Below are positions 1 to 64,000 of a stretch of DNA of 64,000 bases, piece after piece. The DNA is taken from NCBI RefSeq assembly GCF_020215665.1, contig NZ_CP084061.1, positions 4,307,001 to 4,371,000 of the forward strand, given 5' to 3'. Below the pieces are notes generated by a model. It was given only the letters and a program-made list of their open reading frames with translations. It ran no database searches and had not been told where the DNA came from. Position numbers and translations under genes: made by a program. Position 1 is the stretch's first letter. Every line of letters starts with the position of its first letter. This DNA is from Blautia parvula. GTDB lineage: Bacteria > Bacillota > Clostridia > Lachnospirales > Lachnospiraceae.

Positions 1-22
1 ATATGGCATAGTTAAGTTTACT

Positions 23-50
23 GACGAGCGGGAGATTACTTCCGCTCGTC
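23..50. terminator. Stem-loop, possible terminator
   Basis: A perfect 9-bp inverted repeat, GACGAGCGG and CCGCTCGTC, has a 10-nt loop. A short T-rich stretch follows on the plus strand, so it could end a plus-strand transcript entering from the left. On the minus strand it lies just past the stop of the fragment at 56-211. Confidence 0.45.
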
Positions 51-55
51 TTCAT

Positions 56-211
56 TTAGTAGCGCAAAATTTGAGGACTCTTTATTTCCTTATTCGGTAT
101 AGCGGAGGCGGCTGTCAATTCGACATAATTTTCTTGTGATACTTTACCGTACATGAGCATTTGTTTCGTATTTGAAAGAACAAACTCACCAAATAAAAAA
201 AACGATATTCG
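56..211 (-). pseudogene. C-terminal remnant of an unknown protein
   Basis: The minus strand reads about 50 codons without a stop, ending in ...SAIPNKEIKSPQILRY and a TAA at 56-58. The composition looks like real coding sequence. Upstream the frame meets a stop near 215-225 and there is no plausible start, so only a tail would remain. The sequence to the right belongs to a relaxase on the other strand, so a recombination junction probably lies at about 211-245. I do not recognise the family. It could be chance. Confidence 0.3.
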
Positions 212-241
212 GGTGGGTTATTTTGTTATACCCTAAATTAC

Positions 242-976
242 CCTCTGAGTAAGCACGACCTTAAAGACTTAAAGGAACGGTGCAACGAGCAGAGCTGGGA
301 ACAGGGCTTGCATGTGCCGGAGAAAGGAAAGACATTTGCTGGAGAAGTCCGGGAAGAAACGGTGGCATGGAGCAAAGACACCTACCAGCTTTTGAAACAG
401 GCAGAGCAGGGAAAGGTCAAAAGCTATGTGCAGGATATTGCCCTTGCGGTGCTGGATTGTAAGGAAACAGCGACCAGCCGGGAAACCTTTATCCGGCTGA
501 TGAATGAAAGAGGGTACGGGGTGGACTGGCAGGACAGCCACAAGTACATCACATATACCGACTTAGCCAGGGAACAGGCAGGAGAAAAGGCTTGTAAAAT
601 CAGGGATAACAAGCTGGAAAAATACTACAATATGGATTTTGGAAAGGAGAGTATGGAGCATGAGTTTGAGAGAAATGCACGAACAGCAGAAGCAGAGCAG
701 TCCAAGAGAGCAGCTTCAAGAGTTAAACCGACAGAGCCGGACAGAGCTGGAAAACAGTCTGCTCAAAGAAGCGTTGGCGATGTCGAGCGAGAACTGCGAG
801 GAATTGATGAAGCAGTCAAATCAAGAACAAGTGAGGGCAGAGCAGAACAGGCAGAGAGACGCAGAGCAGAACAGGAAGCTCATCAGCGAGCTGAAGCAGA
901 GCGTAGAGCTGCTGAAGAACAGCAACGAATTGCTTCAAGACGCTATATCGGGCGAGATTGGGAGCCTGAAAGATGA
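242..976 (+). pseudogene. Relaxase C-terminal fragment (MobA/MobL-like), head missing
   Basis: The open frame runs from after a stop at 194-196 to 976, and relaxase-like sequence begins near 242 (...LSKHDLKDLKERCNE). It resembles the C-terminal part of plasmid and ICE relaxases of the Clostridia: a helical region followed by an Arg/Glu/Ala-rich coiled coil (RAEQAERRRAEQEAHQRAEAERR). The catalytic N-terminal half with the HUH histidines and nicking tyrosine is absent and no start codon has a ribosome binding site, so it is a truncated remnant. The last 317 nt overlap the next gene in another frame. It is on the plus strand, whereas the conjugation operon is on the minus strand, so this part has been inverted or comes from another element. 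Confidence 0.6.
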
Positions 977-1232
977 GGTTAAGGAAAACACCGTCCAAGA
1001 GGTTAGAAAGGCGTTACAGGCGAATATAGAGGCTATACAGAGGGCTACAAAGCTTCTTGAGAAGCAGTCTGATACACTTACGAGCGTGATGAAGCAGAAG
1101 ATCCGGGAGCTTGAGGAAAGTAAGAACAGTTTTTTTAGATATGAGGGCTTGAAGTTGTACCTGTTTTGGGGCGGTATGGTCTGCAATATTTTAGTGTTTC
1201 TTATGCTGTTGTATGGTATGATTAGTAAGTAA
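660..1232 (+). CDS. Coiled-coil membrane protein overlapping the relaxase tail
   Basis: A 190-residue protein. The start is ATG 660 (MSLREMHEQQK), chosen because GGAAAGGAG lies 10 nt upstream; an in-frame ATG at 639 has no such site. Residues about 10-145 are a long charged coiled coil rich in Gln, Glu and Lys. Residues about 160-190 (LKLYLFWGGMVCNILVFLMLLYGMI) form one C-terminal membrane anchor, so the coil should face the cytoplasm. Proteins of this layout follow relaxase genes on mobile elements and are thought to assist mobilisation; that role is inferred. Its first half shares DNA with the relaxase tail in another reading frame. The gene looks intact although its partner is broken. Confidence 0.65.
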   Translation: MSLREMHEQQKQSSPREQLQELNRQSRTELENSLLKEALAMSSENCEELMKQSNQEQVRAEQNRQRDAEQNRKLISELKQSVELLKNSNELLQDAISGEIGSLKDEVKENTVQEVRKALQANIEAIQRATKLLEKQSDTLTSVMKQKIRELEESKNSFFRYEGLKLYLFWGGMVCNILVFLMLLYGMISK

Positions 1233-1250
1233 AAAGAAATCGATAAATCC

Positions 1251-1345
1251 TTTAGGTTAGAATCGATGATGGGGTAAACGAAAAAGCAGTTTTGACATTC
1301 CAGTGAACTGCCCCTTCGTTTACACCATTTTCGATTTGACCTAAT
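1251..1345. repeat. Long imperfect inverted repeat at the IS left edge
   Basis: The arms at 1251-1282 and about 1314-1345 pair imperfectly, with long matching blocks (GGTAAACGAA against TTCGTTTACA, and ATCGAT against TCGATT). The loop is about 30 nt. It lies just past the stop of the coiled-coil gene and overlaps the left terminal repeat of the IS91-like element. It could be that gene's terminator or a structured insertion target. Confidence 0.5.
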
Positions 1346-1526
1346 TGAACAAAGTGAGCGTCCGGGCAGCTACTGCCTATGGACTTTCAATCTTTTGCTC
1401 TTATCCATAATTATACAGGATCTCCTATGCAGATGCTACAGAAATCACGTGTTTTCAGATAAATAGGTACAACAATAAAACCTCAGGATTTTGAGGCTAA
1501 AAAAACATATAAATAGGAAATGGGCT

Positions 1527-2678
1527 TTAACGCCTTTGCGGTATTCGAAGCTGTGGTTTTCCAAGATGTCCACCGCAGGATTTACATACATGGATGTTTA
1601 TCCCATATAGCTGTTTCAATATTTCCGGCATCTCCTTATCCCTGAGCTTTGAAAGATATTTTTTGCATCCGAGGAGATGCCGGCATAAAGTGAGTTTTTT
1701 GTGTTTGCTGCGGGAACATAGAAGTCCATAATGCCGGATCCTGACAAAACGTCTGGGTGGCACATGCATCAGAAAACGCCGTATAAATTCAATGCCGGAA
1801 ATGGTCAGTTCCTTCCATTGTCCTTCTTTCCGGTAATCCTTAACGGAAAAAGTAACATTTTCATCATCCATATGGATGATGCGGTGATTGCTGATAGCGA
1901 TCCTATGGGTATACTTTCCAAGGTAATCAATCACAGATTGTGCACCGTTAAAAGTTTTCTTACAGTAAGGAACCCATTCTGCGTCATAACAGGAATCTAT
2001 AAGTTCTTTGAATTCATAATAATTACGGTATTTTTCTGCTGTTCCATGAAACTCAAGCTGATCTGTATTCCAGAGATTTTTCAGTTCATCCATATATTTC
2101 CCACGAAATACTTTGGAGATAGCCCATATAGGGAGAAAAAACTCCGTACCATTGTCTTTCCACTCATTTTTCGGTGTCAGGCCGCCGCCAAGCAGTATCG
2201 TATGGATATGGGGATGAAAATTCATTTCTGAGCCCCATGTATGCAGGATGCAGATATAACCAACAGAAGCCCCGAGGTGCTTTGGGTCGGCTGTCAGTTC
2301 CTGAATAGTAGCGGAAGCCGCATGATAGAGCGTGTCATATAACAGTTTCTGATTATTGTAAATGACTGGGTTCAGAATATCAGGGACTGTAAACACCAGA
2401 TGGAAATATGGTGCATCAAGTACATCTTCCCTGCGGGCATCCATCCACATTTCCTTTGGGACTGCCTGACACATGGGACAACAGCGGTTACGACAGGAAT
2501 TATAATGGATCTGGACAGCACCACAGTCTTCACATACACTGATATTTGCACCATAAGCTCCTGTTTTACAGTTCAAGATGTTCCGGGCAGTTTTTGACTG
2601 TTCCGGGGATGGAGAATATTTTTCAAGGTATGCTGTATAAAAATGTCGGAAAATATCCTGGACGGTGGGTTTATTCAT
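1527..2678 (-). CDS. IS91 family HUH/Y2 transposase
   Basis: A 383-residue single-strand transposase expected to act by rolling-circle-like transposition. The N-terminus has a zinc-binding region with paired cysteines (CEDCGAVQ and CRNRCCPMC). The HUH metal-binding motif is HPHIHTILLGG, and two tyrosines spaced Y-x3-Y (YLGKYTHR) match the catalytic Y2 motif. The C-terminus has another CxxC pair (CKSCGG). The start ATG at 2678 overlaps the stop of the recombinase gene by 8 nt and has an AAGGTG site upstream, suggesting translational coupling. All catalytic motifs are present, so the protein is probably active. Confidence 0.9.
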   Translation of the reverse strand: MNKPTVQDIFRHFYTAYLEKYSPSPEQSKTARNILNCKTGAYGANISVCEDCGAVQIHYNSCRNRCCPMCQAVPKEMWMDARREDVLDAPYFHLVFTVPDILNPVIYNNQKLLYDTLYHAASATIQELTADPKHLGASVGYICILHTWGSEMNFHPHIHTILLGGGLTPKNEWKDNGTEFFLPIWAISKVFRGKYMDELKNLWNTDQLEFHGTAEKYRNYYEFKELIDSCYDAEWVPYCKKTFNGAQSVIDYLGKYTHRIAISNHRIIHMDDENVTFSVKDYRKEGQWKELTISGIEFIRRFLMHVPPRRFVRIRHYGLLCSRSKHKKLTLCRHLLGCKKYLSKLRDKEMPEILKQLYGINIHVCKSCGGHLGKPQLRIPQRR

Positions 2679-3522
2679 GGTCAGCACCTTCTTTCCTGTC
2701 AAAAGGGCTTTGAATGCCCATGAGGGATTTGTTGCTGACATGAAGATAAACTTCCGTAGATTTCGGGTCACGGTGTCCAAGCAGCGCCTGAATATTCTGC
2801 CGTTCTACGCCCTGTTCCATCAGATGGGTTGCAAAGCTATGGCGGAGACAGTGAGGGGTTGCTGCCTTTGGAAGTTCTGCATCAGCTACTGCCCGTCGCA
2901 TTACCTGTTCCAGAGTACTGACTGTTAGATAATTACCGGTAAATTTATTCGGAAACAGGATGCCACGGGGACGACCTTTCTCAAACCAGTATTGTGTAAG
3001 GATATCCAGACAACGTTTGGAGAGAATGGTATAACGGTCCATTCTATTCTTGGTATCCCGGACATGGATCTGCATATTTGAACGGGAGATATCGTCATAA
3101 TGAAGATGGATCACTTCAGAAACTCTCATACCTGAGGAATACATGACTGCGAACATAGCCTTATATTTGATATCATCAACAGCATCTAACAGGCGGTCAA
3201 TCTCAGAGGCAGTCAGTACAGTAGGAAGCTTATGTTCTAGGATCATACGTGGAACTGTGATGTCATCCCAAAGGATATGCAGGACATTTCGATAGAAAAA
3301 ACGGATGGCAGAATTGTAAAGATTCAGAGTTGTGGCTTTCAGTCCTTCCTCTTTTTTCGCAAGCAAAAAAGCCCTGACATCCTGACAGGTAAGTTCTTTG
3401 GGATTCTTATTCTGATATTTCAGAAAGTAAGAAACATAGTTTTTATAGCAACTGATGGAACGTTCTTTGAGGTTACGGATTTTCCCGGCTTCCTCAAGCT
3501 GTTCTAAATATTTTTCATACAT
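2671..3522 (-). CDS. Tyrosine recombinase of the IS91-like element
   Basis: A 283-residue XerC/D-like integrase. The start ATG at 3522 (MYEKYLEQ) has GGAGG 8 nt upstream; an ATG 15 nt earlier overlaps that site. An N-terminal SAM-like core-binding domain covers about residues 1-85. The catalytic domain shows the first Arg in SSGMRVSEVIHL, the HxxR box in PHCLRHSFATHL, the later GHRDPKSTE histidine, and the nucleophile in TEVYLHVSN. Its stop overlaps the transposase start, so the two are co-expressed. It probably helps insertion or resolution of the IS rather than of the whole ICE. Confidence 0.9.
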   Translation of the reverse strand: MYEKYLEQLEEAGKIRNLKERSISCYKNYVSYFLKYQNKNPKELTCQDVRAFLLAKKEEGLKATTLNLYNSAIRFFYRNVLHILWDDITVPRMILEHKLPTVLTASEIDRLLDAVDDIKYKAMFAVMYSSGMRVSEVIHLHYDDISRSNMQIHVRDTKNRMDRYTILSKRCLDILTQYWFEKGRPRGILFPNKFTGNYLTVSTLEQVMRRAVADAELPKAATPHCLRHSFATHLMEQGVERQNIQALLGHRDPKSTEVYLHVSNKSLMGIQSPFDRKEGADHE

Positions 3523-3734
3523 AATAAAATCCTCCATATAAAATCAGTAGTTATCAGAAACACTGCTTTATACGGAGGGGCATTGGGGTCATAAAACCGC
3601 TTGCCAACCAAGTGGAATGGTGGTATTCTTTTCATAGGCAGTGGAGAGGTCGATCCTGTTTGATTGTTATTTTGTGGTGATTTAACAATACTACTTTTAG
3701 GACTTGCTTTCCACTGTTTTGTTATAGAAAAAAG

Positions 3735-3780
3735 AAAATCGCTATGCCATAGCCTTGGCAGGCCATCGCGCAGCGATTTT
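3735..3780. repeat. Stem-loop at the right end of the IS91-like element
   Basis: AAAATCGCT at 3735-3743 pairs with AGCGATTTT at 3772-3780, and the interior GCCATAGCCTTGGCAGGCC can pair further. It lies immediately inside the right terminal repeat. IS91-type ends carry subterminal hairpins at the origin or terminus of strand transfer, which this could be. Confidence 0.5.
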
Positions 3781-3809
3781 GTTCAATTAGAATTTGACGG
3801 GGAGGTCTC

Positions 3810-4232
3810 ATGAGGACAGAATATAAACACAATCCGCCCATTCCATATAGTCTGCATGATATGCGGGTCAAAAAGATTATAATTCAAGATAAAACAATAG
3901 TCCTTGAATTCGAGGACGGATATGAAAAACTTACAGAACCTTTTGAACAGGTCGAGGGAAACATCACAATCGAAGGTGTGGATTTTGATTGTACCTGCGT
4001 TATGTTGCAGAGCAAATGGGGAAACTATGGAAAATTCAACGGTGAGAAATTAGAACTGGAACGCTTTATAAAGAGATACAAAAACTATAGCTTTGAAATT
4101 GTAGATGAATTATACGGGTATAATCAAGTATTGTATTCTGGTTATTTATCTATCTTAGAAACAGAAGATTTAGTTCAAATGGACATTTCAATTTACTTTA
4201 CGGGCAAAATTATTTACGATACAAAAGAGTAA
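3810..4232 (+). CDS. Hypothetical protein, 140 residues
   Basis: The start ATG at 3810 follows GGGGAGG by 7 nt. The protein is soluble and beta-rich, with alternating hydrophobic and charged residues (MRVKKIIIQDKTIVLEFEDGY) and no signal peptide or membrane segment. It resembles small beta-sandwich proteins of unknown function in Firmicutes, but I cannot assign a family. The IS91-like element ends 20 nt upstream, so its native promoter was probably separated from it. Confidence 0.6.
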   Translation: MRTEYKHNPPIPYSLHDMRVKKIIIQDKTIVLEFEDGYEKLTEPFEQVEGNITIEGVDFDCTCVMLQSKWGNYGKFNGEKLELERFIKRYKNYSFEIVDELYGYNQVLYSGYLSILETEDLVQMDISIYFTGKIIYDTKE

Positions 4233-4236
4233 CAAA

Positions 4237-4258
4237 TTCTAATTTTCAATTTTACAAG
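4237..4258. repeat. 22-bp direct repeat, copy 1
   Basis: TTCTAATTTTCAATTTTACA plus AG is repeated exactly at 5207-5228. The two copies bracket a block of three small minus-strand genes. This may be a footprint of insertion or duplication of that block. Confidence 0.7.
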
Positions 4259-4264
4259 TTGGAA

Positions 4265-4498
4265 TTATTCTTTACTATCCATCCACATTAAAACCTTCTT
4301 ACAATTAGGACAATGCCATGCAGGACTTTCTATAACTGATGTTTTTAGGCTAATGCTTTTTTGCGTAAAAAAGCCTTTTATTCCAGTTTTCCAGTTTTTT
4401 TCTTCATCAGAAGTAAATTCGTACCAATGCCCACCACCTTGTCCTATACCTTGAACAGTTCCCTGTTCCATTTCCATTCCACAATCTAAACATTTCAT
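4265..4498 (-). CDS. Small zinc-ribbon protein
   Basis: A 77-residue protein starting at ATG 4498 with a GGAGGTGA site. Two Cys pairs, CLDCG near the N-terminus and CPNCKK near the C-terminus, frame a variable middle, the layout of a small zinc ribbon such as the PF20097 type. Function is unknown; such proteins are common in gut Firmicutes, often beside small membrane proteins as here. Confidence 0.7.
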   Translation of the reverse strand: MKCLDCGMEMEQGTVQGIGQGGGHWYEFTSDEEKNWKTGIKGFFTQKSISLKTSVIESPAWHCPNCKKVLMWMDSKE

Positions 4499-4526
4499 AT
4501 GCTACTTTCACCTCCACGTAAATTCT

Positions 4527-4769
4527 TTACATAAGTCTGCTTATCAGGTTATATGCTGTGACTACATAGACGAAAATTGCGATGCCTACAAATATCATAG
4601 CATCTTTCTTCGCACCCTTATCATAACACTCCTTTGCATTTGTCAAAAAAGTTAATCCCATAAATACAAACATAATCGGTAGTGTTATATTAGTAGAAAC
4701 TATGTTCATCAGTCCCAGCGAGCCAAAAATGATAGTTAATACGCTAAATATTGCTTTCCATATACGCAT
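4527..4769 (-). CDS. Small membrane protein, paralogue of the gene at 10197
   Basis: An 80-residue hydrophobic protein with three likely membrane segments and an AAGGAGG site before ATG 4769. It shares long blocks with the protein at 10197-10430: IFGSLGLMNIVST, the FMGLT region and a Lys-rich loop before KKDA. It resembles DUF3953-like bacterial membrane proteins. The two paralogues lie in opposite orientation, about 5.4 kb apart, around the pilin and resistance region. Confidence 0.75.
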   Translation of the reverse strand: MRIWKAIFSVLTIIFGSLGLMNIVSTNITLPIMFVFMGLTFLTNAKECYDKGAKKDAMIFVGIAIFVYVVTAYNLISRLM

Positions 4770-4790
4770 ACATAGTCCTCCTTTACAAAT

Positions 4791-5162
4791 TCATATTCGT
4801 TCAAACGACAAATATCTCGTTCCTTGAAAAGTCAGCCTGCCAGTATCACCTTCTACAAGCATTCCATATTCTGTTCCAGAAACGCAAAGCTCTATTCTGT
4901 CTCCACTTTCCACCAAAAACGTCACATAATACGAAGTGCTGGTTGTAGTATGGAATCCGTGTGCACTGCTCAAATCACCTACATTTGCATGTTGATGATG
5001 CGTAATGTTTTCTCGCTTTGCAGCAACGACAACTGACACTGTTAATCTAGGTGACTGATTATTCTTATTCCATGTGATAATTCCTCTCACCAAAGAGAAA
5101 ATAATGATACCAACCACAATAATAAACATGATTGGAAACATAACGTTTATCAATTCAAGCAT
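4791..5162 (-). CDS. DUF2500 family membrane protein
   Basis: A 123-residue protein starting at ATG 5162 with GAGGAGGG upstream; a longer frame to 5219 lacks a site. Residues 1-28 are a hydrophobic anchor (LINVMFPIMFIIVVGIIIF). The remainder matches DUF2500: a VVAAKRENITHH stretch, then YYVTFLVESGDRIELCVSG and the closing GDTGRLTFQGTRYLSF. Known proteins have an anchor plus a small outer beta domain of unknown function. Confidence 0.8.
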   Translation of the reverse strand: MLELINVMFPIMFIIVVGIIIFSLVRGIITWNKNNQSPRLTVSVVVAAKRENITHHQHANVGDLSSAHGFHTTTSTSYYVTFLVESGDRIELCVSGTEYGMLVEGDTGRLTFQGTRYLSFERI

Positions 5163-5206
5163 CTCAAACGCCCTCCTCGTGTCACCAGATTTTTTGTTTT
5201 GGAAAC

Positions 5207-5228
5207 TTCTAATTTTCAATTTTACAAG
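5207..5228. repeat. 22-bp direct repeat, copy 2
   Basis: Identical to 4237-4258. It lies just upstream of the DUF2500 gene, and the flanking bases also partly match (ACAAG followed by TTGGAATT or CTGGGATT). Confidence 0.7.
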
Positions 5229-5333
5229 CTGGGATTTTATTATCGCTTACTACTCTATATCGTCATCATGTTTATTAGTAAAAAGACTCCCAACAAACAT
5301 TCTCACTCCCAGTCTTACGTTTTACATAAGAAA

Positions 5334-5359
5334 GGTAGTCATACACCTATATGACTACC
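5334..5359 (-). terminator. Terminator of the pilin-like gene
   Basis: A perfect 10-bp stem, GGTAGTCATA with TATGACTACC, lies just downstream of the pilin-like gene's stop and is followed on the minus strand by TTTCTTA. Confidence 0.7.
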
Positions 5360-5366
5360 CTGACTA

Positions 5367-6020
5367 CTAAGCTCTATTGTTCTCTTTCTGATTATTTCTC
5401 TTAAAATAACCTAACATTACGATCAGCATTAATGCAACTGAGGCAATCATTACATGCAATTTTATATCTGTGCTGTCCCCTGTTTGTACCTGTTCTGCCG
5501 GTTTTGATGGTTTTGAAGGTTTTGAAGGATTGTCAACCTTCTTATTATATGAATTGTAAAACATTAATTCTCCATACTTCTTACCATCATTTTTTTCTGC
5601 AATTACTTGTGGAACCAATTTCCCATTTTCTCCGTTTTTGATATAAACAGCTATAATATAAGAACTTCTATCATATGTATAATTTTCTTTATCCTTACTT
5701 GTTTGAACCAAATGATAACGGTATACTCCGCCATGCTGGAACTGCAATGAAATCATCTTTTCCGCATTATTACCATCAAGTACAAAAACATGTCTGTCGT
5801 TATCAGAATCTCCCGGCATAGGAATGCCTATGTCTAATGCACGAAATTCATAAGTTCCAGTAAGATCAATTCCTTTTTCATTGCTATTTTCTTCAAAATT
5901 TTGCTTAACTGTTAACGGAACCTCTACTACATTTGACGCAGCTAAAACTTTATCAGCAGGAAAACACAAGAAACCAAACAATAGAGCAGCTAACACAAGT
6001 ATCTGTCTATTTTTCTTCAT
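5367..6020 (-). CDS. Pilin-like cell-wall protein with isopeptide (FctA/Spy0128) domain
   Basis: A 217-residue surface protein starting at ATG 6020 with AAGGAG upstream. It has a Lys-rich signal peptide (about 1-28, ending LAASNVV), one streptococcal pilin-type isopeptide domain (about 30-160, with VPLTVKQNF and YRYHLVQ), a Pro/Lys/Ser spacer (NPSKPSKPSKPAE) and a sorting signal. That signal is VQTGD rather than LPXTG, followed by a membrane segment and a charged tail. The gene start overlaps the stop of a sortase remnant by 14 nt, so the pair once formed a pilin-sortase operon. With its sortase destroyed it would need another sortase for anchoring. Confidence 0.8.
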   Translation of the reverse strand: MKKNRQILVLAALLFGFLCFPADKVLAASNVVEVPLTVKQNFEENSNEKGIDLTGTYEFRALDIGIPMPGDSDNDRHVFVLDGNNAEKMISLQFQHGGVYRYHLVQTSKDKENYTYDRSSYIIAVYIKNGENGKLVPQVIAEKNDGKKYGELMFYNSYNKKVDNPSKPSKPSKPAEQVQTGDSTDIKLHVMIASVALMLIVMLGYFKRNNQKENNRA

Positions 6021-6178
6021 ATTGCGGTTCTCCTTTTTCATCAGCAGTATTTTCTAAAATTCTTCCAATTAGAAGATGTCTGCCGTTTGTACTCTCTGAA
6101 GTACAAGTAGATAGCGTTACATATCTTTCATTATCATCAAAAGATGTTTTCTTCAAATATTTTGCGTGTTCTTTAGGT
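6007..6178 (-). pseudogene. Sortase C-terminal remnant
   Basis: The minus strand encodes about 55 residues ending in QYEEK and a stop at 6007-6009. The stretch YVTLSTCTSESTNGRHLLIGRI contains the sortase TLSTC motif with the catalytic cysteine and the downstream arginine of the active site. The frame is lost abruptly near 6178, where unrelated GC-rich DNA begins. The catalytic histidine and the first three quarters of the enzyme are absent, so it cannot be functional. Confidence 0.8.
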
Positions 6179-6179
6179 C

Positions 6180-6915
6180 AGTTTACAAGGAACTACACGC
6201 AGACCGTGAAACGGGCTGCTGACAACAAACGGCGCTATGCTCCCGGCTGGGTGCATAGCACCTGTTTGTTGCGGGGGTTTCCAAAGGGGGCAGCGCCCCA
6301 TTTGGCACACGACTTTGCGGAGCAAAGTGTAGTGTGTTATACGCTCTGTCGGCGTTGCCCTGAAAATACCGTTGCCGCCGGGGAGGGCAAGGGCATTTGA
6401 CGCGGCAGGAAAGCAGGGCTTTGTTTGGGGCTGGTAAGCCGGAAACAAAGGGCTGATTTCAGCAGCAGACAGGGCGTATTATGAAAGCCCCCGTCCCTCG
6501 TCCTCCGCCCCCGGCCTATGGGACAAAAAGTCCCAAAGCTCTGGACACCGTGACCAGATGTGTGGCCACACTCCGGGAAAAGTAGCAGGACGGCAGGAAA
6601 CCGTCAAGGCTGAAATGAATGGGCTGACGCCCGGCCTTGACCGTTCCCCGCCGCCCCGCTGGATGGGTGGACAAGGTGGCCAATCCCTAAAAGTGTTTGG
6701 CCGCACTCGTTCATTTTGGGGCCTTTCTTCTCCCAAAATTGAAATGGGCGGGAAAGCCCTAAAATGGCTTTCCCGCCTTGATTACCCATTAGCAAAGACG
6801 GGCGAGACTGTCAACGGCGGCGCTGAAAGCGCCGTTCATCTTGACCGTTGACTGGCTCGCCTGGCTTTGCTACTGCCCGTAAGAGATGGAAAAACAAGAT
6901 GGAAAACAAGGTTAA
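6180..6915. other. GC-rich stretch with no recognisable gene
   Basis: Open frames here on either strand have no ribosome binding sites and low-complexity, Pro- and Arg-rich translations. GGCGGGAAAGCC and GGCTTTCCCGCC (about 6748-6778) and GGCGGCGCTGAAAGCGCCG (about 6816-6834) are inverted repeats. It probably represents the upstream DNA that travels with the resistance gene. Confidence 0.5.
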
Positions 6916-6921
6916 AAATGG

Positions 6922-6951
6922 TTGACAAGTCTATCGGATGTGTGTTATACT
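6922..6951 (+). promoter_or_regulatory. Sigma-A promoter of the efflux gene
   Basis: TTGACA at 6922-6927 and TATACT at 6946-6951 are spaced 18 bp (17 bp if TTATAC is used). This is close to consensus, and the next gene is the MFS transporter behind a long leader. Confidence 0.8.
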
Positions 6952-6973
6952 GTGCGACAGTTTGAGATTGGAA

Positions 6974-7181
6974 GGAGGCTTACGTGTGTTAATTTGTGTA
7001 CGCTAATAAGCAATAAAAAGTAGAAGTACCTTTCCACATGATGGTGGGCTTTTTTTGCGTGCGTATGCAAAGGAACACGTAGGTTTGACACGAGCAGTCT
7101 TTGAACTGTATCGTGGTGTTTTTTCGTGCTTTGTTGTTATGCAGGCGTCTGCCCTCTCTGTGGGACAACGCCTGCTTTTTA
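6974..7181 (+). promoter_or_regulatory. Attenuator leader with a six-residue leader peptide
   Basis: GGAGG at 6974-6978 precedes GTG 6986, which opens a tiny frame reading MLICVR and stopping at 7004-7006. Downstream are two terminator-like hairpins, a weak CCAC/GTGG stem with seven Ts near 7033-7058 and a strong one at 7141-7181. Short leader peptides that stall drug-bound ribosomes and relieve termination are established for macrolide and tetracycline resistance genes. Use of that mechanism here is inferred from the layout. Confidence 0.6.
7141..7181 (+). terminator. Attenuator terminator before the efflux gene
   Basis: GCAGGCGT at 7141-7148 pairs with ACGCCTGC at 7168-7175, followed by TTTTT. 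It lies 45 bp before the MFS start, so transcripts must read through it to express the gene. Confidence 0.8.
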
Positions 7182-7226
7182 TTGCAGAAACAAAGGAACA
7201 ATGCAATAAAAAAGGAGGTTCGCATT

Positions 7227-8447
7227 ATGACCCAAAACAACAATTCATGGAGAAAAACTTATTTTACACTTCTTGCCGGACAAGCAATATCCTTTATTAG
7301 CAGCGGTATTTTGCAAATGGCCATTATCTTTTATTTGGTTGCGAAAACTAATTCTGCAATCATATTGACGGCGGCAACACTGATTGGATTTTTGCCGCAA
7401 GCCTGTTTAGGCCCGTTTGCAGGTGCTTTTGTTGACCGGCACAGCCGTAAAAGCGTAATGATTGGTGCGGATTTGATAATTGCCGCCGCTGGCGGTATTC
7501 TGGCGCTGGTGGCGTTTTACATGGAATTGCCCGTATGGTCTATTATGGTTGTCCTGTTAATCCGAAGTGCGGGAACTGCTTTTCATTCTCCAGCATTCAG
7601 CGCAGCAACACCTATGATTGTGCCAAAAGAGGAACTTACAAAATGCGCTGGTTACACGCAGACCATGCAAGCAGTAAGTGCGATTATCAGTCCAGCTGCC
7701 GCAGCGTTTTTATATGCTGTTTGGCCTCTTAATGCAATTATATTGTTAGATATTGTGGGTGCAATCCTTGCCTGTGTGACTGTTGCGATTTCGTCCATAC
7801 CAACGCCTGAACTATGTCCAGAAACGAAAAGACAACAGTTTTTACAGGATATGAAAGAGGGGTATGTGGTATTAAAGCAAAACAGGGGCCTCTTTGCTCT
7901 GCTCTGGATTGGTGTAATTTATATGTTCTTTTATATGCCAATCAGTACGCTTTTTCCTCTCATCTGTATGTCATACTTCAAAGGAACACCGGCCCATGCC
8001 TCTGCCGCTGAAATTGCTTTTGCGGTTGGTATGCTGCTTGGCGGAGTCATTCTGAGCATTTGGGGCGGTTTTAAGAAACGGCGGTACACCATCGGTCTTT
8101 CCGTTCTCCTGATGGGCGTTAGCAATATGCTCTCCGGGCTTTTGCCGCCAGACGCATTTCTTGTCTTTGTTGTGTGCTGTACTGTTATGGGAATTTCCGC
8201 TCCATTTTACGGTGTGCAAAATGCGATTTTTCAAGAAACGGTCAAACCAGAATATCTGGGGAGAGTTTTTTCTCTACTGACAAGCGCCGCTTCCCTCGCC
8301 ATGCCGTTTGGCCTTGTCATTTCCGGGCCTCTGGCGGAGCGGCTGGGAGTTGAGAAATGGTTTGTCATTTGCGGAATTGGCATTATCATCGTTGCGCTTG
8401 CCGTATTTTTACTACCCGGTTTGAGAGAGATTGACAATACGCAATAA
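7227..8447 (+). CDS. MFS drug-efflux transporter, Mef/DHA3-like
   Basis: A 406-residue transporter starting at ATG 7227 behind AAGGAGG; longer frames run into the attenuator. About twelve membrane segments are visible. It closely resembles macrolide efflux proteins of the Mef type: GQAISFISSGILQMAIIFYL, the loop FVDRHSRKSVMIGADL, FYMELPVWSIMVVL, TKCAGYTQTMQA and YLGRVFSL. Such proteins export macrolides by proton antiport; some relatives are tetracycline exporters (for example Tet(40)-like), and I cannot settle the substrate from sequence. Expression is probably inducible through the upstream leader. It is the only likely antibiotic-resistance gene in the window. Confidence 0.85.
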   Translation: MTQNNNSWRKTYFTLLAGQAISFISSGILQMAIIFYLVAKTNSAIILTAATLIGFLPQACLGPFAGAFVDRHSRKSVMIGADLIIAAAGGILALVAFYMELPVWSIMVVLLIRSAGTAFHSPAFSAATPMIVPKEELTKCAGYTQTMQAVSAIISPAAAAFLYAVWPLNAIILLDIVGAILACVTVAISSIPTPELCPETKRQQFLQDMKEGYVVLKQNRGLFALLWIGVIYMFFYMPISTLFPLICMSYFKGTPAHASAAEIAFAVGMLLGGVILSIWGGFKKRRYTIGLSVLLMGVSNMLSGLLPPDAFLVFVVCCTVMGISAPFYGVQNAIFQETVKPEYLGRVFSLLTSAASLAMPFGLVISGPLAERLGVEKWFVICGIGIIIVALAVFLLPGLREIDNTQ

Positions 8448-8477
8448 TCAACTGCACCTTTTTCTATTACTAAACAA

Positions 8478-8527
8478 AATGCCTGGATGGTGGTTCTGAA
8501 AAACCAGAACCGCCGTTCAGGCATTTT
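8478..8527. terminator. Bidirectional terminator after the efflux gene
   Basis: AAATGCCTG and CAGGCATTT form the outer stem and TGGTTCTG with CAGAACC the inner stem. TTTTTT follows on the plus strand and AAAA precedes on the left. It serves the MFS gene and the convergent fragment at 8528. Confidence 0.85.
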
Positions 8528-8905
8528 TTATCTTCGTCCTCTCTGCGGTTTTGGATTCTTCAGCAAGTCGGATTTTTCCGCAATCTTTTTCAGCCACTTC
8601 CGTTCTTCTACTGACAGCTTCCTAAAATTCAGCTTGAGCCGTTTGCAGATAAACGCCAAGTACGCTTGTTCCGTGTCGCTGTCCTGGCTGACGATTTCAC
8701 CAGCAGTTTCCAGCATTTCTTTTAGCGGGTTATCCTCTGGGATGCTGAAAAAATCGTCCTTGTGTGTTTCCCGCAGAGCAAGGGCAATCCCGTTTATGTC
8801 CCGTTGTATCACATAGCGGCAAAACTCGTCCTCATCAATATGGGCGGTGATAAGCTGTCTTACAGACTCTGATTCAATCCAGATAGCAAGGGAGTTTATC
8901 ATTTC
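8528..8905 (-). pseudogene. C-terminal part of an unknown protein, truncated at the insertion edge
   Basis: The minus strand encodes about 125 credible residues (from about INSLAIWIESESVRQLITAH to KNPKPQRGRR), ending at the shared terminator. The charge pattern and predicted helices look like a real soluble protein. Upstream of about 8905 the frame continues only by running antisense through the Mga-like gene, so its start has been lost. Its family is not recognised; it probably belonged to the donor of the resistance segment. Confidence 0.5.
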
Positions 8906-9869
8906 AACCAACGATAAAATAGACATGAATTTTCTTGAATGTACTTCTGCGGAATACGGATACTTTGAATATCTATTGATTCTTGCATGGAAAAGAAAAA
9001 AATATCCTCTAACTTTTGAAAAATCAGAGGAACTGGAAAGCCTCAAGCAATTATTTGTTTTTCCTGAATTAAAAAAGTACTTACAAGAAAATCTTGAAAA
9101 TAAATTGAATATTTCATTTTCTGATCGTGATTATGATTACATATTTTTAGTATATTGCTGTACCAACAGCTGTGTATTTGCTGATAAATGGAAACGGGAA
9201 GATATTGAACTGGTTCATAAGATTATTTTTGCAAATGGTAAAGTGAAACACTTAATCAAAAAATTTGAGAATAAATTTTGCTTAGATGTAACGCAGTCAC
9301 ATGCGTTTAAATCGTCAATCATATATTTTTACAAAAAATGTTTTTTCAATCTTCATTGTATCATTCCAGATAAACACTTTTATTTGGATTCCAAGAAGGA
9401 TTCGTCGAAACTCATGGTTCGACAATGCGTATCAGAAATGATTGATACATGGAAAAAAGAAAACCATATTCCTTATCCTGTTGATGCAGGGCATTTGCAG
9501 TATTTATCTTTGCAAATATTTTCTATTGTTCAGCAGTTCATGAAACCGGTACAAATTTTCATTGTCTCTGATTTAACAGCTGAATTAGAGATTTTAAAAT
9601 TGTATCTTGCACGAAAGTTTTCTCGCCATAGAATTACCATCAAGCCTGTTCTTCTAAATGCTCAGGATTTATCTTTTATGTCAGAATTAGATAATAGTGT
9701 CATCATAACAAAAAAAGTTTTTGCACATCTACTTTCGACAATGGGAATATCAAAAAATAATAGTATTGTACCTATTAATATTGAGGTAAACGAATTAGAT
9801 AAACAAGCTATTGTAGATGCTTTAGTAAAGTGCGAAAAAAATATATTCAGACAATATGTCTTGAAATAA
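8906..9869 (+). pseudogene. Mga-type transcription regulator, N-terminus missing
   Basis: About 320 residues remain. KIDMNFLECTSAEYGYFEYLLILAWKRKKYPL is typical of the central PRD-like region of Mga/AtxA-type regulators, which control surface-protein and pilus genes in Gram-positive cocci. The C-terminal part (VQIFIVSDLTAELEILKLYLARKF) fits the EIIB-like domain. The N-terminal helix-turn-helix domains are absent because the foreign segment begins at about 8905, so DNA binding is lost. Its former targets may have included the pilin and sortase genes on the other side of the insertion. Confidence 0.65.
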
Positions 9870-9945
9870 ATAACTTGACAAAATATATGTTGTCTGATAA
9901 TATCCGAGTTAGTTGCCATTAACTTTGACTATTGGAGGTATGTAT

Positions 9946-10164
9946 ATGAACAACTCTATAAAAAGTGGATTTTTAATTTTAAGTGGAACCATCGGTATTG
10001 TAGGAATAATAATAGCAGCTATGATTTCCCCTGCAACCTCATGGGTAACACCGCCTGGAAGAATGATAGTCAGCATATTGGATAACGGCTTACTAATTCC
10101 TTTTATTTTATTTCTTATACTTTTTTTATGGGGTATATATATGTTACTGAAAAAAGAAAAATAA
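9946..10164 (+). CDS. Small membrane protein, 72 residues
   Basis: The start ATG at 9946 has GGAGG 7 nt upstream; ATG 9940 would be too close. Two hydrophobic segments (SGFLILSGTIGIVGIIIAAMI and GLLIPFILFLILFLWGIYMLL) and a KKEK tail are visible. Family unknown. It begins a run of three small membrane protein genes on the plus strand. Confidence 0.65.
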   Translation: MNNSIKSGFLILSGTIGIVGIIIAAMISPATSWVTPPGRMIVSILDNGLLIPFILFLILFLWGIYMLLKKEK

Positions 10165-10196
10165 AGCAAAAGTATATAAATTACGGAGGAGTGTAT

Positions 10197-10430
10197 ATGC
10201 ATATTTTCAAAAAAATTTTTACTATATTAGCAATTATATTTGGTTCTCTTGGATTAATGAATATAGTATCTACTGACGTTGCATTGCCATTAATGTATTT
10301 TTTTATGGGATTAACACTCCTGACAACCGCAAAAGAATTTTATGATAAAAACAAAAAGAAAGATGCCATAATCTCGATAGTAGCTGCAATTTTGGTCTAT
10401 ACAGCTACGATTCTCAAAGTATTTGCCTAA
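10197..10430 (+). CDS. Small membrane protein, paralogue of the gene at 4527
   Basis: A 77-residue protein with three hydrophobic segments, starting at ATG 10197 behind GGAGGAG. IFGSLGLMNIVST is identical to the protein at 4527-4769 and most of the rest is similar. DUF3953-like; function unknown. Confidence 0.75.
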   Translation: MHIFKKIFTILAIIFGSLGLMNIVSTDVALPLMYFFMGLTLLTTAKEFYDKNKKKDAIISIVAAILVYTATILKVFA

Positions 10431-10517
10431 TCCTAATAAAGTAACTCTATTTCAGTTACAAAGGCAAATCTTCAAATTCAAGAATTTTTATGAGAAAACG
10501 GCATGGGAGGTTACAAT

Positions 10518-10835
10518 ATGGAAAAAATAAGAAAAAAATGGAGTAGCATGGATTTATTTGGTAAATGTTCCTATTTGTCAGTTGGCTTATTATTTTTTTT
10601 GATTCCATTTACAGGTTTAGTTTTGGAGTCATTAAACATATCTATTATAAAATTTGAGATTATTTTGGGAATATATGTACTGAGCATTATCTGTTCTATT
10701 CTAGCAAAAAAATGGAAATTAATAATAATTGCAACTGTTGGGGCATTACTGCTATGGGCAATCACAATAGGTATTGCAGAGATTTTATGGTATTATCTAA
10801 AGTCCTGGTTCGATATAGATATTTCATATCGTTAA
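10518..10835 (+). CDS. Small membrane protein, 105 residues
   Basis: Starts at ATG 10518 with GGGAGG upstream. The N-terminus is basic (MEKIRKKWSSMDLFGK), followed by three hydrophobic segments. No family recognised. It follows the preceding small membrane gene by about 90 bp and is probably co-transcribed. Confidence 0.65.
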   Translation: MEKIRKKWSSMDLFGKCSYLSVGLLFFLIPFTGLVLESLNISIIKFEIILGIYVLSIICSILAKKWKLIIIATVGALLLWAITIGIAEILWYYLKSWFDIDISYR

Positions 10836-10931
10836 AAACTAATCTATGCAAGAAAATATAAGAGAAATGTTAAGGTCGTTTCAAATTTTATGTAAACTAA
10901 AAACTGATATCAGATATATCATGAGTTACTT

Positions 10932-10961
10932 GGGCAGAGCCGATTTTTTGAGGTTCTGCCC
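10932..10961. terminator. Terminator after the small membrane protein run
   Basis: GGGCAGA and TCTGCCC pair, extended by GCC and GGT, around a T-rich loop. It ends the plus-strand cluster, with TTGCTTG following. The remaining intergenic bases 10836-11092 show no gene. Confidence 0.7.
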
Positions 10962-11092
10962 TTGCTTGTATTATAATGTAGCTTCCAGACATATCAAGCT
11001 TTCTCTTTATAAGCCTTTATACTTTATCACAGAATACCTTTTGTTTTCAGTTTTCCTCATGGTCATGAGATATTTTTCGCTTAAATCGTGTT

Positions 11093-11383
11093 TTATGAAC
11101 CTTTCGACTTCTCTTCACGTGCCATTTGAATTGTTTCTAATGCTTTCTGAATTCGTTCCTTTGCATAAGGAGGTCTTAAATTCAATGATAACCGTCCCTT
11201 TTGGATTATATAGGTTTCACTCCCTTCTTTTGTTGAGTTGCTTAGATAGCAGCATTCCGGATATCTCTCTGCAAAATTCTTTAGTCGTTTCTGTAATCCC
11301 TGATTAAATGTATAGACACTATAATATCGATCTTCTTCATTTGTCAGGATAATCGTTTCTTTCTCATACTTTGACAGTTTCAT
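11093..11383 (-). CDS. Conserved ICE protein of unknown function, 96 residues
   Basis: Starts at ATG 11383 behind GGAGAGG. It is soluble and mixed alpha/beta (ETIILTNEEDRYYSVYTFNQGLQKRLKNF), with a basic C-terminus. I recognise it only as a protein type found at the end of conjugation operons of this ICE family. It lies 5 bp downstream of the YodL-domain gene and is the last gene of the minus-strand operon visible here. Confidence 0.6.
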   Translation of the reverse strand: MKLSKYEKETIILTNEEDRYYSVYTFNQGLQKRLKNFAERYPECCYLSNSTKEGSETYIIQKGRLSLNLRPPYAKERIQKALETIQMAREEKSKGS

Positions 11384-11388
11384 AGCAT

Positions 11389-12264
11389 CTATCCTCTCCT
11401 CCTTTCCATATCCTGCTCCAAATATCTCGGTACCGGTTTTCCAGATTTCACAGCGATTGCAATCTGTTTTTCCCGTAATCTCTTGATCACCGACTCTCTT
11501 TTCTTTGGTTTCTTTTTTGAGGATTGTTCTGATCTTTGTGCCGGCTTTCTTTCCACTCTTTTCCCTTCTGCACTTTTCAGATTGTTTACCTGGCCGTCCA
11601 CCATATTATAATTTCCTTCTGTTCCGGATTCCCAGCTTCTCTCATAAGTCCCATTCTCATAAAATTTCTGATAATGTTCCAGCCTGTCTTTATATGTTTG
11701 ATGTTCCTGTTCCCTTTGTTCCGGTACTTTCATAATCTCATGGAGTTTCTGTTTGGTTTTTTCATCGAATCCATTCTGACATTCCTCCATGATCATCTTC
11801 CCATAACTGTCTAAGATGATATAGGCAACCTGCCTGTGATATTCCTGATGCTCCATGAGATAAAACTGTTTTCCATCAATGATGATATCATCCGTAGCCA
11901 TCCAATTTCCCGGCTTTCCACTAATGCGATAATTTTCCGTATCCAACGTGACCAATGTACCTGACGGGTTTAATCGGATGAACCCTGATAAAAGCTGTGG
12001 ATAGTCTTCATTGACATAATAACAATGGATTTCCCCATTCTGATTCAGTACAAGCACATCACTGACTTCACAAGACTCTTTCATACGTTTCCATAAAGCA
12101 ATCGCACTCTCCCCCGGCAATAATGGTCTGAGATCTATCTGCCGGTAATATTCAATCCGTATCGCAAGTTTCCTGCTTACCGCTTCCTGATAGGAAAGAT
12201 GCCAGAGGTCTCTCCCTTCCGAATTACGGTCTACTCGGTAAACTGCAAATTGATCATTCTTCAT
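11389..12264 (-). CDS. YodL/DUF4316-domain protein
   Basis: A 291-residue protein. ATG 12264 is chosen because GGAGG sits 9 nt upstream, inside the end of the preceding gene. The N-terminal FAVYRVDRNSEGRDLWHLSY is a YodL-like (DUF4316) module; DVLVLNQNGEIHCYYVNE resembles the linked module in the ArdC-type neighbour. The C-terminus is Lys/Arg-rich (KKKPKKRESVIKRLREKQ), suggesting nucleic-acid contact. Such proteins accompany relaxosome or antirestriction functions in Clostridial ICEs, but no activity is established. Confidence 0.7.
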   Translation of the reverse strand: MKNDQFAVYRVDRNSEGRDLWHLSYQEAVSRKLAIRIEYYRQIDLRPLLPGESAIALWKRMKESCEVSDVLVLNQNGEIHCYYVNEDYPQLLSGFIRLNPSGTLVTLDTENYRISGKPGNWMATDDIIIDGKQFYLMEHQEYHRQVAYIILDSYGKMIMEECQNGFDEKTKQKLHEIMKVPEQREQEHQTYKDRLEHYQKFYENGTYERSWESGTEGNYNMVDGQVNNLKSAEGKRVERKPAQRSEQSSKKKPKKRESVIKRLREKQIAIAVKSGKPVPRYLEQDMERRRG

Positions 12265-12514
12265 AAGCATCATCCTCCAGGTTATTCAGATAACGATTCA
12301 GATCCAGGGAATAATAATATTTATCTTCGATCATCTGTAACTTACTGATTGCAGAGGCAATCGTTTCCAGCAGATCGTCTTCCAATGGATCTTCTTTCGC
12401 TTCTTCTAATGCCTCTAAGGTATCCTTCAAAATATCTATCGTATCTTTTCTTGTGTTTTCGTGGAAAAGAGCCACAACCGTCAATTCATCTTCTTCAAAT
12501 GTTACTTTACTCAT
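12254..12514 (-). CDS. Transposon-transfer assisting protein (TTRAP-like)
   Basis: An 86-residue acidic, helical protein (FEEDELTVVALFHENTRKDTIDIL...). It fits the TTRAP family (PF14203), short proteins in ICEs of the Tn1549/CTn type, whose role in transfer is only inferred from context. Its start overlaps the stop of the ArdC-type gene by 4 nt (ATGA) and its end overlaps the next gene, so the three are translationally coupled. Confidence 0.65.
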   Translation of the reverse strand: MSKVTFEEDELTVVALFHENTRKDTIDILKDTLEALEEAKEDPLEDDLLETIASAISKLQMIEDKYYYSLDLNRYLNNLEDDAYEE

Positions 12515-14460
12515 AAGCTCATATCCTCCCTTCTTTTTTGAGATTTGGTTTTCTGTATCTCTCCTTTTTCTTCTTTTGGTCTGGTTTTCTCTACATTCAG
12601 TGGCTTTTCCTCGATATATTGTTCTACACGTTTCAGGGCTTCCTGCACCAACTTGTTCTCCCTGTAAAATGGTATGGAATCTAAGATCTCTCTTTGTGAT
12701 CTTCCGGCAACCATCAGATCCATCATTCCGTCATAATCACCGCCTTCCTGCAGGTTAAAACCAACAGATTTGAGCCCATTCATTCGTTCTGCAGGTATCT
12801 TCTCATACGCTTCTAAAGCTTCCGGCAAAGTAAGATCATGATGAACTTCTCCTAATACCGGAAACTCTGAACATTCTGCCGCATAGAAACTGATACAACT
12901 CGTTTGCTCTAAGATATCCTTTTTCTGAATGTCACTTTCCATTCCGAGTATCTTTTTTCTCTCTTCTACAAAATCCGGAAGTTCCTGGAATCCAAAGCGA
13001 TCCACAAAATATGCTTTCATATCCCCATTCTGATTCATGATCACAACATCACTGACAGACAGGGAGTGTGCCTTATAATCAGCCGGTGGATCATCATTAA
13101 AAATACTGTAAACTGCATTCATATCTTCATTTGGCAGATACAGGCTGGAATAAACACATCGATACTGATCAGCAGTTATCGTGATCCCTTTTTCCTGCAA
13201 GTCTTCCATCCCCACAAATAATTGATCTCTTCCTGTTCCATTTTCATCTAAATGATAGATTGAGAGCCTGCATTCTTTCCTTGTAAACATCATTTCTTCA
13301 AAACTATGTTCAAACCGTTCCGGATATATTACTCGCTCTACACGTTCTTTCTGGATTGGATCTCCTTTTTCTATGATAGCTTCTACCCATCGTTCCACTT
13401 CATTCCAGGATTTTGCAAATAAATGTCCCTGCATCCTATGGGTGCCATCCGGAATAAACTGCAGATGTTGAGAATTGCTTTCTTCTTTTGCAAAACGGTA
13501 TCCGGCAGCTTCTACGGCAGCAATTAATTTCTCTTGTTTCTGTTCCAGCATCATTTCTATTTTTTCTGTCAGTTCATCGATCATTTCTCCTGCTGTCTTA
13601 CGGATCACATCCATAGAGGCTTTCAGTTCTCTCATTTCTTTTCCACTGCTCCAACCTGCAATATACGGAAAACTGTATTCTGACGTATCCAGTTCAAAGG
13701 CAGAGCACACACAATACGCGACTGACTCTGCTTCCACTTCTTTTGTCAGCCGGTCCTTCTCGATGCCCTGGCTTTCCATGATCTCCTTGTCATGTAACCT
13801 TGCATGTGCGGTTTCATGGATTGCTGTTTTTAAAGTCTGGCTCTGGCTCATATCTTTTTTGATCACGATTTCTTTATCCAGGTTGTGATAATAACCGTTT
13901 GCAGATCCTTCGATCGCATCGAATCGTATCGGTACTGGTGAGATTTCCCGGATTGCTTGCAGGAATAAGTCAAAATCTTCTACTGCCGCTGTCAGGATTT
14001 CAGGAGCAAGTGTCTGGATCGGCTCTCCTGTGGTCTGTTCAATATCAAATACTGTAATCGCCTTGAAACAAGGAAGTGTGACCTCCACCTCTTCCGTCTT
14101 TGGTTTTCCATCCGGACCGATCACCGGTTTCTGATCCTGATCCAATACTGCCTGCTCCTTTTTCCTTTTGATCGGCGCCGGTGCGATAATGGTAATTCCC
14201 TTCTCCCCTTTTTTTACCTGTCTGCCCATAGACTGCCAGTTCCGATATCCTGTTACTAAGGTGGCATCCGGTCTTTGCATGGCGATCAACAGCGTATTAT
14301 TAAAAGAATAATTATGGAATTTTGACATGGTTTTCAAATATTCCTGATACCGTTCACTGGTAAATAATTCTGCGACTCCTGTTTCCAGGTTTTGCATGAT
14401 ACTGTCCATATCTTTCCCCTGTATGGGAAGTAATTTAGTTTTTGTCAATTCTTCACTCAT
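12511..14460 (-). CDS. ArdC-like antirestriction protein with metallopeptidase and YodL modules
   Basis: A 649-residue multidomain protein. Residues about 20-140 form an ArdC-type single-strand DNA-binding domain (FHNYSFNNTLLIAMQRPDATLVTGYRNW). Residues about 155-305 are the associated zinc-peptidase-like domain with HETAHARLH at 215-223. The second half holds YodL-like and related modules (LSIYHLDENGTGRDQLFVGMEDL). Known ArdC proteins protect incoming single-stranded plasmid DNA from restriction during conjugation. Its site in a conjugation operon agrees with that role. The fusion to YodL-type modules is common in Clostridial ICEs but their function is unknown. Confidence 0.85.
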   Translation of the reverse strand: MSEELTKTKLLPIQGKDMDSIMQNLETGVAELFTSERYQEYLKTMSKFHNYSFNNTLLIAMQRPDATLVTGYRNWQSMGRQVKKGEKGITIIAPAPIKRKKEQAVLDQDQKPVIGPDGKPKTEEVEVTLPCFKAITVFDIEQTTGEPIQTLAPEILTAAVEDFDLFLQAIREISPVPIRFDAIEGSANGYYHNLDKEIVIKKDMSQSQTLKTAIHETAHARLHDKEIMESQGIEKDRLTKEVEAESVAYCVCSAFELDTSEYSFPYIAGWSSGKEMRELKASMDVIRKTAGEMIDELTEKIEMMLEQKQEKLIAAVEAAGYRFAKEESNSQHLQFIPDGTHRMQGHLFAKSWNEVERWVEAIIEKGDPIQKERVERVIYPERFEHSFEEMMFTRKECRLSIYHLDENGTGRDQLFVGMEDLQEKGITITADQYRCVYSSLYLPNEDMNAVYSIFNDDPPADYKAHSLSVSDVVIMNQNGDMKAYFVDRFGFQELPDFVEERKKILGMESDIQKKDILEQTSCISFYAAECSEFPVLGEVHHDLTLPEALEAYEKIPAERMNGLKSVGFNLQEGGDYDGMMDLMVAGRSQREILDSIPFYRENKLVQEALKRVEQYIEEKPLNVEKTRPKEEKGEIQKTKSQKRREDMSL

Positions 14461-14486
14461 TCATTTCCTCTCTTTCTCTTTTAAAA

Positions 14487-14518
14487 AATCCCCCATACAG
14501 CCGTGTGTATGAGGGATT
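14487..14518 (-). terminator. Hairpin between the DUF5688 and ArdC-like genes
   Basis: AATCCCCCATACA pairs with TGTATGAGGGATT. On the minus strand it lies between the DUF5688 stop and the ArdC-like start and is followed by T-rich sequence, so it may partly terminate or process the operon transcript. Confidence 0.6.
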
Positions 14519-14549
14519 CCCATCTTATTGTTATACGGACTCTACACTT

Positions 14550-15605
14550 CTATAATTCCATAGCATGTTTCTTTGGTTTTGGATGCTCCATCTTCTGCTC
14601 TTTTCCGGTATGTTCATTTTTATCAAGCTTGGCTGCCTTTTCTTTCTGACGCTCTGCAAATTTATCTGCCCTTTCAAATACCCGGTCTTTCACATCATAA
14701 TGATAGACATGATCGGAAAGTCGTTCTTCCGGAGCGACTTCATTTTCATTGATCGTCTGGACCATATCCTCCAGAACCCGGTAATCAAATGCTCCATTAT
14801 CCGGAATGACTAATGTTTCATGAGTGGAAGAAGGCAGAATAAAAAAGTTTCCCTGAAAGCCTTCCCCGATCTGATCCATTACTTCCGGATAAAAAATCAC
14901 ACCTGCTCCACCTACTGTCTGTGAGTTCGTTACAATAAACATCGGATTCTCACTTCCCATTCCATTTGAGATAACTTCTGCAATACTCTGAACAGATTCA
15001 TCTTTCAGAATTGTTTCTGGTCCCATTCCCATAAGCTGCTCGATCATACTTCCCATTACCATCACATGGATGGGTCTGACATTCGGACTGTTTTCCATAG
15101 CATCTGCATGAAGCTGTTCCTCACTGATCCCATAACGCTTTAAAATATCATTCGTGATCGTCGTAGAACCCACCCCAATATCATCAATGCGGATGGCAAG
15201 ATGATAGGTAATTGCCAGATCTTCTCTCATCTGGTGAGGTACGTTCTGCAGCATTTCTTCATTTTTTTCTGCCGAAGATACGCGGATGAACAGCTTCTTC
15301 TTTGCATTCTCATATTCTGTAATGCTCTTCGGATTAAACTGCTCCGGTACATCAAGCACCAGTTCCGTAATGCTTCTCAAAATGCTTCCCATAGAAATCT
15401 CTGGATCTGACTGATACATTTTGTACAATTGATTCAGATTAAAAGTGGGAGCGATTACCTGATTTTCTTTTAAGACCGTAATTCCGAGATAATTCTCATT
15501 TAATTTCTTTACCTCTTCAATTCTTACCTGTGCATCTTCATATTCAATCGGAAGAAACTGTTTGATTCCTCCCTTTACTTCGTTAACAAATTGATTAAAT
15601 TCCAT
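14550..15605 (-). CDS. DUF5688 family protein
   Basis: A 351-residue soluble protein starting at ATG 15605 with AGGAGG upstream. The whole length fits DUF5688: an N-terminal QFVNEVKGGIKQFLP, central segments YHLAIRIDDIGVGSTTITNDIL and NPMFIVTNSQTVGGAGVIFYP, and FFILPSSTHETLVIPD. The C-terminus is Lys-rich. The family is frequent in ICEs of gut Firmicutes beside topB; function unknown. The gene starts 12 bp after the topB stop. Confidence 0.85.
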   Translation of the reverse strand: MEFNQFVNEVKGGIKQFLPIEYEDAQVRIEEVKKLNENYLGITVLKENQVIAPTFNLNQLYKMYQSDPEISMGSILRSITELVLDVPEQFNPKSITEYENAKKKLFIRVSSAEKNEEMLQNVPHQMREDLAITYHLAIRIDDIGVGSTTITNDILKRYGISEEQLHADAMENSPNVRPIHVMVMGSMIEQLMGMGPETILKDESVQSIAEVISNGMGSENPMFIVTNSQTVGGAGVIFYPEVMDQIGEGFQGNFFILPSSTHETLVIPDNGAFDYRVLEDMVQTINENEVAPEERLSDHVYHYDVKDRVFERADKFAERQKEKAAKLDKNEHTGKEQKMEHPKPKKHAMEL

Positions 15606-15617
15606 ATTTTATTCCTC

Positions 15618-17729
15618 CTATTTTCTCTTATTTTTCTTCATTGTTTTTCTTTTCGGGAAAGATAATGAAAATGTCACTCTCCCGTTTTCATCGGTTTCCA
15701 TATGCAGATCTGCTTCAAAATACAGATCTTTCTTTCTGGAATACAGATCCTTCACATGAACACTTCCATTTTTCAGAAGCTCAGCAGTCATCCTGGCATC
15801 CATATCCTTTTCCATGCTCTGTAAATACTTGTTTTCTTTCCAGAGACAGAAATTACATTCACGGTTACCGCAATAGAAATTTTTCTTTCCTTCATAGACC
15901 AGGCCGCCACAGACCGGACAGGTTCCCAAGCTCTCTTTTTTCTGGAACCTTCGTGTCTCTTCTTCCGGAATGGAGTCACAATGATTCAGCATCATGGAAA
16001 GCAGTTTTTCGATACCTGTCATAAACTGTCCCGGAGCCATCTTTCCCTGCTCCATCTCTAACAGTTGGTTTTCCCATTCCGCTGTCATGGTGGCAGACTT
16101 CAAGAAATCCGGTAAGATATCGATCAATACTTTTCCGTCCTCTGTCGGAAGTATCTGTTTACCTTTTCGTACCGCATACTGGGAAGCGATCAGTTTTTCT
16201 ATGATCCCTGCTCTTGTTGCCGGAGTGCCCAGCCCTTTCTTCTCGGTATCTTCCTCAAATTCTTTATTTCCAGCAGTCTCCATAGCTGCAAGCAGGGTAT
16301 CCTCACTATACGGTTTCGGTGGTGCTGTAAAATGTTCCGTCTTCGCTGCGGATACGTTGTAAAACTTATGATCTGCTTCTACTTTTGGAATGCTGTCCTT
16401 CCCTGCATCCGCCGGGTTTTCTATAGCAAGTCCATCCTCATTCTTGAAGCATTCTTCAAAAAGTTTCCAACCGTTCTGCTTGACCACTTTCCCTTTTGCT
16501 TTAAAAATCTCATCCTGACATCGCACTTCCACCTCTGTCTCCATGAATACATGATCTTCTTCCATTGCTTCTACGGTATGTACTGCGATCAGGAATAAAA
16601 TCTTCTGTTCCCATTCTCTTAACTTAGAAAAATCAAATTCTGCAAGTTCTACCGTAGGAATGATTGCATGATGATCTGATACTTTCTTGTCATTCAGCAC
16701 CTTCTTTACATCCGGTGTTTTGGGCTGGTCAAACGGTCCCAGCAATTGATATTTCTCATGGATCTTACGGATCACTTGTTTCGCTGTTTCTTCCATATCA
16801 CTTGTCAAATACTGGCTGTCTGTACGCGGATAAGTGATCAGCTTCTGCTCATACAGGCTCTGCGCCGCATTTAATGTTTGCTGAGCAGTCATTCCATAGA
16901 TACGGTTCGCCTCTCTCTGTAGGCTTGTCAGGTCATACAGTTTCGGCGGTTTTACCGTCTTTTCCTTTGACTCCACCTTTTCCACAATCGCATCACTGCC
17001 CTGACAGGTTTTCCACACTCTTTCTGCTTCTTCCACATCGAAGATTTTCTTCTTCTCTGCGATCAGTCCATCACAATCCAAAACCACATTAAAATATTTT
17101 TCTTTTTTGAAACCTGAAATCTGCTTCTGTCTTTCGACAAGCATGGCAAGTGTCGGCGTCTGCACGCGTCCTACTGTCAGCTTTTTAAAATATTTTGTTG
17201 TGTAAGCTCTTGTCGCATTCATACCGACAAGCCAGTCTGCCTGTGCCCGGCAAACCGCTGCTTCTGCCAGATTATGATAGGTTTCTCCAGCTTTCAGATG
17301 TTCTATCCCTTCTAAGATCGAAGAACTTTCCAATGAACTGATCCATAATCTCTTGACCGGTTTTTTACTTCTGGACAGATCATATACATGCTTAAAGATA
17401 AGTTCTCCTTCCCGTCCGGCGTCACAGGCATTTACCACAAACTCGATATCTGGGCGGTTCAGCAGCTTTTTCAAAATATAGAACTGTTCTTTCTTATCTT
17501 TGGATACTGCCAGTTTCCATTCTTCTGGGATGATCGGAAGATCCTCATACAGCCATCTGGTGAACCTTTCATCATAAGAATCCGGTGGAACATATTCTGC
17601 AAGATGACCAAAACACCAACTGACAATGCAGCCCTTTCCTTCCAGATACCCTTCTTCTTTTTTTGATGCCCCGATCACTTCTGCAATCGCTTTGGACACG
17701 CTTGGTTTTTCTGCAATTACTAAATACAT
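15618..17729 (-). CDS. topB: DNA topoisomerase III
   Basis: A 703-residue type IA topoisomerase starting at ATG 17729 behind AAGGAGG. The N-terminal Toprim domain (MYLVIAEKPSVSKAIAEVIG, then NACDAGREGELIF near residues 101-113) and the catalytic tyrosine in ITYPRTDSQYL near residue 300 are intact. A C-terminal zinc finger (CPVCGG...CGNRECNFC) follows. It relaxes or decatenates DNA through single-strand passage. In ICEs of this family topB is part of the conjugation operon and probably handles strands during transfer and replication. Confidence 0.95.
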   Translation of the reverse strand: MYLVIAEKPSVSKAIAEVIGASKKEEGYLEGKGCIVSWCFGHLAEYVPPDSYDERFTRWLYEDLPIIPEEWKLAVSKDKKEQFYILKKLLNRPDIEFVVNACDAGREGELIFKHVYDLSRSKKPVKRLWISSLESSSILEGIEHLKAGETYHNLAEAAVCRAQADWLVGMNATRAYTTKYFKKLTVGRVQTPTLAMLVERQKQISGFKKEKYFNVVLDCDGLIAEKKKIFDVEEAERVWKTCQGSDAIVEKVESKEKTVKPPKLYDLTSLQREANRIYGMTAQQTLNAAQSLYEQKLITYPRTDSQYLTSDMEETAKQVIRKIHEKYQLLGPFDQPKTPDVKKVLNDKKVSDHHAIIPTVELAEFDFSKLREWEQKILFLIAVHTVEAMEEDHVFMETEVEVRCQDEIFKAKGKVVKQNGWKLFEECFKNEDGLAIENPADAGKDSIPKVEADHKFYNVSAAKTEHFTAPPKPYSEDTLLAAMETAGNKEFEEDTEKKGLGTPATRAGIIEKLIASQYAVRKGKQILPTEDGKVLIDILPDFLKSATMTAEWENQLLEMEQGKMAPGQFMTGIEKLLSMMLNHCDSIPEEETRRFQKKESLGTCPVCGGLVYEGKKNFYCGNRECNFCLWKENKYLQSMEKDMDARMTAELLKNGSVHVKDLYSRKKDLYFEADLHMETDENGRVTFSLSFPKRKTMKKNKRK

Positions 17730-17742
17730 AACTTATTACCTC

Positions 17743-17762
17743 CTTCATATAACGAAAGGAAA
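17743..17762. repeat. CTTCATATAACGAAAGGAAA repeat, copy 1
   Basis: An exact 20-bp match to 33531-33550; a shorter version is at 34396-34410. On the minus strand it runs from the terminator after DUF4366 into the topB ribosome binding site. Confidence 0.8.
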
Positions 17763-17784
17763 CGCCCCAAAAATACAGGGCGTT
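17761..17784 (-). terminator. Terminator between the DUF4366 gene and topB
   Basis: AACGCCCC and AGGGCGTT pair around an A-rich loop, and TTTCC follows on the minus strand. It sits between two operon genes and may lower downstream expression. Confidence 0.6.
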
Positions 17785-17804
17785 CCACTCATTTTTTTTA
17801 TTTT

Positions 17805-18524
17805 TTATTCATTTTCTTCTTCCCGGTCTTCAAATTCATCCTCATTGATGATCTCCAATCCGTCACTTGTTTCCAGTCCTTCCTCTTCAAAATCCTCTTC
17901 TTCCTCTTTCTTTGGCTTATAGATCTTGAAGTAGTAATAAGCTGCAACTCCACCTAACGCAAGAATAAGGATCGCTGCCATTGCTCCCATATTCGCTTGT
18001 GGCATCTTCTCTTTTTCTGGCTTTGCTATCTCTTCTTTTTTATCGGTTTCTTCGGTTTTATTTTCATCGATGACTACCTGCGGAGTGGGTGTGACAGTTG
18101 CCGGCTCTTTTTCCTGATCCACAAATTCCTTCAGATCATTTTCATCTACCTGAGATAACAGATATACATTCTGGGAGGTAGAACTACGGTCAATCACAAG
18201 ATAAAAGGTATTGTTATTCTTTGTTGTGATCGTAAGGAATTCTTTACTGGATCCATTCTGGATATCATCCTGGACTTCCCCATTTCCCGGTTCTGTAAAA
18301 GCATCTTCTTTCTTCTCTGTTTTATTATTTTCCGGCAGAACCCCCTCATCTGCCGGCTTTTCTGTTTCTTTATTCTGTACCGTCTCCGTCTGTGCCGCTT
18401 CTGTATTTGTCGTCTCTGCCGACGGATCCACATATGCAAAGGCTGTTGTGGATGCAGAAAAAAGCACCATAACGCCTAACAATACTCCTGCCACTTTCTT
18501 ATTCAGTTTTTTCCATTTCACCAT
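17805..18524 (-). CDS. DUF4366 (CD1107 family) mobile element protein
   Basis: A 239-residue membrane-anchored exported protein. ATG 18524 has GAGGAGGG upstream. It has a signal peptide (VAGVLLGVMVLFSASTTAFA), a Thr/Glu/Lys-rich stalk, the conserved central segment FLTITTKNNNTFYLVIDRSSTSQNVYLLSQVDENDL, a second membrane helix (MGAMAAILILALGGVAAYYYFKIY) and a very acidic tail. This is the DUF4366 layout known from C. difficile CTn elements. It is probably a cell-envelope component of the transfer channel. Confidence 0.85.
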   Translation of the reverse strand: MVKWKKLNKKVAGVLLGVMVLFSASTTAFAYVDPSAETTNTEAAQTETVQNKETEKPADEGVLPENNKTEKKEDAFTEPGNGEVQDDIQNGSSKEFLTITTKNNNTFYLVIDRSSTSQNVYLLSQVDENDLKEFVDQEKEPATVTPTPQVVIDENKTEETDKKEEIAKPEKEKMPQANMGAMAAILILALGGVAAYYYFKIYKPKKEEEEDFEEEGLETSDGLEIINEDEFEDREEENE

Positions 18525-18807
18525 ACGGATGTCCCTCCTCTTTCTTTTCTGTAAATACAAAGGAGCCTGTTCCTTCTTCCTCAGACTCCTGGCTGACCTG
18601 AAATTTTACGGTTCCTTCCTGGATTCCATTCAGAAGATCATGCAGGGCATGACTGTCTAATTTCATTCCACGGATGCTTTTGATCATCTCATTATCTTCT
18701 TCCTGTTTCAAAGCAGCATGAAGTCCTTTGAGATACTGCTGAAGATCAGCGATCTTCTGTTCTGTCTTATGGATCTCCTCCATATATTTCTTGATTTTTT
18801 TATTCAA
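18499..18807 (-). CDS. DUF4315 family protein
   Basis: A 102-residue protein. TTG 18807 is the best start: the AAAAGGAGAG site is about 9 nt upstream, and family members begin MNKKIxK. Upstream in-frame sequence runs through the previous gene. Residues 1-50 form a coiled coil (LNKKIKKYMEEIHKTEQKIADLQQYL). DUF4315 proteins sit between the CD1108 hydrolase and DUF4366 genes in this ICE family; function unknown. It overlaps the DUF4366 start by 26 nt. Confidence 0.8.
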   Translation of the reverse strand: MNKKIKKYMEEIHKTEQKIADLQQYLKGLHAALKQEEDNEMIKSIRGMKLDSHALHDLLNGIQEGTVKFQVSQESEEEGTGSFVFTEKKEEGHPYGEMEKTE

Positions 18808-18826
18808 ATCTTTCACTCTCCTTTTC

Positions 18827-21139
18827 TTATGGCAATCTGCCAAAACACATAAAATGTTGCTGCCAGTATGCTGTACCGATATTGGAATAATGGATCGGAT
18901 CCCCACAATGGATCATCATGTTATTTCCCACATAGATACCCACATGGCTTGCTCCTGGCGTACTGTACGTTCCCTGGAAAAAGATCAGATCCCCCGGTTT
19001 TGCATCTCCCGGAGAAACAAACGTACAACTGTTTCGCAATCCCTCTGCGGTCTGCCTTCCCAGATTCCATCCGTTTCCACAATGATTGATCACATAGGAT
19101 ACAAATCCGGAGCAGTCAAATCCAGAAGGAGAATATCCTCCCCATACATACGGGACTCCCAGATATTTCTCAGCTTCCCGGATCATCCGGGCAAATTCTT
19201 CATCTTGTAATGCTTCCGGCGGTATCTCATAACTCATTCCGTCCGAACCGGAGCCTGTGGAGATATTTCCTATATCCCACAAGTAATTTCTGTTGCCATA
19301 GGTGGTGTTCAAAGCATTATATAAGATCATCTGTTCTTCATTCAGATTTGCTCTTGCGACTGCATCAAATCCCGTATTCCCTAAGGTAACATACAAGATC
19401 TTCTTCGTTGTCGTATTCGTTACTGTCACTTCATTGCTTCCGTTACTATCCGCAATAAACGCTTCCCAGGTCTTATGACCATGTGCGGATGCTGCACTAT
19501 GATTATCATAGTAAACGTCGAACTGCACTCCATATCTTGCAAAGGCTCCCGTATCCTCTACGGTATATTCCACGCCATTCATCACAATCTTTGTTCCCAT
19601 CGGAACAAATGGATCAGAAGCATCTACCGCGATCGTATGGTTTGCGGTTGGATAAACGCCACTCGCTGTAGGACCGCCTGACCATTGTCCACAACAGATG
19701 GAACAATTACAGTAACCGCTGGTAACTACGTTCCCTAAGGATTCCCCTACCCGTACTGTCTTCGTTTCTGTTACGGTTTCTGTTTTGCTTTCCGTATCCA
19801 AGCTGTACTGTGCTTCAAATAAAGCCTGTAATTCATCCTTGATATCTTCAAATTTCCAATCCCCATATTTTGCTGTCAGATAGGAGATCAGATGATAGGG
19901 ATTATGAGCGATCTCGCCTACGTTGTACTGGTATTCATCATAGTCCGGATGAGTGGCTTCCATCTCATTGATCTGCTGGTTCAAAGCCGTTTCCAAAGAA
20001 ACATAGTAGTTCTCAGCCGCATAGATATCTTCATCCGTTCCCGGATATGTGGTGATCTCGATCACAGAGCCGCCCCCTTGTATGGAAGCGCTGCAGCTTC
20101 CCAAAGATACTGCCACGATCAGAAATAAGAGCACAAAAATACCGGCGCCGAAAAATACAGCCCGATTCCGCTTCACAATCTCTTTTAATGCGATCTTCGC
20201 TTTCACGGTTATATTCTCAACACCGGCAACAGTTGCCGCCCCACCTGCACTGCCTGCAGTTTTTCCTGTTCTGGCAGCCCGATAGGCATCCTTATATCGT
20301 TTTCTCTGGAAAAAGCGGTTCAGAACCCTTTTCTTCTCTTCCGACCTTTTGACCGTTTCCTCCGCCCCTGCTTTTCCCATGCTGTCACTCATACCAAATT
20401 TTAACTTTTCTCCGGTTTCATCCAGATGATATCCTCTCCGGTTTGCCTTTACATCTGCACGCTGGCTCCGAAGCTGTGCATAGCGCAGACCTCTTACCGC
20501 TGTTTCGGTTCCTCTTTCTGCAAACTGAACCGTTTCCGTTGCAACATCCTGTTCCTCTTCTTCTGAATCCGATACCCCTTTTGAAATTGCATCTCTTACC
20601 GCATACCTTCCAATGGTTCTGCCCGGTTTCATCCCCGGTCCTTTTACCATCTGATTTTCCTCATCATCAAAGGATAACCTTCCGGATTTTGCCTGCTCTT
20701 TTCTCATCTGTTTCTGGATCTGCTTTTTCCGGATCTTTTTCTTCTGTCCGGTCAAGGAGTCATCTTCCGGTATCTGCGCATGTTCCCGAAACTTTTTCTT
20801 GTATTGGGGAGATTTTTCAGATACGTTTTTCTCCCCAGCTCCCTCTCCGTCTAACACAGATTCTTCTAAAATAGGTTCCTCAGATATTGCTTCTTTTCGC
20901 AAAGAGGAGTTTCGGATCTGCTTTTTTTGCAGATTCCGTTCCTCGCTTTGTCCATCTGACAGCTTGTCTTTCTTCTTTTCCCGGTCAAAAACAAAGTCCT
21001 GTTTCATTTCCAGCGGTCTGCCTCGGCTTTTATGGCTGATATCTTTTACAGAACCATCTGCCAGATTTTCTTCCGTCAGACCGTCTCTTGTCATTTTACT
21101 GACAACTTTCTCTCTTCCTTTCAGTTCTTTCCCTGCCAA
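18827..21139 (-). CDS. Cell-wall hydrolase with 3D and NlpC/P60 domains (CD1108 family)
   Basis: A 770-residue protein with a TTG start at 21139 (AGGAGG 8 nt upstream). The first 320 residues are highly charged and cytoplasmic. A membrane helix (AVFFGAGIFVLLFLIVAVSLG) anchors an outer part. That part has a 3D/RlpA-like domain (TASGVYPTANHTIAVDASDPF... VEDTG) and a C-terminal NlpC/P60 peptidase with catalytic Cys in FDCSGFVSYV, His in ASHVGIYVG and a later His in MIHCGD. It should open peptidoglycan for the conjugation channel, like other Gram-positive T4SS hydrolases. It overlaps the VirB4 gene end by 44 nt. Confidence 0.9.
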   Translation of the reverse strand: MAGKELKGREKVVSKMTRDGLTEENLADGSVKDISHKSRGRPLEMKQDFVFDREKKKDKLSDGQSEERNLQKKQIRNSSLRKEAISEEPILEESVLDGEGAGEKNVSEKSPQYKKKFREHAQIPEDDSLTGQKKKIRKKQIQKQMRKEQAKSGRLSFDDEENQMVKGPGMKPGRTIGRYAVRDAISKGVSDSEEEEQDVATETVQFAERGTETAVRGLRYAQLRSQRADVKANRRGYHLDETGEKLKFGMSDSMGKAGAEETVKRSEEKKRVLNRFFQRKRYKDAYRAARTGKTAGSAGGAATVAGVENITVKAKIALKEIVKRNRAVFFGAGIFVLLFLIVAVSLGSCSASIQGGGSVIEITTYPGTDEDIYAAENYYVSLETALNQQINEMEATHPDYDEYQYNVGEIAHNPYHLISYLTAKYGDWKFEDIKDELQALFEAQYSLDTESKTETVTETKTVRVGESLGNVVTSGYCNCSICCGQWSGGPTASGVYPTANHTIAVDASDPFVPMGTKIVMNGVEYTVEDTGAFARYGVQFDVYYDNHSAASAHGHKTWEAFIADSNGSNEVTVTNTTTKKILYVTLGNTGFDAVARANLNEEQMILYNALNTTYGNRNYLWDIGNISTGSGSDGMSYEIPPEALQDEEFARMIREAEKYLGVPYVWGGYSPSGFDCSGFVSYVINHCGNGWNLGRQTAEGLRNSCTFVSPGDAKPGDLIFFQGTYSTPGASHVGIYVGNNMMIHCGDPIHYSNIGTAYWQQHFMCFGRLP

Positions 21140-23513
21140 GACTTCCGCCTCCTTCCTTTTCTCTTTGTTCCACTTCTTCCGGCTTTGTTGTCATGAGAGA
21201 ATATAACTTCAGGGACTTATCAAATTTATCCTTAAACGGAATGATCGTTGTCCCATAAAAGAGAAGCCCTTCCCCTTCCCCGGAATTCGTAACATAAGAC
21301 AACTGATACGGTGAGATATTTAATTGTTTCGCCAGGATCTGACGATCACCTGCAGCCTGGTTTAACATCAAAATAAAATCACTGTTTTCAAAAATATTTT
21401 CAATTTCCCGGCTGGAAAGGAGATCCTTTATATTCTGCGTGATTCCAGTTGGGATTCCGCCCCACTTCCGAAACCTCTTGAAGATCTCTACCGAATAAGA
21501 TGCCGTCTGCTCTTCTTTTAGAAGAAGATGGAATTCATCGATATAGTACCAGGTAGATTTTACGCCACGGTTGATCGTCACCCGGTTCCACACCTGATCC
21601 TGTATGATGAGCATTCCAAGTTTTTTTAACTGCTTTCCGAGCTCCTTGATATCAAAGCAGACAATCCTGTTATTCAGCTCTACATTCGTCTGGTGATTGA
21701 ACACCTTCAAAGATCCGTTGACATAGATTTCCAGAGCTGTGGCAATCCTCTGTGCCTGTGGTTCTTTCTGTTTGCGGAGACAGTCATACAGATCTCCAAG
21801 AGTCGGCATATTTTCCGGTTTCGGATCAGAAAAATAGTTCTGATATACAAGGGGAAGGCATCGGTCAATAACAGACTTTTCTTCTGCTTCAATTCCGTCC
21901 CGGCTTCCCATGATCAATTCGCAAAGGGATAAAATAAAGTCAGATTTTACTCCCAACGGATTATCATCCTCAGAATAATTCATATTGATATCCATCGGAT
22001 TGATATAATCCTTACTGTTTGGGGAAATATGGATGACCTGTCCTCCCAAAGCATGAACCAATGGATAATACTCACCTTCCGGATCTCCAATGATAATGTC
22101 ATCCTTAGTTGTGAAAAATACATTCGTCATTTCCCTTTTTGCCGCAAAAGATTTTCCCGATCCCGGTGTACCAAGAATCAGACCATTTGGATTTTTCGAC
22201 TTCTTCCTGTCTACCATGATCAGATTATTGCTGGTAGCATTCAATCCATAATACAAAGAATCGCCGCCCATGAATAATTCCTGTGTGGTAAATGGTACGA
22301 AAATCGCTGTACTGGTCGTTGTCAACGCTCTCTTGATTGGAATATGATTTACACCAAGCGGAAGACTGCTCATAAGTCCTTCTTCCTGCTGATAGTCCAG
22401 ACGCTTTAACATACAATTATATTTCTGTGCGATACCGGCTGTTTGAAAGATCGCATTTTCCAATTCCTGCTTGCTTTTTGCGGTATTTAAAAAGAGCGCT
22501 GTTACAAGGAACATACGCTCATTTCGTGACTGCAGATCTTCCAAAAGCCGTTTTGCTTCCCCTCCATAGGTATTCAGATCCGACGGAATGATATCCATAT
22601 CGTACCCTGCTCTTACTGCTTTTTTCTGCTCTTCAATTTTCATTCTATTGATATCCGTTACTTTACTTTTTACCAGCTTGATCGCTTTCATCTGATCCAC
22701 AGACTGAATATGAAGATTTACAATCAAGTCCTTATCAATATCCAAAAACTCTGCCAGCATCTTATCCGTCAACTCCGGAGCAAGGATCTGTAAATAAGAA
22801 ACCGCCCCCATCGTATTTCCCATCTGGAAGGTTTTCCCATCCTTAAACACAAAACTGGTAGGTGCGATATAATCTTTTGTGTTTAACCCCGTTTTAATCA
22901 TAGATCCATAATCAAACTGGAATTCCACTGTAGAATCCGGATTAAACGTTTCATACAGAATCCGCAGTCGCTCCTCTCCATTCAGAGGATATGCCATCAC
23001 ACCAAGGATCTTAAAGTTATTTAAAATATCAGACTCAATACGCTCCAGCTTTGGTTTTGCTTCCCGGATATTTTCCGCTTCAATAGAAAAAGTGATGTAT
23101 TTCGTTTTCACCAAACCATTGTTTCCTCTTGCAAGCTGTTTTTTCAGCATGTTGGCATATTCCATACGGATATCATCATAAGCATCTCCCTGTGGACTGA
23201 TCTTGATCACCTGCTCGAATTCCTTCATGCTGCTCTTGTGATTGATAAAACTGAGCTGAAAATGGATGCTGCTGTCAAAATAATTTAGGAAATCACACCA
23301 GTTTTCAAAGATTGCATTCTTATCTTCATTCTGTGCTAACTGATAGTTGATATCGTAAAACCGGATACATTTGGAATAGACATTTCCCTGCACCCTGCAA
23401 ATACCATCCCTCCCCATTTCTTTGTAGGCAATGGTCTGTTGAACGGTAAGTTTCTTTACATCTTTCTTTCCATTCGTCTTTTTATTTGCGGTCTTTTTTC
23501 TTTTTCTTACCAC
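21096..23513 (-). CDS. VirB4-like conjugation ATPase (CD1110 family)
   Basis: An 805-residue ATPase. A GTG start at 23513 has GGGGAG upstream and overlaps the PrgI gene. The Walker A motif is GTPGSGKSF near residue 450 and the Walker B is WYYIDEFHLLL near 655, with ILAKQLN-type C-terminal conserved segments (SDFILMLNQAAGDRQILAKQ). VirB4 proteins power channel assembly and substrate transfer at the inner face of the membrane. The basic N-terminus (RKRKKTANKKTNGKK) is a species-specific extension. Confidence 0.95.
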   Translation of the reverse strand: MVRKRKKTANKKTNGKKDVKKLTVQQTIAYKEMGRDGICRVQGNVYSKCIRFYDINYQLAQNEDKNAIFENWCDFLNYFDSSIHFQLSFINHKSSMKEFEQVIKISPQGDAYDDIRMEYANMLKKQLARGNNGLVKTKYITFSIEAENIREAKPKLERIESDILNNFKILGVMAYPLNGEERLRILYETFNPDSTVEFQFDYGSMIKTGLNTKDYIAPTSFVFKDGKTFQMGNTMGAVSYLQILAPELTDKMLAEFLDIDKDLIVNLHIQSVDQMKAIKLVKSKVTDINRMKIEEQKKAVRAGYDMDIIPSDLNTYGGEAKRLLEDLQSRNERMFLVTALFLNTAKSKQELENAIFQTAGIAQKYNCMLKRLDYQQEEGLMSSLPLGVNHIPIKRALTTTSTAIFVPFTTQELFMGGDSLYYGLNATSNNLIMVDRKKSKNPNGLILGTPGSGKSFAAKREMTNVFFTTKDDIIIGDPEGEYYPLVHALGGQVIHISPNSKDYINPMDINMNYSEDDNPLGVKSDFILSLCELIMGSRDGIEAEEKSVIDRCLPLVYQNYFSDPKPENMPTLGDLYDCLRKQKEPQAQRIATALEIYVNGSLKVFNHQTNVELNNRIVCFDIKELGKQLKKLGMLIIQDQVWNRVTINRGVKSTWYYIDEFHLLLKEEQTASYSVEIFKRFRKWGGIPTGITQNIKDLLSSREIENIFENSDFILMLNQAAGDRQILAKQLNISPYQLSYVTNSGEGEGLLFYGTTIIPFKDKFDKSLKLYSLMTTKPEEVEQREKEGGGSLGRERTERKRESCQ

Positions 23514-23886
23514 CGCTTTCTCCCCCTTTCCTTTCTTCCTTTCTCATCGTTTTCTGATCTTCTCCATCCGGATCTGATTCATAATAGTTTTCAGTTTCAT
23601 ATTTTCTGACAGCTGGCCGGATAAATTTCACCCGGATCACATGCATCAATACGTCTTCCAGATGCATTCCATCTTTCTCATACATGGCAAACAAAAAGGC
23701 CGGCAGCATCATAAGTACCATAAGGACTGCAGCATTATTGATTCCAAGAGCATTTCTAAAGAGAAAATAGCAGGGAATTCCCATAGCTGCTCCAATACCA
23801 ATACAGATCAGCTGTCTTTTTGTAAGATTAAATGCCACTTTATTCTTTACTTTCGTTAAATCTTTCGGCACACTCACATACGCCAT
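23482..23886 (-). CDS. PrgI family protein (VirB3-like)
   Basis: A 134-residue protein starting at ATG 23886 (MAYVSVPKDLTKV) with GGAAG upstream. Residues about 20-65 hold two membrane helices (LICIGIGAAMGIPCYFLF and NNAAVLMVLMMLPAFLFAMY), and the C-terminus is charged and Lys-rich. PrgI proteins are the Gram-positive counterparts of VirB3, a membrane part of the T4SS that works with VirB4, encoded next to it here. Confidence 0.9.
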   Translation of the reverse strand: MAYVSVPKDLTKVKNKVAFNLTKRQLICIGIGAAMGIPCYFLFRNALGINNAAVLMVLMMLPAFLFAMYEKDGMHLEDVLMHVIRVKFIRPAVRKYETENYYESDPDGEDQKTMRKEERKGGESGGKKKKKDRK

Positions 23887-23907
23887 GTGTTTCACTTCCT
23901 TTCTTTT

Positions 23908-24780
23908 CTAATGTGCATTAAAGATCGACTTACTGAGTGATCCTGTCTTGAACAGACTGAAACATAAGATCACCGTATATGCCATCACACCAAATAATGA
24001 AGAACTCAGATTATCTGAAAACTGGATGCCTGCCACTAATACTGCGTAAATAGCAACACATACCATCATCAGAAATGCCTGGAATGCCAGGGCAAAGAGT
24101 CCTCTGAAATAATTCGTTCCGATCTGTCCCCACTCTCTGTTGCTCATCGTTGCGAATGGGATCGGTGCAACTGAGGTATAAAGGTAAATTTCTATCATAC
24201 GGACATACAAGATAACCGTAATGAGTACAGACATAATCTTCATACAGAAACTTACGATCAAAGTTTCCAATGCCAATATCACAAGTTCTCCAATCTCCAT
24301 GCTTTCCAATGTAGCTGATAAATCTGTGATCGCAGAGCTGATATCAATGGATGTGTCTCCGGAAACCAGCCCTGCCGCCGAGTTTACGACGCTTTGTCCT
24401 ACATCAAAGACTGCCATCGTAATGGTAAATGTATTGCTTACCAGATAAACGGCGATCCACATTTTCACAAAATATTTAAAGAACATCCATGTATCAATAT
24501 CATGCATGTTATTACGTTCTGTCAGCATGGAAATCAATTCATAACACAATACAAAAGTTATGATGATGCCTGCAATCGGCATGATGACCGAATTCGACAA
24601 TCCTTCGATCATACTAAAGATACTGCCATTCCATCCTTGTGGTGTCTGTCCAACCTGGCCCGCAATCTCACTTGTCTTCTGATTGACATCCGTAAACATA
24701 CGGTCCAGGTTAGAACTGATCATACCTGTTAGAAGTTCCCTCATCCATTCCTCAATCGCATCAAAAATTTGACTGAACAT
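23908..24780 (-). CDS. VirB6/TrbL-like conjugation channel protein
   Basis: A 290-residue polytopic protein starting at ATG 24780 behind AAGGAG. An N-terminal amphipathic region (FDAIEEWMRELLTGMISSNLDRMF) is followed by five or six membrane helices with the typical large loop (SIDISSAITDLSATLESMEIG). Proteins with this layout at this operon position form the inner-membrane channel of Clostridial ICE T4SSs. Assignment is by topology and context more than motifs. Confidence 0.85.
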   Translation of the reverse strand: MFSQIFDAIEEWMRELLTGMISSNLDRMFTDVNQKTSEIAGQVGQTPQGWNGSIFSMIEGLSNSVIMPIAGIIITFVLCYELISMLTERNNMHDIDTWMFFKYFVKMWIAVYLVSNTFTITMAVFDVGQSVVNSAAGLVSGDTSIDISSAITDLSATLESMEIGELVILALETLIVSFCMKIMSVLITVILYVRMIEIYLYTSVAPIPFATMSNREWGQIGTNYFRGLFALAFQAFLMMVCVAIYAVLVAGIQFSDNLSSSLFGVMAYTVILCFSLFKTGSLSKSIFNAH

Positions 24781-24799
24781 GGATCTCTACTCCTTTCCT

Positions 24800-25015
24800 T
24801 TAACCAAATAATCCACTCAAAAGCGGAATTAACTGTGTACCGATCAGGATCACACCACCGCCACTCATAAGCTGCTTAATTCCCTGTGATTTTGCACCAG
24901 GATTATCATTACCGTAACCTTCCATCAGGTTGATGACTCCCCAGACACCAAGACCTGCACCAATCGCTACGACTAATGTCTGTAAGATTGTAATTGCACT
25001 TCCGAAAAATCCCAT
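24800..25015 (-). CDS. Maff2 family mobile element protein (pilin-like)
   Basis: A 71-residue protein with two hydrophobic segments (ILQTLVVAIGAGLGVWGVINL and GGGVILIGTQLIPLLSGLFG) separated by a polar turn with GNDNPGAKSQGIKQLM. This matches the Maff2 family, whose size and topology resemble VirB2-type pilins; that equivalence is inference. It is the first gene of the VirB-like block. Confidence 0.85.
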   Translation of the reverse strand: MGFFGSAITILQTLVVAIGAGLGVWGVINLMEGYGNDNPGAKSQGIKQLMSGGGVILIGTQLIPLLSGLFG

Positions 25016-25192
25016 ATTCTTTTCTGAATAAACGCTGCTTCTATGGTCTGTCAGCGTTTCCTCTCTCCTTTCCCTATTATTCAGACCTCTTTTTTTACCT
25101 GTTTTCTTTGCAAGGTGATCTTATTTTCATCTTCACTTTCTTCTCCTTTCTGCCTGATCATCAGGACTTTTTCTTAAAAAAACGCAAAAAAG

Positions 25193-25220
25193 AGCACATA
25201 GATGGATATCTACATGCACT
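25193..25220 (-). terminator. Terminator after the coupling-protein gene
   Basis: GCACATAGAT and ATCTACATGC form an imperfect stem, followed on the minus strand by a TTTTTT run. It separates the VirD4 gene from the Maff2 gene, so the VirB block may have its own promoter in 25016-25190, where no other gene is evident. Confidence 0.65.
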
Positions 25221-25260
25221 AACGCTTTTTATTCTGTTTTCATATATTCTTCGTGCTTTT

Positions 25261-27078
25261 CTATGATATATTCTGTTCTGCTTCTTTCACATCCTCTTCT
25301 GTTACATTTACTTCATACACCTCAAATTCTGTATCCTGTGAAAATACCAGCTTATGCTCCAGATATTTTTCCACATCAAAAGCATTTCTTTCATCTTCAT
25401 CCGCAAGTTCCTTATATCTCTTATGCTTTGTGATATCATATTTGTTACTGAGAAATGGCCGTACGCCCCGAAGCTGTAAGATACATTTATTTCCATCCAT
25501 TACAGCCAGTTCATCCCGGCTCATCAATTCTTTCCCTGTCTTCTGATAATTCAAACCATAGGACTGGCTTGTCCCTCTGGTATCAGAGGTATTGTAAAGA
25601 TCGATGGTCTCTTTTCCCAGCGTTTCCGATATCTCCTTTAACGTGGAGCTTTCTTTTCCTCCAAGAAATAATACGGTATCGCAATTCCCTGTGATAGTTT
25701 CAGCAGCATCCTTATAAATGGTTTTTAACTGGCTCTGCGACTGTAAAATAATAGAGGCGGAGATTTCACGGCTTCGGATCGTTGCGATCAGTTTATCAAA
25801 TTTGGGGATCTGGCCGATATTACTGAACTCATCCAGCAGTAATCGCACATGGTACGGAAGTCTTCCACCATGCTCATCATCTGCTTTATCACAGAGCAGA
25901 TTAAAAAGCTGTGTGTACATGATCGCCACCACAAAATTGAATGTATCATCGGTATCACTGATAATCACGAACATTGCTGTCTTCTGATCCCCGATCATAT
26001 CCAGCTCCATTTCATCATAAGACATGATCTCCCGAAGTTCCTGGATATCAAAAGGAGCAAGTCTGGCGCCGCAGGAAATAAGGATCGACTTCGCTGTTTT
26101 TCCGGCAGCCAGCTTATATTTTCGATATTGTCTGACTGCAAAGTGTTCCGGATTATCCGCCTCCAATTCTTCAAACAGTTCATCAACCGCATTCTTAAAT
26201 TCTTCATCTTCTTCTCTCGTTTCACTGGCATTGATGAATTCCAAAAGAGTAGAAAAGTTCTGTTCTTCTTCCGGCGCTTCATACCAAATATAACCGATCA
26301 GAGCAGAATACAGAAGGCGTTCCGCTTTCACCCAGAAATCTTCCGTAGATTTTTCTCCTTCCCCCTTCGTATTTGCGATAATGGTATTCACAAGTTTGAG
26401 GATATCTTTTTCACTACGGATGTAATGGAATGGATTGTAGTGCATCGACTTTTTGAAATTGATCGTATTCAGCACCTTGATCCGATAGCCTCCATTTACT
26501 AGCATCTTTCCACATTCTACAATGATCGTCCCCTTTGGATCTGTCACCACATAGGATACATGATCTGTCATTTGCATAAGTTGAGGCTTTACATAAAACC
26601 TTGTTTTTCCAGAACCTGATCCTCCGATCACAATCACATTCTTGTTTCTGGCATATTTAGGAGCTTTCGGTCTGCTATTCATCGTAAGCCGTTCTGTTTC
26701 GGTCAGAATAATATTGTTCTCAAATACCGGATCTTCAAATGGTTCGATATCTTTCCGATTTCCCCACCGGGCTGATCCATACTCCTCTCCATGCCGGAAC
26801 TTCTTTGCATTCTTCGCTTTATAATACAAGACGATTCTAAAAATAAGTGCTACGATCACACCTCCCAGCAAATCTTGTAGATAAAAGCTCGGAAACCAGT
26901 TGGCAAATGCCAATGGAAAATTCATCAGCATCACACAGATTTTTTCAATCATACTACGTCCCATACAATGACGATAAAGCCAAAAGCATTTATCTGCAAG
27001 ATAGAAGATGATCAGATACGGAATGCTTAATATCACCACTCTCTTCATCTGGATATTCTGCATCTTTTCCCGGATCAT
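25261..27078 (-). CDS. VirD4-like type IV coupling protein (CD1115 family)
   Basis: A 605-residue DNA-pumping ATPase. Two N-terminal membrane helices (VVILSIPYLIIFYLADKCFW and FYLQDLLGGVIVALIFRIVLYY) are followed by the nucleotide-binding domain with Walker A GGSGSGKTRF near residue 153 and Walker B VRLLLDEFSNIGQI near residue 400. An acidic C-terminus follows. It links the relaxase-DNA complex to the channel. Its start overlaps the PcfB stop by 4 nt (ATGA), so the two are coupled. Confidence 0.95.
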   Translation of the reverse strand: MIREKMQNIQMKRVVILSIPYLIIFYLADKCFWLYRHCMGRSMIEKICVMLMNFPLAFANWFPSFYLQDLLGGVIVALIFRIVLYYKAKNAKKFRHGEEYGSARWGNRKDIEPFEDPVFENNIILTETERLTMNSRPKAPKYARNKNVIVIGGSGSGKTRFYVKPQLMQMTDHVSYVVTDPKGTIIVECGKMLVNGGYRIKVLNTINFKKSMHYNPFHYIRSEKDILKLVNTIIANTKGEGEKSTEDFWVKAERLLYSALIGYIWYEAPEEEQNFSTLLEFINASETREEDEEFKNAVDELFEELEADNPEHFAVRQYRKYKLAAGKTAKSILISCGARLAPFDIQELREIMSYDEMELDMIGDQKTAMFVIISDTDDTFNFVVAIMYTQLFNLLCDKADDEHGGRLPYHVRLLLDEFSNIGQIPKFDKLIATIRSREISASIILQSQSQLKTIYKDAAETITGNCDTVLFLGGKESSTLKEISETLGKETIDLYNTSDTRGTSQSYGLNYQKTGKELMSRDELAVMDGNKCILQLRGVRPFLSNKYDITKHKRYKELADEDERNAFDVEKYLEHKLVFSQDTEFEVYEVNVTEEDVKEAEQNIS

Positions 27079-27638
27079 CGTTCCTGTCCTCTGACTTTCT
27101 GTCTTGTTTTTACTCTCTGACGTTGTTTTGCTTTTCTCTCCTTTGTCTTCTGTAGTTTCTTTCGGACAGAAGGTTTTTTCTTTTTAGACTGATCCATCTC
27201 TATACCTGCATATTCTTTAAAAGCAGCCGTCATCACATCCACATCTTTCGATTTAAAAAATACCAGATACAACGGCGGTTCCACACGGGAATCCTTTTTC
27301 AGACTATAATCAATCCCATATTTTCGGGCTACCCGGTCAAAAGACTTGATATTTTGATCTGTGATCTGGATATTCGTAAGCTGCGCTCCCTGTGCGATCA
27401 GTTGCTTTATCGTCTGCTTTCCATGAGGCTTTTTCATCTCCTGTCGTTTTCTTTCTTTTTCTCTGCCCTTTTCCTGTGCTTTTCCTGTTTTGACAGCCTG
27501 TTTTACCTGTACCCGTTTCTGTTTCTGTCTGCTCATTCCATCCAGAAATTTTCTCATAGATGCCTTTAACACACCGGTACTCATCCGGGTTGTCTGGACA
27601 CACAGAGCTATGATTTTTTCATTCACTTCATCCTGCAA
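27075..27638 (-). CDS. PcfB family protein
   Basis: A 187-residue protein from TTG 27638 (LQDEVNEKIIALCVQTT), with GGAAG upstream. The family start MQDEVNEK is clearly conserved. The core has the DUF3801-like alpha/beta segment (IAQGAQLTNIQITDQNIKSFDRVARKYGIDYSLKKD), and the C-terminus is extremely Lys/Arg-rich (SKKKKPSVRKKLQKTKERKA). PcfB in enterococcal pCF10 is an accessory of the relaxase and coupling protein, which fits its coupling to the VirD4 gene. Confidence 0.85.
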   Translation of the reverse strand: MQDEVNEKIIALCVQTTRMSTGVLKASMRKFLDGMSRQKQKRVQVKQAVKTGKAQEKGREKERKRQEMKKPHGKQTIKQLIAQGAQLTNIQITDQNIKSFDRVARKYGIDYSLKKDSRVEPPLYLVFFKSKDVDVMTAAFKEYAGIEMDQSKKKKPSVRKKLQKTKERKAKQRQRVKTRQKVRGQER

Positions 27639-27836
27639 TTAACCACTTCCTTTCTTTCCTTGATCCTTTGTGGGAAGCAAATAATAGCACTGCTTCTCAA
27701 TGCATCCCTTTTTTCTTCCTTCCCACCAATAACAATATTTACAAGACCAGGGTTTTTCTTCACTGTATTTTCTCCCCGGCATTGCTGCATTTGGTTCCAC
27801 GATCAGGTTCTTATCTCTTCTCCTGTCCATCCTCAT
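27639..27836 (-). CDS. Small Cys-rich hypothetical protein
   Basis: A 65-residue protein with Cys in CKYCYWWEGRKKGCIEKQC, a likely zinc-binding cluster, and basic ends. Its stop adjoins the TTG start of the PcfB gene, so it is probably co-translated with it. No family recognised beyond its regular place in this ICE type. Confidence 0.65.
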   Translation of the reverse strand: MRMDRRRDKNLIVEPNAAMPGRKYSEEKPWSCKYCYWWEGRKKGCIEKQCYYLLPTKDQGKKGSG

Positions 27837-27845
27837 GTTCCTCCT

Positions 27846-27893
27846 TACAAAAAAGCGTTCACAGATTCCCTCAGGTTTCCATGAACGCTTTCC
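27846..27893 (-). terminator. Terminator after the CnaB adhesin gene
   Basis: AAAGCGTTCA and TGAACGCTTT pair, followed on the minus strand by TTTTTTG. It separates the adhesin gene from the conjugation operon. Confidence 0.85.
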
Positions 27894-27899
27894 CTTACA

Positions 27900-30800
27900 T
27901 TATTTCTTCTTTATTTTTCTTCCAAGGACTACCACTCCACTTAAGCTCATTCCAAGCACGATCAGCCATAAAAGCAAATTGGAGTTATCCCCAGTCTTAG
28001 GTGCATCTTTCGACGGTTTTCCACCTTCCGGAGTGCTTTCCTTTGGTTTTTCCTCATCAACCATAACAACCTTCTGCACTTCGGCGGTATCTTTTACTTC
28101 AAATACCACATCCTTTGCAATCAGATATCCTTCCGGTGCTGTCTCTTCTCGGAGCGTATATGTTCCGATTGGAAGCATCTCTATATAATGTGCCTCTTCT
28201 GTTGAAGTCCAACTTTCAATCACATTTCCTTCTTCATCCAAGATGGTCAGTTTTGCACCTGAAAGTTCCTTTCCTGCAATATCCTGTTTCGAGATCAATA
28301 CCTTTGTCACATCATCTTTCATCTCCTGTTTCTGGATTTCTGCAGTATTTTCTACTGTAAAGGTAATGCTCTCTGCAGTTACATATCCATCTGCCGGTTT
28401 TGTCTCTGTCATCGTATAGGATTTTCCAACTGTCAGCTCTTTGATCACATGAGCTTTCTCTGTAGATACCCACTCATCGATTACATTTCCGTCTTCATCT
28501 GTCACCTTCAGATGTGCCCCCGGAAGTTCTTTTCCTGTGGTAAGGTCTGTTTTCGTAAGTTCTACCGTTGTCGGCTCATTTTCAAAAACAAACTCATAGG
28601 AAACCTCGGCTTCTTCTGGTTTTCCATACTCAAAAGAGAATTCCTTTTCTTCTTTCGATGTCACAAAACCATCCGGAGCATAGATTTCTTTTACGATATA
28701 AGTTCCATCTACTGGAAGATCTGCTTTGAAAAGGATCTGTCCATTTTCATCCGTTGTTTTCTGCTCGATCAGCGTTCCGGCTTCCATCAGGACTTTTCCA
28801 TCTCTGCTTTTGATCTCTTCTTTTGTAAATAACCCGAAGATCGCACCTTCCAGCATACGGTCTGTATCCTTTGCTTTTTTAAGGACAGTTACTTTTATCT
28901 TCTGGCGGTTGTTCTGCCATTCTTCATCAAAAGTAACCACTGGCGTATCCTGATCGCGATAGGTCAGATCCACAAATCTAGGCTCTCCATCCAGTACAAA
29001 ACCATGTGCCGTTTTCACTTCCTTCACATAATATTTTCCTACCGGAAGGTCTTCCATTTTTGCGATTCCCTTTTCATCGGTTGTGATCGTGCCTACCAGC
29101 TCATCTTTCTTATAATGGTTTGCGCTTACACCATCCGCAGCCTTGATATCTTCTGCAGCATAGACTTCAAAAGTGACTTCACTTAAGTTTCCTGTGATAT
29201 ATTCAAAGAAATGTTCTACCGTTCCTTTCACATTATCCAAAAGGGTGATCTTCTCTAAAAATTCTCCCTTTTTGTTGATGATCAAAAGTCCTTTTGGTAC
29301 TTCATCCTTCATTTCCACTTTCTGTACTTCGGCAGTATCTTTGACCGTAAATGTCACATCCGTTGCTTTCAGATAACCATATGGAGCAAATTCTTCATGA
29401 AGGGTATAGGTTTCTCCGACAACCAGACGCTTGATCACATGTGGCTTATCCTTTTCAGATGTCCATTCATCGATAACATTTCCATCTTTATCCATGACCT
29501 TCAATCTTGCACCCTCCAGCTCTACGCCTGTAGTCAGATCAGACTTTGTGAATTCTGCTGTAGTTGGTTCATTTTTCTTTACAGTCTGTAAGAAAACAAG
29601 CTTTGTCTCCTGTCCCTGATACTCTGCAACAAATTCCAGCACCTCATCCGAAGAAACAAAACCTTCCGGCGCTTTTAATTCTTTTACATAGTATTCTCCA
29701 AATGGAAGATCCAGGGTGCATGTTGCCATACCGTTCTCATCGGATGTCATTTCCTGTAATAAGGTATCTGCTTTCACAAGAACTTTTCCATTTGCCTGGA
29801 TATCTTTCTTGTTATAGATGCCAAACAAAGCTCCGGATAATACCTGCCCGTTTTCTATATCCTGTTTTTCTACGGAAATTGATACCTTCTGTCTGTCATT
29901 TCCTACCATTGCTTCTGCTTCAACGACTGGTGTTTCCTGATCCTGATATGTTAATGCAACCGTTACCGGTTCTGGATTTAATACAAATCCTTCCGGTGCC
30001 TTAGTTTCCACTACATAGTATCTTCCAAGAGGAAGATCCTTTGCTACAGCTTTTCCACTCTCTCCCGTTGTGATCGTTGCCACGAGCGTATCTTTTGCAT
30101 AAAGTACGATACGGTTTCCATCTGCATCTTTCTGATGATCCGGAGTACAGATATCTTCTGCAGCTCTTACTTCAAATTCTGCTCCGGAAAGATACTGTTC
30201 CTCATAGATAAAGTCATTCTCAAAACCAGAAAGCATCTCACCTTTCTTATACACAATAAGATTTCCCTTTACCGGCTGATCTTCATAGGAAACTTCAATG
30301 ATCACATCTCCACTTACTCCATCTACTTCATAGGCAGTATCCGAATCCACGGTGATCTCTACATAGTTTTTGTTGACAACATATCCATCCGGTGCTGTCA
30401 CTTCTTCAATACGATAGTGCCCGATCTCTAAGTGTTTCGGTAAGATCAGGTATCCCTGGCTGTCCGTAAAGAAAGATTTATGGACTGTGACCGTAGGATA
30501 GGTTGTTACCTGTTCCACATATTTCTTATGATCCAGATCATAAATTTTAAATTCTGTACCGGCTACTAACACCGGTTTCTTTGTTTCATCATCTTTTTTG
30601 ATGATCTTTAACTTTGCAGAAAACTCTTTATCCAGCAGTACCTTCCAAACCTGCGGTTTATCCGGATTGTTTTCACGGATGGTAATCTCAAAATCCTCTA
30701 CCGGTTTATAATTATGAGGTGTGGTTGTTTCTCGTACAATATACGTTCCGTATGGAAGCGGAATACTGCACGCATACCCTTTCTCATCTGTGAACATTTC

Positions 30801-33125
30801 CGTTTTACCATCTGCTGTAAGGATGACTGGCTCTGCATGGGAGAAATCATAACTTCCATTTTCTTTTTTCTCCAGGCTGCTCTTTAAGTAAGCGCTGAAG
30901 CCTGCACCTTTTAACAGCTCTGCATCCGTTTCTCCATTGTTCGCAGCTTTTATGATCTGGAACGGCTGTTTCATAACAAGTTCTGTTGATTTCACAGTAC
31001 GTTCTATCGTTGGAACTGTGCCACCTTCATAAGAACATTCCACATCATGCTCTGTCTCGTCTAACAGATATCCTTCCGGTGCCTGGATCTCTTTTACAAA
31101 ATATTTTCCAAGATACAGGTCTTTAACCACCGCATCTCCCTTCTGATCTACTTTTAAGGTAGATACAAGATCACCGGCTTTATGGACAATTCCTGTTGTT
31201 CCATCTGGATGTACAATGTTTTCTCTCGCATAGAGGCCATACACCGCACCTTCTAAAGTCGCATCTCCTTGTGGATTTGCTCCTGTTTGTGCATCTTCTT
31301 TGATCAGATGGATCTTTGCATAAGTACGTTCATTCAGAACATTCTTTGTACTTGTTTTACCGATATTGACATCTACTGGATAAACAGTTGGATCTACCTG
31401 ATAATTTGCCGGTGGCTGGATCTCTTTTACATACACAACATCCTGTATTTTTTCAATCGTTACTTTAGAACCGCCCTTGCTATCTGTTGCTGGCATCTGC
31501 GTGATCAGATCTGAACACTCCTTATCACGGTAAACACCATAAATGGCTCCTGCCAGATGGTTTCCGGTGTCTTTATCATTTTTTACAATCGCAATTTCCG
31601 CCTGCTTTGTCCATGTAACATTCAGGCTTACTTTATTTGTTGTTTCCACACCTTCTCCAAAAATAAAGGCAAGATCCTGGGTACTGGAATTCGTTGTCAG
31701 CTTATACGCAGAATAATCTTTTTCCAGGCCGCCTGCCATGGTTGTAGCAAATACTTCTGCAGTATCACTTGCCTGTGTAAGCGGTGCAGAAAGGTAAAAC
31801 TTTGTGCCACCTTGGATCGTTACCTTTGCTCCCGGTGCGCTTGTACTTCCTGTACTTACGTTGTGAAAACGCACTCCGGATGGAAGGCTGATCGTCACAC
31901 TCTGCTGTCCTGCCGCATGGAATGTGATTTCCTTTGTACGCTGTGTATTTCCTTCTACATAAGCCTTTACATTGGCATCGGAAAATGACATAGACACATC
32001 CGGTATCTCAGGCTTCTTTACACAATAATTGTAAATATCCATTGCTAGTTCCTGTCCTGTTGCATTGGTTCCATAGAACGCATCACTACTGCCATAAGCA
32101 TAAGCCGCCGCCATATGGACAAGAATAAATCTCTTTCCTGCTGAAAAATCACTGTGCTTGTTCGCAAAATAACTTTCTGCACCTGCCGCATCGGTACCGT
32201 AATAACATACCTTTGCAAGAGCCTGATTGTCAGCCAGCTTTGTGATTGTATAAGTGCCGGATTCTGGTCCCGGTTTTGCCGGCTGGATACAATAAGCCGT
32301 TGCTCTTACACTTCCATAAGAAATATAATACGGCTCTGTAAGATATGTTCCAAGCCCGTAGTCTGCATATCGGTATATTGGACCTTTTTCAATAGTTACC
32401 TGCTGAGATCCTACACCTGCAGTTCTAGCCATCGCTTTGATTGTAGTAATCTCACCTGGTTCCATTCCATTAAAATCAACACCTTGTTCTACTGCCTGTT
32501 CCATTACATCATGTAATGCTAATCCCGATCCTTCATCAAAGGTATCCTGCTCTGTCATCTGTTCTACCAAAGCATCAAAAGCAGCATTTCCTTCTGATAC
32601 ATCCGGTGTCTCTATTGGGATTTCTGACGGCTTCTCTGAATCCTCCTTATCTTCTTCCGTCTCTTTTGTTTCGGATTGCTCTGCATCTGCTGAAGGACTT
32701 TCACTCTCTTTTTCTATTTCCTTTACGACTACATTTCTGCTGATCTGATAATTCGGATGTTCCTGATTGACCGTTTCTACATAATAAACAGTTTTATAGG
32801 TATCTGCGTGGGATGTTGTAAAATCCTCTCCCTGCTCATTCTTTGCTTCCTCAAAAGTAATCTTTACCTTTGCTGAATCCTTGATCTCTAACCCTGTAAA
32901 ATCTGTTTTCACGTCAAAACTTGTTCCCACTTCCACTTGATGATCCTTTGCCAAAACAATTTCATCTTCATCTAGCTGGCTTTGTACCTCTTCCAAAAGA
33001 GGCAGTTTTCTTTCTTTCGGAAGCTCCGCAGCATAACTGTTGATTGGTGATAACACCGTAGATAAAAGAGTGACCGCTGTCAGCAATCCGGATACAACCC
33101 GCTTTGCTTTTTGTTTCACTTTCAT
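27900..33125 (-). CDS. Large CnaB-repeat surface adhesin, LPXTG-type anchored
   Basis: A 1741-residue wall protein starting at ATG 33125 behind AAAGGAAGG. It has a signal peptide (about 1-32), an acidic Ser/Glu spacer (about 138-180) and an adhesin head at about 235-530 with YCIQP (Cys279). Then come about eleven CnaB-type repeats, each beginning in the style IVKNDKDTG...LAGAIYGVY and ending with a YYVKE-like strand. It ends in APKTGD, a membrane helix and KIKKK. CnaB folds usually form internal Lys-Asn isopeptide bonds. In related adhesins the head forms a Cys-Gln thioester; here the expected TQxA position reads VHMAA (His337), so the thioester is doubtful. Adhesins in ICEs are thought to promote donor-recipient contact; that role is inferred. 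No intact sortase lies in the ICE part seen. Confidence 0.85.
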   Translation of the reverse strand: MKVKQKAKRVVSGLLTAVTLLSTVLSPINSYAAELPKERKLPLLEEVQSQLDEDEIVLAKDHQVEVGTSFDVKTDFTGLEIKDSAKVKITFEEAKNEQGEDFTTSHADTYKTVYYVETVNQEHPNYQISRNVVVKEIEKESESPSADAEQSETKETEEDKEDSEKPSEIPIETPDVSEGNAAFDALVEQMTEQDTFDEGSGLALHDVMEQAVEQGVDFNGMEPGEITTIKAMARTAGVGSQQVTIEKGPIYRYADYGLGTYLTEPYYISYGSVRATAYCIQPAKPGPESGTYTITKLADNQALAKVCYYGTDAAGAESYFANKHSDFSAGKRFILVHMAAAYAYGSSDAFYGTNATGQELAMDIYNYCVKKPEIPDVSMSFSDANVKAYVEGNTQRTKEITFHAAGQQSVTISLPSGVRFHNVSTGSTSAPGAKVTIQGGTKFYLSAPLTQASDTAEVFATTMAGGLEKDYSAYKLTTNSSTQDLAFIFGEGVETTNKVSLNVTWTKQAEIAIVKNDKDTGNHLAGAIYGVYRDKECSDLITQMPATDSKGGSKVTIEKIQDVVYVKEIQPPANYQVDPTVYPVDVNIGKTSTKNVLNERTYAKIHLIKEDAQTGANPQGDATLEGAVYGLYARENIVHPDGTTGIVHKAGDLVSTLKVDQKGDAVVKDLYLGKYFVKEIQAPEGYLLDETEHDVECSYEGGTVPTIERTVKSTELVMKQPFQIIKAANNGETDAELLKGAGFSAYLKSSLEKKENGSYDFSHAEPVILTADGKTEMFTDEKGYACSIPLPYGTYIVRETTTPHNYKPVEDFEITIRENNPDKPQVWKVLLDKEFSAKLKIIKKDDETKKPVLVAGTEFKIYDLDHKKYVEQVTTYPTVTVHKSFFTDSQGYLILPKHLEIGHYRIEEVTAPDGYVVNKNYVEITVDSDTAYEVDGVSGDVIIEVSYEDQPVKGNLIVYKKGEMLSGFENDFIYEEQYLSGAEFEVRAAEDICTPDHQKDADGNRIVLYAKDTLVATITTGESGKAVAKDLPLGRYYVVETKAPEGFVLNPEPVTVALTYQDQETPVVEAEAMVGNDRQKVSISVEKQDIENGQVLSGALFGIYNKKDIQANGKVLVKADTLLQEMTSDENGMATCTLDLPFGEYYVKELKAPEGFVSSDEVLEFVAEYQGQETKLVFLQTVKKNEPTTAEFTKSDLTTGVELEGARLKVMDKDGNVIDEWTSEKDKPHVIKRLVVGETYTLHEEFAPYGYLKATDVTFTVKDTAEVQKVEMKDEVPKGLLIINKKGEFLEKITLLDNVKGTVEHFFEYITGNLSEVTFEVYAAEDIKAADGVSANHYKKDELVGTITTDEKGIAKMEDLPVGKYYVKEVKTAHGFVLDGEPRFVDLTYRDQDTPVVTFDEEWQNNRQKIKVTVLKKAKDTDRMLEGAIFGLFTKEEIKSRDGKVLMEAGTLIEQKTTDENGQILFKADLPVDGTYIVKEIYAPDGFVTSKEEKEFSFEYGKPEEAEVSYEFVFENEPTTVELTKTDLTTGKELPGAHLKVTDEDGNVIDEWVSTEKAHVIKELTVGKSYTMTETKPADGYVTAESITFTVENTAEIQKQEMKDDVTKVLISKQDIAGKELSGAKLTILDEEGNVIESWTSTEEAHYIEMLPIGTYTLREETAPEGYLIAKDVVFEVKDTAEVQKVVMVDEEKPKESTPEGGKPSKDAPKTGDNSNLLLWLIVLGMSLSGVVVLGRKIKKK

Positions 33126-33584
33126 GTTCTTAAATCCTTCCTTTCTTCTGAATCTTATTTATCCGTTATACTTGTTCATCGTTTTCCATCATTCTTTCCT
33201 GAAAATAATCCCCTCCTTTCCTAGTCTTGTGCTATTTGGGACAGTCAGCACTTTGCTGAGATAACAGCACAAATATATGGCGGTATCTGCCTTTTCAAAC
33301 AAACACCGCCATATGATTTCTACTGTCATCCTCATTTTGATTCAGACAATTATTTTTTATTTAAGATTTAAGCGTTTTCCTGTTCTCTTCCCCGGATCCG
33401 TTCCTGTTTTAGAGTCCATATCTCCAAAACGTTTTCTCTGTCAGGACACGCACAATGCACATTCAAGGCAGGTATCACTCCGGGCAGGCTATTCTCTTTT
33501 CAAGGTACATGAAGTGTTTCTTAGAAACGTCTTCATATAACGAAAGGAAAATGGCCTATTTTACAGGGTGCTTTTTAATTTTTT
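33126..33584 (-). promoter_or_regulatory. Long structured leader of the adhesin gene
   Basis: No gene is visible in these 459 bp. Two hairpins are clear: GTGCTAT...AGCAC at about 33229-33270 and ATATGGCGGT...ACACCGCCATAT at 33275-33314. The repeat at 33531-33550 marks its upstream end. I looked for the c-di-GMP-I riboswitch signature common before adhesins in Clostridia and did not find it. Confidence 0.5.
33531..33550. repeat. CTTCATATAACGAAAGGAAA repeat, copy 2
   Basis: Identical to 17743-17762. As in the other copies, a weak CCTGTAAAA-type hairpin lies next to it on the upstream side of minus-strand transcription. Confidence 0.8.
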
Positions 33585-34205
33585 TTATTTTTTTTCTGCA
33601 TCTGCATGTTTTTTCATGACAGAAAGTGCTCTTTGCAGCATTTCACAAACACTCTGCTGTCTGATTCCAAGATAGTCCGCAATCTTCTCTTGATTCATTT
33701 CTTCAAAGTAAAATAACTGGATGATTTCTTTCTGTCTGGCAGTCAGACAACCTAAGAAATCGCGGACCACCTCTTTTTCAATATACTGGTCGAGAAGATC
33801 TGAAGCTGGATCTAGCAGTAAGATCCTGTCATCCGCATAATCGCTATACGAAACGAGTCTATGGTTTGATGCCACTTTAGCCTGATTTATTTCCATACGA
33901 TCCGTTGCTTCCATTAACAGACGAATGTACCAGTTTTCGTTGTCAAAAAATTCTTCGTTCATAATGCTTCGATCTTCCTTCACATCCATGTATTGATAAT
34001 CTTTACAGGAATGGAGTGGAAAGATGGTTTTCTTTCCGTTTTCCCTGTATAACACATACCCATTTGCGTAAACGGTAATATCACATTCCCCACTCAGAAT
34101 TTCCTTTACTACAATCTCTTCTTTTTCTAACGCCTTTTCAGAAGGGACTCTCTTTGTCATACCTGCCACTTTTACTACTTTCTTTAATTCTTTTAATGTC
34201 AACAT
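33585..34205 (-). CDS. Sigma-70 region 4-like regulator
   Basis: A 206-residue protein; ATG 34205 is chosen because GGTGG lies 7 nt upstream. The C-terminal 60 residues (FLGCLTARQKEIIQLFYFEEMNQEKIADYLGIRQQSVCEMLQRALSVMKKH) form a sigma region 4 helix-turn-helix. The N-terminal half is not a recognisable region 2; it has a beta-rich stretch (ITVYANGYVLYRENGKKTIFPL). It may be an ICE-specific sigma-like activator of the adhesin or transfer genes downstream. Such proteins recur in Clostridial ICEs. Confidence 0.75.
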   Translation of the reverse strand: MLTLKELKKVVKVAGMTKRVPSEKALEKEEIVVKEILSGECDITVYANGYVLYRENGKKTIFPLHSCKDYQYMDVKEDRSIMNEEFFDNENWYIRLLMEATDRMEINQAKVASNHRLVSYSDYADDRILLLDPASDLLDQYIEKEVVRDFLGCLTARQKEIIQLFYFEEMNQEKIADYLGIRQQSVCEMLQRALSVMKKHADAEKK

Positions 34206-34430
34206 ATGGACCACCTTTCTGCCTTACGGCTACGGGTGATCCATGAACTCTATAAAAAACTCATCACAATTAGCCACGAACTCACCCGTTTTTTTTGAAC
34301 GGGAGCCCGCAGCTCCTATGTAATTACCTCCTTCGGCTATATCATACAAAACTCCGTATCATCTCTGATTTTTGCACACGAAACTTTGCCCTCTATATAT
34401 CGAAAGGAAAAAGCCCTGTTTTACAGGTTA
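34206..34430 (-). promoter_or_regulatory. Structured leader of the sigma-like gene
   Basis: ACGGGTGA (34225-34232) pairs with TCACCCGT about 60 bp away, enclosing two near-identical segments, GAGTTCGTGG and GAGTTCATGG on the minus strand. A second stem GGAGC/GCTCC and an AAGGAGG without a following start lie upstream. The third copy of the CGAAAGGAAA repeat is at its far end. Confidence 0.5.
34396..34410. repeat. TATATCGAAAGGAAA, short third copy of the repeat
   Basis: It differs from copies 1 and 2 at one base over the shared 15 bp. The adjoining minus-strand hairpin CCTGTAAAACAGG followed by GCTTTTT is the best terminator of the three. Confidence 0.65.
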
Positions 34431-34470
34431 AAAACTCAACTTTTTTTTAAATTTTTGAGAAAACAAAAAA

Positions 34471-34548
34471 AGCCGGCAAAACAAATGCTTCCACAGACAC
34501 AGAATGAAATATCATCCTGCATTGTATCTGCAAATGTTTTGCCGGGCT
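34471..34548 (-). terminator. Terminator after the zinc-ribbon gene
   Basis: AGCCGGCAAAACA and TGTTTTGCCGGGCT pair almost perfectly across a 51-nt loop, with TTTTTTT following on the minus strand. The remaining bases between 34411 and 34649 show no convincing gene. Confidence 0.75.
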
Positions 34549-34649
34549 CTTCATGATTCCAGTCAGGTTCAGCTCCTTGACAAACTCTTGCTATCAGGTG
34601 CAGCCTTGATGGTTCCAGCCAAATCCACCGCTTATCCTGACAGATCATT

Positions 34650-34886
34650 TTATTTAGTTTCCTTTCGGGAATTCATCACTTTTTGAGAATATACCCGCAT
34701 TCTTTCTTTCAGTTTTTCGTCTTTGATGTGCAAAGGCCGTACTGAAACAATATCATCTTTTACTAAAATCTCCAAAGTGCTTCTACATTTCTTACATTCT
34801 ACTTCTGAATCGCAATGTGCGCTTTTTTCAATAAATGCTCCGCATACAGAGCAATGTACATGCCATCTGATAGCATCTGATCCCAT
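34650..34886 (-). CDS. Small zinc-ribbon protein
   Basis: A 78-residue protein starting at ATG 34886 with AAAGGAGG upstream. Cys pairs CSVCG and CKKC, with nearby His residues (WHVHC), form a probable zinc ribbon, followed by a basic helix (IKDEKLKERMRVYSQKVM). Function unknown; it may be a small DNA- or RNA-binding regulator of the ICE. Confidence 0.65.
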   Translation of the reverse strand: MGSDAIRWHVHCSVCGAFIEKSAHCDSEVECKKCRSTLEILVKDDIVSVRPLHIKDEKLKERMRVYSQKVMNSRKETK

Positions 34887-35115
34887 AGGCTTCCTCCTTT
34901 AAGCAATAATAAAAAATTCCATTTTATTACTCAACGGATCAAAGGGAAATCAAATCCGCCTTATGAGCATCATGTTGTCCATTCCGTAAGTGCCAAAGCT
35001 GCACGAACAGCATGATCATCAAATCCCAGACCTGCTTTGTTGATCTGGCGCATCCATCCTTATTCTCTCCGGATTCCCACTCACCCAGAATCCTAAGAAT
35101 TTCTGCCGATTGTAT

Positions 35116-35532
35116 TTAACAAGGTAATTCCAATTCTTCAAATATATCTCCGGATAACTCACAAAGATCCGGGATCAAAATGATCGTATCATCAATCCGT
35201 AAATGAATCGATGGATCAAAAAATTCAACGGTTCCGCAAATCGTATGATACTGGCCTGCCGGTTTCATTTCCCGGCTTTCTTTAAAATAAGTTGCCTGTA
35301 TCTTCATTCCAACAGAAACCATCTGTAGCTTCCTATCCAATCCGCATTTTTGTTCTTCGGATAACATCTTCCTTTGTTCATAAAGTATTTCCTGTTTCCG
35401 TACGATCTCTTCAAATCCCCGAAGTGCTGCAAAAGGGGCAAATTGTTTCGCTCTGTGCTGCACATCCATAGGGTATCTCTTGGAAACCGGTCTTGGAACA
35501 TATAAATATTTCTGATACGCCTCTGCCAGCAT
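35116..35532 (-). CDS. YolD-like protein
   Basis: A 138-residue protein; ATG 35532 has AGGAGG upstream. The segment MDVQHRAKQFAPFAALRGFEEIVRKQE is characteristic of YolD-like proteins, and a small beta domain follows (GTVEFFDPSIHLRIDDTIILIPDLCEL). YolD proteins are encoded with UvrX/DinB-type Y-family polymerases and are thought to be functional counterparts of UmuD. It overlaps nothing but lies 11 bp downstream of the polymerase gene, in the same transcript. Confidence 0.85.
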   Translation of the reverse strand: MLAEAYQKYLYVPRPVSKRYPMDVQHRAKQFAPFAALRGFEEIVRKQEILYEQRKMLSEEQKCGLDRKLQMVSVGMKIQATYFKESREMKPAGQYHTICGTVEFFDPSIHLRIDDTIILIPDLCELSGDIFEELELPC

Positions 35533-35543
35533 ATTTTCACCTC

Positions 35544-36815
35544 CTATGCACGATGTCCTCCAACCTGATTGTTCCTCTCTCGATAGGTGGAGCATTCCAA
35601 CAGATTGGATCCCCGCATGATCGCATTTTTTCCATAACGCTTTTTCACCTGTAATACGGCTTCCTGCAGATGTCTTTCCTTTTCTGCTTTTATGGAATCC
35701 TGAAAAAGAGTATATTGCTGATATCCTTCCGGCTTTATCTTATTTGCAATAATTTCTATTCGTCTGATTCCGGTATATGGATCTGCGATTTTTCGATAAA
35801 GTGCTTCTACTGTATCGATTATTTCCCTGGAGCGATTGGTACAATCCGGAAACCTTACGGTTCCTTTCGATGACTCCCTCTCAAAACGATGATCGTAAGC
35901 GATCCACAAGGTTACAGAATTCGTTACCAGCCCCTTTTCCACCAGATCCAGAACCAATACATCTGTCATTTCTCTTACAACAACAGCAGCTTCTTCAATT
36001 GTATAATTTCTCATCAATACCTGTCCATTGGAAAGACTATGCTCTTCTGTATGATAATTCTTGATATCACTCATTTTACAGGATTCACAGCCCCAGGCAT
36101 GATCGATCAATAGTTCTGCATCGATCCCAAACATTTTATACAGCCAGTCTTCCGATTGAATAGAGGCAAGTGCGATATCCCCCATCGTTTGGATTCCATA
36201 TCCGGCTAATTTTCTCTCTGTTCTGGAACCAATGCGCCAGAAATCACTCAATGGTTTATGTCCCCATAACTGTTCCCGGTAAGAGATCTCATCCAGCATT
36301 CCGATATGATCCTCTATATGTTTTGCCACAATATCCATTGCGATCTTTGCAAGATACAGATTGGTTCCGATTCCTGCTGTTGCTGTAATTCCGGTTTCTT
36401 CCATGACCGCATCCATCAGTTTTTGTGCCATTTCCTTCGCTGTAAGGTGATACAGGGAAAGGTATCTTGTGACATCCATAAAGCACTCATCCACACTGTA
36501 AACATGGATATCCTCTTTTGCCATATAGTTTAAATAAATCCCATAGATCCTTGCCGAATACTCCATATAGAGCTGCATCCTCGGCTTTGCTACAATATAT
36601 TCGATATGATCCGGTATCTCATGGATCCTGCAACGATTTCGGATCCCCAGCTTTTTCATAGCCGGCGTGATGGCAAGGCAAATGGTGGATACCGATCGGT
36701 CCGGATCTGCAACAACCAGATTGGTAGTAAACGGATCCAGTCCTCTTTCCACACACTCAACAGAAGCATAAAAAGATTTCAGATCAATACAGAGGAATGT
36801 TTCCTTCTGTTTCAA
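35544..36815 (-). CDS. Y-family DNA polymerase (DinB/UvrX-like)
   Basis: A 423-residue error-prone polymerase. TTG 36815 is the likely start because GGGAGGTGA lies about 10 nt upstream; in-frame ATGs at 36863 and 36857 lack a site. The first catalytic Asp is in LCIDLKSFYASVECVERGLDP and the acidic pair in HVYSVDECFMDVTRY. The thumb and little-finger regions follow (DFWRIGSRTERKLAGYGIQTMGDIA). It is closest to the UvrX/UmuC group found on phages and plasmids of Firmicutes. It probably gives damage tolerance or mutagenesis. A consensus promoter with operator-like repeats controls it. Confidence 0.9.
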   Translation of the reverse strand: MKQKETFLCIDLKSFYASVECVERGLDPFTTNLVVADPDRSVSTICLAITPAMKKLGIRNRCRIHEIPDHIEYIVAKPRMQLYMEYSARIYGIYLNYMAKEDIHVYSVDECFMDVTRYLSLYHLTAKEMAQKLMDAVMEETGITATAGIGTNLYLAKIAMDIVAKHIEDHIGMLDEISYREQLWGHKPLSDFWRIGSRTERKLAGYGIQTMGDIALASIQSEDWLYKMFGIDAELLIDHAWGCESCKMSDIKNYHTEEHSLSNGQVLMRNYTIEEAAVVVREMTDVLVLDLVEKGLVTNSVTLWIAYDHRFERESSKGTVRFPDCTNRSREIIDTVEALYRKIADPYTGIRRIEIIANKIKPEGYQQYTLFQDSIKAEKERHLQEAVLQVKKRYGKNAIMRGSNLLECSTYRERNNQVGGHRA

Positions 36816-36914
36816 ATCAATCACCTCCCATAAGTTGCCTATCTTTCTCTTTCCCATAAGCAATCAGATCTCATCCCAACTCGTTTTCACACGATAGAGA
36901 TCGTGCCAAAACAG

Positions 36915-37030
36915 GCAATTTTCAGTAAATCCATTGACAAAAAAGGAAATATCATTTATATTATAGGCAAGTAGTTGCCGTTCTGTTGTGATTCACATTA
37001 TAGGCAATCATTCGCCTCTTGTCAAGAGGC
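36915..37030. promoter_or_regulatory. Divergent promoters with AGGCAA operators
   Basis: The minus-strand promoter is perfect: TTGACA (37020-37025), 17 bp, TATAAT (36997-37002). The plus-strand promoter is TTGACA (36936-36941), 17 bp, TATTAT (36959-36964). Palindromes AGGCAAGTAGTTGCCG (36965-36980) and AGGCAATCATTCGCCT (37002-37017), a third AGGCAA at 36915, and GCCTCTTGTCAAGAGGC (37014-37030) overlap both. They are the likely binding sites of the HTH protein encoded at 37121, able to shut down both directions at once. Confidence 0.75.
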
Positions 37031-37120
37031 AACTTGTTGATTATGGGAAATTTATTTCCTATACCGTTTCAGCATCATACACAGGGATCCTGAAACGCCA
37101 ATTAGAAAGTAGGTATTTTT

Positions 37121-37531
37121 ATGACATTCGGTGAAAAAGTGAAAAATTTAAGAAAGAACAAAGGACTCAGCCAAACCCAATTAGCCGATGCTGTCGGTGT
37201 CTCCCTTCGGACTGTTCGGGGATGGGAAATTGAAGGCCGTTACCCAAAGAAGCACGATCTTTACCAGAAACTTGCAGACATTTTAAGCTGTGATATCTCC
37301 TATCTCATGACAGAAGAAGAGACTTTTATCACAGAAGCATCTGAACAATTTGGAAACCGCGGAGCAAAACAGGCTCAGCAGATCTTAGAACAAGCCGCTG
37401 CAATGTTCGCCGGCGGGGAACTTTCTGATGAAGACAAAACGGCCTTTATGGATGAAATCCAGTCTTTATATCTGGATTCCAAGAGACGTGCAAAGAAATT
37501 TACACCAAAGAAATATTTAGATGCCAAATAG
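37121..37531 (+). CDS. XRE-family HTH repressor
   Basis: A 136-residue regulator starting at ATG 37121, about 9 nt after AGTAGGT. Residues 1-65 are a classic Cro/CI helix-turn-helix (KNLRKNKGLSQTQLADAVGVSLRTVRGWEIEGRYPKKHDL). The C-terminal region (about 70-136) is helical and may dimerise. Paired with an ImmA-type protease gene downstream, it resembles ImmR/ImmA switches of ICEBs1 and phages, in which DNA damage or a signal leads to repressor cleavage. Targets probably include its own and the polymerase promoter. Confidence 0.9.
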   Translation: MTFGEKVKNLRKNKGLSQTQLADAVGVSLRTVRGWEIEGRYPKKHDLYQKLADILSCDISYLMTEEETFITEASEQFGNRGAKQAQQILEQAAAMFAGGELSDEDKTAFMDEIQSLYLDSKRRAKKFTPKKYLDAK

Positions 37532-37622
37532 ATGGGGTGATTATGGGACAGCCTATAGGATATAGTTTTATTGTCAGAAGTACATTACCACTTCTGTTTG
37601 ATTCATACACGAGGTGATATAT

Positions 37623-38138
37623 TTGGGGAATTCATATATTTACAACAAAGTAGAAAAACTTGTAAAAAAGTTCAAGACCAGGGATCCTTTTGAAATACTG
37701 GAAGAAATGAATGTGATCGTTGGAGAAACAGACCGCTACGAAAAATTAAAAGGATACTGTTTCATGAGCTGCCAAACCATTTATGTTATGGTAAGCAGTT
37801 TTCTCTCTGAGGAAGAGAAAAAGATTGTTGCCGCCCACGAACTCGGTCACATCATTCTGCATCGTTCTCAGCTCAAAATGGCGCCAATGAAAGATGATGT
37901 CTTATATAACATGAGGGATAATACGGAATACGAAGCGAACCTTTTCGCTGCAGATCTTATCCTGGATGATAAAGAAATCGCAGACCTGTCAAAGAACGAA
38001 GACCTGAACTATTTCGGGCTCTGTAGCTGCTTAAACTCCAGTCCGGAACTCATGAGCTTCAAGTTATACAGTCTGATCAAGCGTGGTCAGAACTACAATA
38101 TGCCGTTGGAAATACAGAGCAACTTCCTGGCCAAATAA
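37623..38138 (+). CDS. ImmA/IrrE-type metallopeptidase
   Basis: A 171-residue protein; TTG 37623 (LGNSYIYNKVEKL) fits the GAGGTGAT site, while an in-frame GTG at 37614 lies within it. The zinc motif HELGHIILH and a downstream Glu-rich segment (NTEYEANLFAADLIL) are the ImmA/IrrE (M78) signature. It probably cleaves the HTH repressor encoded just upstream and so relieves repression of the polymerase and perhaps of transfer. About 90 bp separate the two genes. Confidence 0.9.
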   Translation: MGNSYIYNKVEKLVKKFKTRDPFEILEEMNVIVGETDRYEKLKGYCFMSCQTIYVMVSSFLSEEEKKIVAAHELGHIILHRSQLKMAPMKDDVLYNMRDNTEYEANLFAADLILDDKEIADLSKNEDLNYFGLCSCLNSSPELMSFKLYSLIKRGQNYNMPLEIQSNFLAK

Positions 38139-38143
38139 AATTT

Positions 38144-38172
38144 GCCCGTTCCATACAACTGAACGGGCTTTT
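38144..38172. terminator. Terminator after the immA-like gene
   Basis: GCCCGTTC and GAACGGGC form a perfect 8-bp stem followed by TTTT on the plus strand. It lies between the immA-like stop and the convergent ribbon-helix-helix gene. Confidence 0.85.
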
Positions 38173-38197
38173 CTTATATCCATATATGAAGATTCTT

Positions 38198-38359
38198 TTA
38201 TTTCAGTTCGCCATGCTTATTTTCAAATTCCATGATCGCCTGACGTATTAAATATAACACTTCTCCATTGATTGAACGCCCTTCAAATTCTGCCAGGCTT
38301 TTCAGTTTTTTATGCGTTTCAGCATCAATCCGTAATCCTAAATGCTTCTCTTTCTCCAT
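38198..38359 (-). CDS. Small ribbon-helix-helix (Arc/CopG-like) DNA-binding protein
   Basis: A 53-residue protein, MEKEKHLGLRIDAETHKKL at its N-terminus and ending KHGELK. ATG 38359 follows GGAGAG. The beta strand (HLGLRID) followed by two helices (AETHKKLKSLAEFEG and SINGEVLYLIRQAIMEFE) is the Arc-type ribbon-helix-helix fold. Proteins like this bind tandem repeats and often autoregulate; repeats of AAGTACA/AAGTTCA lie directly upstream. It might regulate copy number, transfer or the plus-strand gene at 38492. Confidence 0.8.
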   Translation of the reverse strand: MEKEKHLGLRIDAETHKKLKSLAEFEGRSINGEVLYLIRQAIMEFENKHGELK

Positions 38360-38380
38360 GATTATTCTCTCCATCTCTAT

Positions 38381-38463
38381 AAGTACATATTAAGTTCATA
38401 TTTCAAGTTCATTTTAAGTACAAATAATGGTAGAATGTTTTAAACGGACTTATTTTAAGTACA
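38381..38463. repeat. AAGT(A/T)CA repeat array
   Basis: Five copies of AAGTACA or AAGTTCA begin at 38381, 38392, 38405, 38416 and 38457. The first four are spaced 11, 13 and 11 bp, about one helical turn. They occupy the divergent gap between the ribbon-helix-helix gene and the gene at 38492 and are its probable operator. Confidence 0.7.
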
Positions 38464-38491
38464 CTATATTTTTTCACGGAGGAATTCGATT

Positions 38492-39208
38492 ATGCATGAA
38501 AAAAGAAAAAAATATTATCATATCAGGAAAGATTTATTCTGGTGCACCATCCTATTAGCTGTATCCTTTCTCATCGGTTATGCTATCCATCAACATCACG
38601 GTATTTTTCTAACACATTCCCTGAAAGCAGACGCCCCAAAAGAACGGATAGAAATAACCTTTGACGATCTGCAATCAAGCCTGAATGATATCTCTACATG
38701 CTATTTATGTGGAAGCTCTGATTATAGTATGATGGACTATTATCGAAAATTTGATACGGTTGGACTGATTTCTCTTAATGATTGGCACGTCTTAGATTTC
38801 CAACTGAAAGCATATGATGAAAGCGGAAATGAAATATTAAATAAGACCAGTTCAAATATGCTTTTTGGAAACACAGGCGAAATCACCTATTCCTCTCATG
38901 GAGATGTTTCCAGAGGAATGGCTGAGATAGATATCACGTTACCGGAAAACTATAAATTGAACAAAAGAAATCTAACGGATCATCTCTGCCAAAGTTGCCT
39001 TGATAAAGTTGCTGCTTCTTTAGAATATTGGAAATATGAAGATGAAAAGAAAGAACCGATCCCGCTGTGTTTGGTCGATTTTAAAACTCTTGATATTTAT
39101 TCTTTACAGGATTATTACCGATCCGTTTTCATCCGAGATTATTATGTAGAAATGGGCTTTGAAGAAATTTCTGTAGAAGTAAAAACTTTTTATCTGCCGA
39201 AGAGATAA
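38492..39208 (+). CDS. Hypothetical membrane-anchored protein
   Basis: A 238-residue protein from ATG 38492 with ACGGAGGA upstream. One N-terminal helix (LFWCTILLAVSFLIGYAIH) anchors a domain outside the membrane. Two CxxC pairs (CYLCGSSD and CQSCLDK) may bind zinc or form disulphides. No family recognised. Its promoter region holds the repeat array, so it may be controlled by the ribbon-helix-helix protein. Confidence 0.65.
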   Translation: MHEKRKKYYHIRKDLFWCTILLAVSFLIGYAIHQHHGIFLTHSLKADAPKERIEITFDDLQSSLNDISTCYLCGSSDYSMMDYYRKFDTVGLISLNDWHVLDFQLKAYDESGNEILNKTSSNMLFGNTGEITYSSHGDVSRGMAEIDITLPENYKLNKRNLTDHLCQSCLDKVAASLEYWKYEDEKKEPIPLCLVDFKTLDIYSLQDYYRSVFIRDYYVEMGFEEISVEVKTFYLPKR

Positions 39209-39261
39209 TAATTATGATATACTGAAAAAAATGACAAATAAGAATTTGAGGTGATGAAACT

Positions 39262-39789
39262 ATGTCTGAAATACAAATTGCATGGTTAGAATTGATGACA
39301 GTTGGAGGTCTTGGTGTAATATTAGTTCTGCTAGGAGTTACTTTCAATATCATTGTAAAAAGACAAAATAAATTGTGTACAAAAAAGACAGACGGTATTA
39401 TTAAACAATATGGGTTTCCTGGAAATGGAAGAGTGTACCCAATCGTTGAGTACTTTGTGAATGGAACTTGTTATAAAGCAAAGAAAAAATTTCGAGGAAT
39501 TAAAACAACGCAACTATCAGGAGTACCTGTACCGATGAAACCAGAAGTCTATGAAGATGAAAAAGGATGGCTACATGTAAAAACTGGAGCTATTGCAAAT
39601 TTGCATCAACTTGCGGAGCAGTTGTGGCCTATCAACAGTAAGATGACAGTTTATTATAATCCAAACAATCCTAAAAAGTGTTATATTGATAGACCAATTT
39701 CAAAAAGATTTACTTCCATGATGTTTATCATAATGGGGACAGTAACAATACTCTTGAGTGTACTGGTATTCTTTTTGATGCAGTTATAA
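39262..39789 (+). CDS. DUF3592-like membrane protein
   Basis: A 175-residue protein starting at ATG 39262 with GAGGTGA upstream. Helices lie near both ends (VGGLGVILVLLGVTFNIIV and FTSMMFIIMGTVTILLSVLVFFL), and between them is a beta domain ending in MTVYYNPNNPKKCYI, the hallmark of DUF3592 proteins. Function unknown. Confidence 0.75.
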   Translation: MSEIQIAWLELMTVGGLGVILVLLGVTFNIIVKRQNKLCTKKTDGIIKQYGFPGNGRVYPIVEYFVNGTCYKAKKKFRGIKTTQLSGVPVPMKPEVYEDEKGWLHVKTGAIANLHQLAEQLWPINSKMTVYYNPNNPKKCYIDRPISKRFTSMMFIIMGTVTILLSVLVFFLMQL

Positions 39790-39841
39790 ATTGCAAAAGA
39801 TAATTGCTAATCAGACAAATCCCAGTTTGGACTTTTCTTAT

Positions 39842-39872
39842 AGAGCCTTTCCATGAAGGAGAGGCTCTTTTC
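39842..39872. terminator. Terminator between convergent genes
   Basis: AGAGCCTTTCC and AGGAGAGGCTCT pair, then TTTTC follows on the plus strand. It ends the DUF3592 transcript. Confidence 0.75.
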
Positions 39873-39916
39873 ATCTGAAATTACTAAGATGACTATTTCA
39901 ACTATCATCATCTTTT

Positions 39917-40213
39917 TTAACCTAAAATCAATGCACATATTCTTTCTCTAAATAAGTCCATTACAGCATCTATAAATTCTCCGGCAAATACAATAAACTT
40001 CAAAACACCGCCCATACAAGCTAAAAAAGCTGCCTGTATCCAGTCTTGATAACAGAGCACTGTTCCTATAAACAAAACTACAATTCCAAATCCCAATATC
40101 TTTTTTGCGATTGCCACCATATGTACTAGTAGTTTCACTCCGACACCTATGATTGAAACAATAAACCACAATGGAATCAATAACACTTTTCCTGACACTT
40201 TTAAAATCCCCAT
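39917..40213 (-). CDS. CD1845-like membrane protein
   Basis: A 98-residue protein; ATG 40213 (MGILKVSGKVLL) has AGGAGG 6 nt upstream, inside the end of the preceding gene. It has three hydrophobic segments. The sequence fits the CD1845 family, small membrane proteins encoded after the replication initiator in Clostridial ICEs, with unknown function. It overlaps the initiator gene's reading frame only with its ribosome binding site, so translation is coupled. Confidence 0.75.
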   Translation of the reverse strand: MGILKVSGKVLLIPLWFIVSIIGVGVKLLVHMVAIAKKILGFGIVVLFIGTVLCYQDWIQAAFLACMGGVLKFIVFAGEFIDAVMDLFRERICALILG

Positions 40214-40227
40214 ATCCATCCTCCTCG

Positions 40228-41226
40228 CTATCTTGCCAGCCATGGCATATCATGATTTACTTCTGCCCGGTAATACCCACTTATCGTTGAAGGAGCATTG
40301 AACAATGCTGCAAGTAAATATTTCTTGATATTCTTGATTTTACTCGTATTTCCTTCCAGACAATGCAGCACATACTCTACATGCGAATAATCCAGCTTCA
40401 TGAATTTTCCTCTTACCAAAGCTCCTGAATACCAGTTGCTTGCAATCAATACTCTATCACTCCTACACATGACAGTCTCTACAATCAGATCCACTATTTC
40501 ATCAATCTGATTTTTGTCATGAGGATGACTCACAAGTAGGGCATCATACTCCAGGTTTTCTTTGATCAGAGATTGATACGCATGTAATGTTTCCATCTCA
40601 TCCTCTTCGGATCCTATCCCATCTGCAGATACGATAGGATTAGATTTATTCTCACTAAGATTAGTATTGTTAATATTAGTATTATTAGAGTTTGAAATGT
40701 AAACTTCTTGAAGTTTATTTTCGGGACTTCTTGAAGTTTGTTTTTGGGACTTCTTGAAGTTTGAAATGTAAACTTCTTCTGTCTCTTCTTCCTCTACTGA
40801 AGTTTGATTTGTAAACTTCACCATCTTTGGTTTTTCTTTTTTCTGTTCCTCACATTCCTCCTGAATAAATGATTTTACATAGATGATCGTAACCTTTCCA
40901 AATCCCTGCCTACGTTTTTCAATCAAACCTATCCCTTTTTCATCATCCAGCTCCTGAAGAGATTTCACCGCTTTATTTCTGCCACAATTCAATAATTCCA
41001 TGATATCTTCAATGGAAAAATAGATATATGCCCGATTTTCTTCATCAAACCACTGATTCTTAATAGATAAAGACATTCTGTCCAACATCAAACCGTATAA
41101 GATCTTCGCATCACTGGAAAGATCCTTGAAACAGTCATTGGTAAATAAAGCTTTGGGTATTCTGTAAAAACTAAACTGGTCTGCTTCTGTTCCATAAAAA
41201 TATTTAAAATTCATTTTTTTATCCAT
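40228..41226 (-). CDS. RepA-like replication initiator (RepA_N plus DUF6017-like)
   Basis: A 332-residue protein; ATG 41226 has GGGAGGA upstream. Residues about 1-110 match RepA_N: FSFYRIPKALFTNDCFKDLSSDAKILYGLMLDRMSLS followed by a winged-helix region (YFSIEDIMELLNCGRNKAVKSLQEL). The middle is low-complexity with a repeated EVYISN, encoded by iteron-like DNA. The C-terminal part (about 225-332) is the DUF6017-type region. RepA_N proteins start theta replication of low-copy plasmids, and ICEs with them can replicate while excised. Upstream par genes support that. Confidence 0.85.
   Translation of the reverse strand: MDKKMNFKYFYGTEADQFSFYRIPKALFTNDCFKDLSSDAKILYGLMLDRMSLSIKNQWFDEENRAYIYFSIEDIMELLNCGRNKAVKSLQELDDEKGIGLIEKRRQGFGKVTIIYVKSFIQEECEEQKKEKPKMVKFTNQTSVEEEETEEVYISNFKKSQKQTSRSPENKLQEVYISNSNNTNINNTNLSENKSNPIVSADGIGSEEDEMETLHAYQSLIKENLEYDALLVSHPHDKNQIDEIVDLIVETVMCRSDRVLIASNWYSGALVRGKFMKLDYSHVEYVLHCLEGNTSKIKNIKKYLLAALFNAPSTISGYYRAEVNHDMPWLAR
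40690..40820. repeat. Iteron-like repeats inside repA, candidate replication origin
   Basis: GTTTGAAATGTAAACTTCTT occurs exactly at 40690-40709 and 40759-40778, with a variant GTTTGATTTGTAAACTTC at 40802-40819. Between them CTTCTTGAAGTTT occurs three times (40704, 40727 and 40750). AACTTCTTGAAGTT is a perfect palindrome. RepA_N plasmids are known to carry their origin iterons inside the rep gene, so this is the best origin candidate. Confidence 0.7.
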
Positions 41227-41293
41227 GTATCTTCCTCCCTTCCTTTCTCTCATAGAAGTCCTTTTTTTAAACTTCTGTATCTCTTCTTTCTTC

Positions 41294-41316
41294 GGGTTGT
41301 CTTATTTTGACAACCC
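41294..41316 (-). terminator. Hairpin between repA and the first parB
   Basis: GGGTTGTC and GACAACCC form an 8-bp stem directly after the parB stop. No strong T-run follows on the minus strand, so it may only attenuate. Confidence 0.5.
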
Positions 41317-42222
41317 TTATTTCTGTTCTCTTTTCCATTGTTCCAGTAATGTCTCAATCACCTTTTCCATATCCGTTTCCGAATAGTCTTCCGGAAAATA
41401 TTTTGTAAGCTTCTTTCCTGATAACACCACTTTTCGTTCCGGTGCTTTTACCACTATACAACTATTAAAAATTGAGATCATAAATCCCTGGTTCACTGGT
41501 CCTTCTTCCAACTGTTTTCTCAAAGCTGTAATCTGCTTTGGTTTAATAAATCCTGTATCCCGGATATACTCATAAATCCATTTCTGCATTTCCTTATCAA
41601 TGTAGGAAATATCAACGGCAATGGTAAAATTCAATTTCTTTGCATCTACCATATCTAATAATTCCGGGATTAATTCTGTAAGTCGAATGTAACGCTGAAC
41701 ATTACGAGCACTCTCTCCTACTTGTTCCCCTAACTCTTCTCTTGATTTCTTACCCAACTTGTGGCCATTATGACCACAAGTTAAATCAGCTCTTTTTCCC
41801 TGTCTCTTCATCGCATCCAGTTTCATCTTATAAGCAAATGCTTTTTCACTCGGAAGTAACTCTTCTCGTTGAATATTGGCATCTACCATGGCGATTACTG
41901 CATCATCATCTGACAGCTCTCTGACAATTGCAGGAATTGTTTCCAAGCCAGCTCTAATAGCCGCGTACATTCTTCGATGACCTGATATCATCTCATATCC
42001 ATCTTCACCATCGGATCGTAACAAAACTGGTGTCAGTATCCCTTTTGCCTTTACACTCTCCACCAAGTCTGTCATCTTTTCGTCATCCAATACCTTAAAT
42101 GGATGATCCTTAAAAGCATGAATTTTACTGATATCAATCTCCATTGCCGATTCTTCATTGACTACTCCCAGCAATTCATCAATGCTTGTCAATTTGATTT
42201 TTTCTGCGCTTCTACTTTTCAT
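41317..42222 (-). CDS. parB: ParB/Spo0J-family partition protein, copy 1
   Basis: A 301-residue protein from ATG 42222 with AGGAGG upstream. The ParB N-terminal domain (about 30-120) shows the CTPase-type motifs SGHRRMYAAIRAG and NIQREELLPSEKAFAYKM. A helix-turn-helix follows (SREELGEQVGESARNVQRYIRL). It shares much of its layout with the protein at 43013-43888. Its start overlaps the parA stop by 11 nt. With ParA it should distribute the excised element at cell division. Confidence 0.9.
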   Translation of the reverse strand: MKSRSAEKIKLTSIDELLGVVNEESAMEIDISKIHAFKDHPFKVLDDEKMTDLVESVKAKGILTPVLLRSDGEDGYEMISGHRRMYAAIRAGLETIPAIVRELSDDDAVIAMVDANIQREELLPSEKAFAYKMKLDAMKRQGKRADLTCGHNGHKLGKKSREELGEQVGESARNVQRYIRLTELIPELLDMVDAKKLNFTIAVDISYIDKEMQKWIYEYIRDTGFIKPKQITALRKQLEEGPVNQGFMISIFNSCIVVKAPERKVVLSGKKLTKYFPEDYSETDMEKVIETLLEQWKREQK

Positions 42223-42997
42223 TTTCCAAAACCTCCTGTGTCAGATTTTCATAAGCCATAGATACTTTTCCCTTTGGACAATGACAATAAATACTTTTTC
42301 CTTCCGCACTTGCTTCAGCTACCTTAACTGATAGTGGAATGACATTTTCAAAGATAGAAATCTTAGATCCATAAGTTTCTCTCACTCTGGAAGCAATATC
42401 TTTGGCGTAATTAGTACGAAAATCCACCATTGTCAAAAGAATTCCCTGTATCGTCAGCTTTCGGTTCAATCTCTTCTTTACCATAGAAATAGTCCTGATC
42501 AACTGTTGAAGTCCTTTAACCGGCAGATATGCAGCTTGTACAGGTATCAAAACCGTATCAGAAGCTACTAAAGCATTGATGGTCATCATTCCCAAGCTCG
42601 GCATACAATCAATCAAAATATAATCGTATCGTGATCGCATCGTATCAATATATTCCTTCATGATCAGCTCCCTGCTCATTACATTACTCATAGTTACTTC
42701 CAAGGCTGATAACTCAATATTGGCCGGTAGGAGATCCACTTGTTCCTCATGATGTAAAATGCCTTCTTCCTCAGCAATTTCCTCGTCATTGATAATATTC
42801 ATCATAATAGTTGCAAGAGTTGTTCCAATATCATCCGGTTCTACATATCCAAGACTTGCAGTTAAGCTTCCCTGTGGATCCGCATCGATCAATAACACTT
42901 TTTTTCCTTGTCTTACCAACCCAACTCCAAGATTTAAAGTCGTTGTACTTTTTGCAACTCCGCCTTTCTGGTTTACTACTGAAATAACTTTACACAT
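42212..42997 (-). CDS. parA: ParA partition ATPase
   Basis: A 261-residue ATPase; ATG 42997 (MCKVISVVNQ) has GGAGGA 7 nt upstream. The deviant Walker A motif KGGVAKSTTTLNLG, the DADPQGSLTASLG box and the second Asp in YILIDCMPSLGMMTINAL are intact. It has no N-terminal HTH, as in ParA/Soj of type Ib or chromosomal kind. It sits between two parB-type genes. Confidence 0.95.
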   Translation of the reverse strand: MCKVISVVNQKGGVAKSTTTLNLGVGLVRQGKKVLLIDADPQGSLTASLGYVEPDDIGTTLATIMMNIINDEEIAEEEGILHHEEQVDLLPANIELSALEVTMSNVMSRELIMKEYIDTMRSRYDYILIDCMPSLGMMTINALVASDTVLIPVQAAYLPVKGLQQLIRTISMVKKRLNRKLTIQGILLTMVDFRTNYAKDIASRVRETYGSKISIFENVIPLSVKVAEASAEGKSIYCHCPKGKVSMAYENLTQEVLENEK

Positions 42998-43012
42998 ACT
43001 GTTTTCCTCCAT

Positions 43013-43888
43013 TTATTTCTCCCAATTTTCATTCTGCCAGATTTTCAATAATGCTATAATTTCTCGTTTCATCATTGCCGGTGTATATCTGCTTGGAAAA
43101 TATTTGTGAAGCTGCTCATTCGTAAAGGCAACTCTCGTAATCTCACCTTTTTTTATCTCACTCATAATTTCCTGCATCTTCTCTAATGTAAGTTGGTTTT
43201 CTTTGCTCAATTTTCTAATCCGCTGTGCCTGTGATAAAGACGGAACAGCCTGAGCATAATCCATTGCTTCTAATAGTTGTTTTTGTTCTTCTTCTTTTAA
43301 TGCTGAAATTTCAACTGCCGGATTAAAAGATATCAATTCATCATCTAATTTCTGTAAGAACTCAGGTATTAGTTTCGTCAATGAAATATATCTTTGTACC
43401 TGCTTTGGACTATCTCCACATTCTTCACTGATAATCTCTACTGTTCTCTTTCTTTTTGTTTTGTGGTCAATTTGACCTTTTTTCCTACCTGATTTTCTTT
43501 TCAGCACATCATTTTTCATTTTGTAAGCAAAAGCCTTTTCACTGAAACTGATTTTTTCTCTGTGCAGGTTAGAATCCACCATATTCAAAATAGATTCATC
43601 TTCTGTCATCACACGGATAATTACTGGTACTTTTCGATACCCCAGTAACTCAGCTGCATGTTTTCTTCTGTGACCGGATATAATCTCATAGACTCCATCT
43701 GGCACAGGCCTGACAATCAATGGATTGAGAATTCCGTACTTCTCAATACTTTCTTTTAGCAAATGCATCTCTTTATCATCTTTCACTTGAAAAGGATGAT
43801 TTTTAAAAGAACAGAGTCTTTCAATCTCAATTTCAATAATCTTCTCATCTTCATTCTTCGGAATAAATTCTTTCGTTACTTCCGTCAT
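43013..43888 (-). CDS. ParB/Spo0J-family partition protein, copy 2
   Basis: A 291-residue protein; ATG 43888 is 5 nt from AGGAGG, and an ATG 3 nt earlier is also possible. It has the same domain order as the downstream copy: ISGHRRKHAAELLG, NLHREKISFSEKAFAYKMKNDVL and an HTH near VEIISEECGDSPKQVQRYISL. It has diverged considerably from copy 1, so the two probably bind different sites or work at different stages. It heads the par-rep operon. Confidence 0.9.
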   Translation of the reverse strand: MTEVTKEFIPKNEDEKIIEIEIERLCSFKNHPFQVKDDKEMHLLKESIEKYGILNPLIVRPVPDGVYEIISGHRRKHAAELLGYRKVPVIIRVMTEDESILNMVDSNLHREKISFSEKAFAYKMKNDVLKRKSGRKKGQIDHKTKRKRTVEIISEECGDSPKQVQRYISLTKLIPEFLQKLDDELISFNPAVEISALKEEEQKQLLEAMDYAQAVPSLSQAQRIRKLSKENQLTLEKMQEIMSEIKKGEITRVAFTNEQLHKYFPSRYTPAMMKREIIALLKIWQNENWEK

Positions 43889-43955
43889 CATTTCCTCCTT
43901 CTTCGGTCAGACAAAAAAAGCCCGTCTGGATCCGATTATTTTTGAAATCAGTTCC

Positions 43956-44197
43956 AAACGAGCATCTCGTTTTCTATTAGCTATAGCTAATATATTTCTC
44001 TATTGTTTCAGCTAATATATGTTTGCAAATTATATTCTGCAAAGAATTTTTCCTTTGATCTACTGTATTTTACATTCCTAAATCAATGGTGACAACAGAT
44101 ACTTCCCCAAATGTTAGCAATATCTCTGATACAGTCTATTTGCAAAACTCTATTTTTTATTAGCTGCCAGCTAACAATTATTTCATTGTATTAGCTG
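43956..44197. repeat. Cluster of TTAGCT palindromes, possible centromere or origin
   Basis: ATTAGCTATAGCTAAT (43976-43991) is a perfect 16-bp palindrome. TTAGCTGCCAGCTAA (44160-44174) is another, and single arms occur at 44010 and 44190. AAACGAGCATCTCGTTT (43956-43972) is a separate palindrome. The region is AT-rich, non-coding and upstream of the parB-parA-parB operon, where a parS-type site or operator is expected. No gene is visible from 43892 to 44294. Confidence 0.55.
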
Positions 44198-44294
44198 AAA
44201 ATCATCCTCAAAGCAATAAAATCATGCATTTTTTTTATCAAAAAAGCGCCCCATTATTTGCATTTCTGCTAATAATCGAACGCTTTTGACTGGC

Positions 44295-44366
44295 CGTCTC
44301 GTATAGGAATCGAACCTATAATTTAGTCTTAGGAGGACCATGTTATATCCATTTAACTAACGAGAC
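44295..44366 (-). tRNA. tRNA-Arg(CCU), carried by the ICE
   Basis: The minus strand folds into a complete cloverleaf: acceptor GTCTCGT with ACGAGAC, D stem GTTA with TAAC, anticodon stem TGGTC with GACTA around loop CTCCTAA (anticodon CCU), a 4-nt variable loop, and T arm ATAGG-TTCGAAT-CCTAT. The discriminator is G and no CCA is encoded. It reads rare AGG codons. It is AT-rich for a tRNA and lies on the ICE side of the putative attachment site, beside a second tRNA-Arg(CCU) that is only half present. Confidence 0.9.
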
Positions 44367-44429
44367 AAAATGCCATTTTCCCTTGAAAACACGCGATTTT
44401 CCGGCTTTTTGGTAATGGCAACCTTTATT

Positions 44430-44460
44430 TAATTATCAGCTTTTTTCAAGCTGTTAATTA
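44430..44460. repeat. Inverted repeat near the ICE right end
   Basis: TAATTATCAGCTT pairs with AAGCTGTTAATTA (one mismatch) around TTTTC. It lies between the two tRNA sequences, about 130 bp inside the putative crossover. It could be an arm site for the integrase or a terminator. Confidence 0.4.
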
Positions 44461-44589
44461 CTATTATTTTTCATGTTGGTGACATCAAAGCACTCACCTA
44501 TTAGGGTAACACCTTCGTGTCAATTTTTACTCTTCTTAACTAGATTTGAACCCAAAAGTTTTTTCAGGAAGTGATAACCTTGGTTCCTC

Positions 44590-44629
44590 CTTAGGAGGCG
44601 GTCGCTCTATCCAGCTGAGCTACAGAAAC
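44590..44629 (-). other. 5' half of host tRNA-Arg(CCU): putative ICE attachment site
   Basis: The minus strand starts GTTTCTGTAGCTCAGCTGG and continues through a normal D arm, GAGC, the 5' anticodon stem ACCGC and the loop CTCCTAA, then G. After that the expected GCGGT of the stem is absent. GAGGAACCAAGG follows and no normal T arm or acceptor end can be paired. CCTCCTAAG at the break is also present in the ICE-borne tRNA. This is what remains when an element inserts at the anticodon loop. The matching 3' half should lie beyond the left end of the ICE. Confidence 0.65.
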
Positions 44630-44830
44630 ATAATATTTATGATATTTCCTTACGACCCTCTAATTTTATACTACCCAAAAGAAAAAGTCAAGATAGCATC
44701 CCTGTTTTTTTCTGGTTTCTTACGAAGATTTATAAAAATTACTGCCAGATATTGAACAGGATATTTGGGGAATATCGACAAAGTTTTCTTAAAGTTTATT
44801 AATATACTATTCATTGCAACGACGATTTGC

Positions 44831-44836
44831 TATAAT
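44831..44836 (+). promoter_or_regulatory. Extended -10 promoter of the surface protein gene
   Basis: TTGCTATAAT is a perfect -10 with the TG extension; no good -35 box is seen 17 bp upstream. It precedes the gene at 44898 by about 60 bp. Confidence 0.6.
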
Positions 44837-44897
44837 AGTAATATAGAAAAGGAGTGGTTATTCACAGGCAGATAATGAATGAAAGAGGTGAAAGATT

Positions 44898-47240
44898 ATG
44901 AAGCGTAAAGTGAAAAGAATGCTGGCGATGTTTCTTACTTTTATCATGGTATTTTCCATGGCAACCGTTTATGTTTCCGCAGCGGAAGAGGGGACGGGCA
45001 AGAGCACAGAGGCAGCAGGAAAACCGGAACTGTCCAAGAAGACGGCGGACAGCGTGACCCTGAAGACAAAAGAGGGGTATGTATACGGCATTCAGGAAAA
45101 TGGAAGCACATGGAAATGGGCAGAAGATAAACAGTATGATAAGACGGCAAAGACAGTTTCATTTACAGGACTGAAGGCTGAGACGGAGTATGTATTTGCC
45201 CAGAAGACAAAAGATGCAGAGACAGTACAGGATGCAGATCAGCTGAAAGTAAAAACAGAAGCTGCAGCAATACAGGCGGAGACTCCAAAGCAGGAAGAGG
45301 TAAAGAATGAAACTCCAAAAGTTGAGGAAACGCCAAAGACAGATGATACAGATAAAAATGCAGAAACTAATAAACCGCAGGATGACAGTTTAAACACTGA
45401 AGTTCAAAAACCTGAGGGAACAGATCAGACGAATACCGGTGTAGAAGGCAATAAAGTAAATGTGCCGGACGGGACGGAAAAACCAGACGAGACACAGAAA
45501 CCGGATGATACCAACAAACCGGATGGCAGTGGTGATGTAAACCCACCGACAGATATGGGAAATACGCTGGATGAAACGCCGGCCATAGATAATAACACGG
45601 CAGTAAATCCACCATCTGACAGCCTCGATCCACCAAAAACAGACGGGGATAAAAAGGAAGAGCCGAAGGGAGATACCTCTAAGAGCCACCAACAGCAGAA
45701 TAATGCCTTGGTAAATAAAGACAATGAGATACACAATTCGACAAATACCAATACTGACAAGAATACGCCGCAAAAAGCGGATACACCAGAGAAACCTCTT
45801 GTTGAAAAAGTGACAGACACAAGTGTTGTGCTGAAACCTGGCAGTGACGCCGACAAGTATACTTACAGTTATAAGCTGGCATTAAAGGACAGCAAGGCAA
45901 AAGCAGTGGAGCTGACCAATGATACCGGTGAGTTCAAGGACCTGAAGCCTGACACAGATTATCTGGCTTATGTTATGATCAAGGGTAACGATAAAGCTGA
46001 TAAACCATATTCTGACAGTGACTGGAGTGTAGCAGCAGAGGTACACACATTAAAGGCAGCGGCAGATAAGCCGAAAGCAGCTCCGAAGCTTGCGGAAAAG
46101 ACAGACACAACGATTAAACTTGATACCTCCACAGCAGACCTGGAATACGGCGTATATCTGGACAGCGGCGATATCAGTTGGAACAGTACAGGCGAATTCA
46201 AGGGACTGACAGCAGGCAAAGAATATAAGTTTGTTACACGTGTCAAATTTGACAAAGACAAACAGATGGAAAGCCCTGTCAGCGATGTTCTGAAAGTTAC
46301 GACCAAAAAGGCAGCAGCAGCGGCTCCTGAAGCTCCGGTCTGCATCGGAAGGACAGAAAACAGCATTACCCTCAGAGCCGTAAACGGTCAGGAATATGCA
46401 GTGCTTGAAAACGGAAATCCTGTAAAATGGCAGGACAGCGAAGTTTTCAGCGGATTAAAACCAAACACAAGATATTCTTTTGTGACAAGAGTAAAATATA
46501 ACCCCGATGAGGCAATGGAGAGCAAGGTGAGCAGCAGCTCATCCGCAAAGACAATTATCACATTCGAGGGTTCCAGCGTGACGGGCATCGAAGTAAACGG
46601 CGTCTATGACAAAAATGCTGTTGTAAATATTGCAGCAAACGGAAACGGCATGGACAATCAGAAACCGGAATCACAGGATACCAGATGGGTTCCTGAGAGC
46701 TGGAAATGGGGTGCTTCTGCAAAGGGTACCTGGAAAAAATCTCCGTATACCGCGAAGTTGACATTGAATAAAGCAGGAAAAATGGAACTTCAGGTAGTGT
46801 TCCAGTTGGAAGAGTATACAGAAAAAGGCTGGACAGATATGACTGTTGAGAAGAAGACCATTACAGTTCCTTTCAGCGTAAAAGAACAGTATACGATCAC
46901 TGCATCCGCAGGTTCCAATGGTAAGATTTCTCCTTCCGGCAGCGTTAAAGTTATGGAAGGCAATGACGCGACATTCACCATCACTCCAAACAAGGGATAC
47001 CAGATTTCCCAGGTTACTGTGGATGGCAAGGCTGTTACCGTGAAAAACAGCAAGTACACATTTGAGGATGTGAGCGCAAACCACAAGATTTCCGTAACAT
47101 TTAAGAAACTGACCAAGACAGTTCCGAAGACGGGAGATACCATGAACATGGCAGGCTATCTGATGCTGGCAGTTCTCTCCGCAGGCGCTGTGTTTGCAGT
47201 AGTGGTTTCTGCTAAGAGAAAGAAAATGAACCGCAGATAA
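44898..47240 (+). CDS. LPXTG-type surface protein with Fn3-like repeats
   Basis: A 780-residue wall protein starting at ATG 44898 behind GAGGTGAAAG. It has a signal peptide (FLTFIMVFSMATVYVSAAEE), a first Fn3-like module (about 40-125), then a long Pro/Thr/Asp/Lys spacer (about 130-300). Three more Fn3-like modules follow, each with a FKGLTAGKEYKFVTRV-type strand, then a C-terminal bacterial repeat module (ITASAGSNGKISPSGSV...). It ends with VPKTGD, a membrane helix and KRKKMNRR. It is probably an adhesin or stalk. It is the first gene on the chromosome side of the ICE. Confidence 0.85.
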   Translation: MKRKVKRMLAMFLTFIMVFSMATVYVSAAEEGTGKSTEAAGKPELSKKTADSVTLKTKEGYVYGIQENGSTWKWAEDKQYDKTAKTVSFTGLKAETEYVFAQKTKDAETVQDADQLKVKTEAAAIQAETPKQEEVKNETPKVEETPKTDDTDKNAETNKPQDDSLNTEVQKPEGTDQTNTGVEGNKVNVPDGTEKPDETQKPDDTNKPDGSGDVNPPTDMGNTLDETPAIDNNTAVNPPSDSLDPPKTDGDKKEEPKGDTSKSHQQQNNALVNKDNEIHNSTNTNTDKNTPQKADTPEKPLVEKVTDTSVVLKPGSDADKYTYSYKLALKDSKAKAVELTNDTGEFKDLKPDTDYLAYVMIKGNDKADKPYSDSDWSVAAEVHTLKAAADKPKAAPKLAEKTDTTIKLDTSTADLEYGVYLDSGDISWNSTGEFKGLTAGKEYKFVTRVKFDKDKQMESPVSDVLKVTTKKAAAAAPEAPVCIGRTENSITLRAVNGQEYAVLENGNPVKWQDSEVFSGLKPNTRYSFVTRVKYNPDEAMESKVSSSSSAKTIITFEGSSVTGIEVNGVYDKNAVVNIAANGNGMDNQKPESQDTRWVPESWKWGASAKGTWKKSPYTAKLTLNKAGKMELQVVFQLEEYTEKGWTDMTVEKKTITVPFSVKEQYTITASAGSNGKISPSGSVKVMEGNDATFTITPNKGYQISQVTVDGKAVTVKNSKYTFEDVSANHKISVTFKKLTKTVPKTGDTMNMAGYLMLAVLSAGAVFAVVVSAKRKKMNRR

Positions 47241-47259
47241 TGAACAACAGGTACACGCA

Positions 47260-47295
47260 ATAGTCCCGCCGGATGCTGTCCGGCGGGACTATTTT
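47260..47295. terminator. Bidirectional terminator
   Basis: ATAGTCCCGCCGG and CCGGCGGGACTAT form a perfect 13-bp stem with TTTT on the plus strand. It lies between convergent genes. Confidence 0.9.
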
Positions 47296-47310
47296 GTGGA
47301 AAGTTATATT

Positions 47311-49062
47311 TTACTCCTCAGGTGAAGTGTCCTGAAGTGCCAGGAAACCTTCCTCTCCTGTACGGATTTTAACTACATTTTCTATATCATATATGAATAC
47401 CTTGCCGTCTCCAATCTGCCCGGTATGAAGAATCGTTTTTGCAGTATCAATCACTTTCTGGACAGGAACAAGACTGACGACAATCTCTATCTTGACTTTT
47501 GGAAGAAGATTCATATCCATCTCAACACCCCTGTAATAGGTGGTGGAGCCTTTCTGGATTCCGCAGCCCAGTACGTTGGTGATAGTAATACCAGTCACTC
47601 CGATTTCATTCATGGCGTGCATAAAGTCTTCCAGCTTGCTGCGTCTTGTGATAATGACCACTTTTGTGAGTTTGTGTACTGTGGTTCCTTCTTTTGGAAA
47701 TTCCCCTGGTACTTCAGCAGGGGCCTGCGTGGCAGAGGAGCCTTCTGATGCCGGGGTGTATTTTTTGGCTGTGCCCATGACGCTTGGAACTGTGCCCATG
47801 GAATCCTGTGTTACAAAGTCAGCGTAGCTGCTGGTAAGTCCGTGTTCCCTGATATCCAGTCCCGCAATCTCCTCATCAGCGGATACGCGGAGGCCGACGG
47901 TGTGTTTGATTGCCTGGAAAATAACAATCATAGTCACAACAACCCAGGCTGCAGTTGCAAGGAAGCCGATGAACTGTACACCTAACTGATGGAAACCGCC
48001 GCCAACTAAAAGTCCTTTGGCTTGCGTGCCTGCACCGTCTGAGAAAAGGCCCACGCAGAGGGTTCCCAGTGCACCGCACATACCGTGAACGCCGACAGCG
48101 CCCACAGGGTCATCAATTTTACAGATTTTATCAATAAATTCAATACCGAATACAACCACGAATCCGGCCAGAATGCCAATGACAGCAGCGGATGTGGGGG
48201 AAACGGTGTCACAGCCTGCCGTGATGGCTACAAGTCCTGCCAGCGTACCATTCAGTGACATGGAAACATCCGGTTTTTTATACATGATCCATGTAATGCA
48301 CATGACTGTAACGGTCGCCACAGCAGCGGCAAGGTTGGTTGTGACAAATATTTTTCCGGCAGAGACAATGGCATCGCCCTCCATAGATACCGTGGAGGCA
48401 CCGTTGAATCCAAACCAGCAGAACCAGAGAATAAAGACACCTAAGGCGCCTACAGTCAGATTGTGGCCCGGGATAGCTTTTGATTTGCCGCTTTTTGAGT
48501 ATTTGCCAATACGGGGGCCAAGAATTTTGGCACCTACAAGGGCAGCAATTCCGCCTACCATATGAACCGCGCAGGAACCTGCAAAGTCATGGAATCCCAT
48601 CTGTGCCAGCCAGCCGCCGCCCCAGATCCAATGACCGGAGATGGGGTATACCACCAAGCTGATGAGAAGGCTGTAAATGCAGTAAGATGAAAATTTGGTC
48701 CTCTCAGCCATGGCACCTGAGACAATGGTTGCGGAGGTTGCACAGAAAACAGTCTGAAAGATCAGGAATGCCCAGAACGGAACACCGTCCGGAAGCATGG
48801 CTGTGCCGTAATTGGATTCAGAGGCAATGCCTGCCACGGAACCGAAAAAGCCGCTGCGGGAGCCGAACATAATACCAAAGCCCACCAGCCAGAAGGCAGG
48901 GGTACCGATACAGAAATCCATCAGGTTTTTCATAATAATATTGCCGGCGTTTTTGGCCCGTGTAAAACCGGTCTCCACCATGGCAAAGCCTGCCTGCATA
49001 AAGAAGACCAGTGCGGCGCCTAAAAGTACCCAGATCGTGTTTACAGATGAAAAATCACTCAT
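47311..49062 (-). CDS. amt: Ammonium transporter fused to a PII regulatory domain
   Basis: A 583-residue protein; ATG 49062 (MSDFSSVNTIWV) has AAGGAGA upstream, while longer frames lack a site. Residues about 1-430 form the Amt channel with eleven membrane helices (MVETGFTRAKNAGNIIMKNLMDF, WFGFNGASTVSM and AAWVVVTMI). After a linker, residues about 470-575 are a PII domain (HKLTKVVIITRRSKLEDFMHAMNEIGVTGITITNVLGCGIQKG...TGQIGDGKVFIYDIENVVKIRTGE). PII proteins normally block Amt when bound, so the fusion provides built-in control by ADP/ATP and 2-oxoglutarate. Such fusions are known in Clostridia. It follows purF-glnN on the same strand. Confidence 0.95.
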   Translation of the reverse strand: MSDFSSVNTIWVLLGAALVFFMQAGFAMVETGFTRAKNAGNIIMKNLMDFCIGTPAFWLVGFGIMFGSRSGFFGSVAGIASESNYGTAMLPDGVPFWAFLIFQTVFCATSATIVSGAMAERTKFSSYCIYSLLISLVVYPISGHWIWGGGWLAQMGFHDFAGSCAVHMVGGIAALVGAKILGPRIGKYSKSGKSKAIPGHNLTVGALGVFILWFCWFGFNGASTVSMEGDAIVSAGKIFVTTNLAAAVATVTVMCITWIMYKKPDVSMSLNGTLAGLVAITAGCDTVSPTSAAVIGILAGFVVVFGIEFIDKICKIDDPVGAVGVHGMCGALGTLCVGLFSDGAGTQAKGLLVGGGFHQLGVQFIGFLATAAWVVVTMIVIFQAIKHTVGLRVSADEEIAGLDIREHGLTSSYADFVTQDSMGTVPSVMGTAKKYTPASEGSSATQAPAEVPGEFPKEGTTVHKLTKVVIITRRSKLEDFMHAMNEIGVTGITITNVLGCGIQKGSTTYYRGVEMDMNLLPKVKIEIVVSLVPVQKVIDTAKTILHTGQIGDGKVFIYDIENVVKIRTGEEGFLALQDTSPEE

Positions 49063-49120
49063 AAAAATATCTCCTTCCTTTTTCAAGTTTTTACATTTTC
49101 CTTCCCAGAATAAAAACAAA

Positions 49121-49169
49121 AAAGGTGCGTATTTAAGAGTTATGGGAGACTCTGAAAATACGCACCTTT
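49121..49169 (-). terminator. Terminator hairpin between purF and amt
   Basis: A stem of about 18 bp with small bulges (AAAGGTGCGTATTT with AAATACGCACCTTT and flanking AGAGT/ACTCT) is followed on the minus strand by TTTTTTG. It ends the glnN-purF transcript or acts as an attenuator in the amt leader. GCAAAGGTGCG at its start resembles the glnN leader hairpin (GCAAAGGCGC). Confidence 0.8.
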
Positions 49170-49276
49170 GCATAAAGAAAAATGTGATATATGTAATCGG
49201 AAAATGACGGCCACGGGAAATGACCGCGCATCTCCGCAATTACTGTTGATAACAGCAGGAAACAGGTATAGATTAT

Positions 49277-50692
49277 CTATTGTTTGTTGTCTGCTGTATG
49301 GCCTGTGATATCCATGGGATAATGGCTGTCAAAGCAGGCTTTGCACAGAGGCAGTTTTCCCACCATGGACTGCAGGTCCCGTGGGTTCATATAACCCAGG
49401 GAATCGGCACCGATCATGGCGCAGATCTCATTAGCTGTGTGGGAAGAAGCAATTAACTGTTTGTTGGATGGAATATCTGTTCCAAAGTAACAAGGATACA
49501 GAAACGGTGGAGAGCTGACACGAACATGAACGCTTTTTGCTCCGGCTTTTTTCAGCATACGGATGAGGTTCGCTATGGTTGTGCCGCGGACGATGGAGTC
49601 GTCAACAAGGATAATACGTTTATCCCGCACAACAGGTTCTAAAACATTTAATTTCAGCCGGACGCTTGATTCACGCTCTTTTTGTGTCGGTTTGATGAAG
49701 GTTCTTCCCACATAGCTGTTTTTATAAAAGGCTAATGCAAATGGAATCCCTGACGCTTCCGAATAGCCTTTAGCTGCCGGAATCCCGGAATCCGGGACGC
49801 CGGTCACAAGGTCTGCATCTGCAGGATATGCCGCCGCAAGGGCTGCGCCTGCACGGATGCGGGCATCATAGATATTGACGCCGTCCAGGGTACTGTCCAG
49901 CCGCGCAAAATAGATGTACTCAAAAATGCAGTGTGCATGAGTCTCCTGGCATAGCTGGCAGTTGGAGGTAATGCCATCCGCCGTGATGGTGAGAATCTCA
50001 CCCGGACGGATATCACGGATAAATTCTGCGCCGATTGCAGAGAGGGCGCAGCTCTCGGAAGCAATGATATAAGATGAATCACGTTTGCCAAGGCAGAGCG
50101 GCTTCAGGCCAAGAGGGTCACGGACGCCTATCAGCTTTCTGGGGCTGGCAATGACCAGTCCATAGGCTCCGCGTATTTTTTTTGCCGTATGCAGAATTGC
50201 CTCTTCTACATTGTGAGTGCGGACTCTTTCCCTGGCGATGCAGTAAGCGATGACTTCCGAATCCGTGGTTGTATGGAATATTGCTCCGGTTTGTTCCAGT
50301 TCACATCTGAGGTCCTGAGTGTTCACCAGATTCCCGTTATGGGCCAGAGCAAGTGTTCCCTTAATGTAATTCAATACCAGAGGCTGCGCGTTTGAAAGAG
50401 TGGCAGCCCCTGTGGTGGAATAACGGACGTGGCCGATACCCAGATTACCGTGAAGCTTCTCGAGGATATCATCCTTAAAGACTTCACTTACCAGCCCCAT
50501 TCCTTTGTGAGTATTCATGTTGCCTTTGGGACCTTTGGTATCACAAACAGCGATGCCGCAGGATTCCTGGCCCCGGTGCTGCAGAGAGCAGAGGCCGTAG
50601 TAAATGGATGACGCAGCATCCTCACCGTTTGGATTAAAGATGCCAAATACACCGCAGGCTTCTTTTATTTCCATATCTGACTGTAATTCCAT
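49277..50692 (-). CDS. purF: Amidophosphoribosyltransferase
   Basis: A 471-residue enzyme for the first step of purine synthesis (PRPP plus glutamine to phosphoribosylamine). ATG 50692 has AAGGAGA upstream. The short propeptide MELQSDMEIKEA is followed by the catalytic N-terminal Cys in CGVFGIFNP (Cys13), with the glutaminase motif HRGQESCGIAV. The PRPP-binding loop is IILVDDSIVRGTT. It starts 12 bp after the glnN stop, so glutamine synthesis and its use in purine formation are in one transcript. Confidence 0.95.
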   Translation of the reverse strand: MELQSDMEIKEACGVFGIFNPNGEDAASSIYYGLCSLQHRGQESCGIAVCDTKGPKGNMNTHKGMGLVSEVFKDDILEKLHGNLGIGHVRYSTTGAATLSNAQPLVLNYIKGTLALAHNGNLVNTQDLRCELEQTGAIFHTTTDSEVIAYCIARERVRTHNVEEAILHTAKKIRGAYGLVIASPRKLIGVRDPLGLKPLCLGKRDSSYIIASESCALSAIGAEFIRDIRPGEILTITADGITSNCQLCQETHAHCIFEYIYFARLDSTLDGVNIYDARIRAGAALAAAYPADADLVTGVPDSGIPAAKGYSEASGIPFALAFYKNSYVGRTFIKPTQKERESSVRLKLNVLEPVVRDKRIILVDDSIVRGTTIANLIRMLKKAGAKSVHVRVSSPPFLYPCYFGTDIPSNKQLIASSHTANEICAMIGADSLGYMNPRDLQSMVGKLPLCKACFDSHYPMDITGHTADNKQ

Positions 50693-50704
50693 GGGGCTGT
50701 CTCC

Positions 50705-52804
50705 TTAGACGTAAAATAACAGATGGTCATAGGTCGGATATGGAAGTATTTCATCAGGAATTTTTATTTCTGCTTCATTTGCAGCGTTCTTCAGCTCTTC
50801 CATTACAGGAAGAACTTCAGTGAGGAACAGGTCAGCCTGCTTCTGCATATCCACTGTAGATTCAGCTTTGGCGGTTGCCTCTTTTAAGGTGGTTACACCG
50901 GCTGCAATACGGTTGGAGATTTCAGTCAGGTTTGACACCAGGGCTTCCTCAGATGTAGTGGAGAGTTCCGCAAGCAGAGCTTTTTTATCGGATACCTGTT
51001 TGGCAGCAGCAGCGGCGTAGCGGTTGACTGCCGGGAGAAAATCTTTTATGAGCATTTCCTGCATGGTTTTGGATTCGATGGCAACGGTTTTGGAATAGGT
51101 CTCCAGAAGAATCTCATAGCGGGAGAAAATCTCCTCCCTGGTAAATACACCGTGTTTGATAAACAAATCCAGATTTTTATCGGCAATAAAGCGGGGAAGG
51201 GCTTCAGGTGTAGAAACCAGGTTGTAAAGTCCTCTGGATTCTGCCTCTTTTACCCAATCTTCTGTGTAGCCGTTACCGTTGAAAATAACTTTTTTATGCT
51301 TTTTGACTGCGCGTTTGATCAGTTCATGGACGGCATGCTCCATTTCCTCCGGCGCAGTGTCTTTCAGTTCATTGTAGAACTGGGACAGAGCCTCTGCCAC
51401 AGCGGTGTTCAGAACCATATTGGGATTTGCCACAGACGCGGCGGAGCCCAGCATACGAAATTCAAATTTGTTGCCCGTGAAGGCAAAAGGCGAGGTGCGG
51501 TTTCTGTCTGTAGTGTCCTTGGTAAAGTGAGGCAGTACATGTGCACCGGTTTCCAACTGTACGGGATGGGCCTTTCCGAAGTAAGCGTCCTCCTCAATAG
51601 ATTTCAGTACACTTTCCAGCTCATCGCCGATGAAGATGGAGACGATGGCAGGAGGTGCTTCGTTGCCGCCGAGACGATGGTCATTGCCGGCGCTGGCAGC
51701 AGATACACGCATAAGGTCTGCGTAGTCATCCACTGCTTTGATCACAGCCATAAGAAATACCAGGAATTGAATGTTTTCGGCAGGAGTTTTGCCCGGGTCC
51801 AGCAGGTTGATACCTGTGTTGGTTGACATGGACCAGTTGTTGTGCTTGCCGCTTCCGTTGATGCCGTCGAAGGGTTTTTCATGGAGAAGGCAGACAAGGC
51901 CGTGCTTCTCCGCTGTTTTTTTCATGATTTCCATGGTGAGCTGGTTGTGGTCAACCGCCACGTTGGCAGTATCGAAAACAGGGGCCAGTTCGTGCTGGGC
52001 AGGAGCCACTTCGTTGTGTTTTGTCTTGGCCGGAATGCCCAGTTTCCATAGTTCCTCATCCAGTTCATGCATGTAGGCGGCAATTCTCGGTTTCAGAGCA
52101 CCAAAGTAGTGGTCCTCCATTTCCTGGCCTTTGGGGGCAGGGGCACCGAACAGTGTTCTGCCTGTAAAGATGAGATCCCGTCTTTTTTCGTAAAGCTCTT
52201 TAGGGACAAGGAAGTATTCCTGTTCCGGTCCTACCGTGGTGGAGACACTGGTTATTTCCTTGTTGCCAAGGAGATGGAGCATTTTAACGGCTTCTTTATT
52301 CAACGCTTCCATGGAGCGGAGCAGGGGCGTTTTTTTATCCAGTGCTTCTCCGCTGAAGGAACAAAATGCTGTTGGTATGTAAAGTGTGTTATCTTTGATA
52401 AAAGCTGGCGATGTAGGGTCCCAGTTTGTGTAACCTCTTGCTTCAAATGTGGCACGCAGGCCGCCTGAGGGGAAACTGGACGCATCGGGTTCTCCTTTTA
52501 CCAGTTCTTTGCCGGAAAATTCCATGATGACTTCACCGCTTCCATTGGGTGATATGAAGCTGTCGTGTTTTTCAGCGGTATAGCCGGTCATGGGCTGGAA
52601 CCAGTGGGTAAAGTGTGTGGCGCCGTTTTCTACGGCCCATTCTTTCATGGCTACAGCTACGGAATTGGCTACGTCCAGTTCCAGGTGGGTTCCATTTTGA
52701 ATGGTTTTGTGAAGGGCTTTGTATACGTCCTTCGGGAGTTTGTTGCGCATCACTTTGTCGCTGAAAACCAGGCTTCCATATAGTGTGGGAATATCTTTTG
52801 GCAT
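50705..52804 (-). CDS. glnN: Glutamine synthetase, type III
   Basis: A 699-residue enzyme; ATG 52804 (MPKDIPTLYGSLVF) has AAAGGAGTG upstream. The length, and motifs such as GPEQEYFLVPKELYEKR, ETAHGVNQ-like NEVAPAQHELAPVFDTANVAVDHNQ, HEKPFDGINGSGKHNNWSM and DHRLGGNEAPPAIVS, identify the large GSIII type. It makes glutamine from glutamate, ammonium and ATP. It is followed by purF and amt on the same strand. The leader contains an early hairpin with a T-run, suggesting control by attenuation. Confidence 0.95.
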   Translation of the reverse strand: MPKDIPTLYGSLVFSDKVMRNKLPKDVYKALHKTIQNGTHLELDVANSVAVAMKEWAVENGATHFTHWFQPMTGYTAEKHDSFISPNGSGEVIMEFSGKELVKGEPDASSFPSGGLRATFEARGYTNWDPTSPAFIKDNTLYIPTAFCSFSGEALDKKTPLLRSMEALNKEAVKMLHLLGNKEITSVSTTVGPEQEYFLVPKELYEKRRDLIFTGRTLFGAPAPKGQEMEDHYFGALKPRIAAYMHELDEELWKLGIPAKTKHNEVAPAQHELAPVFDTANVAVDHNQLTMEIMKKTAEKHGLVCLLHEKPFDGINGSGKHNNWSMSTNTGINLLDPGKTPAENIQFLVFLMAVIKAVDDYADLMRVSAASAGNDHRLGGNEAPPAIVSIFIGDELESVLKSIEEDAYFGKAHPVQLETGAHVLPHFTKDTTDRNRTSPFAFTGNKFEFRMLGSAASVANPNMVLNTAVAEALSQFYNELKDTAPEEMEHAVHELIKRAVKKHKKVIFNGNGYTEDWVKEAESRGLYNLVSTPEALPRFIADKNLDLFIKHGVFTREEIFSRYEILLETYSKTVAIESKTMQEMLIKDFLPAVNRYAAAAAKQVSDKKALLAELSTTSEEALVSNLTEISNRIAAGVTTLKEATAKAESTVDMQKQADLFLTEVLPVMEELKNAANEAEIKIPDEILPYPTYDHLLFYV

Positions 52805-52851
52805 ATTCACAGCACTCCTTTCGAGATTTATTTTGGGGTATAAATGAGCAA

Positions 52852-52888
52852 ACAAAAAGGGCGCCTTGGATGGGGAATCCAAAGCGCC
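52852..52888 (-). terminator. Attenuator-like hairpin at the start of the glnN mRNA
   Basis: On the minus strand GGCGCTTTGGAT pairs with ATCCAAGGCGCC around a 5-nt loop, followed by TTTTTG. It begins only about 10 nt after the predicted transcription start and ends about 50 nt before the glnN start. No gene upstream on this strand needs it. Confidence 0.75.
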
Positions 52889-52905
52889 TTTGCTTTATGG
52901 TGAGT

Positions 52906-52934
52906 AGTATTGCATGGAAAATGGGAAATGTCAA
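52906..52934 (-). promoter_or_regulatory. Promoter of glnN
   Basis: On the minus strand TTGACA (52929-52934) is followed after 17 bp by AATACT (52906-52911) with a TGC extension. The position places the start of the mRNA just before the hairpin at 52852-52888. Confidence 0.7.
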
Positions 52935-52968
52935 GGGGTATTTGAAAAAAATATGCAGAACGGACGTC

Positions 52969-52999
52969 ACCCGGGCGTGGGAGATGCCCATGCCCGGGT
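52969..52999. repeat. Strong GC-rich hairpin upstream of the glnN promoter
   Basis: ACCCGGGCGTGGG pairs with CCCATGCCCGGGT (13 bp, one wobble) around a 5-nt loop. No T-run follows on either strand, so it may be a protein-binding site or part of an untranslated RNA. No gene is visible between 52805 and 53304. Confidence 0.6.
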
Positions 53000-53304
53000 A
53001 ACTGAGCGTTGGAAGGCGGAAGGAAAATTTTTGTGGATTTTTATGGGATTGACAGAGTGGGGGGAGGAAGGTATAATCGGTTTATCTGGAGAGCATTTCA
53101 TTTAATCTGCGGCAGGTCTGCCGAAAAATCCAGAAAGTATAAAATTGTATATTGTCGGACGAAAGAGAAAAACGGCAGAAACTGCAGTGTGATGCAAAGT
53201 AAAAGTTGATATAAACTGTGTTTTAGTTTATATTATTGGTATAGGATACAGATATCCTGTGGTCTGGTGGTCTGCCTTTTACTTTTTGTCCGGGGAGGAG
53301 GTCT

Positions 53305-54306
53305 ATGAAAGGAATTGTACTGACAGCCATGGATGACGAGATCTATGAGGTACTGTCGGATAACGAAATCTTTGCAGATTTATTTAATGGTGCCTTGTTT
53401 GGGGGAAATCAGATTATCAGGCCGGATATGCTGGAGCAGGAAAACGAAAAGAAAGTTATGCGTGTAGGAAAGGAAGGCGGAAGGCGGGTAATACTCAGAC
53501 GAATTCGGGATGTGCAGAAACTGTCCGGACTTCGGGAGAGCTGCCTGGCAGTTGTATTGGCCGCAGAAGGGCAGAGGAATGTACATTATGCCATGCCGGT
53601 CCGCTGTATGCTCTATGATGCAATGGATTATACAAGGCAGGTAGAGCGTATGGTAAAAAAGAGAAGAGAGGAGGGAAAGCTGGAAAAGGGAGCAGAGTAT
53701 CTATCCGGAATGAAGAGGGAAGACAGGCTGCTGCCGGTGATCACGATTGTATTTTATTATGGGGAGGAACAGAGCTGGGATGGGCCGCTGTGTCTTCATG
53801 ATATGCTGGATATTCCGCCGGAGCTGGAACCGTGGGCAGCGTGTATCCAGGATTACCGGGTTAACCTGGTATGCAGCGGTACGGTGGAGAGCAGTCATTT
53901 CAGGACCGGACTTCGGGAGGTCTTTGAACTGCTTCCGCTTCTGAAGGATAAAGAAGGGATGAAAAAATTCCTGGAGACCAGAAAAAGGGAGTTCATGCAT
54001 CTGGATGCAAAAAAAGGCTGGCTGGTGTCAAAGTTTCTGAATGTTCCTGCTTTGAAGGATTTAAAAGAAAATGAGAAGGGAGAGGTTAATATGTGTACTG
54101 CAATTGAGGAGATGCTGGAGGAAAGAGAAACGCAGGGAATTGAGAGGGGAATTGAGAGGGGTATTGAGCAGGGAGAAATACGAGTGAATCAGTTGATTGA
54201 AGTATTGCTGCGGCAGTCAGAACGGGATGAGGCTTATAAGCAAATCAAGAGGGCTGTTACGGATTGGGATTATCAGAAGAAGCTGTTTGATAAATATGGG
54301 ATATAG
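53305..54306 (+). CDS. Rpn family nuclease/putative transposase-like protein
   Basis: A 333-residue protein starting at ATG 53305 with GGGGAGGAGG upstream. The N-terminal part resembles the Rpn/PD-(D/E)XK nuclease family: a RDVQKLSG...CLAVVLAAEGQRNVHYAMPVRCMLYDAMDYTRQV core and LLPVITIVFYYGEE. The C-terminus has a short ERGIERGIEQG repeat and a charged helix, typical of Rpn proteins. In E. coli Rpn proteins promote recA-independent recombination. The gene looks intact and has its own promoter region. Confidence 0.75.
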   Translation: MKGIVLTAMDDEIYEVLSDNEIFADLFNGALFGGNQIIRPDMLEQENEKKVMRVGKEGGRRVILRRIRDVQKLSGLRESCLAVVLAAEGQRNVHYAMPVRCMLYDAMDYTRQVERMVKKRREEGKLEKGAEYLSGMKREDRLLPVITIVFYYGEEQSWDGPLCLHDMLDIPPELEPWAACIQDYRVNLVCSGTVESSHFRTGLREVFELLPLLKDKEGMKKFLETRKREFMHLDAKKGWLVSKFLNVPALKDLKENEKGEVNMCTAIEEMLEERETQGIERGIERGIEQGEIRVNQLIEVLLRQSERDEAYKQIKRAVTDWDYQKKLFDKYGI

Positions 54307-54535
54307 GAGGATTTATATCCGGACCCACACGGGATGTATGTCAAAAGGCATCTGTAAAATGAGAGGGGGCTGCAGAAAAGTCCTCCGGAGACCCTCTGAT
54401 GAAAAAAAATAATTTGGGGATTTACAAACGCGGAGAAATGAGATATAGTAATTCCATAATTTTTGCAGTGTTTCATTTGAAGCAGGCAGAAAGGAATGGA
54501 AGAAGTAAAAAGCATATTGGAAAAATAACGACAAT

Positions 54536-54578
54536 GGCGTCGGTAAACCTTATATATCAAGGTTACCGGCGCCTTTTT
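54536..54578 (+). terminator. Terminator or attenuator before pyrG
   Basis: GGCGTCGGTAAACCTT and AAGGTTACCGGCGCC pair (one bulge) and TTTTTG follows. It may end the Rpn gene, 230 bp upstream, or lie in the pyrG leader. Otherwise 54307-54636 shows no gene. Confidence 0.8.
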
Positions 54579-54636
54579 GATGTGTGGAAAATGTTGTAAT
54601 TATTCCATAAGTCAGGCAACGCAGGAGGAAAATGTG

Positions 54637-56268
54637 ATGGCAGTAAAGTATGTATTTGTTACAGGCGGCGTGGTGTCGGGATTGGGAAAGGGGATTACAG
54701 CGGCGTCACTTGGGCGGCTTTTAAAGGCCAGAGGATATCAGGTGACCATGCAGAAATTTGATCCCTACATCAATGTGGACCCCGGTACTATGAATCCGAT
54801 CCAGCATGGGGAGGTTTTCGTAACAGATGATGGGACAGAAACGGATCTGGACCTGGGACATTATGAACGGTTTATAGATGAAAGTCTGGATAAGAACTCC
54901 AATGTGACCACGGGTAAGATATACTGGTCGGTTCTGCATAAGGAACGCCACGGAGATTACGGCGGCGGGACAGTGCAGGTGATTCCTCATATTACCAATG
55001 AGATAAAGGGATGCTTCTATCGAGCTAAGACACCGGATGAAGAGAGAATCGCTATCATTGAGGTGGGAGGAACGGCAGGTGATATTGAGAGCCAGCCTTT
55101 TTTGGAGGCAATCCGGCAGTTCCAGCATGATGTGGGACATGAGAACGCGGTTTTGATCCATGTTACCCTGATTCCCTATTTGAAGGCTTCCGGGGAGCTG
55201 AAGACAAAACCTACCCAGGCAAGCGTGAAGGAGCTTCAGGGTATGGGACTGCAGCCGGATATTCTGGTGTGCCGGTCAGAATACCCTATTTCCCGGGAAA
55301 TCAAAGATAAAATTGCGCTGTTCTGTAATGTACCGGGAAGTCATGTACTGCAGAACCTGGATGTGGAATATCTCTATGAAGCACCTCTGGCAATGGAAAA
55401 AGAAAATCTGGCTCAGGTGGTTTGTGAATGTCTGCGCCTGCCCTGCCCTGAACCTGATCTGGATGACTGGAAAGCCATGGTTGAAGACCTGCGGCATCCG
55501 AATACAGAGGTTGAGATAGCCATTGCAGGTAAATATATACAGCTTCATGACGCCTATTTAAGTGTTGCGGAGGCGTTAAAGCACGGTGGTATCGCAGGGC
55601 ATGCCAGCGTGAAGATCCGTTGGGTGGATTCTGAAGATATCACGGAGAACAGTTGTGAAGAACTGCTGGGCGGTGTGGATGGAATCCTGGTTCCGGGGGG
55701 TTTTGGAACCAGGGGGACAGAAGGAAAAATACTGACAGTGAAATATGCCAGAGAGAACAAGATTCCCTTTTTGGGAATCTGTCTGGGAATGCAGACCGCG
55801 ATCATTGAATTTGCCAGAAATGTGCTCGGTTATCATGATGCCAACAGCATGGAGCTGAATCCTGATACCCTGCATCCGGTCATTGCGCTCATGCCGGAAC
55901 AAAACGGAGTGGAGGACCTGGGCGGGACCCTGAGACTTGGGTCTTACCCCTGCAGGCTGAAAAAAGGAACGAAATCCTATTCCCTTTATGGGAAGGAGGA
56001 AATCACAGAACGCCACAGACACCGCTATGAGGTAAACAATGACTACAGGGAGAGGCTGGAGGAGAAGGGAATGACATTGGCAGGCCTTTCACCTGACGGA
56101 AGGATCGTGGAGATGATTGAGATCACGGACCATCCATTTTTTATCGGAACACAGGGACACCCCGAATTAAAATCCAGACCGAATCATGCGCATCCCCTTT
56201 TTGCGGGACTTGTGTGTGCGGCTGTTGAATATAAGAAAGCAGAGGGATTTGACTATGAGAAAAGATGA
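54637..56268 (+). CDS. pyrG: CTP synthase
   Basis: A 543-residue enzyme converting UTP, ATP and glutamine to CTP. ATG 54637 has GGAGGAAA upstream. The synthetase domain begins with [26 protein letters not shown] and contains [16 protein letters not shown]. The glutaminase domain has the nucleophile in [11 protein letters not shown] and the His/Glu pair in [19 protein letters not shown]. Its last 14 nt overlap the gltB start. Another glutamine-using enzyme in this cluster. Confidence 0.97.
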
Positions 56269-59200
56269 AGGACTGTATCGGCAGCAATTTGAACACGACA
56301 ACTGCGGTATCGGAGCCGTAGTGAACAGCAAAGGCGTTAAGAGCCACAAAACAGTGGAAAATGCATTGAAGATTGTGGAAAACCTGGAGCACAGGGCAGG
56401 AAAGGACGCAGAGGGAAAGACCGGTGACGGCGTCGGTATTCTGCTTCAGATTTCTCACAAATTCTTTGAAAAAGCCTGCAAAAAAGAGGGGATTGCGATT
56501 GGAGGAGAACGGGAATACGGAATTGCCATGCTGTTCTTCCCCCAGGATGAACTGAAATGCAACCAGGCAAAGAAAATGTTTGAGATCATTGTGGAGAAGG
56601 AGGGGCTGGAGTTTCTGGGATACCGCAAAGTGCCTGTATGTTCCCGGGTCCTGGGTCACAAGGCACTGGAGTGCATGCCGAATATAGTGCAGGCATTTAT
56701 TAAAAAACCGGATCATGTGGAGAAAGGGCTTCCTTTTGACAGAAAACTATATATTGCCCGCCGTGTGTTTGAGCAGAGCAATGACAATACATACGTGGTG
56801 TCCATGTCCAGCAGGACCATTGTGTATAAGGGCATGTTTCTGGTAAATCAGCTTCGCACATTTTTCTCGGATCTGCAGGATACGGATTACGAATCAGCCA
56901 TTGCCATGGTGCATTCACGTTTCAGTACCAATACTAACCCGAGCTGGGAGCGGGCACATCCGAACCGGTTTATTGTGCATAACGGGGAGATTAATACAAT
57001 CCGCGGAAATGCTGATAAAATGCTGGCAAGAGAGGAGACCATGGCGTCAGATTATCTGAAGAATCAGCTCCACAAGGTGCTTCCGGTGGTGGACACCAGA
57101 GGATCTGACTCTGCCATGCTGGATAATACACTGGAATTTCTTGTGATGAACGGCATGGATCTGCCGCTGGCAGTCATGGTGGCTATTCCTGAACCCTGGG
57201 CTAACAATAATACGCTTTCCCGGGAGAGAAGGGATTTTTACCAGTATTATGCCACCATGATGGAGCCGTGGGACGGTCCGGCTTCTATCCTCTTTTCCGA
57301 TGGCGATGTGATGGGCGCCGTTCTTGACAGAAACGGGCTTCGCCCGTCCAGATATTATATTACAAAAAACGGGGATGTTATTCTCTCCTCAGAGGTGGGG
57401 GTCATGCCTGTGCCGGAGGAGGAGATCGTACTGAAGGAACGTCTGCATCCCGGCAAAATTCTGCTGGTCGATACGAGAAAAGGACAGATTTTCAGCGATG
57501 ATGAAATAAAGGAGATTTACGCAAAAAAACAACCTTACGGTGAGTGGCTGGACAGTAACCTGGTGGAACTGCACGACCTGAAGATTCCCAACATCCGGGT
57601 GGAGGAGTATGATGGGGAAGAGCTCACCAGAATGCAGAAGGCATTTGGATATACTTATGAGGACTACAGAAAATCTATTTACAGCATGGCCCTGAATGGT
57701 TCTGAGGGGATCGCGGCAATGGGAACAGATACACCACTTGCTGTGCTCTCGCAGAAGCATCAGCCTCTGTTTAACTATTTCAAACAATTGTTTGCACAGG
57801 TGACAAATCCGCCGATTGACGCTATTCGTGAAGAAATTGTCACCAGCACCACCGTATATGTGGGAAAAGACGGAAACCTGCTGAAGGAGCAGCCGGAAAA
57901 CTGCCAGGTATTGAAGGTTAACAATCCGATTCTGACCAATACAGATATGCTGAAGATCAAAAACATGAAGGTGGACGGCTTCAAGGTAGCAGTGGTGCCG
58001 ATCACGTATTATAAAAGCACCCGTCTGGACAGAGCCATTGACAGGCTGTTTGTGGAGGTGGATAAGGCGTACAAGGATGGTGCCAATATACTGGTTCTCT
58101 CCGACAGAGGAATTGATGAGAATCATATGCCGATTCCGTCACTTCTGGCAGTCTCCGCAGTGCATCAGTATCTGGTAAAGACAAAGAAGAGAACGTCCCT
58201 TGCCATTATTCTGGAATCCGGTGAGCCGAGAGAGGTGCATCATTTCGCAGCACTTCTGGGGTATGGAGCATGTGCGGTCAACCCCTATCTGGCACAGGAT
58301 ACCATAAAGGAGCTGATCAATGATAAGCTTCTGGATAAAGATTATTATGCGGCTGTGGATGACTATAACAATGCCATTCTGCATGGGATTGTCAAGATCG
58401 CTTCCAAGATGGGTATTTCCACCATTCAGTCTTATCAGGGATCTAAGATATTTGAGGCGATTGGTATATCAGAGGAAGTGATCGGGAAGTATTTTGCAGG
58501 GACTGTGAGCCGCGTGGGCGGAATCACGCTGAAGGATATTGCAGATGATGTGGAGGTGCGCCATTCCAAAGCGTTTGACCCGCTGGGACTGCCAACGAAT
58601 CTGGAGCTGGAGAGCATGGGAATCCATAAGATGAGGAGTGAGGGGGAGAAGCACCGCTATGATCCCCAGACCATCCATATGCTGCAGGAATCCACAAAAC
58701 GCGGTGATTACGAAATGTTCAGACAGTATACGGAACTGGTAGACAGGGAACAGAGCGGATATCTGCGGAGTCTGATGGACTTTCGGTATCCGGAAAAGGG
58801 AATTCCCCTTGAGGAAGTGGAAAGTGTTGACGATATCGTAAAACGCTTTAAGACAGGTGCAATGTCCTATGGATCTATTTCCGAAGAGGCACATGAGACT
58901 CTTGCTGTTGCCATGAATATGCTGCATGGCAAATCCAACACCGGTGAGGGCGGAGAGAGTGATGAGCGTCTGGACAGTGCGGGAAGTGCTGTGGACCGCT
59001 GTTCCGCGATCAAACAGGTGGCATCCGGGCGTTTTGGCGTTACCAGCCGTTATCTGGTAAGTGCAAAGGAGATTCAGATTAAAATGGCGCAGGGAGCAAA
59101 GCCCGGCGAGGGAGGACACCTGCCTGCAAGGAAAGTCTATCCCTGGATTGCAAAGACAAGGCATTCCACGCCCGGCGTAAGCCTTATCTCTCCCCCGCCG

Positions 59201-60796
59201 CATCATGATATCTATTCCATTGAGGATCTGGCAGAGCTTATCTATGACTTGAAAAATGCCAATAAATATGCCAGGATATCCGTGAAACTGGTGTCTGAGG
59301 CAGGTGTGGGAACCGTGGCAGCAGGTGTGGCAAAAGCCGGTGCGCAGGTGGTCCTGATCTCCGGATACGACGGTGGCACCGGAGCAGCGCCGCAGAGTTC
59401 TATCCATAATGCAGGGCTTCCCTGGGAGCTTGGTCTTGCTGAGACTCATCAGACACTTCTTAAAAACGGGCTTCGCAGCCGGGTTGTGATCGAGACGGAC
59501 GGCAAGCTGATGAGCGGTCGTGATGTGGCAGTGGCAGCACTGCTGGGCGCGGAGGAGTTTGGATTTGCAACTGCCCCCCTGGTGACCATGGGATGTGTCA
59601 TGATGCGTGTCTGCAATCTGGATACATGCCCTGTCGGTGTGGCTACACAGAACCCGGAGCTGAGGAAACGTTTTAAGGGCAGACCGGAATACGTGGTAAA
59701 CTTTATGCGTTTTATAGCAGAGGAACTGCGGGAGTACATGGCAAAACTGGGTGTCCGTACACTGGATGAAATGGTAGGACGCACGGACCTGCTGAAAGTG
59801 AAGGAGAATGCCGAGAATCCAAAGGCTTCTCAAATTGATTTAAGTGCAATTTTGAATAATCCGTATATGAAAAAAGGCGCAAAGGTCACATTTGATCCGG
59901 CACAGGTGTATGACTTTAAGCTGGAAGAGACAAAGGATGAAAAGGTGCTGCTGAAAAAGCTGGGAAAAGCGGTTGAGAAAGGTGAGAAAGCCGGTGTGGA
60001 GATCCAGGTGACCAACACGGACAGGGCATTTGGAACTATTCTGGGTGCGGAGATCACAAGGCAGCATAAGGACGGACTTCCCGAGGATACCATAACTGTT
60101 TCCTGTAATGGAGCCGGAGGGCAGAGCTTTGGAGCATTTATTCCAAAAGGACTTACCCTGACGCTGTGCGGGGACTGTAATGACTACATGGGCAAGGGTC
60201 TGTCCGGTGGAAAAATTGTACTGTATCCGCCGAAAAAAAGAAACTATAAGGCAGATGAAAATATTATTACCGGTAATGTTGCACTCTATGGGGCGACCAG
60301 CGGAACTGCTTATATCGGCGGTGTGGCAGGGGAACGTTTTGCGGTCCGAAACTCAGGCGCCTGTGCTGTAGTAGAGGGCGTGGGAGAGCACGGCTGTGAA
60401 TATATGACCGGTGGACGTGTGGTCGTGCTGGGAAAAACGGGCAAGAACTTTGCTGCAGGAATGAGCGGTGGTATTGCCTATGTGCTGGACGAGAAAAATG
60501 ATCTGTACAAAAATTTGAATAAAGAAATGATTTCCATTGAAAAGGTGGAGACAAAGCCGGATATTCAGGAGCTGCACCATATGATCAAAGCTCATGTGGA
60601 GGCTACCGGCTCCGGGAAGGGACAGGAAGTGCTGGCGCATTTTCAGGAGTATCTGCCTAAATTCAAAAAGATCATTCCGGATGACTATAAAAAGATGACC
60701 ACTCTGGCTGCGAGAATGGAAGAGCAGGGTATGTCGCCGGAACAGGCAAAACTGGAAGCGTTTAACGAGAATTTTAGTCAGAAAGGGGCAGAGTAA
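56255..60796 (+). CDS. gltB: Glutamate synthase, large subunit
   Basis: A 1513-residue subunit of NADPH glutamate synthase. ATG 56255 overlaps the pyrG stop. A 16-residue propeptide precedes the catalytic Cys in [11 protein letters not shown]. Domains in order: glutaminase (to about 430, [11 protein letters not shown]), central domain, FMN-binding synthase domain ([16 protein letters not shown] and [18 protein letters not shown]) and a 3Fe-4S cluster with Cys in [15 protein letters not shown]. The C-terminal GXGXG domain follows ([12 protein letters not shown]). It converts glutamine and 2-oxoglutarate to two glutamates with gltD. Confidence 0.97.
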
Positions 60797-60799
60797 GTC

Positions 60800-62284
60800 A
60801 TGGGAAAGCCTACAGGATTTTTAGAATATAACAGAGAAAATGCCCGGATGGAGGAGCCAAAAGAGAGGATTAAGCATTTCAGAGAATTTAAAAAATATCT
60901 GTCCAGAGAAGAACAGCAGAAACAGGGGGCGCGCTGCATGGAGTGCGGCATTCCCTTCTGTCAGTCAGGTGCTATATTGGGAGGTATGGCTTCCGGGTGT
61001 CCGCTGCACAATATGGTGCCTGAGACAAATGATCTGGTATATACGGGAAACTGGGAACAGGCATATCTGCGCCTTTCAAAAACACATAGTTTTCCGGAAT
61101 TTACGTCCAGAGTATGCCCTGCGCTGTGTGAGGCTGCATGCACCTGTAACCTCAACGGGGAGCCTGTGGGGACTAAGGAAAATGAACACGCCATCATTGA
61201 GACGGCATATGAAATGGGATGGGTAAAGCCACAAATTCCAAAAGTGAGGACAGGAAAAAAGGTGGCTGTCATCGGAAGCGGGCCCTCGGGTCTGGCGGCT
61301 GCGCAGCAGCTCAACCGGAGAGGACATCAGGTGACTGTGTTTGAAAGGAACGACAGAATCGGAGGGCTGCTGCGCTACGGCATTCCGAACATGAAGCTGG
61401 ATAAGTCTGTAATTGACAGAAGAGTGAGGCTGATGGAGGAAGAGGGCGTTGTCTTCAAAACGGGCGTGGATGCAGGGAAGGATATTAAGGCGTCCGAGCT
61501 GCAAAAAGAGTATGACAGGGTTGTGCTCTGCTGCGGGGCTTCCAACCCCAGGGATATAAAAGTTCCGGGAAGAGATGCGGGTAATATTTATTTTGCGGTG
61601 GATTTTCTTACTTCCGTGACAAAGAGTCTGCTGGATTCTGATTTAAGGGATAATAAGTTTATATCTGCAAAGGGAAAACATGTGCTGGTGATCGGCGGCG
61701 GCGACACGGGAAATGACTGCGTGGGAACAGCCATCCGTCTGGGTGCCAAATCTGTGACACAGCTTGAAATGATGCCAAAGGCGCCTGATACAAGGGCTGA
61801 CAGCAATCCCTGGCCCCAGTGGCCCCGCGTCTGTAAGACGGATTACGGACAGCAGGAGGCGATCGCTGTGTTCGGGCATGACCCCAGGATATATCAGACA
61901 ACAGTGACGGAGTTCCTTAAGGATGAAAAAGGGGATGTGCAGAAGGCTGTGACCGTTAAGCTGGAGAGTAAGAGAGATGAGAAGACAGGCCGCATGAATA
62001 TGGTTCCTGTTAAGGGGACAGAGGAGGTAATCGAGGCACAGCTTGTCCTGATCGCAGCGGGATTTCTAGGGAGCCAGAAGTATGTGACGGAAGCCTTTCG
62101 CGTGTCTGTGAACGAGAGGAGCAATGTGGCCACAAAGCCGGGCGAGTATGAGACCAGTATACCCGGTATATTCACTGCGGGGGATATGCACAGGGGGCAG
62201 TCCCTGGTCGTCTGGGCTATCCGGGAAGGACGGAAGGCAGCGGAGGCAGTGGATGCCTCGCTGATGGGGTATTCTAATCTGTAG
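60800..62284 (+). CDS. gltD: Glutamate synthase, small subunit
   Basis: A 494-residue flavoprotein starting at ATG 60800, 3 bp after gltB. It supplies electrons from NADPH to the large subunit. The N-terminal Cys-rich region holds two 4Fe-4S clusters (GARCMECGIPFCQ and SRVCPALCEAACTC). The FAD-binding GxGxxG motif is AVIGSGPSGLAAAQQL and the NADPH site is VLVIGGGDTGNDCVGTA. Confidence 0.97.
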   Translation: MGKPTGFLEYNRENARMEEPKERIKHFREFKKYLSREEQQKQGARCMECGIPFCQSGAILGGMASGCPLHNMVPETNDLVYTGNWEQAYLRLSKTHSFPEFTSRVCPALCEAACTCNLNGEPVGTKENEHAIIETAYEMGWVKPQIPKVRTGKKVAVIGSGPSGLAAAQQLNRRGHQVTVFERNDRIGGLLRYGIPNMKLDKSVIDRRVRLMEEEGVVFKTGVDAGKDIKASELQKEYDRVVLCCGASNPRDIKVPGRDAGNIYFAVDFLTSVTKSLLDSDLRDNKFISAKGKHVLVIGGGDTGNDCVGTAIRLGAKSVTQLEMMPKAPDTRADSNPWPQWPRVCKTDYGQQEAIAVFGHDPRIYQTTVTEFLKDEKGDVQKAVTVKLESKRDEKTGRMNMVPVKGTEEVIEAQLVLIAAGFLGSQKYVTEAFRVSVNERSNVATKPGEYETSIPGIFTAGDMHRGQSLVVWAIREGRKAAEAVDASLMGYSNL

Positions 62285-62310
62285 ATAGTATGTAAATGAT
62301 TTTGTGAAAC

Positions 62311-62345
62311 GCCGCACCGGGAACGGCAGTATACCCGGTGCGGCA
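62311..62345 (+). terminator. Terminator after gltD
   Basis: GCCGCACCGGG and CCCGGTGCGGC form a perfect 11-bp stem followed by ATTATATTT. It ends the pyrG-gltBD transcript. Confidence 0.85.
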
Positions 62346-62433
62346 TTATATTTCTGCAGACTGCTGATTTTCTCATTTTTTTATTGTATCAGTGGGCCTG
62401 CTGTGTTATGATAAATGCATCTGAAAGGATGTT

Positions 62434-63699
62434 TTACTTCTTGCCGTAGGTAAGTACGGTGTCATACATCGCTTCTATATTTTCGCGTTTCGCATTGTCA
62501 ATACTTCCATTTGTATCAAAAATATACCCGCCGCCTGGGGCACAGGTGTCTATGAGTGATTTGCAGGCGTCAATGACCTGTTGCCTGGTTCCGTGTTCCA
62601 GCAGATAAATGGACATGTTGCCGGAGATGCATGCTGTGCTGCCCAGAACCTTTTTCGCCTGTGCCATATCCACACTCTCAAAGTGATAAATAACCTTGCC
62701 GGCCGGAACGTCCGCAAGCTGTTCCAGGCGGCTGTTGTATTTTCCTTCTGTGTAGATAAAAGGCGTGACACCCATATCTATGAGGGCGAGCATGATTTTT
62801 TTCAGCGGATTCCAGTAAAGTTTTTCATATTGTTTGGGGCTCATGAATCCGTCCATGCCTTTGTGGAGCGGGAAGAAGACACGTTTTACAGGGAGAGAAG
62901 CAGTTTTAAAATACCCGTAGGAGGCTATCTGTATGTCTGCCAGCATATCACAGGCCTTTTCTATCATGTCCGGGCATTCAATCTGGTCCGTGAGCGCTCC
63001 CAGGGTTCCCCTGTAATAATCCCCGATAATATCAAAGGGAGCTTCCCCGACTCCTGTCATCATAGGAGGGATTCCCATGGCTGCAATCCGGGCTGAGAGG
63101 GCATTGCTGGCCGCAGCAGCTTTTGCATCCTCTTCCCCAATCTTCGCCAGAATGGAAAACGCCTCCTGTACATCCGGGGAATAGAAGGAAGCCAGGGGTG
63201 TGGTGCTCAGTACAATGGAAGGAACAAAGTGAATGCCGGAAAGGCCCTTCAGATTGGGAAACGCGCGCGGGATGTATTTGCGCAGGGTAAATCCCATAAA
63301 ATCATTGATAAACTCCGGATATTCATCCTGAGACATATATTCGTGTTCGATCACCTGATGGGTGGAAAAGTCAGGCACTCTTGTTCCGGGCCTTCCGGGC
63401 CAGTCAATCATGGTGGAACCGGCAAGTTCGTTGGACCTGCCGCTGGTGAATGCCAGGTGGATGTCTGCATCGGGCTGGAAATCCTGATAGAAGCGGAGGA
63501 TACACTGAGATGCTTTTTCGTAGTCATACATGCTGTCACGGAAGGTGCCGCCATAGAGGAAATAGGGAAGTGCGCTGTTGAAGGGGGCGAATGGAACCCT
63601 GTCACCTTCCTGCAGTGCAATGGCATCGTCTACCCTTTTGATACGTTCCCGGAACAAGTTCTGAGGGTTTTGTGATGATGAGGGTGTTTCATTAGTCAT
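62434..63699 (-). CDS. Uroporphyrinogen decarboxylase-superfamily protein
   Basis: A 421-residue protein; ATG 63699 (MTNETPSSSQ) follows AAAGGAG. It shares the UroD/MtaA-type barrel: GDRVPFAPFNSALPYFLYGG, a central GVGEAPFDIIGDYYRGT, FFPLHKGMDGFMSPKQYEKLYW and the C-terminal CAPGGGYIFDTNGSIDNAKRENIEAM. In anaerobic Firmicutes such proteins are usually corrinoid-linked methyltransferases rather than haem enzymes. I do not see the HxC zinc site of MtaA, so substrate and exact reaction are open. No corrinoid protein gene is adjacent. Confidence 0.75.
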   Translation of the reverse strand: MTNETPSSSQNPQNLFRERIKRVDDAIALQEGDRVPFAPFNSALPYFLYGGTFRDSMYDYEKASQCILRFYQDFQPDADIHLAFTSGRSNELAGSTMIDWPGRPGTRVPDFSTHQVIEHEYMSQDEYPEFINDFMGFTLRKYIPRAFPNLKGLSGIHFVPSIVLSTTPLASFYSPDVQEAFSILAKIGEEDAKAAAASNALSARIAAMGIPPMMTGVGEAPFDIIGDYYRGTLGALTDQIECPDMIEKACDMLADIQIASYGYFKTASLPVKRVFFPLHKGMDGFMSPKQYEKLYWNPLKKIMLALIDMGVTPFIYTEGKYNSRLEQLADVPAGKVIYHFESVDMAQAKKVLGSTACISGNMSIYLLEHGTRQQVIDACKSLIDTCAPGGGYIFDTNGSIDNAKRENIEAMYDTVLTYGKK

Positions 63700-63909
63700 A
63701 GAGACTCCTTTCCCACATTTTATCTGCTTTTTGTGGAAAACCATGTCCATTTGGCAGTAGAATGTGTATAAACAGGTTCCGTGCAAAGTTTATAACTTTA
63801 TTATAATAAATTGTATGGAAAAGTAAATGGAAACAGGCGTTTTTGCTTGCATTTTTATCGGCTGAATGATATGGTTTGCGGGCATGTACAGATAACAGGA
63901 GGATACAGT

Positions 63910-64000
63910 ATGGATAAATATCAGATACTGAAAAAATATTTTGGTTACGATACATTTCGGGAGGGGCAGGAGCCGTTGATCGACAGTATTTTGTCCGGAA
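63910..64000 (+). CDS. recQ: RecQ-type DNA helicase, first 30 codons
   Basis: ATG 63910 follows CAGGAGG. The visible part, starting MDKYQILKKYFGYDTFREGQ and ending LIDSILSG, is typical of the N-terminus of RecQ helicases with the Q motif. The gene runs off the window, so domain content and intactness are unknown. Confidence 0.8.
   Translation, partial: MDKYQILKKYFGYDTFREGQEPLIDSILSG

What the first reader, a model, noticed from the sequence alone, without database searches (positions are those of the whole stretch)
44295..44629. ICE-borne tRNA-Arg(CCU) next to a split host tRNA-Arg(CCU)
The complete tRNA at 44295-44366 and the half tRNA at 44590-44629 have the same anticodon. The half gene has a normal 5' part but loses its 3' anticodon stem, T arm and acceptor. 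The ICE seems to have inserted in the host gene and brought its own copy, which would keep AGG decoding alive in the host and could make loss of the ICE costly if excision were imprecise. Replacement tRNAs on integrative elements are known in principle; this arrangement should be verified.
Basis: partly seen in the sequence, partly recalled or inferred. Interest (0 to 1): 0.75.

Follow-up and report, generated by a model that had tools for sequence, protein, structure and literature searches.

The report
Mobile element swaps host tRNA gene
A large mobile DNA element has cut a bacterium's only found gene for one arginine tRNA in two and carries a complete copy beside the break; related elements show the same layout, and in one case a carried copy has itself been the landing site of another element.

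Summary
Confirmed and extended. On the minus strand, an intact tRNA-Arg(CCU) (44295-44366) follows a 5' half (44590-44629). The 3' half is 59.84 kb away, outside the window; both ends share CTCCTAAG. The joined halves equal the 74-nt gene that is intact at the same locus in congener G162. No other tRNA-Arg(CCU) was found. The insert is ICE-like: tyrosine integrase, T4SS genes, RepA_N, ParAB. The logic is that of tRNA-dependent lysogeny, known in actinobacteriophages (PMC10865867). New here: an ICE-like carrier; a replacement within 300 bp of the junction, mostly without a promoter-like site; and renewal of the landing site. In 29 of 125 family genomes with a CCU-type 5' part such parts stand in tandem, against 1 of 121 for UCU. 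Of 27 distinct fetched arrays with broken halves, 26 end in an intact gene and one is cut by a contig end. In G046 an element sits inside another's carried tRNA, which is intact in G149. Expression, need for the tRNA and integrase activity are inferred.

The parts
44295..44366 (-). Intact replacement tRNA-Arg(CCU) carried by the element (72 nt, no encoded CCA)
   Evidence: ARAGORN; Rfam RF00005 61.8 bits; stems paired in alignment A1
44590..44629 (-). 5' half of the broken host tRNA-Arg(CCU); ends with the shared core
   Evidence: joined with the distant 3' half it equals the intact gene of G162
44590..44597 (-). 8-bp core CTCCTAAG at the element's right junction (anticodon loop plus one base); the other copy is at genome 4291750-4291757, outside the window
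44367..44589 (-). Right-end segment of the element between junction and carried tRNA: promoter score not above shuffles, no terminator hit; copies 97.8% and 100% identical stand in tandem in G150, one 97.8% copy in G151
44663..44691 (-). Host promoter-like site (TTGACT, 17 nt, TAAAAT), left upstream of the 5' half; the same site stands before the intact gene in G162
44243..44287 (-). Hairpin with a U-rich 3' side downstream of the carried tRNA, likely terminator
   Evidence: fold of 44222-44300, -24.5 kcal/mol, z -4.3; the simple terminator scan did not list it
1..44589 (.). Part of the ICE-like element that lies in the window (whole element about 59.84 kb, genome 4291757-4351597)
43013..43891 (-). 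ParB-like protein, first listed ORF of 100 aa or more after the carried tRNA
   Evidence: PF02195
42212..43012 (-). ParA-like ATPase
   Evidence: PF13614
41317..42222 (-). Second ParB-like protein
   Evidence: PF02195
40228..41253 (-). RepA_N/DUF6017 replication initiator-like protein
   Evidence: PF06970, PF19481
25261..27078 (-). VirD4/TraG-type coupling protein
   Evidence: PF02534
23908..24780 (-). TrbL/VirB6-like T4SS protein
   Evidence: PF19478
21096..23513 (-). TraG P-loop domain ATPase (VirB4-type by inference)
   Evidence: PF19044

Best explanation
A 59.84-kb ICE-like element entered the anticodon loop of the host's single found tRNA-Arg(CCU) gene by tyrosine-integrase recombination over a short core. 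Unlike ordinary tRNA-targeting islands it does not rebuild the gene from a 3' fragment; it carries a complete tRNA-Arg(CCU) of different sequence about 220 bp inside its right end, in the same orientation. SHOWN by sequence: both halves, the core, the empty site in two congeners, an integrase gene, the absence of another detected CCU tRNA, and recurrence of the layout in related elements. INFERRED: the integrase does the reaction; the carried tRNA is transcribed by read-through from the host tRNA promoter left upstream of the dead 5' half and takes over the CCU role; precise excision would restore the host gene. Because the carried gene has the same loop CTCCTAA, it is itself a possible target: an element inside another's carried tRNA is shown by comparison of G046 with G149. 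Repetition gives stacks of dead 5' halves ending in one intact gene.
For: Halves, core, distance. Empty site: (74 of 74 nt). Only CCU gene found. Integrase PF00589; its four PDB sequence hits are integrases, among them 3nkh and 6emz. Relatives of the integrase at 27 loci; 21 of 27 hold a 3' half of a tRNA-Arg(CCU) in the fetched DNA, 20 of these downstream of the integrase match. Tandem 5' parts within 400 bp on one strand: 29 of 125 genomes with a match (150 searched), against 1 of 121 for UCU (Fisher p 1e-8; G005). Of 43 broken 5' halves in the transcribed genomes, 41 are followed by another 5' part at 82-299 bp and 2 lie at contig ends. 27 distinct arrays with halves in fetched loci: 26 end in an intact gene, 1 is cut by a contig end. 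Anticodon-stem match 5/5 in 12 of 12 genomes with one 5' and one 3' half; 0 of 100,000 re-pairings do so. 37 intact genes: 777 of 777 cells paired, 18 of 21 pairs with changes on both sides (part of the pairing was a selection rule, see report). Reuse of a carried tRNA. Promoters: 29 of 52 upstream segments score at least 10/12, 5 of 38 right-end segments do.
Against: No expression, excision or transfer data. tRNA-Arg(UCU) is present and may read AGG, so the CCU gene may not be essential. Five of 38 right-end segments do carry a good promoter-like site, so promoter capture is not universal. Half counts do not always balance: G046 has 2 five-prime and 3 three-prime halves, G138 2 and 3, G117 1 and 2, G027 1 and 2, while others have more 5' than 3' halves; G102 shows two 3' halves and no 5' half; G155 has 3' halves not all matched, one on the other strand. 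Deletion between repeats or draft gaps would explain this but was not shown. Some genomes keep two intact CCU genes (G149, G138, G077, G132), so 'exactly one' is not a rule for the whole genome. In the 9.2-kb G117 element the profile of the integrase family found no relative; a PF00589 protein there is distant.
Confidence: 0.87

Rival explanations
1. Ordinary tRNA-targeting ICE that rebuilds its target from a fragment in attP; the nearby tRNA is unrelated cargo.
For: Islands in tRNA genes usually rebuild the tRNA (PMC4383910, abstract and passages). A T-loop-like motif GTTCRA lies in the first 70 nt of 15 of 37 right ends, 1.95 expected from shuffles, perhaps a relic of such a fragment (some of these ends are related to each other).
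Against: The junction does not rebuild the tRNA. In 26 of 27 distinct arrays the half is followed by an intact tRNA of the same anticodon.
Confidence: 0.03
2. The carried tRNA is translational cargo (codon supply for the element), and its match with the broken gene is coincidence.
For: AGG is used in element genes, 6.3 per 1000 codons in 15 ORFs.
Against: AGG is used more in 9 sampled host-side ORFs (9.0 per 1000). The carried gene has the broken isotype and lies at 82-299 bp (core to core) in 41 of 43 halves, the other 2 being at contig ends. ARAGORN finds no other tRNA in the window or in the 40 kb before it.
Confidence: 0.06
3. The 5' half arrays are tandem tRNA duplications followed by decay, not junctions of mobile elements.
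For: Several genomes have more 5' than 3' halves; the search pattern itself ends at the anticodon loop, so breaks elsewhere were not looked for.
Against: Matching 3' halves lie 9-183 kb away where they are on the same contig, with 5/5 stem pairing; integrase relatives at element ends; empty sites.
Confidence: 0.02
4. The split gene still makes a tRNA by trans-splicing or through an intron, so the carried copy is redundant.
For: Group I introns in tRNA-Arg(CCU) anticodon loops are known in other bacteria (recalled, from no call).
Against: At E up to 1 Rfam finds in 43800-45000 the intact tRNA and two matches far below their cut-offs, no intron family (the left side was not scanned); halves 59.8 kb apart.
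Confidence: 0.02

Closest known systems
tRNA-dependent lysogeny of actinobacteriophages (Fionnbharth, LeBron, Gaia and others; Guerrero-Bustamante and Hatfull 2024, PMC10865867; abstract, passages, and sections 10 and 11 read)
   Same: Tyrosine integrase; short core (8-17 bp in its table) that does not rebuild the host tRNA; element carries a tRNA of the broken isotype
   Different: There temperate phages, here an ICE-like element; core in the anticodon loop; tRNA within 300 bp of the junction; mostly no promoter-like site of its own (the Fionnbharth tRNA has a tested promoter); carried tRNA can be the next target and stacks form, which I did not see in the parts read
Lactobacillus johnsonii prophage Lj965 (as cited in the discussion of PMC10865867)
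   Same: Reported there as not rebuilding the tRNA and coding for a cognate tRNA
   Different: Prophage; primary paper not seen
tRNA-site genomic islands as in Islander (PMC4383910, abstract and passages)
   Same: Tyrosine integrase, tRNA gene target, anticodon-loop crossover class, tandem arrays known
   Different: Those rebuild the tRNA from a fragment in attP; the method searches for fragments of each tRNA gene, so a replacement of different sequence may be missed (inference)
Integrases 6emz and 3nkh of the PDB (that 6emz is the Tn1549 integrase is recalled)
   Same: Sequence similarity in the catalytic part (E 0.0005 and 2e-6)
   Different: Target site and carried tRNA; similarity covers about 125-150 residues

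Membership tests
tRNA-dependent integration (logic of tRNA-dependent lysogeny) | Tyrosine-family integrase | tested here: met
   PF00589, E 8.9e-17; PDB integrases
tRNA-dependent integration (logic of tRNA-dependent lysogeny) | Short common core, host tRNA not rebuilt | tested here: met
   8-bp CTCCTAAG at both ends, halves 59,840 bp apart
tRNA-dependent integration (logic of tRNA-dependent lysogeny) | Element codes for the same isotype as the broken tRNA | tested here: met
   tRNA-Arg(cct)
tRNA-dependent integration (logic of tRNA-dependent lysogeny) | Broken gene is the only one of its isotype in the host | tested here: met
   58 tRNAs reported, no other cct
tRNA-dependent integration (logic of tRNA-dependent lysogeny) | Carried tRNA is needed for survival of integrants | not testable with these tools
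   needs a deletion experiment
tRNA-dependent lysogeny in the strict sense | Element is a temperate phage | tested here: not met
   T4SS, RepA_N and ParAB genes; no phage structural family among the proteins scanned; not every ORF was scanned
Integrative and conjugative element | Integrase, att sites, T4SS proteins and coupling protein | tested here: met
   completeness of the T4SS not assessed
Integrative and conjugative element | Own relaxase | tested here: inconclusive
   A MobA-type relaxase lies at L046:12258-13814, but may belong to a smaller element nested there
Integrative and conjugative element | Excision and transfer | not testable with these tools
   none
Islander-type island that rebuilds its tRNA | Junction restores a functional tRNA | tested here: not met
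tRNA with intron | Intron RNA family beside the half | tested here: not met
   right side only; halves 59.8 kb apart

The most novel reading that the evidence does not exclude
Self-renewing landing pad: in this bacterial family the cell's CCU tRNA has become a gene owned and handed on by conjugative elements. Each arriving element destroys the current tRNA-Arg(CCU) in its anticodon loop, takes over the host tRNA promoter by read-through, supplies the new tRNA and with it the next landing site, so that elements can nest one in another while a working gene always remains, and the dead 5' halves record the order of arrival.
Probability: 0.5. Interest if true: 0.82.

Novelty: new variant of a known kind. 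Interest (0 to 1): 0.72.

Why it matters
If true, the tRNA-replacement strategy described for actinobacteriophages is also used by conjugative-type elements, and often in one bacterial family. It predicts that a translation gene is repeatedly replaced by horizontally moving copies, that the number and order of past integrations can be read from dead 5' halves, and that island finders built on reconstruction of the target can miss such elements. It would also explain how several large elements share one tRNA site without ending its function, and it makes promoter capture and renewal of the site directly testable.

Tried and rejected
Intron in the anticodon loop: no Rfam intron family at the right side. 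Rebuilding of the tRNA at the junction: not there. A second host tRNA-Arg(CCU): none found. Integrase near the left ends: of 19 regions (L156-L174) 6 hold a relative of the window's integrase, 4 at the left end (L161, L162, L167, L168) and 2 in fact near the carried tRNA (L171, L174); of 9 right-end regions 7 hold one; the G117 element has a distant PF00589 protein. The idea that the T-loop-like motif in right ends is half of a hybrid tRNA was dropped because I saw no matching acceptor strand in the window's copy (my reading). Lone 5' parts without a 3' part, possible counter-examples, were fetched on checking: G021, G042, G058, G063 and G093 all break off 45-71 bases after the core at a contig end, and G026 C36 is no tRNA; G010, G016 and G113 lie at the very end of contigs. 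The listings are cut, so some single-copy genomes were not examined.

Errors of my own, mended: the first classifier labelled 72-nt element-type tRNAs as halves; one search corrects it, but the T-loop count still rests on the segments. In one search the G005 entry was counted as a half; it is the intact gene of an array with two halves, and the G026 entry is no tRNA; hence 43 halves, not 45.

Papers: searches gave tRNA-dependent lysogeny as the only close precedent; no listing named a replacement tRNA in an ICE or stacking of this kind; the library lacks most subscription journals. Also seen as background: passages of PMC8371274 and the abstract of PMC9897764.

Full report
Observation. The window has one tRNA by ARAGORN, tRNA-Arg(cct), on the minus strand at 44291-44367; Rfam places it at 44295-44366 with 61.8 bits. 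About 220 bp upstream in its own direction lies the 5' half, 44629..44590, which reads as a normal tRNA up to the anticodon loop CTCCTAA and then turns into foreign sequence. The window is G000:C1:4307001-4371000 of a 6.25-Mb one-contig genome.

The other half. I fetched 40 kb before the window and searched for the core. From genome 4291757 downwards, minus strand, stands CTCCTAAG followed by the 3' side of the anticodon stem, a T arm and the acceptor strand. The two cores are 59,840 bp apart. The empty site exists in nature: a search of 20 genomes of the genus with the host 5' flank and half gave two full-length matches, G162 (85% identity) and G163 (81%); the others matched only tRNA-like parts, one nothing. 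Both have an intact tRNA-Arg(cct) there, of the same sequence, and the 74-nt gene of G162 equals the joined halves of the window's genome. The same promoter-like site stands before it.

Only copy found. The Rfam tRNA search of the genome gave 58 matches (150 of 202 candidates scored). ARAGORN on the loci that cover them shows Arg anticodons tct, acg, ccg and one cct, that of the element. Pattern searches for CCU-type parts found the two 5' parts and two 3' parts described here and otherwise only matches without tRNA shape. AGG is a common codon (9.0 per 1000 in nine host-side ORFs, 6.3 in fifteen element ORFs). A tRNA-Arg(UCU) is present, so how essential the CCU gene is remains open.

The element. 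Between the cores lie a tyrosine integrase (L046:8085-9518, genome 4295085-4296518, PF00589, E 8.9e-17) with an HTH protein beside it that also matches excisionase-like families, T4SS and coupling proteins, RepA_N, ParA and two ParB proteins, antirestriction and surface proteins. The left and right ends share a repeat (TGACACGAAGGT.TT.CCC, E 0.004), which could be integrase arm sites (inference).

Recurrence. The integrase has relatives at 27 loci in genome contigs. In 21 of 27 the fetched DNA holds a 3' half of a tRNA-Arg(CCU) behind CTCCTAA, in 20 of these downstream of the integrase match; 2 of the others show only an intact gene and 4 nothing of this kind. In L083 and L084 the 3' half differs by one or two bases from that of the tRNA carried by the window's element (my comparison of the sequences), so there the element sits in a tRNA of element type. 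In 150 genomes of the window's family, 125 have a CCU-type 5' part, 31 have two or more, and 29 have them in tandem within 400 bp on one strand (G005). The same test for tRNA-Arg(UCU) gave 1 of 121 (G065, 287 bp); Fisher p 1e-8. For 30 of the 31 genomes I transcribed all listed places (G005 was cut from the listing): 33 intact genes, 43 broken 5' halves, 29 3' halves and one false match, G026 C36. Of the 43 halves 41 are followed by another 5' part at 82-299 bp (core to core) and 2 lie at contig ends (G109, G126). G005 adds two halves, followed at 104 and 123 bp. By fetched loci: 27 distinct arrays with halves; 26 end in an intact gene and one, L081, is cut by a contig end (33 and 1 array records before redundancy was removed). 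Of the 30 loci, 16 hold at least one broken half. Because multi-part genomes were chosen for transcription, I looked afterwards for lone halves: five with no 3' part all stop 45-71 bases after the core at a contig end.

Pairing. In 12 of 12 genomes with one 5' and one 3' half the anticodon stems match 5/5; 17% of cross pairs do, and 0 of 100,000 random re-pairings reach 12. In 21 of 21 genomes with both kinds some pair matches 5/5. Counts do not always balance: G046, G138, G117 and G027 have one 3' half more than 5' halves; several have fewer; G102 has two 3' halves and no 5' half; G155 has a 3' half on the other strand far away. Deletion between repeated halves, or draft gaps, may explain this; it is not shown. 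Four of the transcribed genomes keep two intact CCU genes.

Reuse of the carried tRNA. G046 and G149 hold two elements, B and C, with identical end sequences. In G149 C stands in tandem before B, and B's carried tRNA is intact. In G046 C lies inside B's carried tRNA: the halves, 103 kb apart, join to the same 99 bases that are continuous in G149. So a carried tRNA has served as target. In G150 (Blautia) two right ends 97.8% and 100% identical to the window's stand in tandem, each before a further copy of the tRNA, with an 85% identical piece of 107 bases upstream of the first half.

Structure of the intact genes. In 37 of 39 distinct intact tRNA-Arg(CCU) genes, host and carried, all 777 cells of the cloverleaf are paired and 18 of 21 pairs show changes on both sides; none of 500 shuffles reaches these values. 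Caveat: genes were accepted as intact only with at least 6 of 7 acceptor pairs and 4 of 5 anticodon-stem pairs, so the percentage is partly a selection rule; the D and T stems and the compensatory changes are not.

Expression. Upstream of the first 5' part of an array, 29 of 52 distinct segments hold a promoter-like site of at least 10/12; between a broken half and the next tRNA, 5 of 38 do (p 5e-5). For the window, the host site TTGACT-17-TAAAAT lies before the half, and the right end scores no better than its shuffles and has no terminator hit; a stable hairpin follows the carried tRNA. Read-through from the host promoter is the simplest reading for most; a minority may have a promoter of their own.

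Layouts. The integrase lies at the left end (window; G072, G059 and two elements of G138: L161, L162, L167, L168), at the right end pointing towards the carried tRNA (G035, G133, G077, G138 first element, G046, G149 twice, G027), or near the right end pointing away (G155, L174).

Comparison. tRNA-dependent lysogeny (PMC10865867; abstract, passages, sections 10 and 11 read) has the same logic, tested there by mutation: short core, no rebuilding, same-isotype tRNA needed. Here the carrier is ICE-like, the tRNA is beside the junction, mostly without a promoter-like site, and can be the next target. I did not see stacking or ICEs in the parts read. Islander-type islands rebuild the tRNA (PMC4383910, abstract and passages). 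The principle is therefore known, and the variant is new as far as searches show.

Noticed in passing
L046:12258-18730 (genome 4299258-4305730): MobA-type relaxase, thymidylate synthase complementing protein and an EF-G-like protein (probably a ribosome protection protein) in one stretch inside the element; may be a smaller mobilizable element (compare IME_Rho_tet, PMC12904643, passages seen).
   Followed up: partly
window 1527-3537: IS91-like Y2 transposase next to a tyrosine recombinase, probably an insertion within the element.
   Followed up: no
window 43974-44280 and left end L046:4758-5357: Repeated TATTAGCTGA-type motifs near both ends of the element; possible integrase arm sites or ParB sites.
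   Followed up: partly
right ends of elements, e.g. window 44546-44551: T-loop-like GTTCRA within 70 nt after the core in 15 of 37 right ends (1.95 expected from shuffles), at 6-11 or 39-51 nt; perhaps relics of a former 3' fragment.
   Followed up: partly
L137 (G028:C13:26500-27600): Same genus as the window: a changed 5' half (D arm altered) 114 bp before an intact tRNA-Arg(CCU), so dead halves seem to erode.
   Followed up: no
L121 (G155:C1:1307988): An extra 3' half on the other strand, more than 2.6 Mb from the array, in the genome of Lachnospiraceae bacterium GAM79; possible rearrangement or second site.
   Followed up: no
G182, G201, G218, G274, G266: Tandem CCU-type 5' parts also in five of 114 genomes of other families of the class (two of one genus); 3' parts not checked, so they may be plain duplicates.
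   Followed up: no
G136:C137:75 and 322: A UCU-like 5' part 247 bp before a CCU 5' part; may be a decayed half with a changed anticodon.
   Followed up: no
window 27900-33125: 1741-aa surface protein with a thioester domain and eleven SpaA-type stretches on the element.
   Followed up: no
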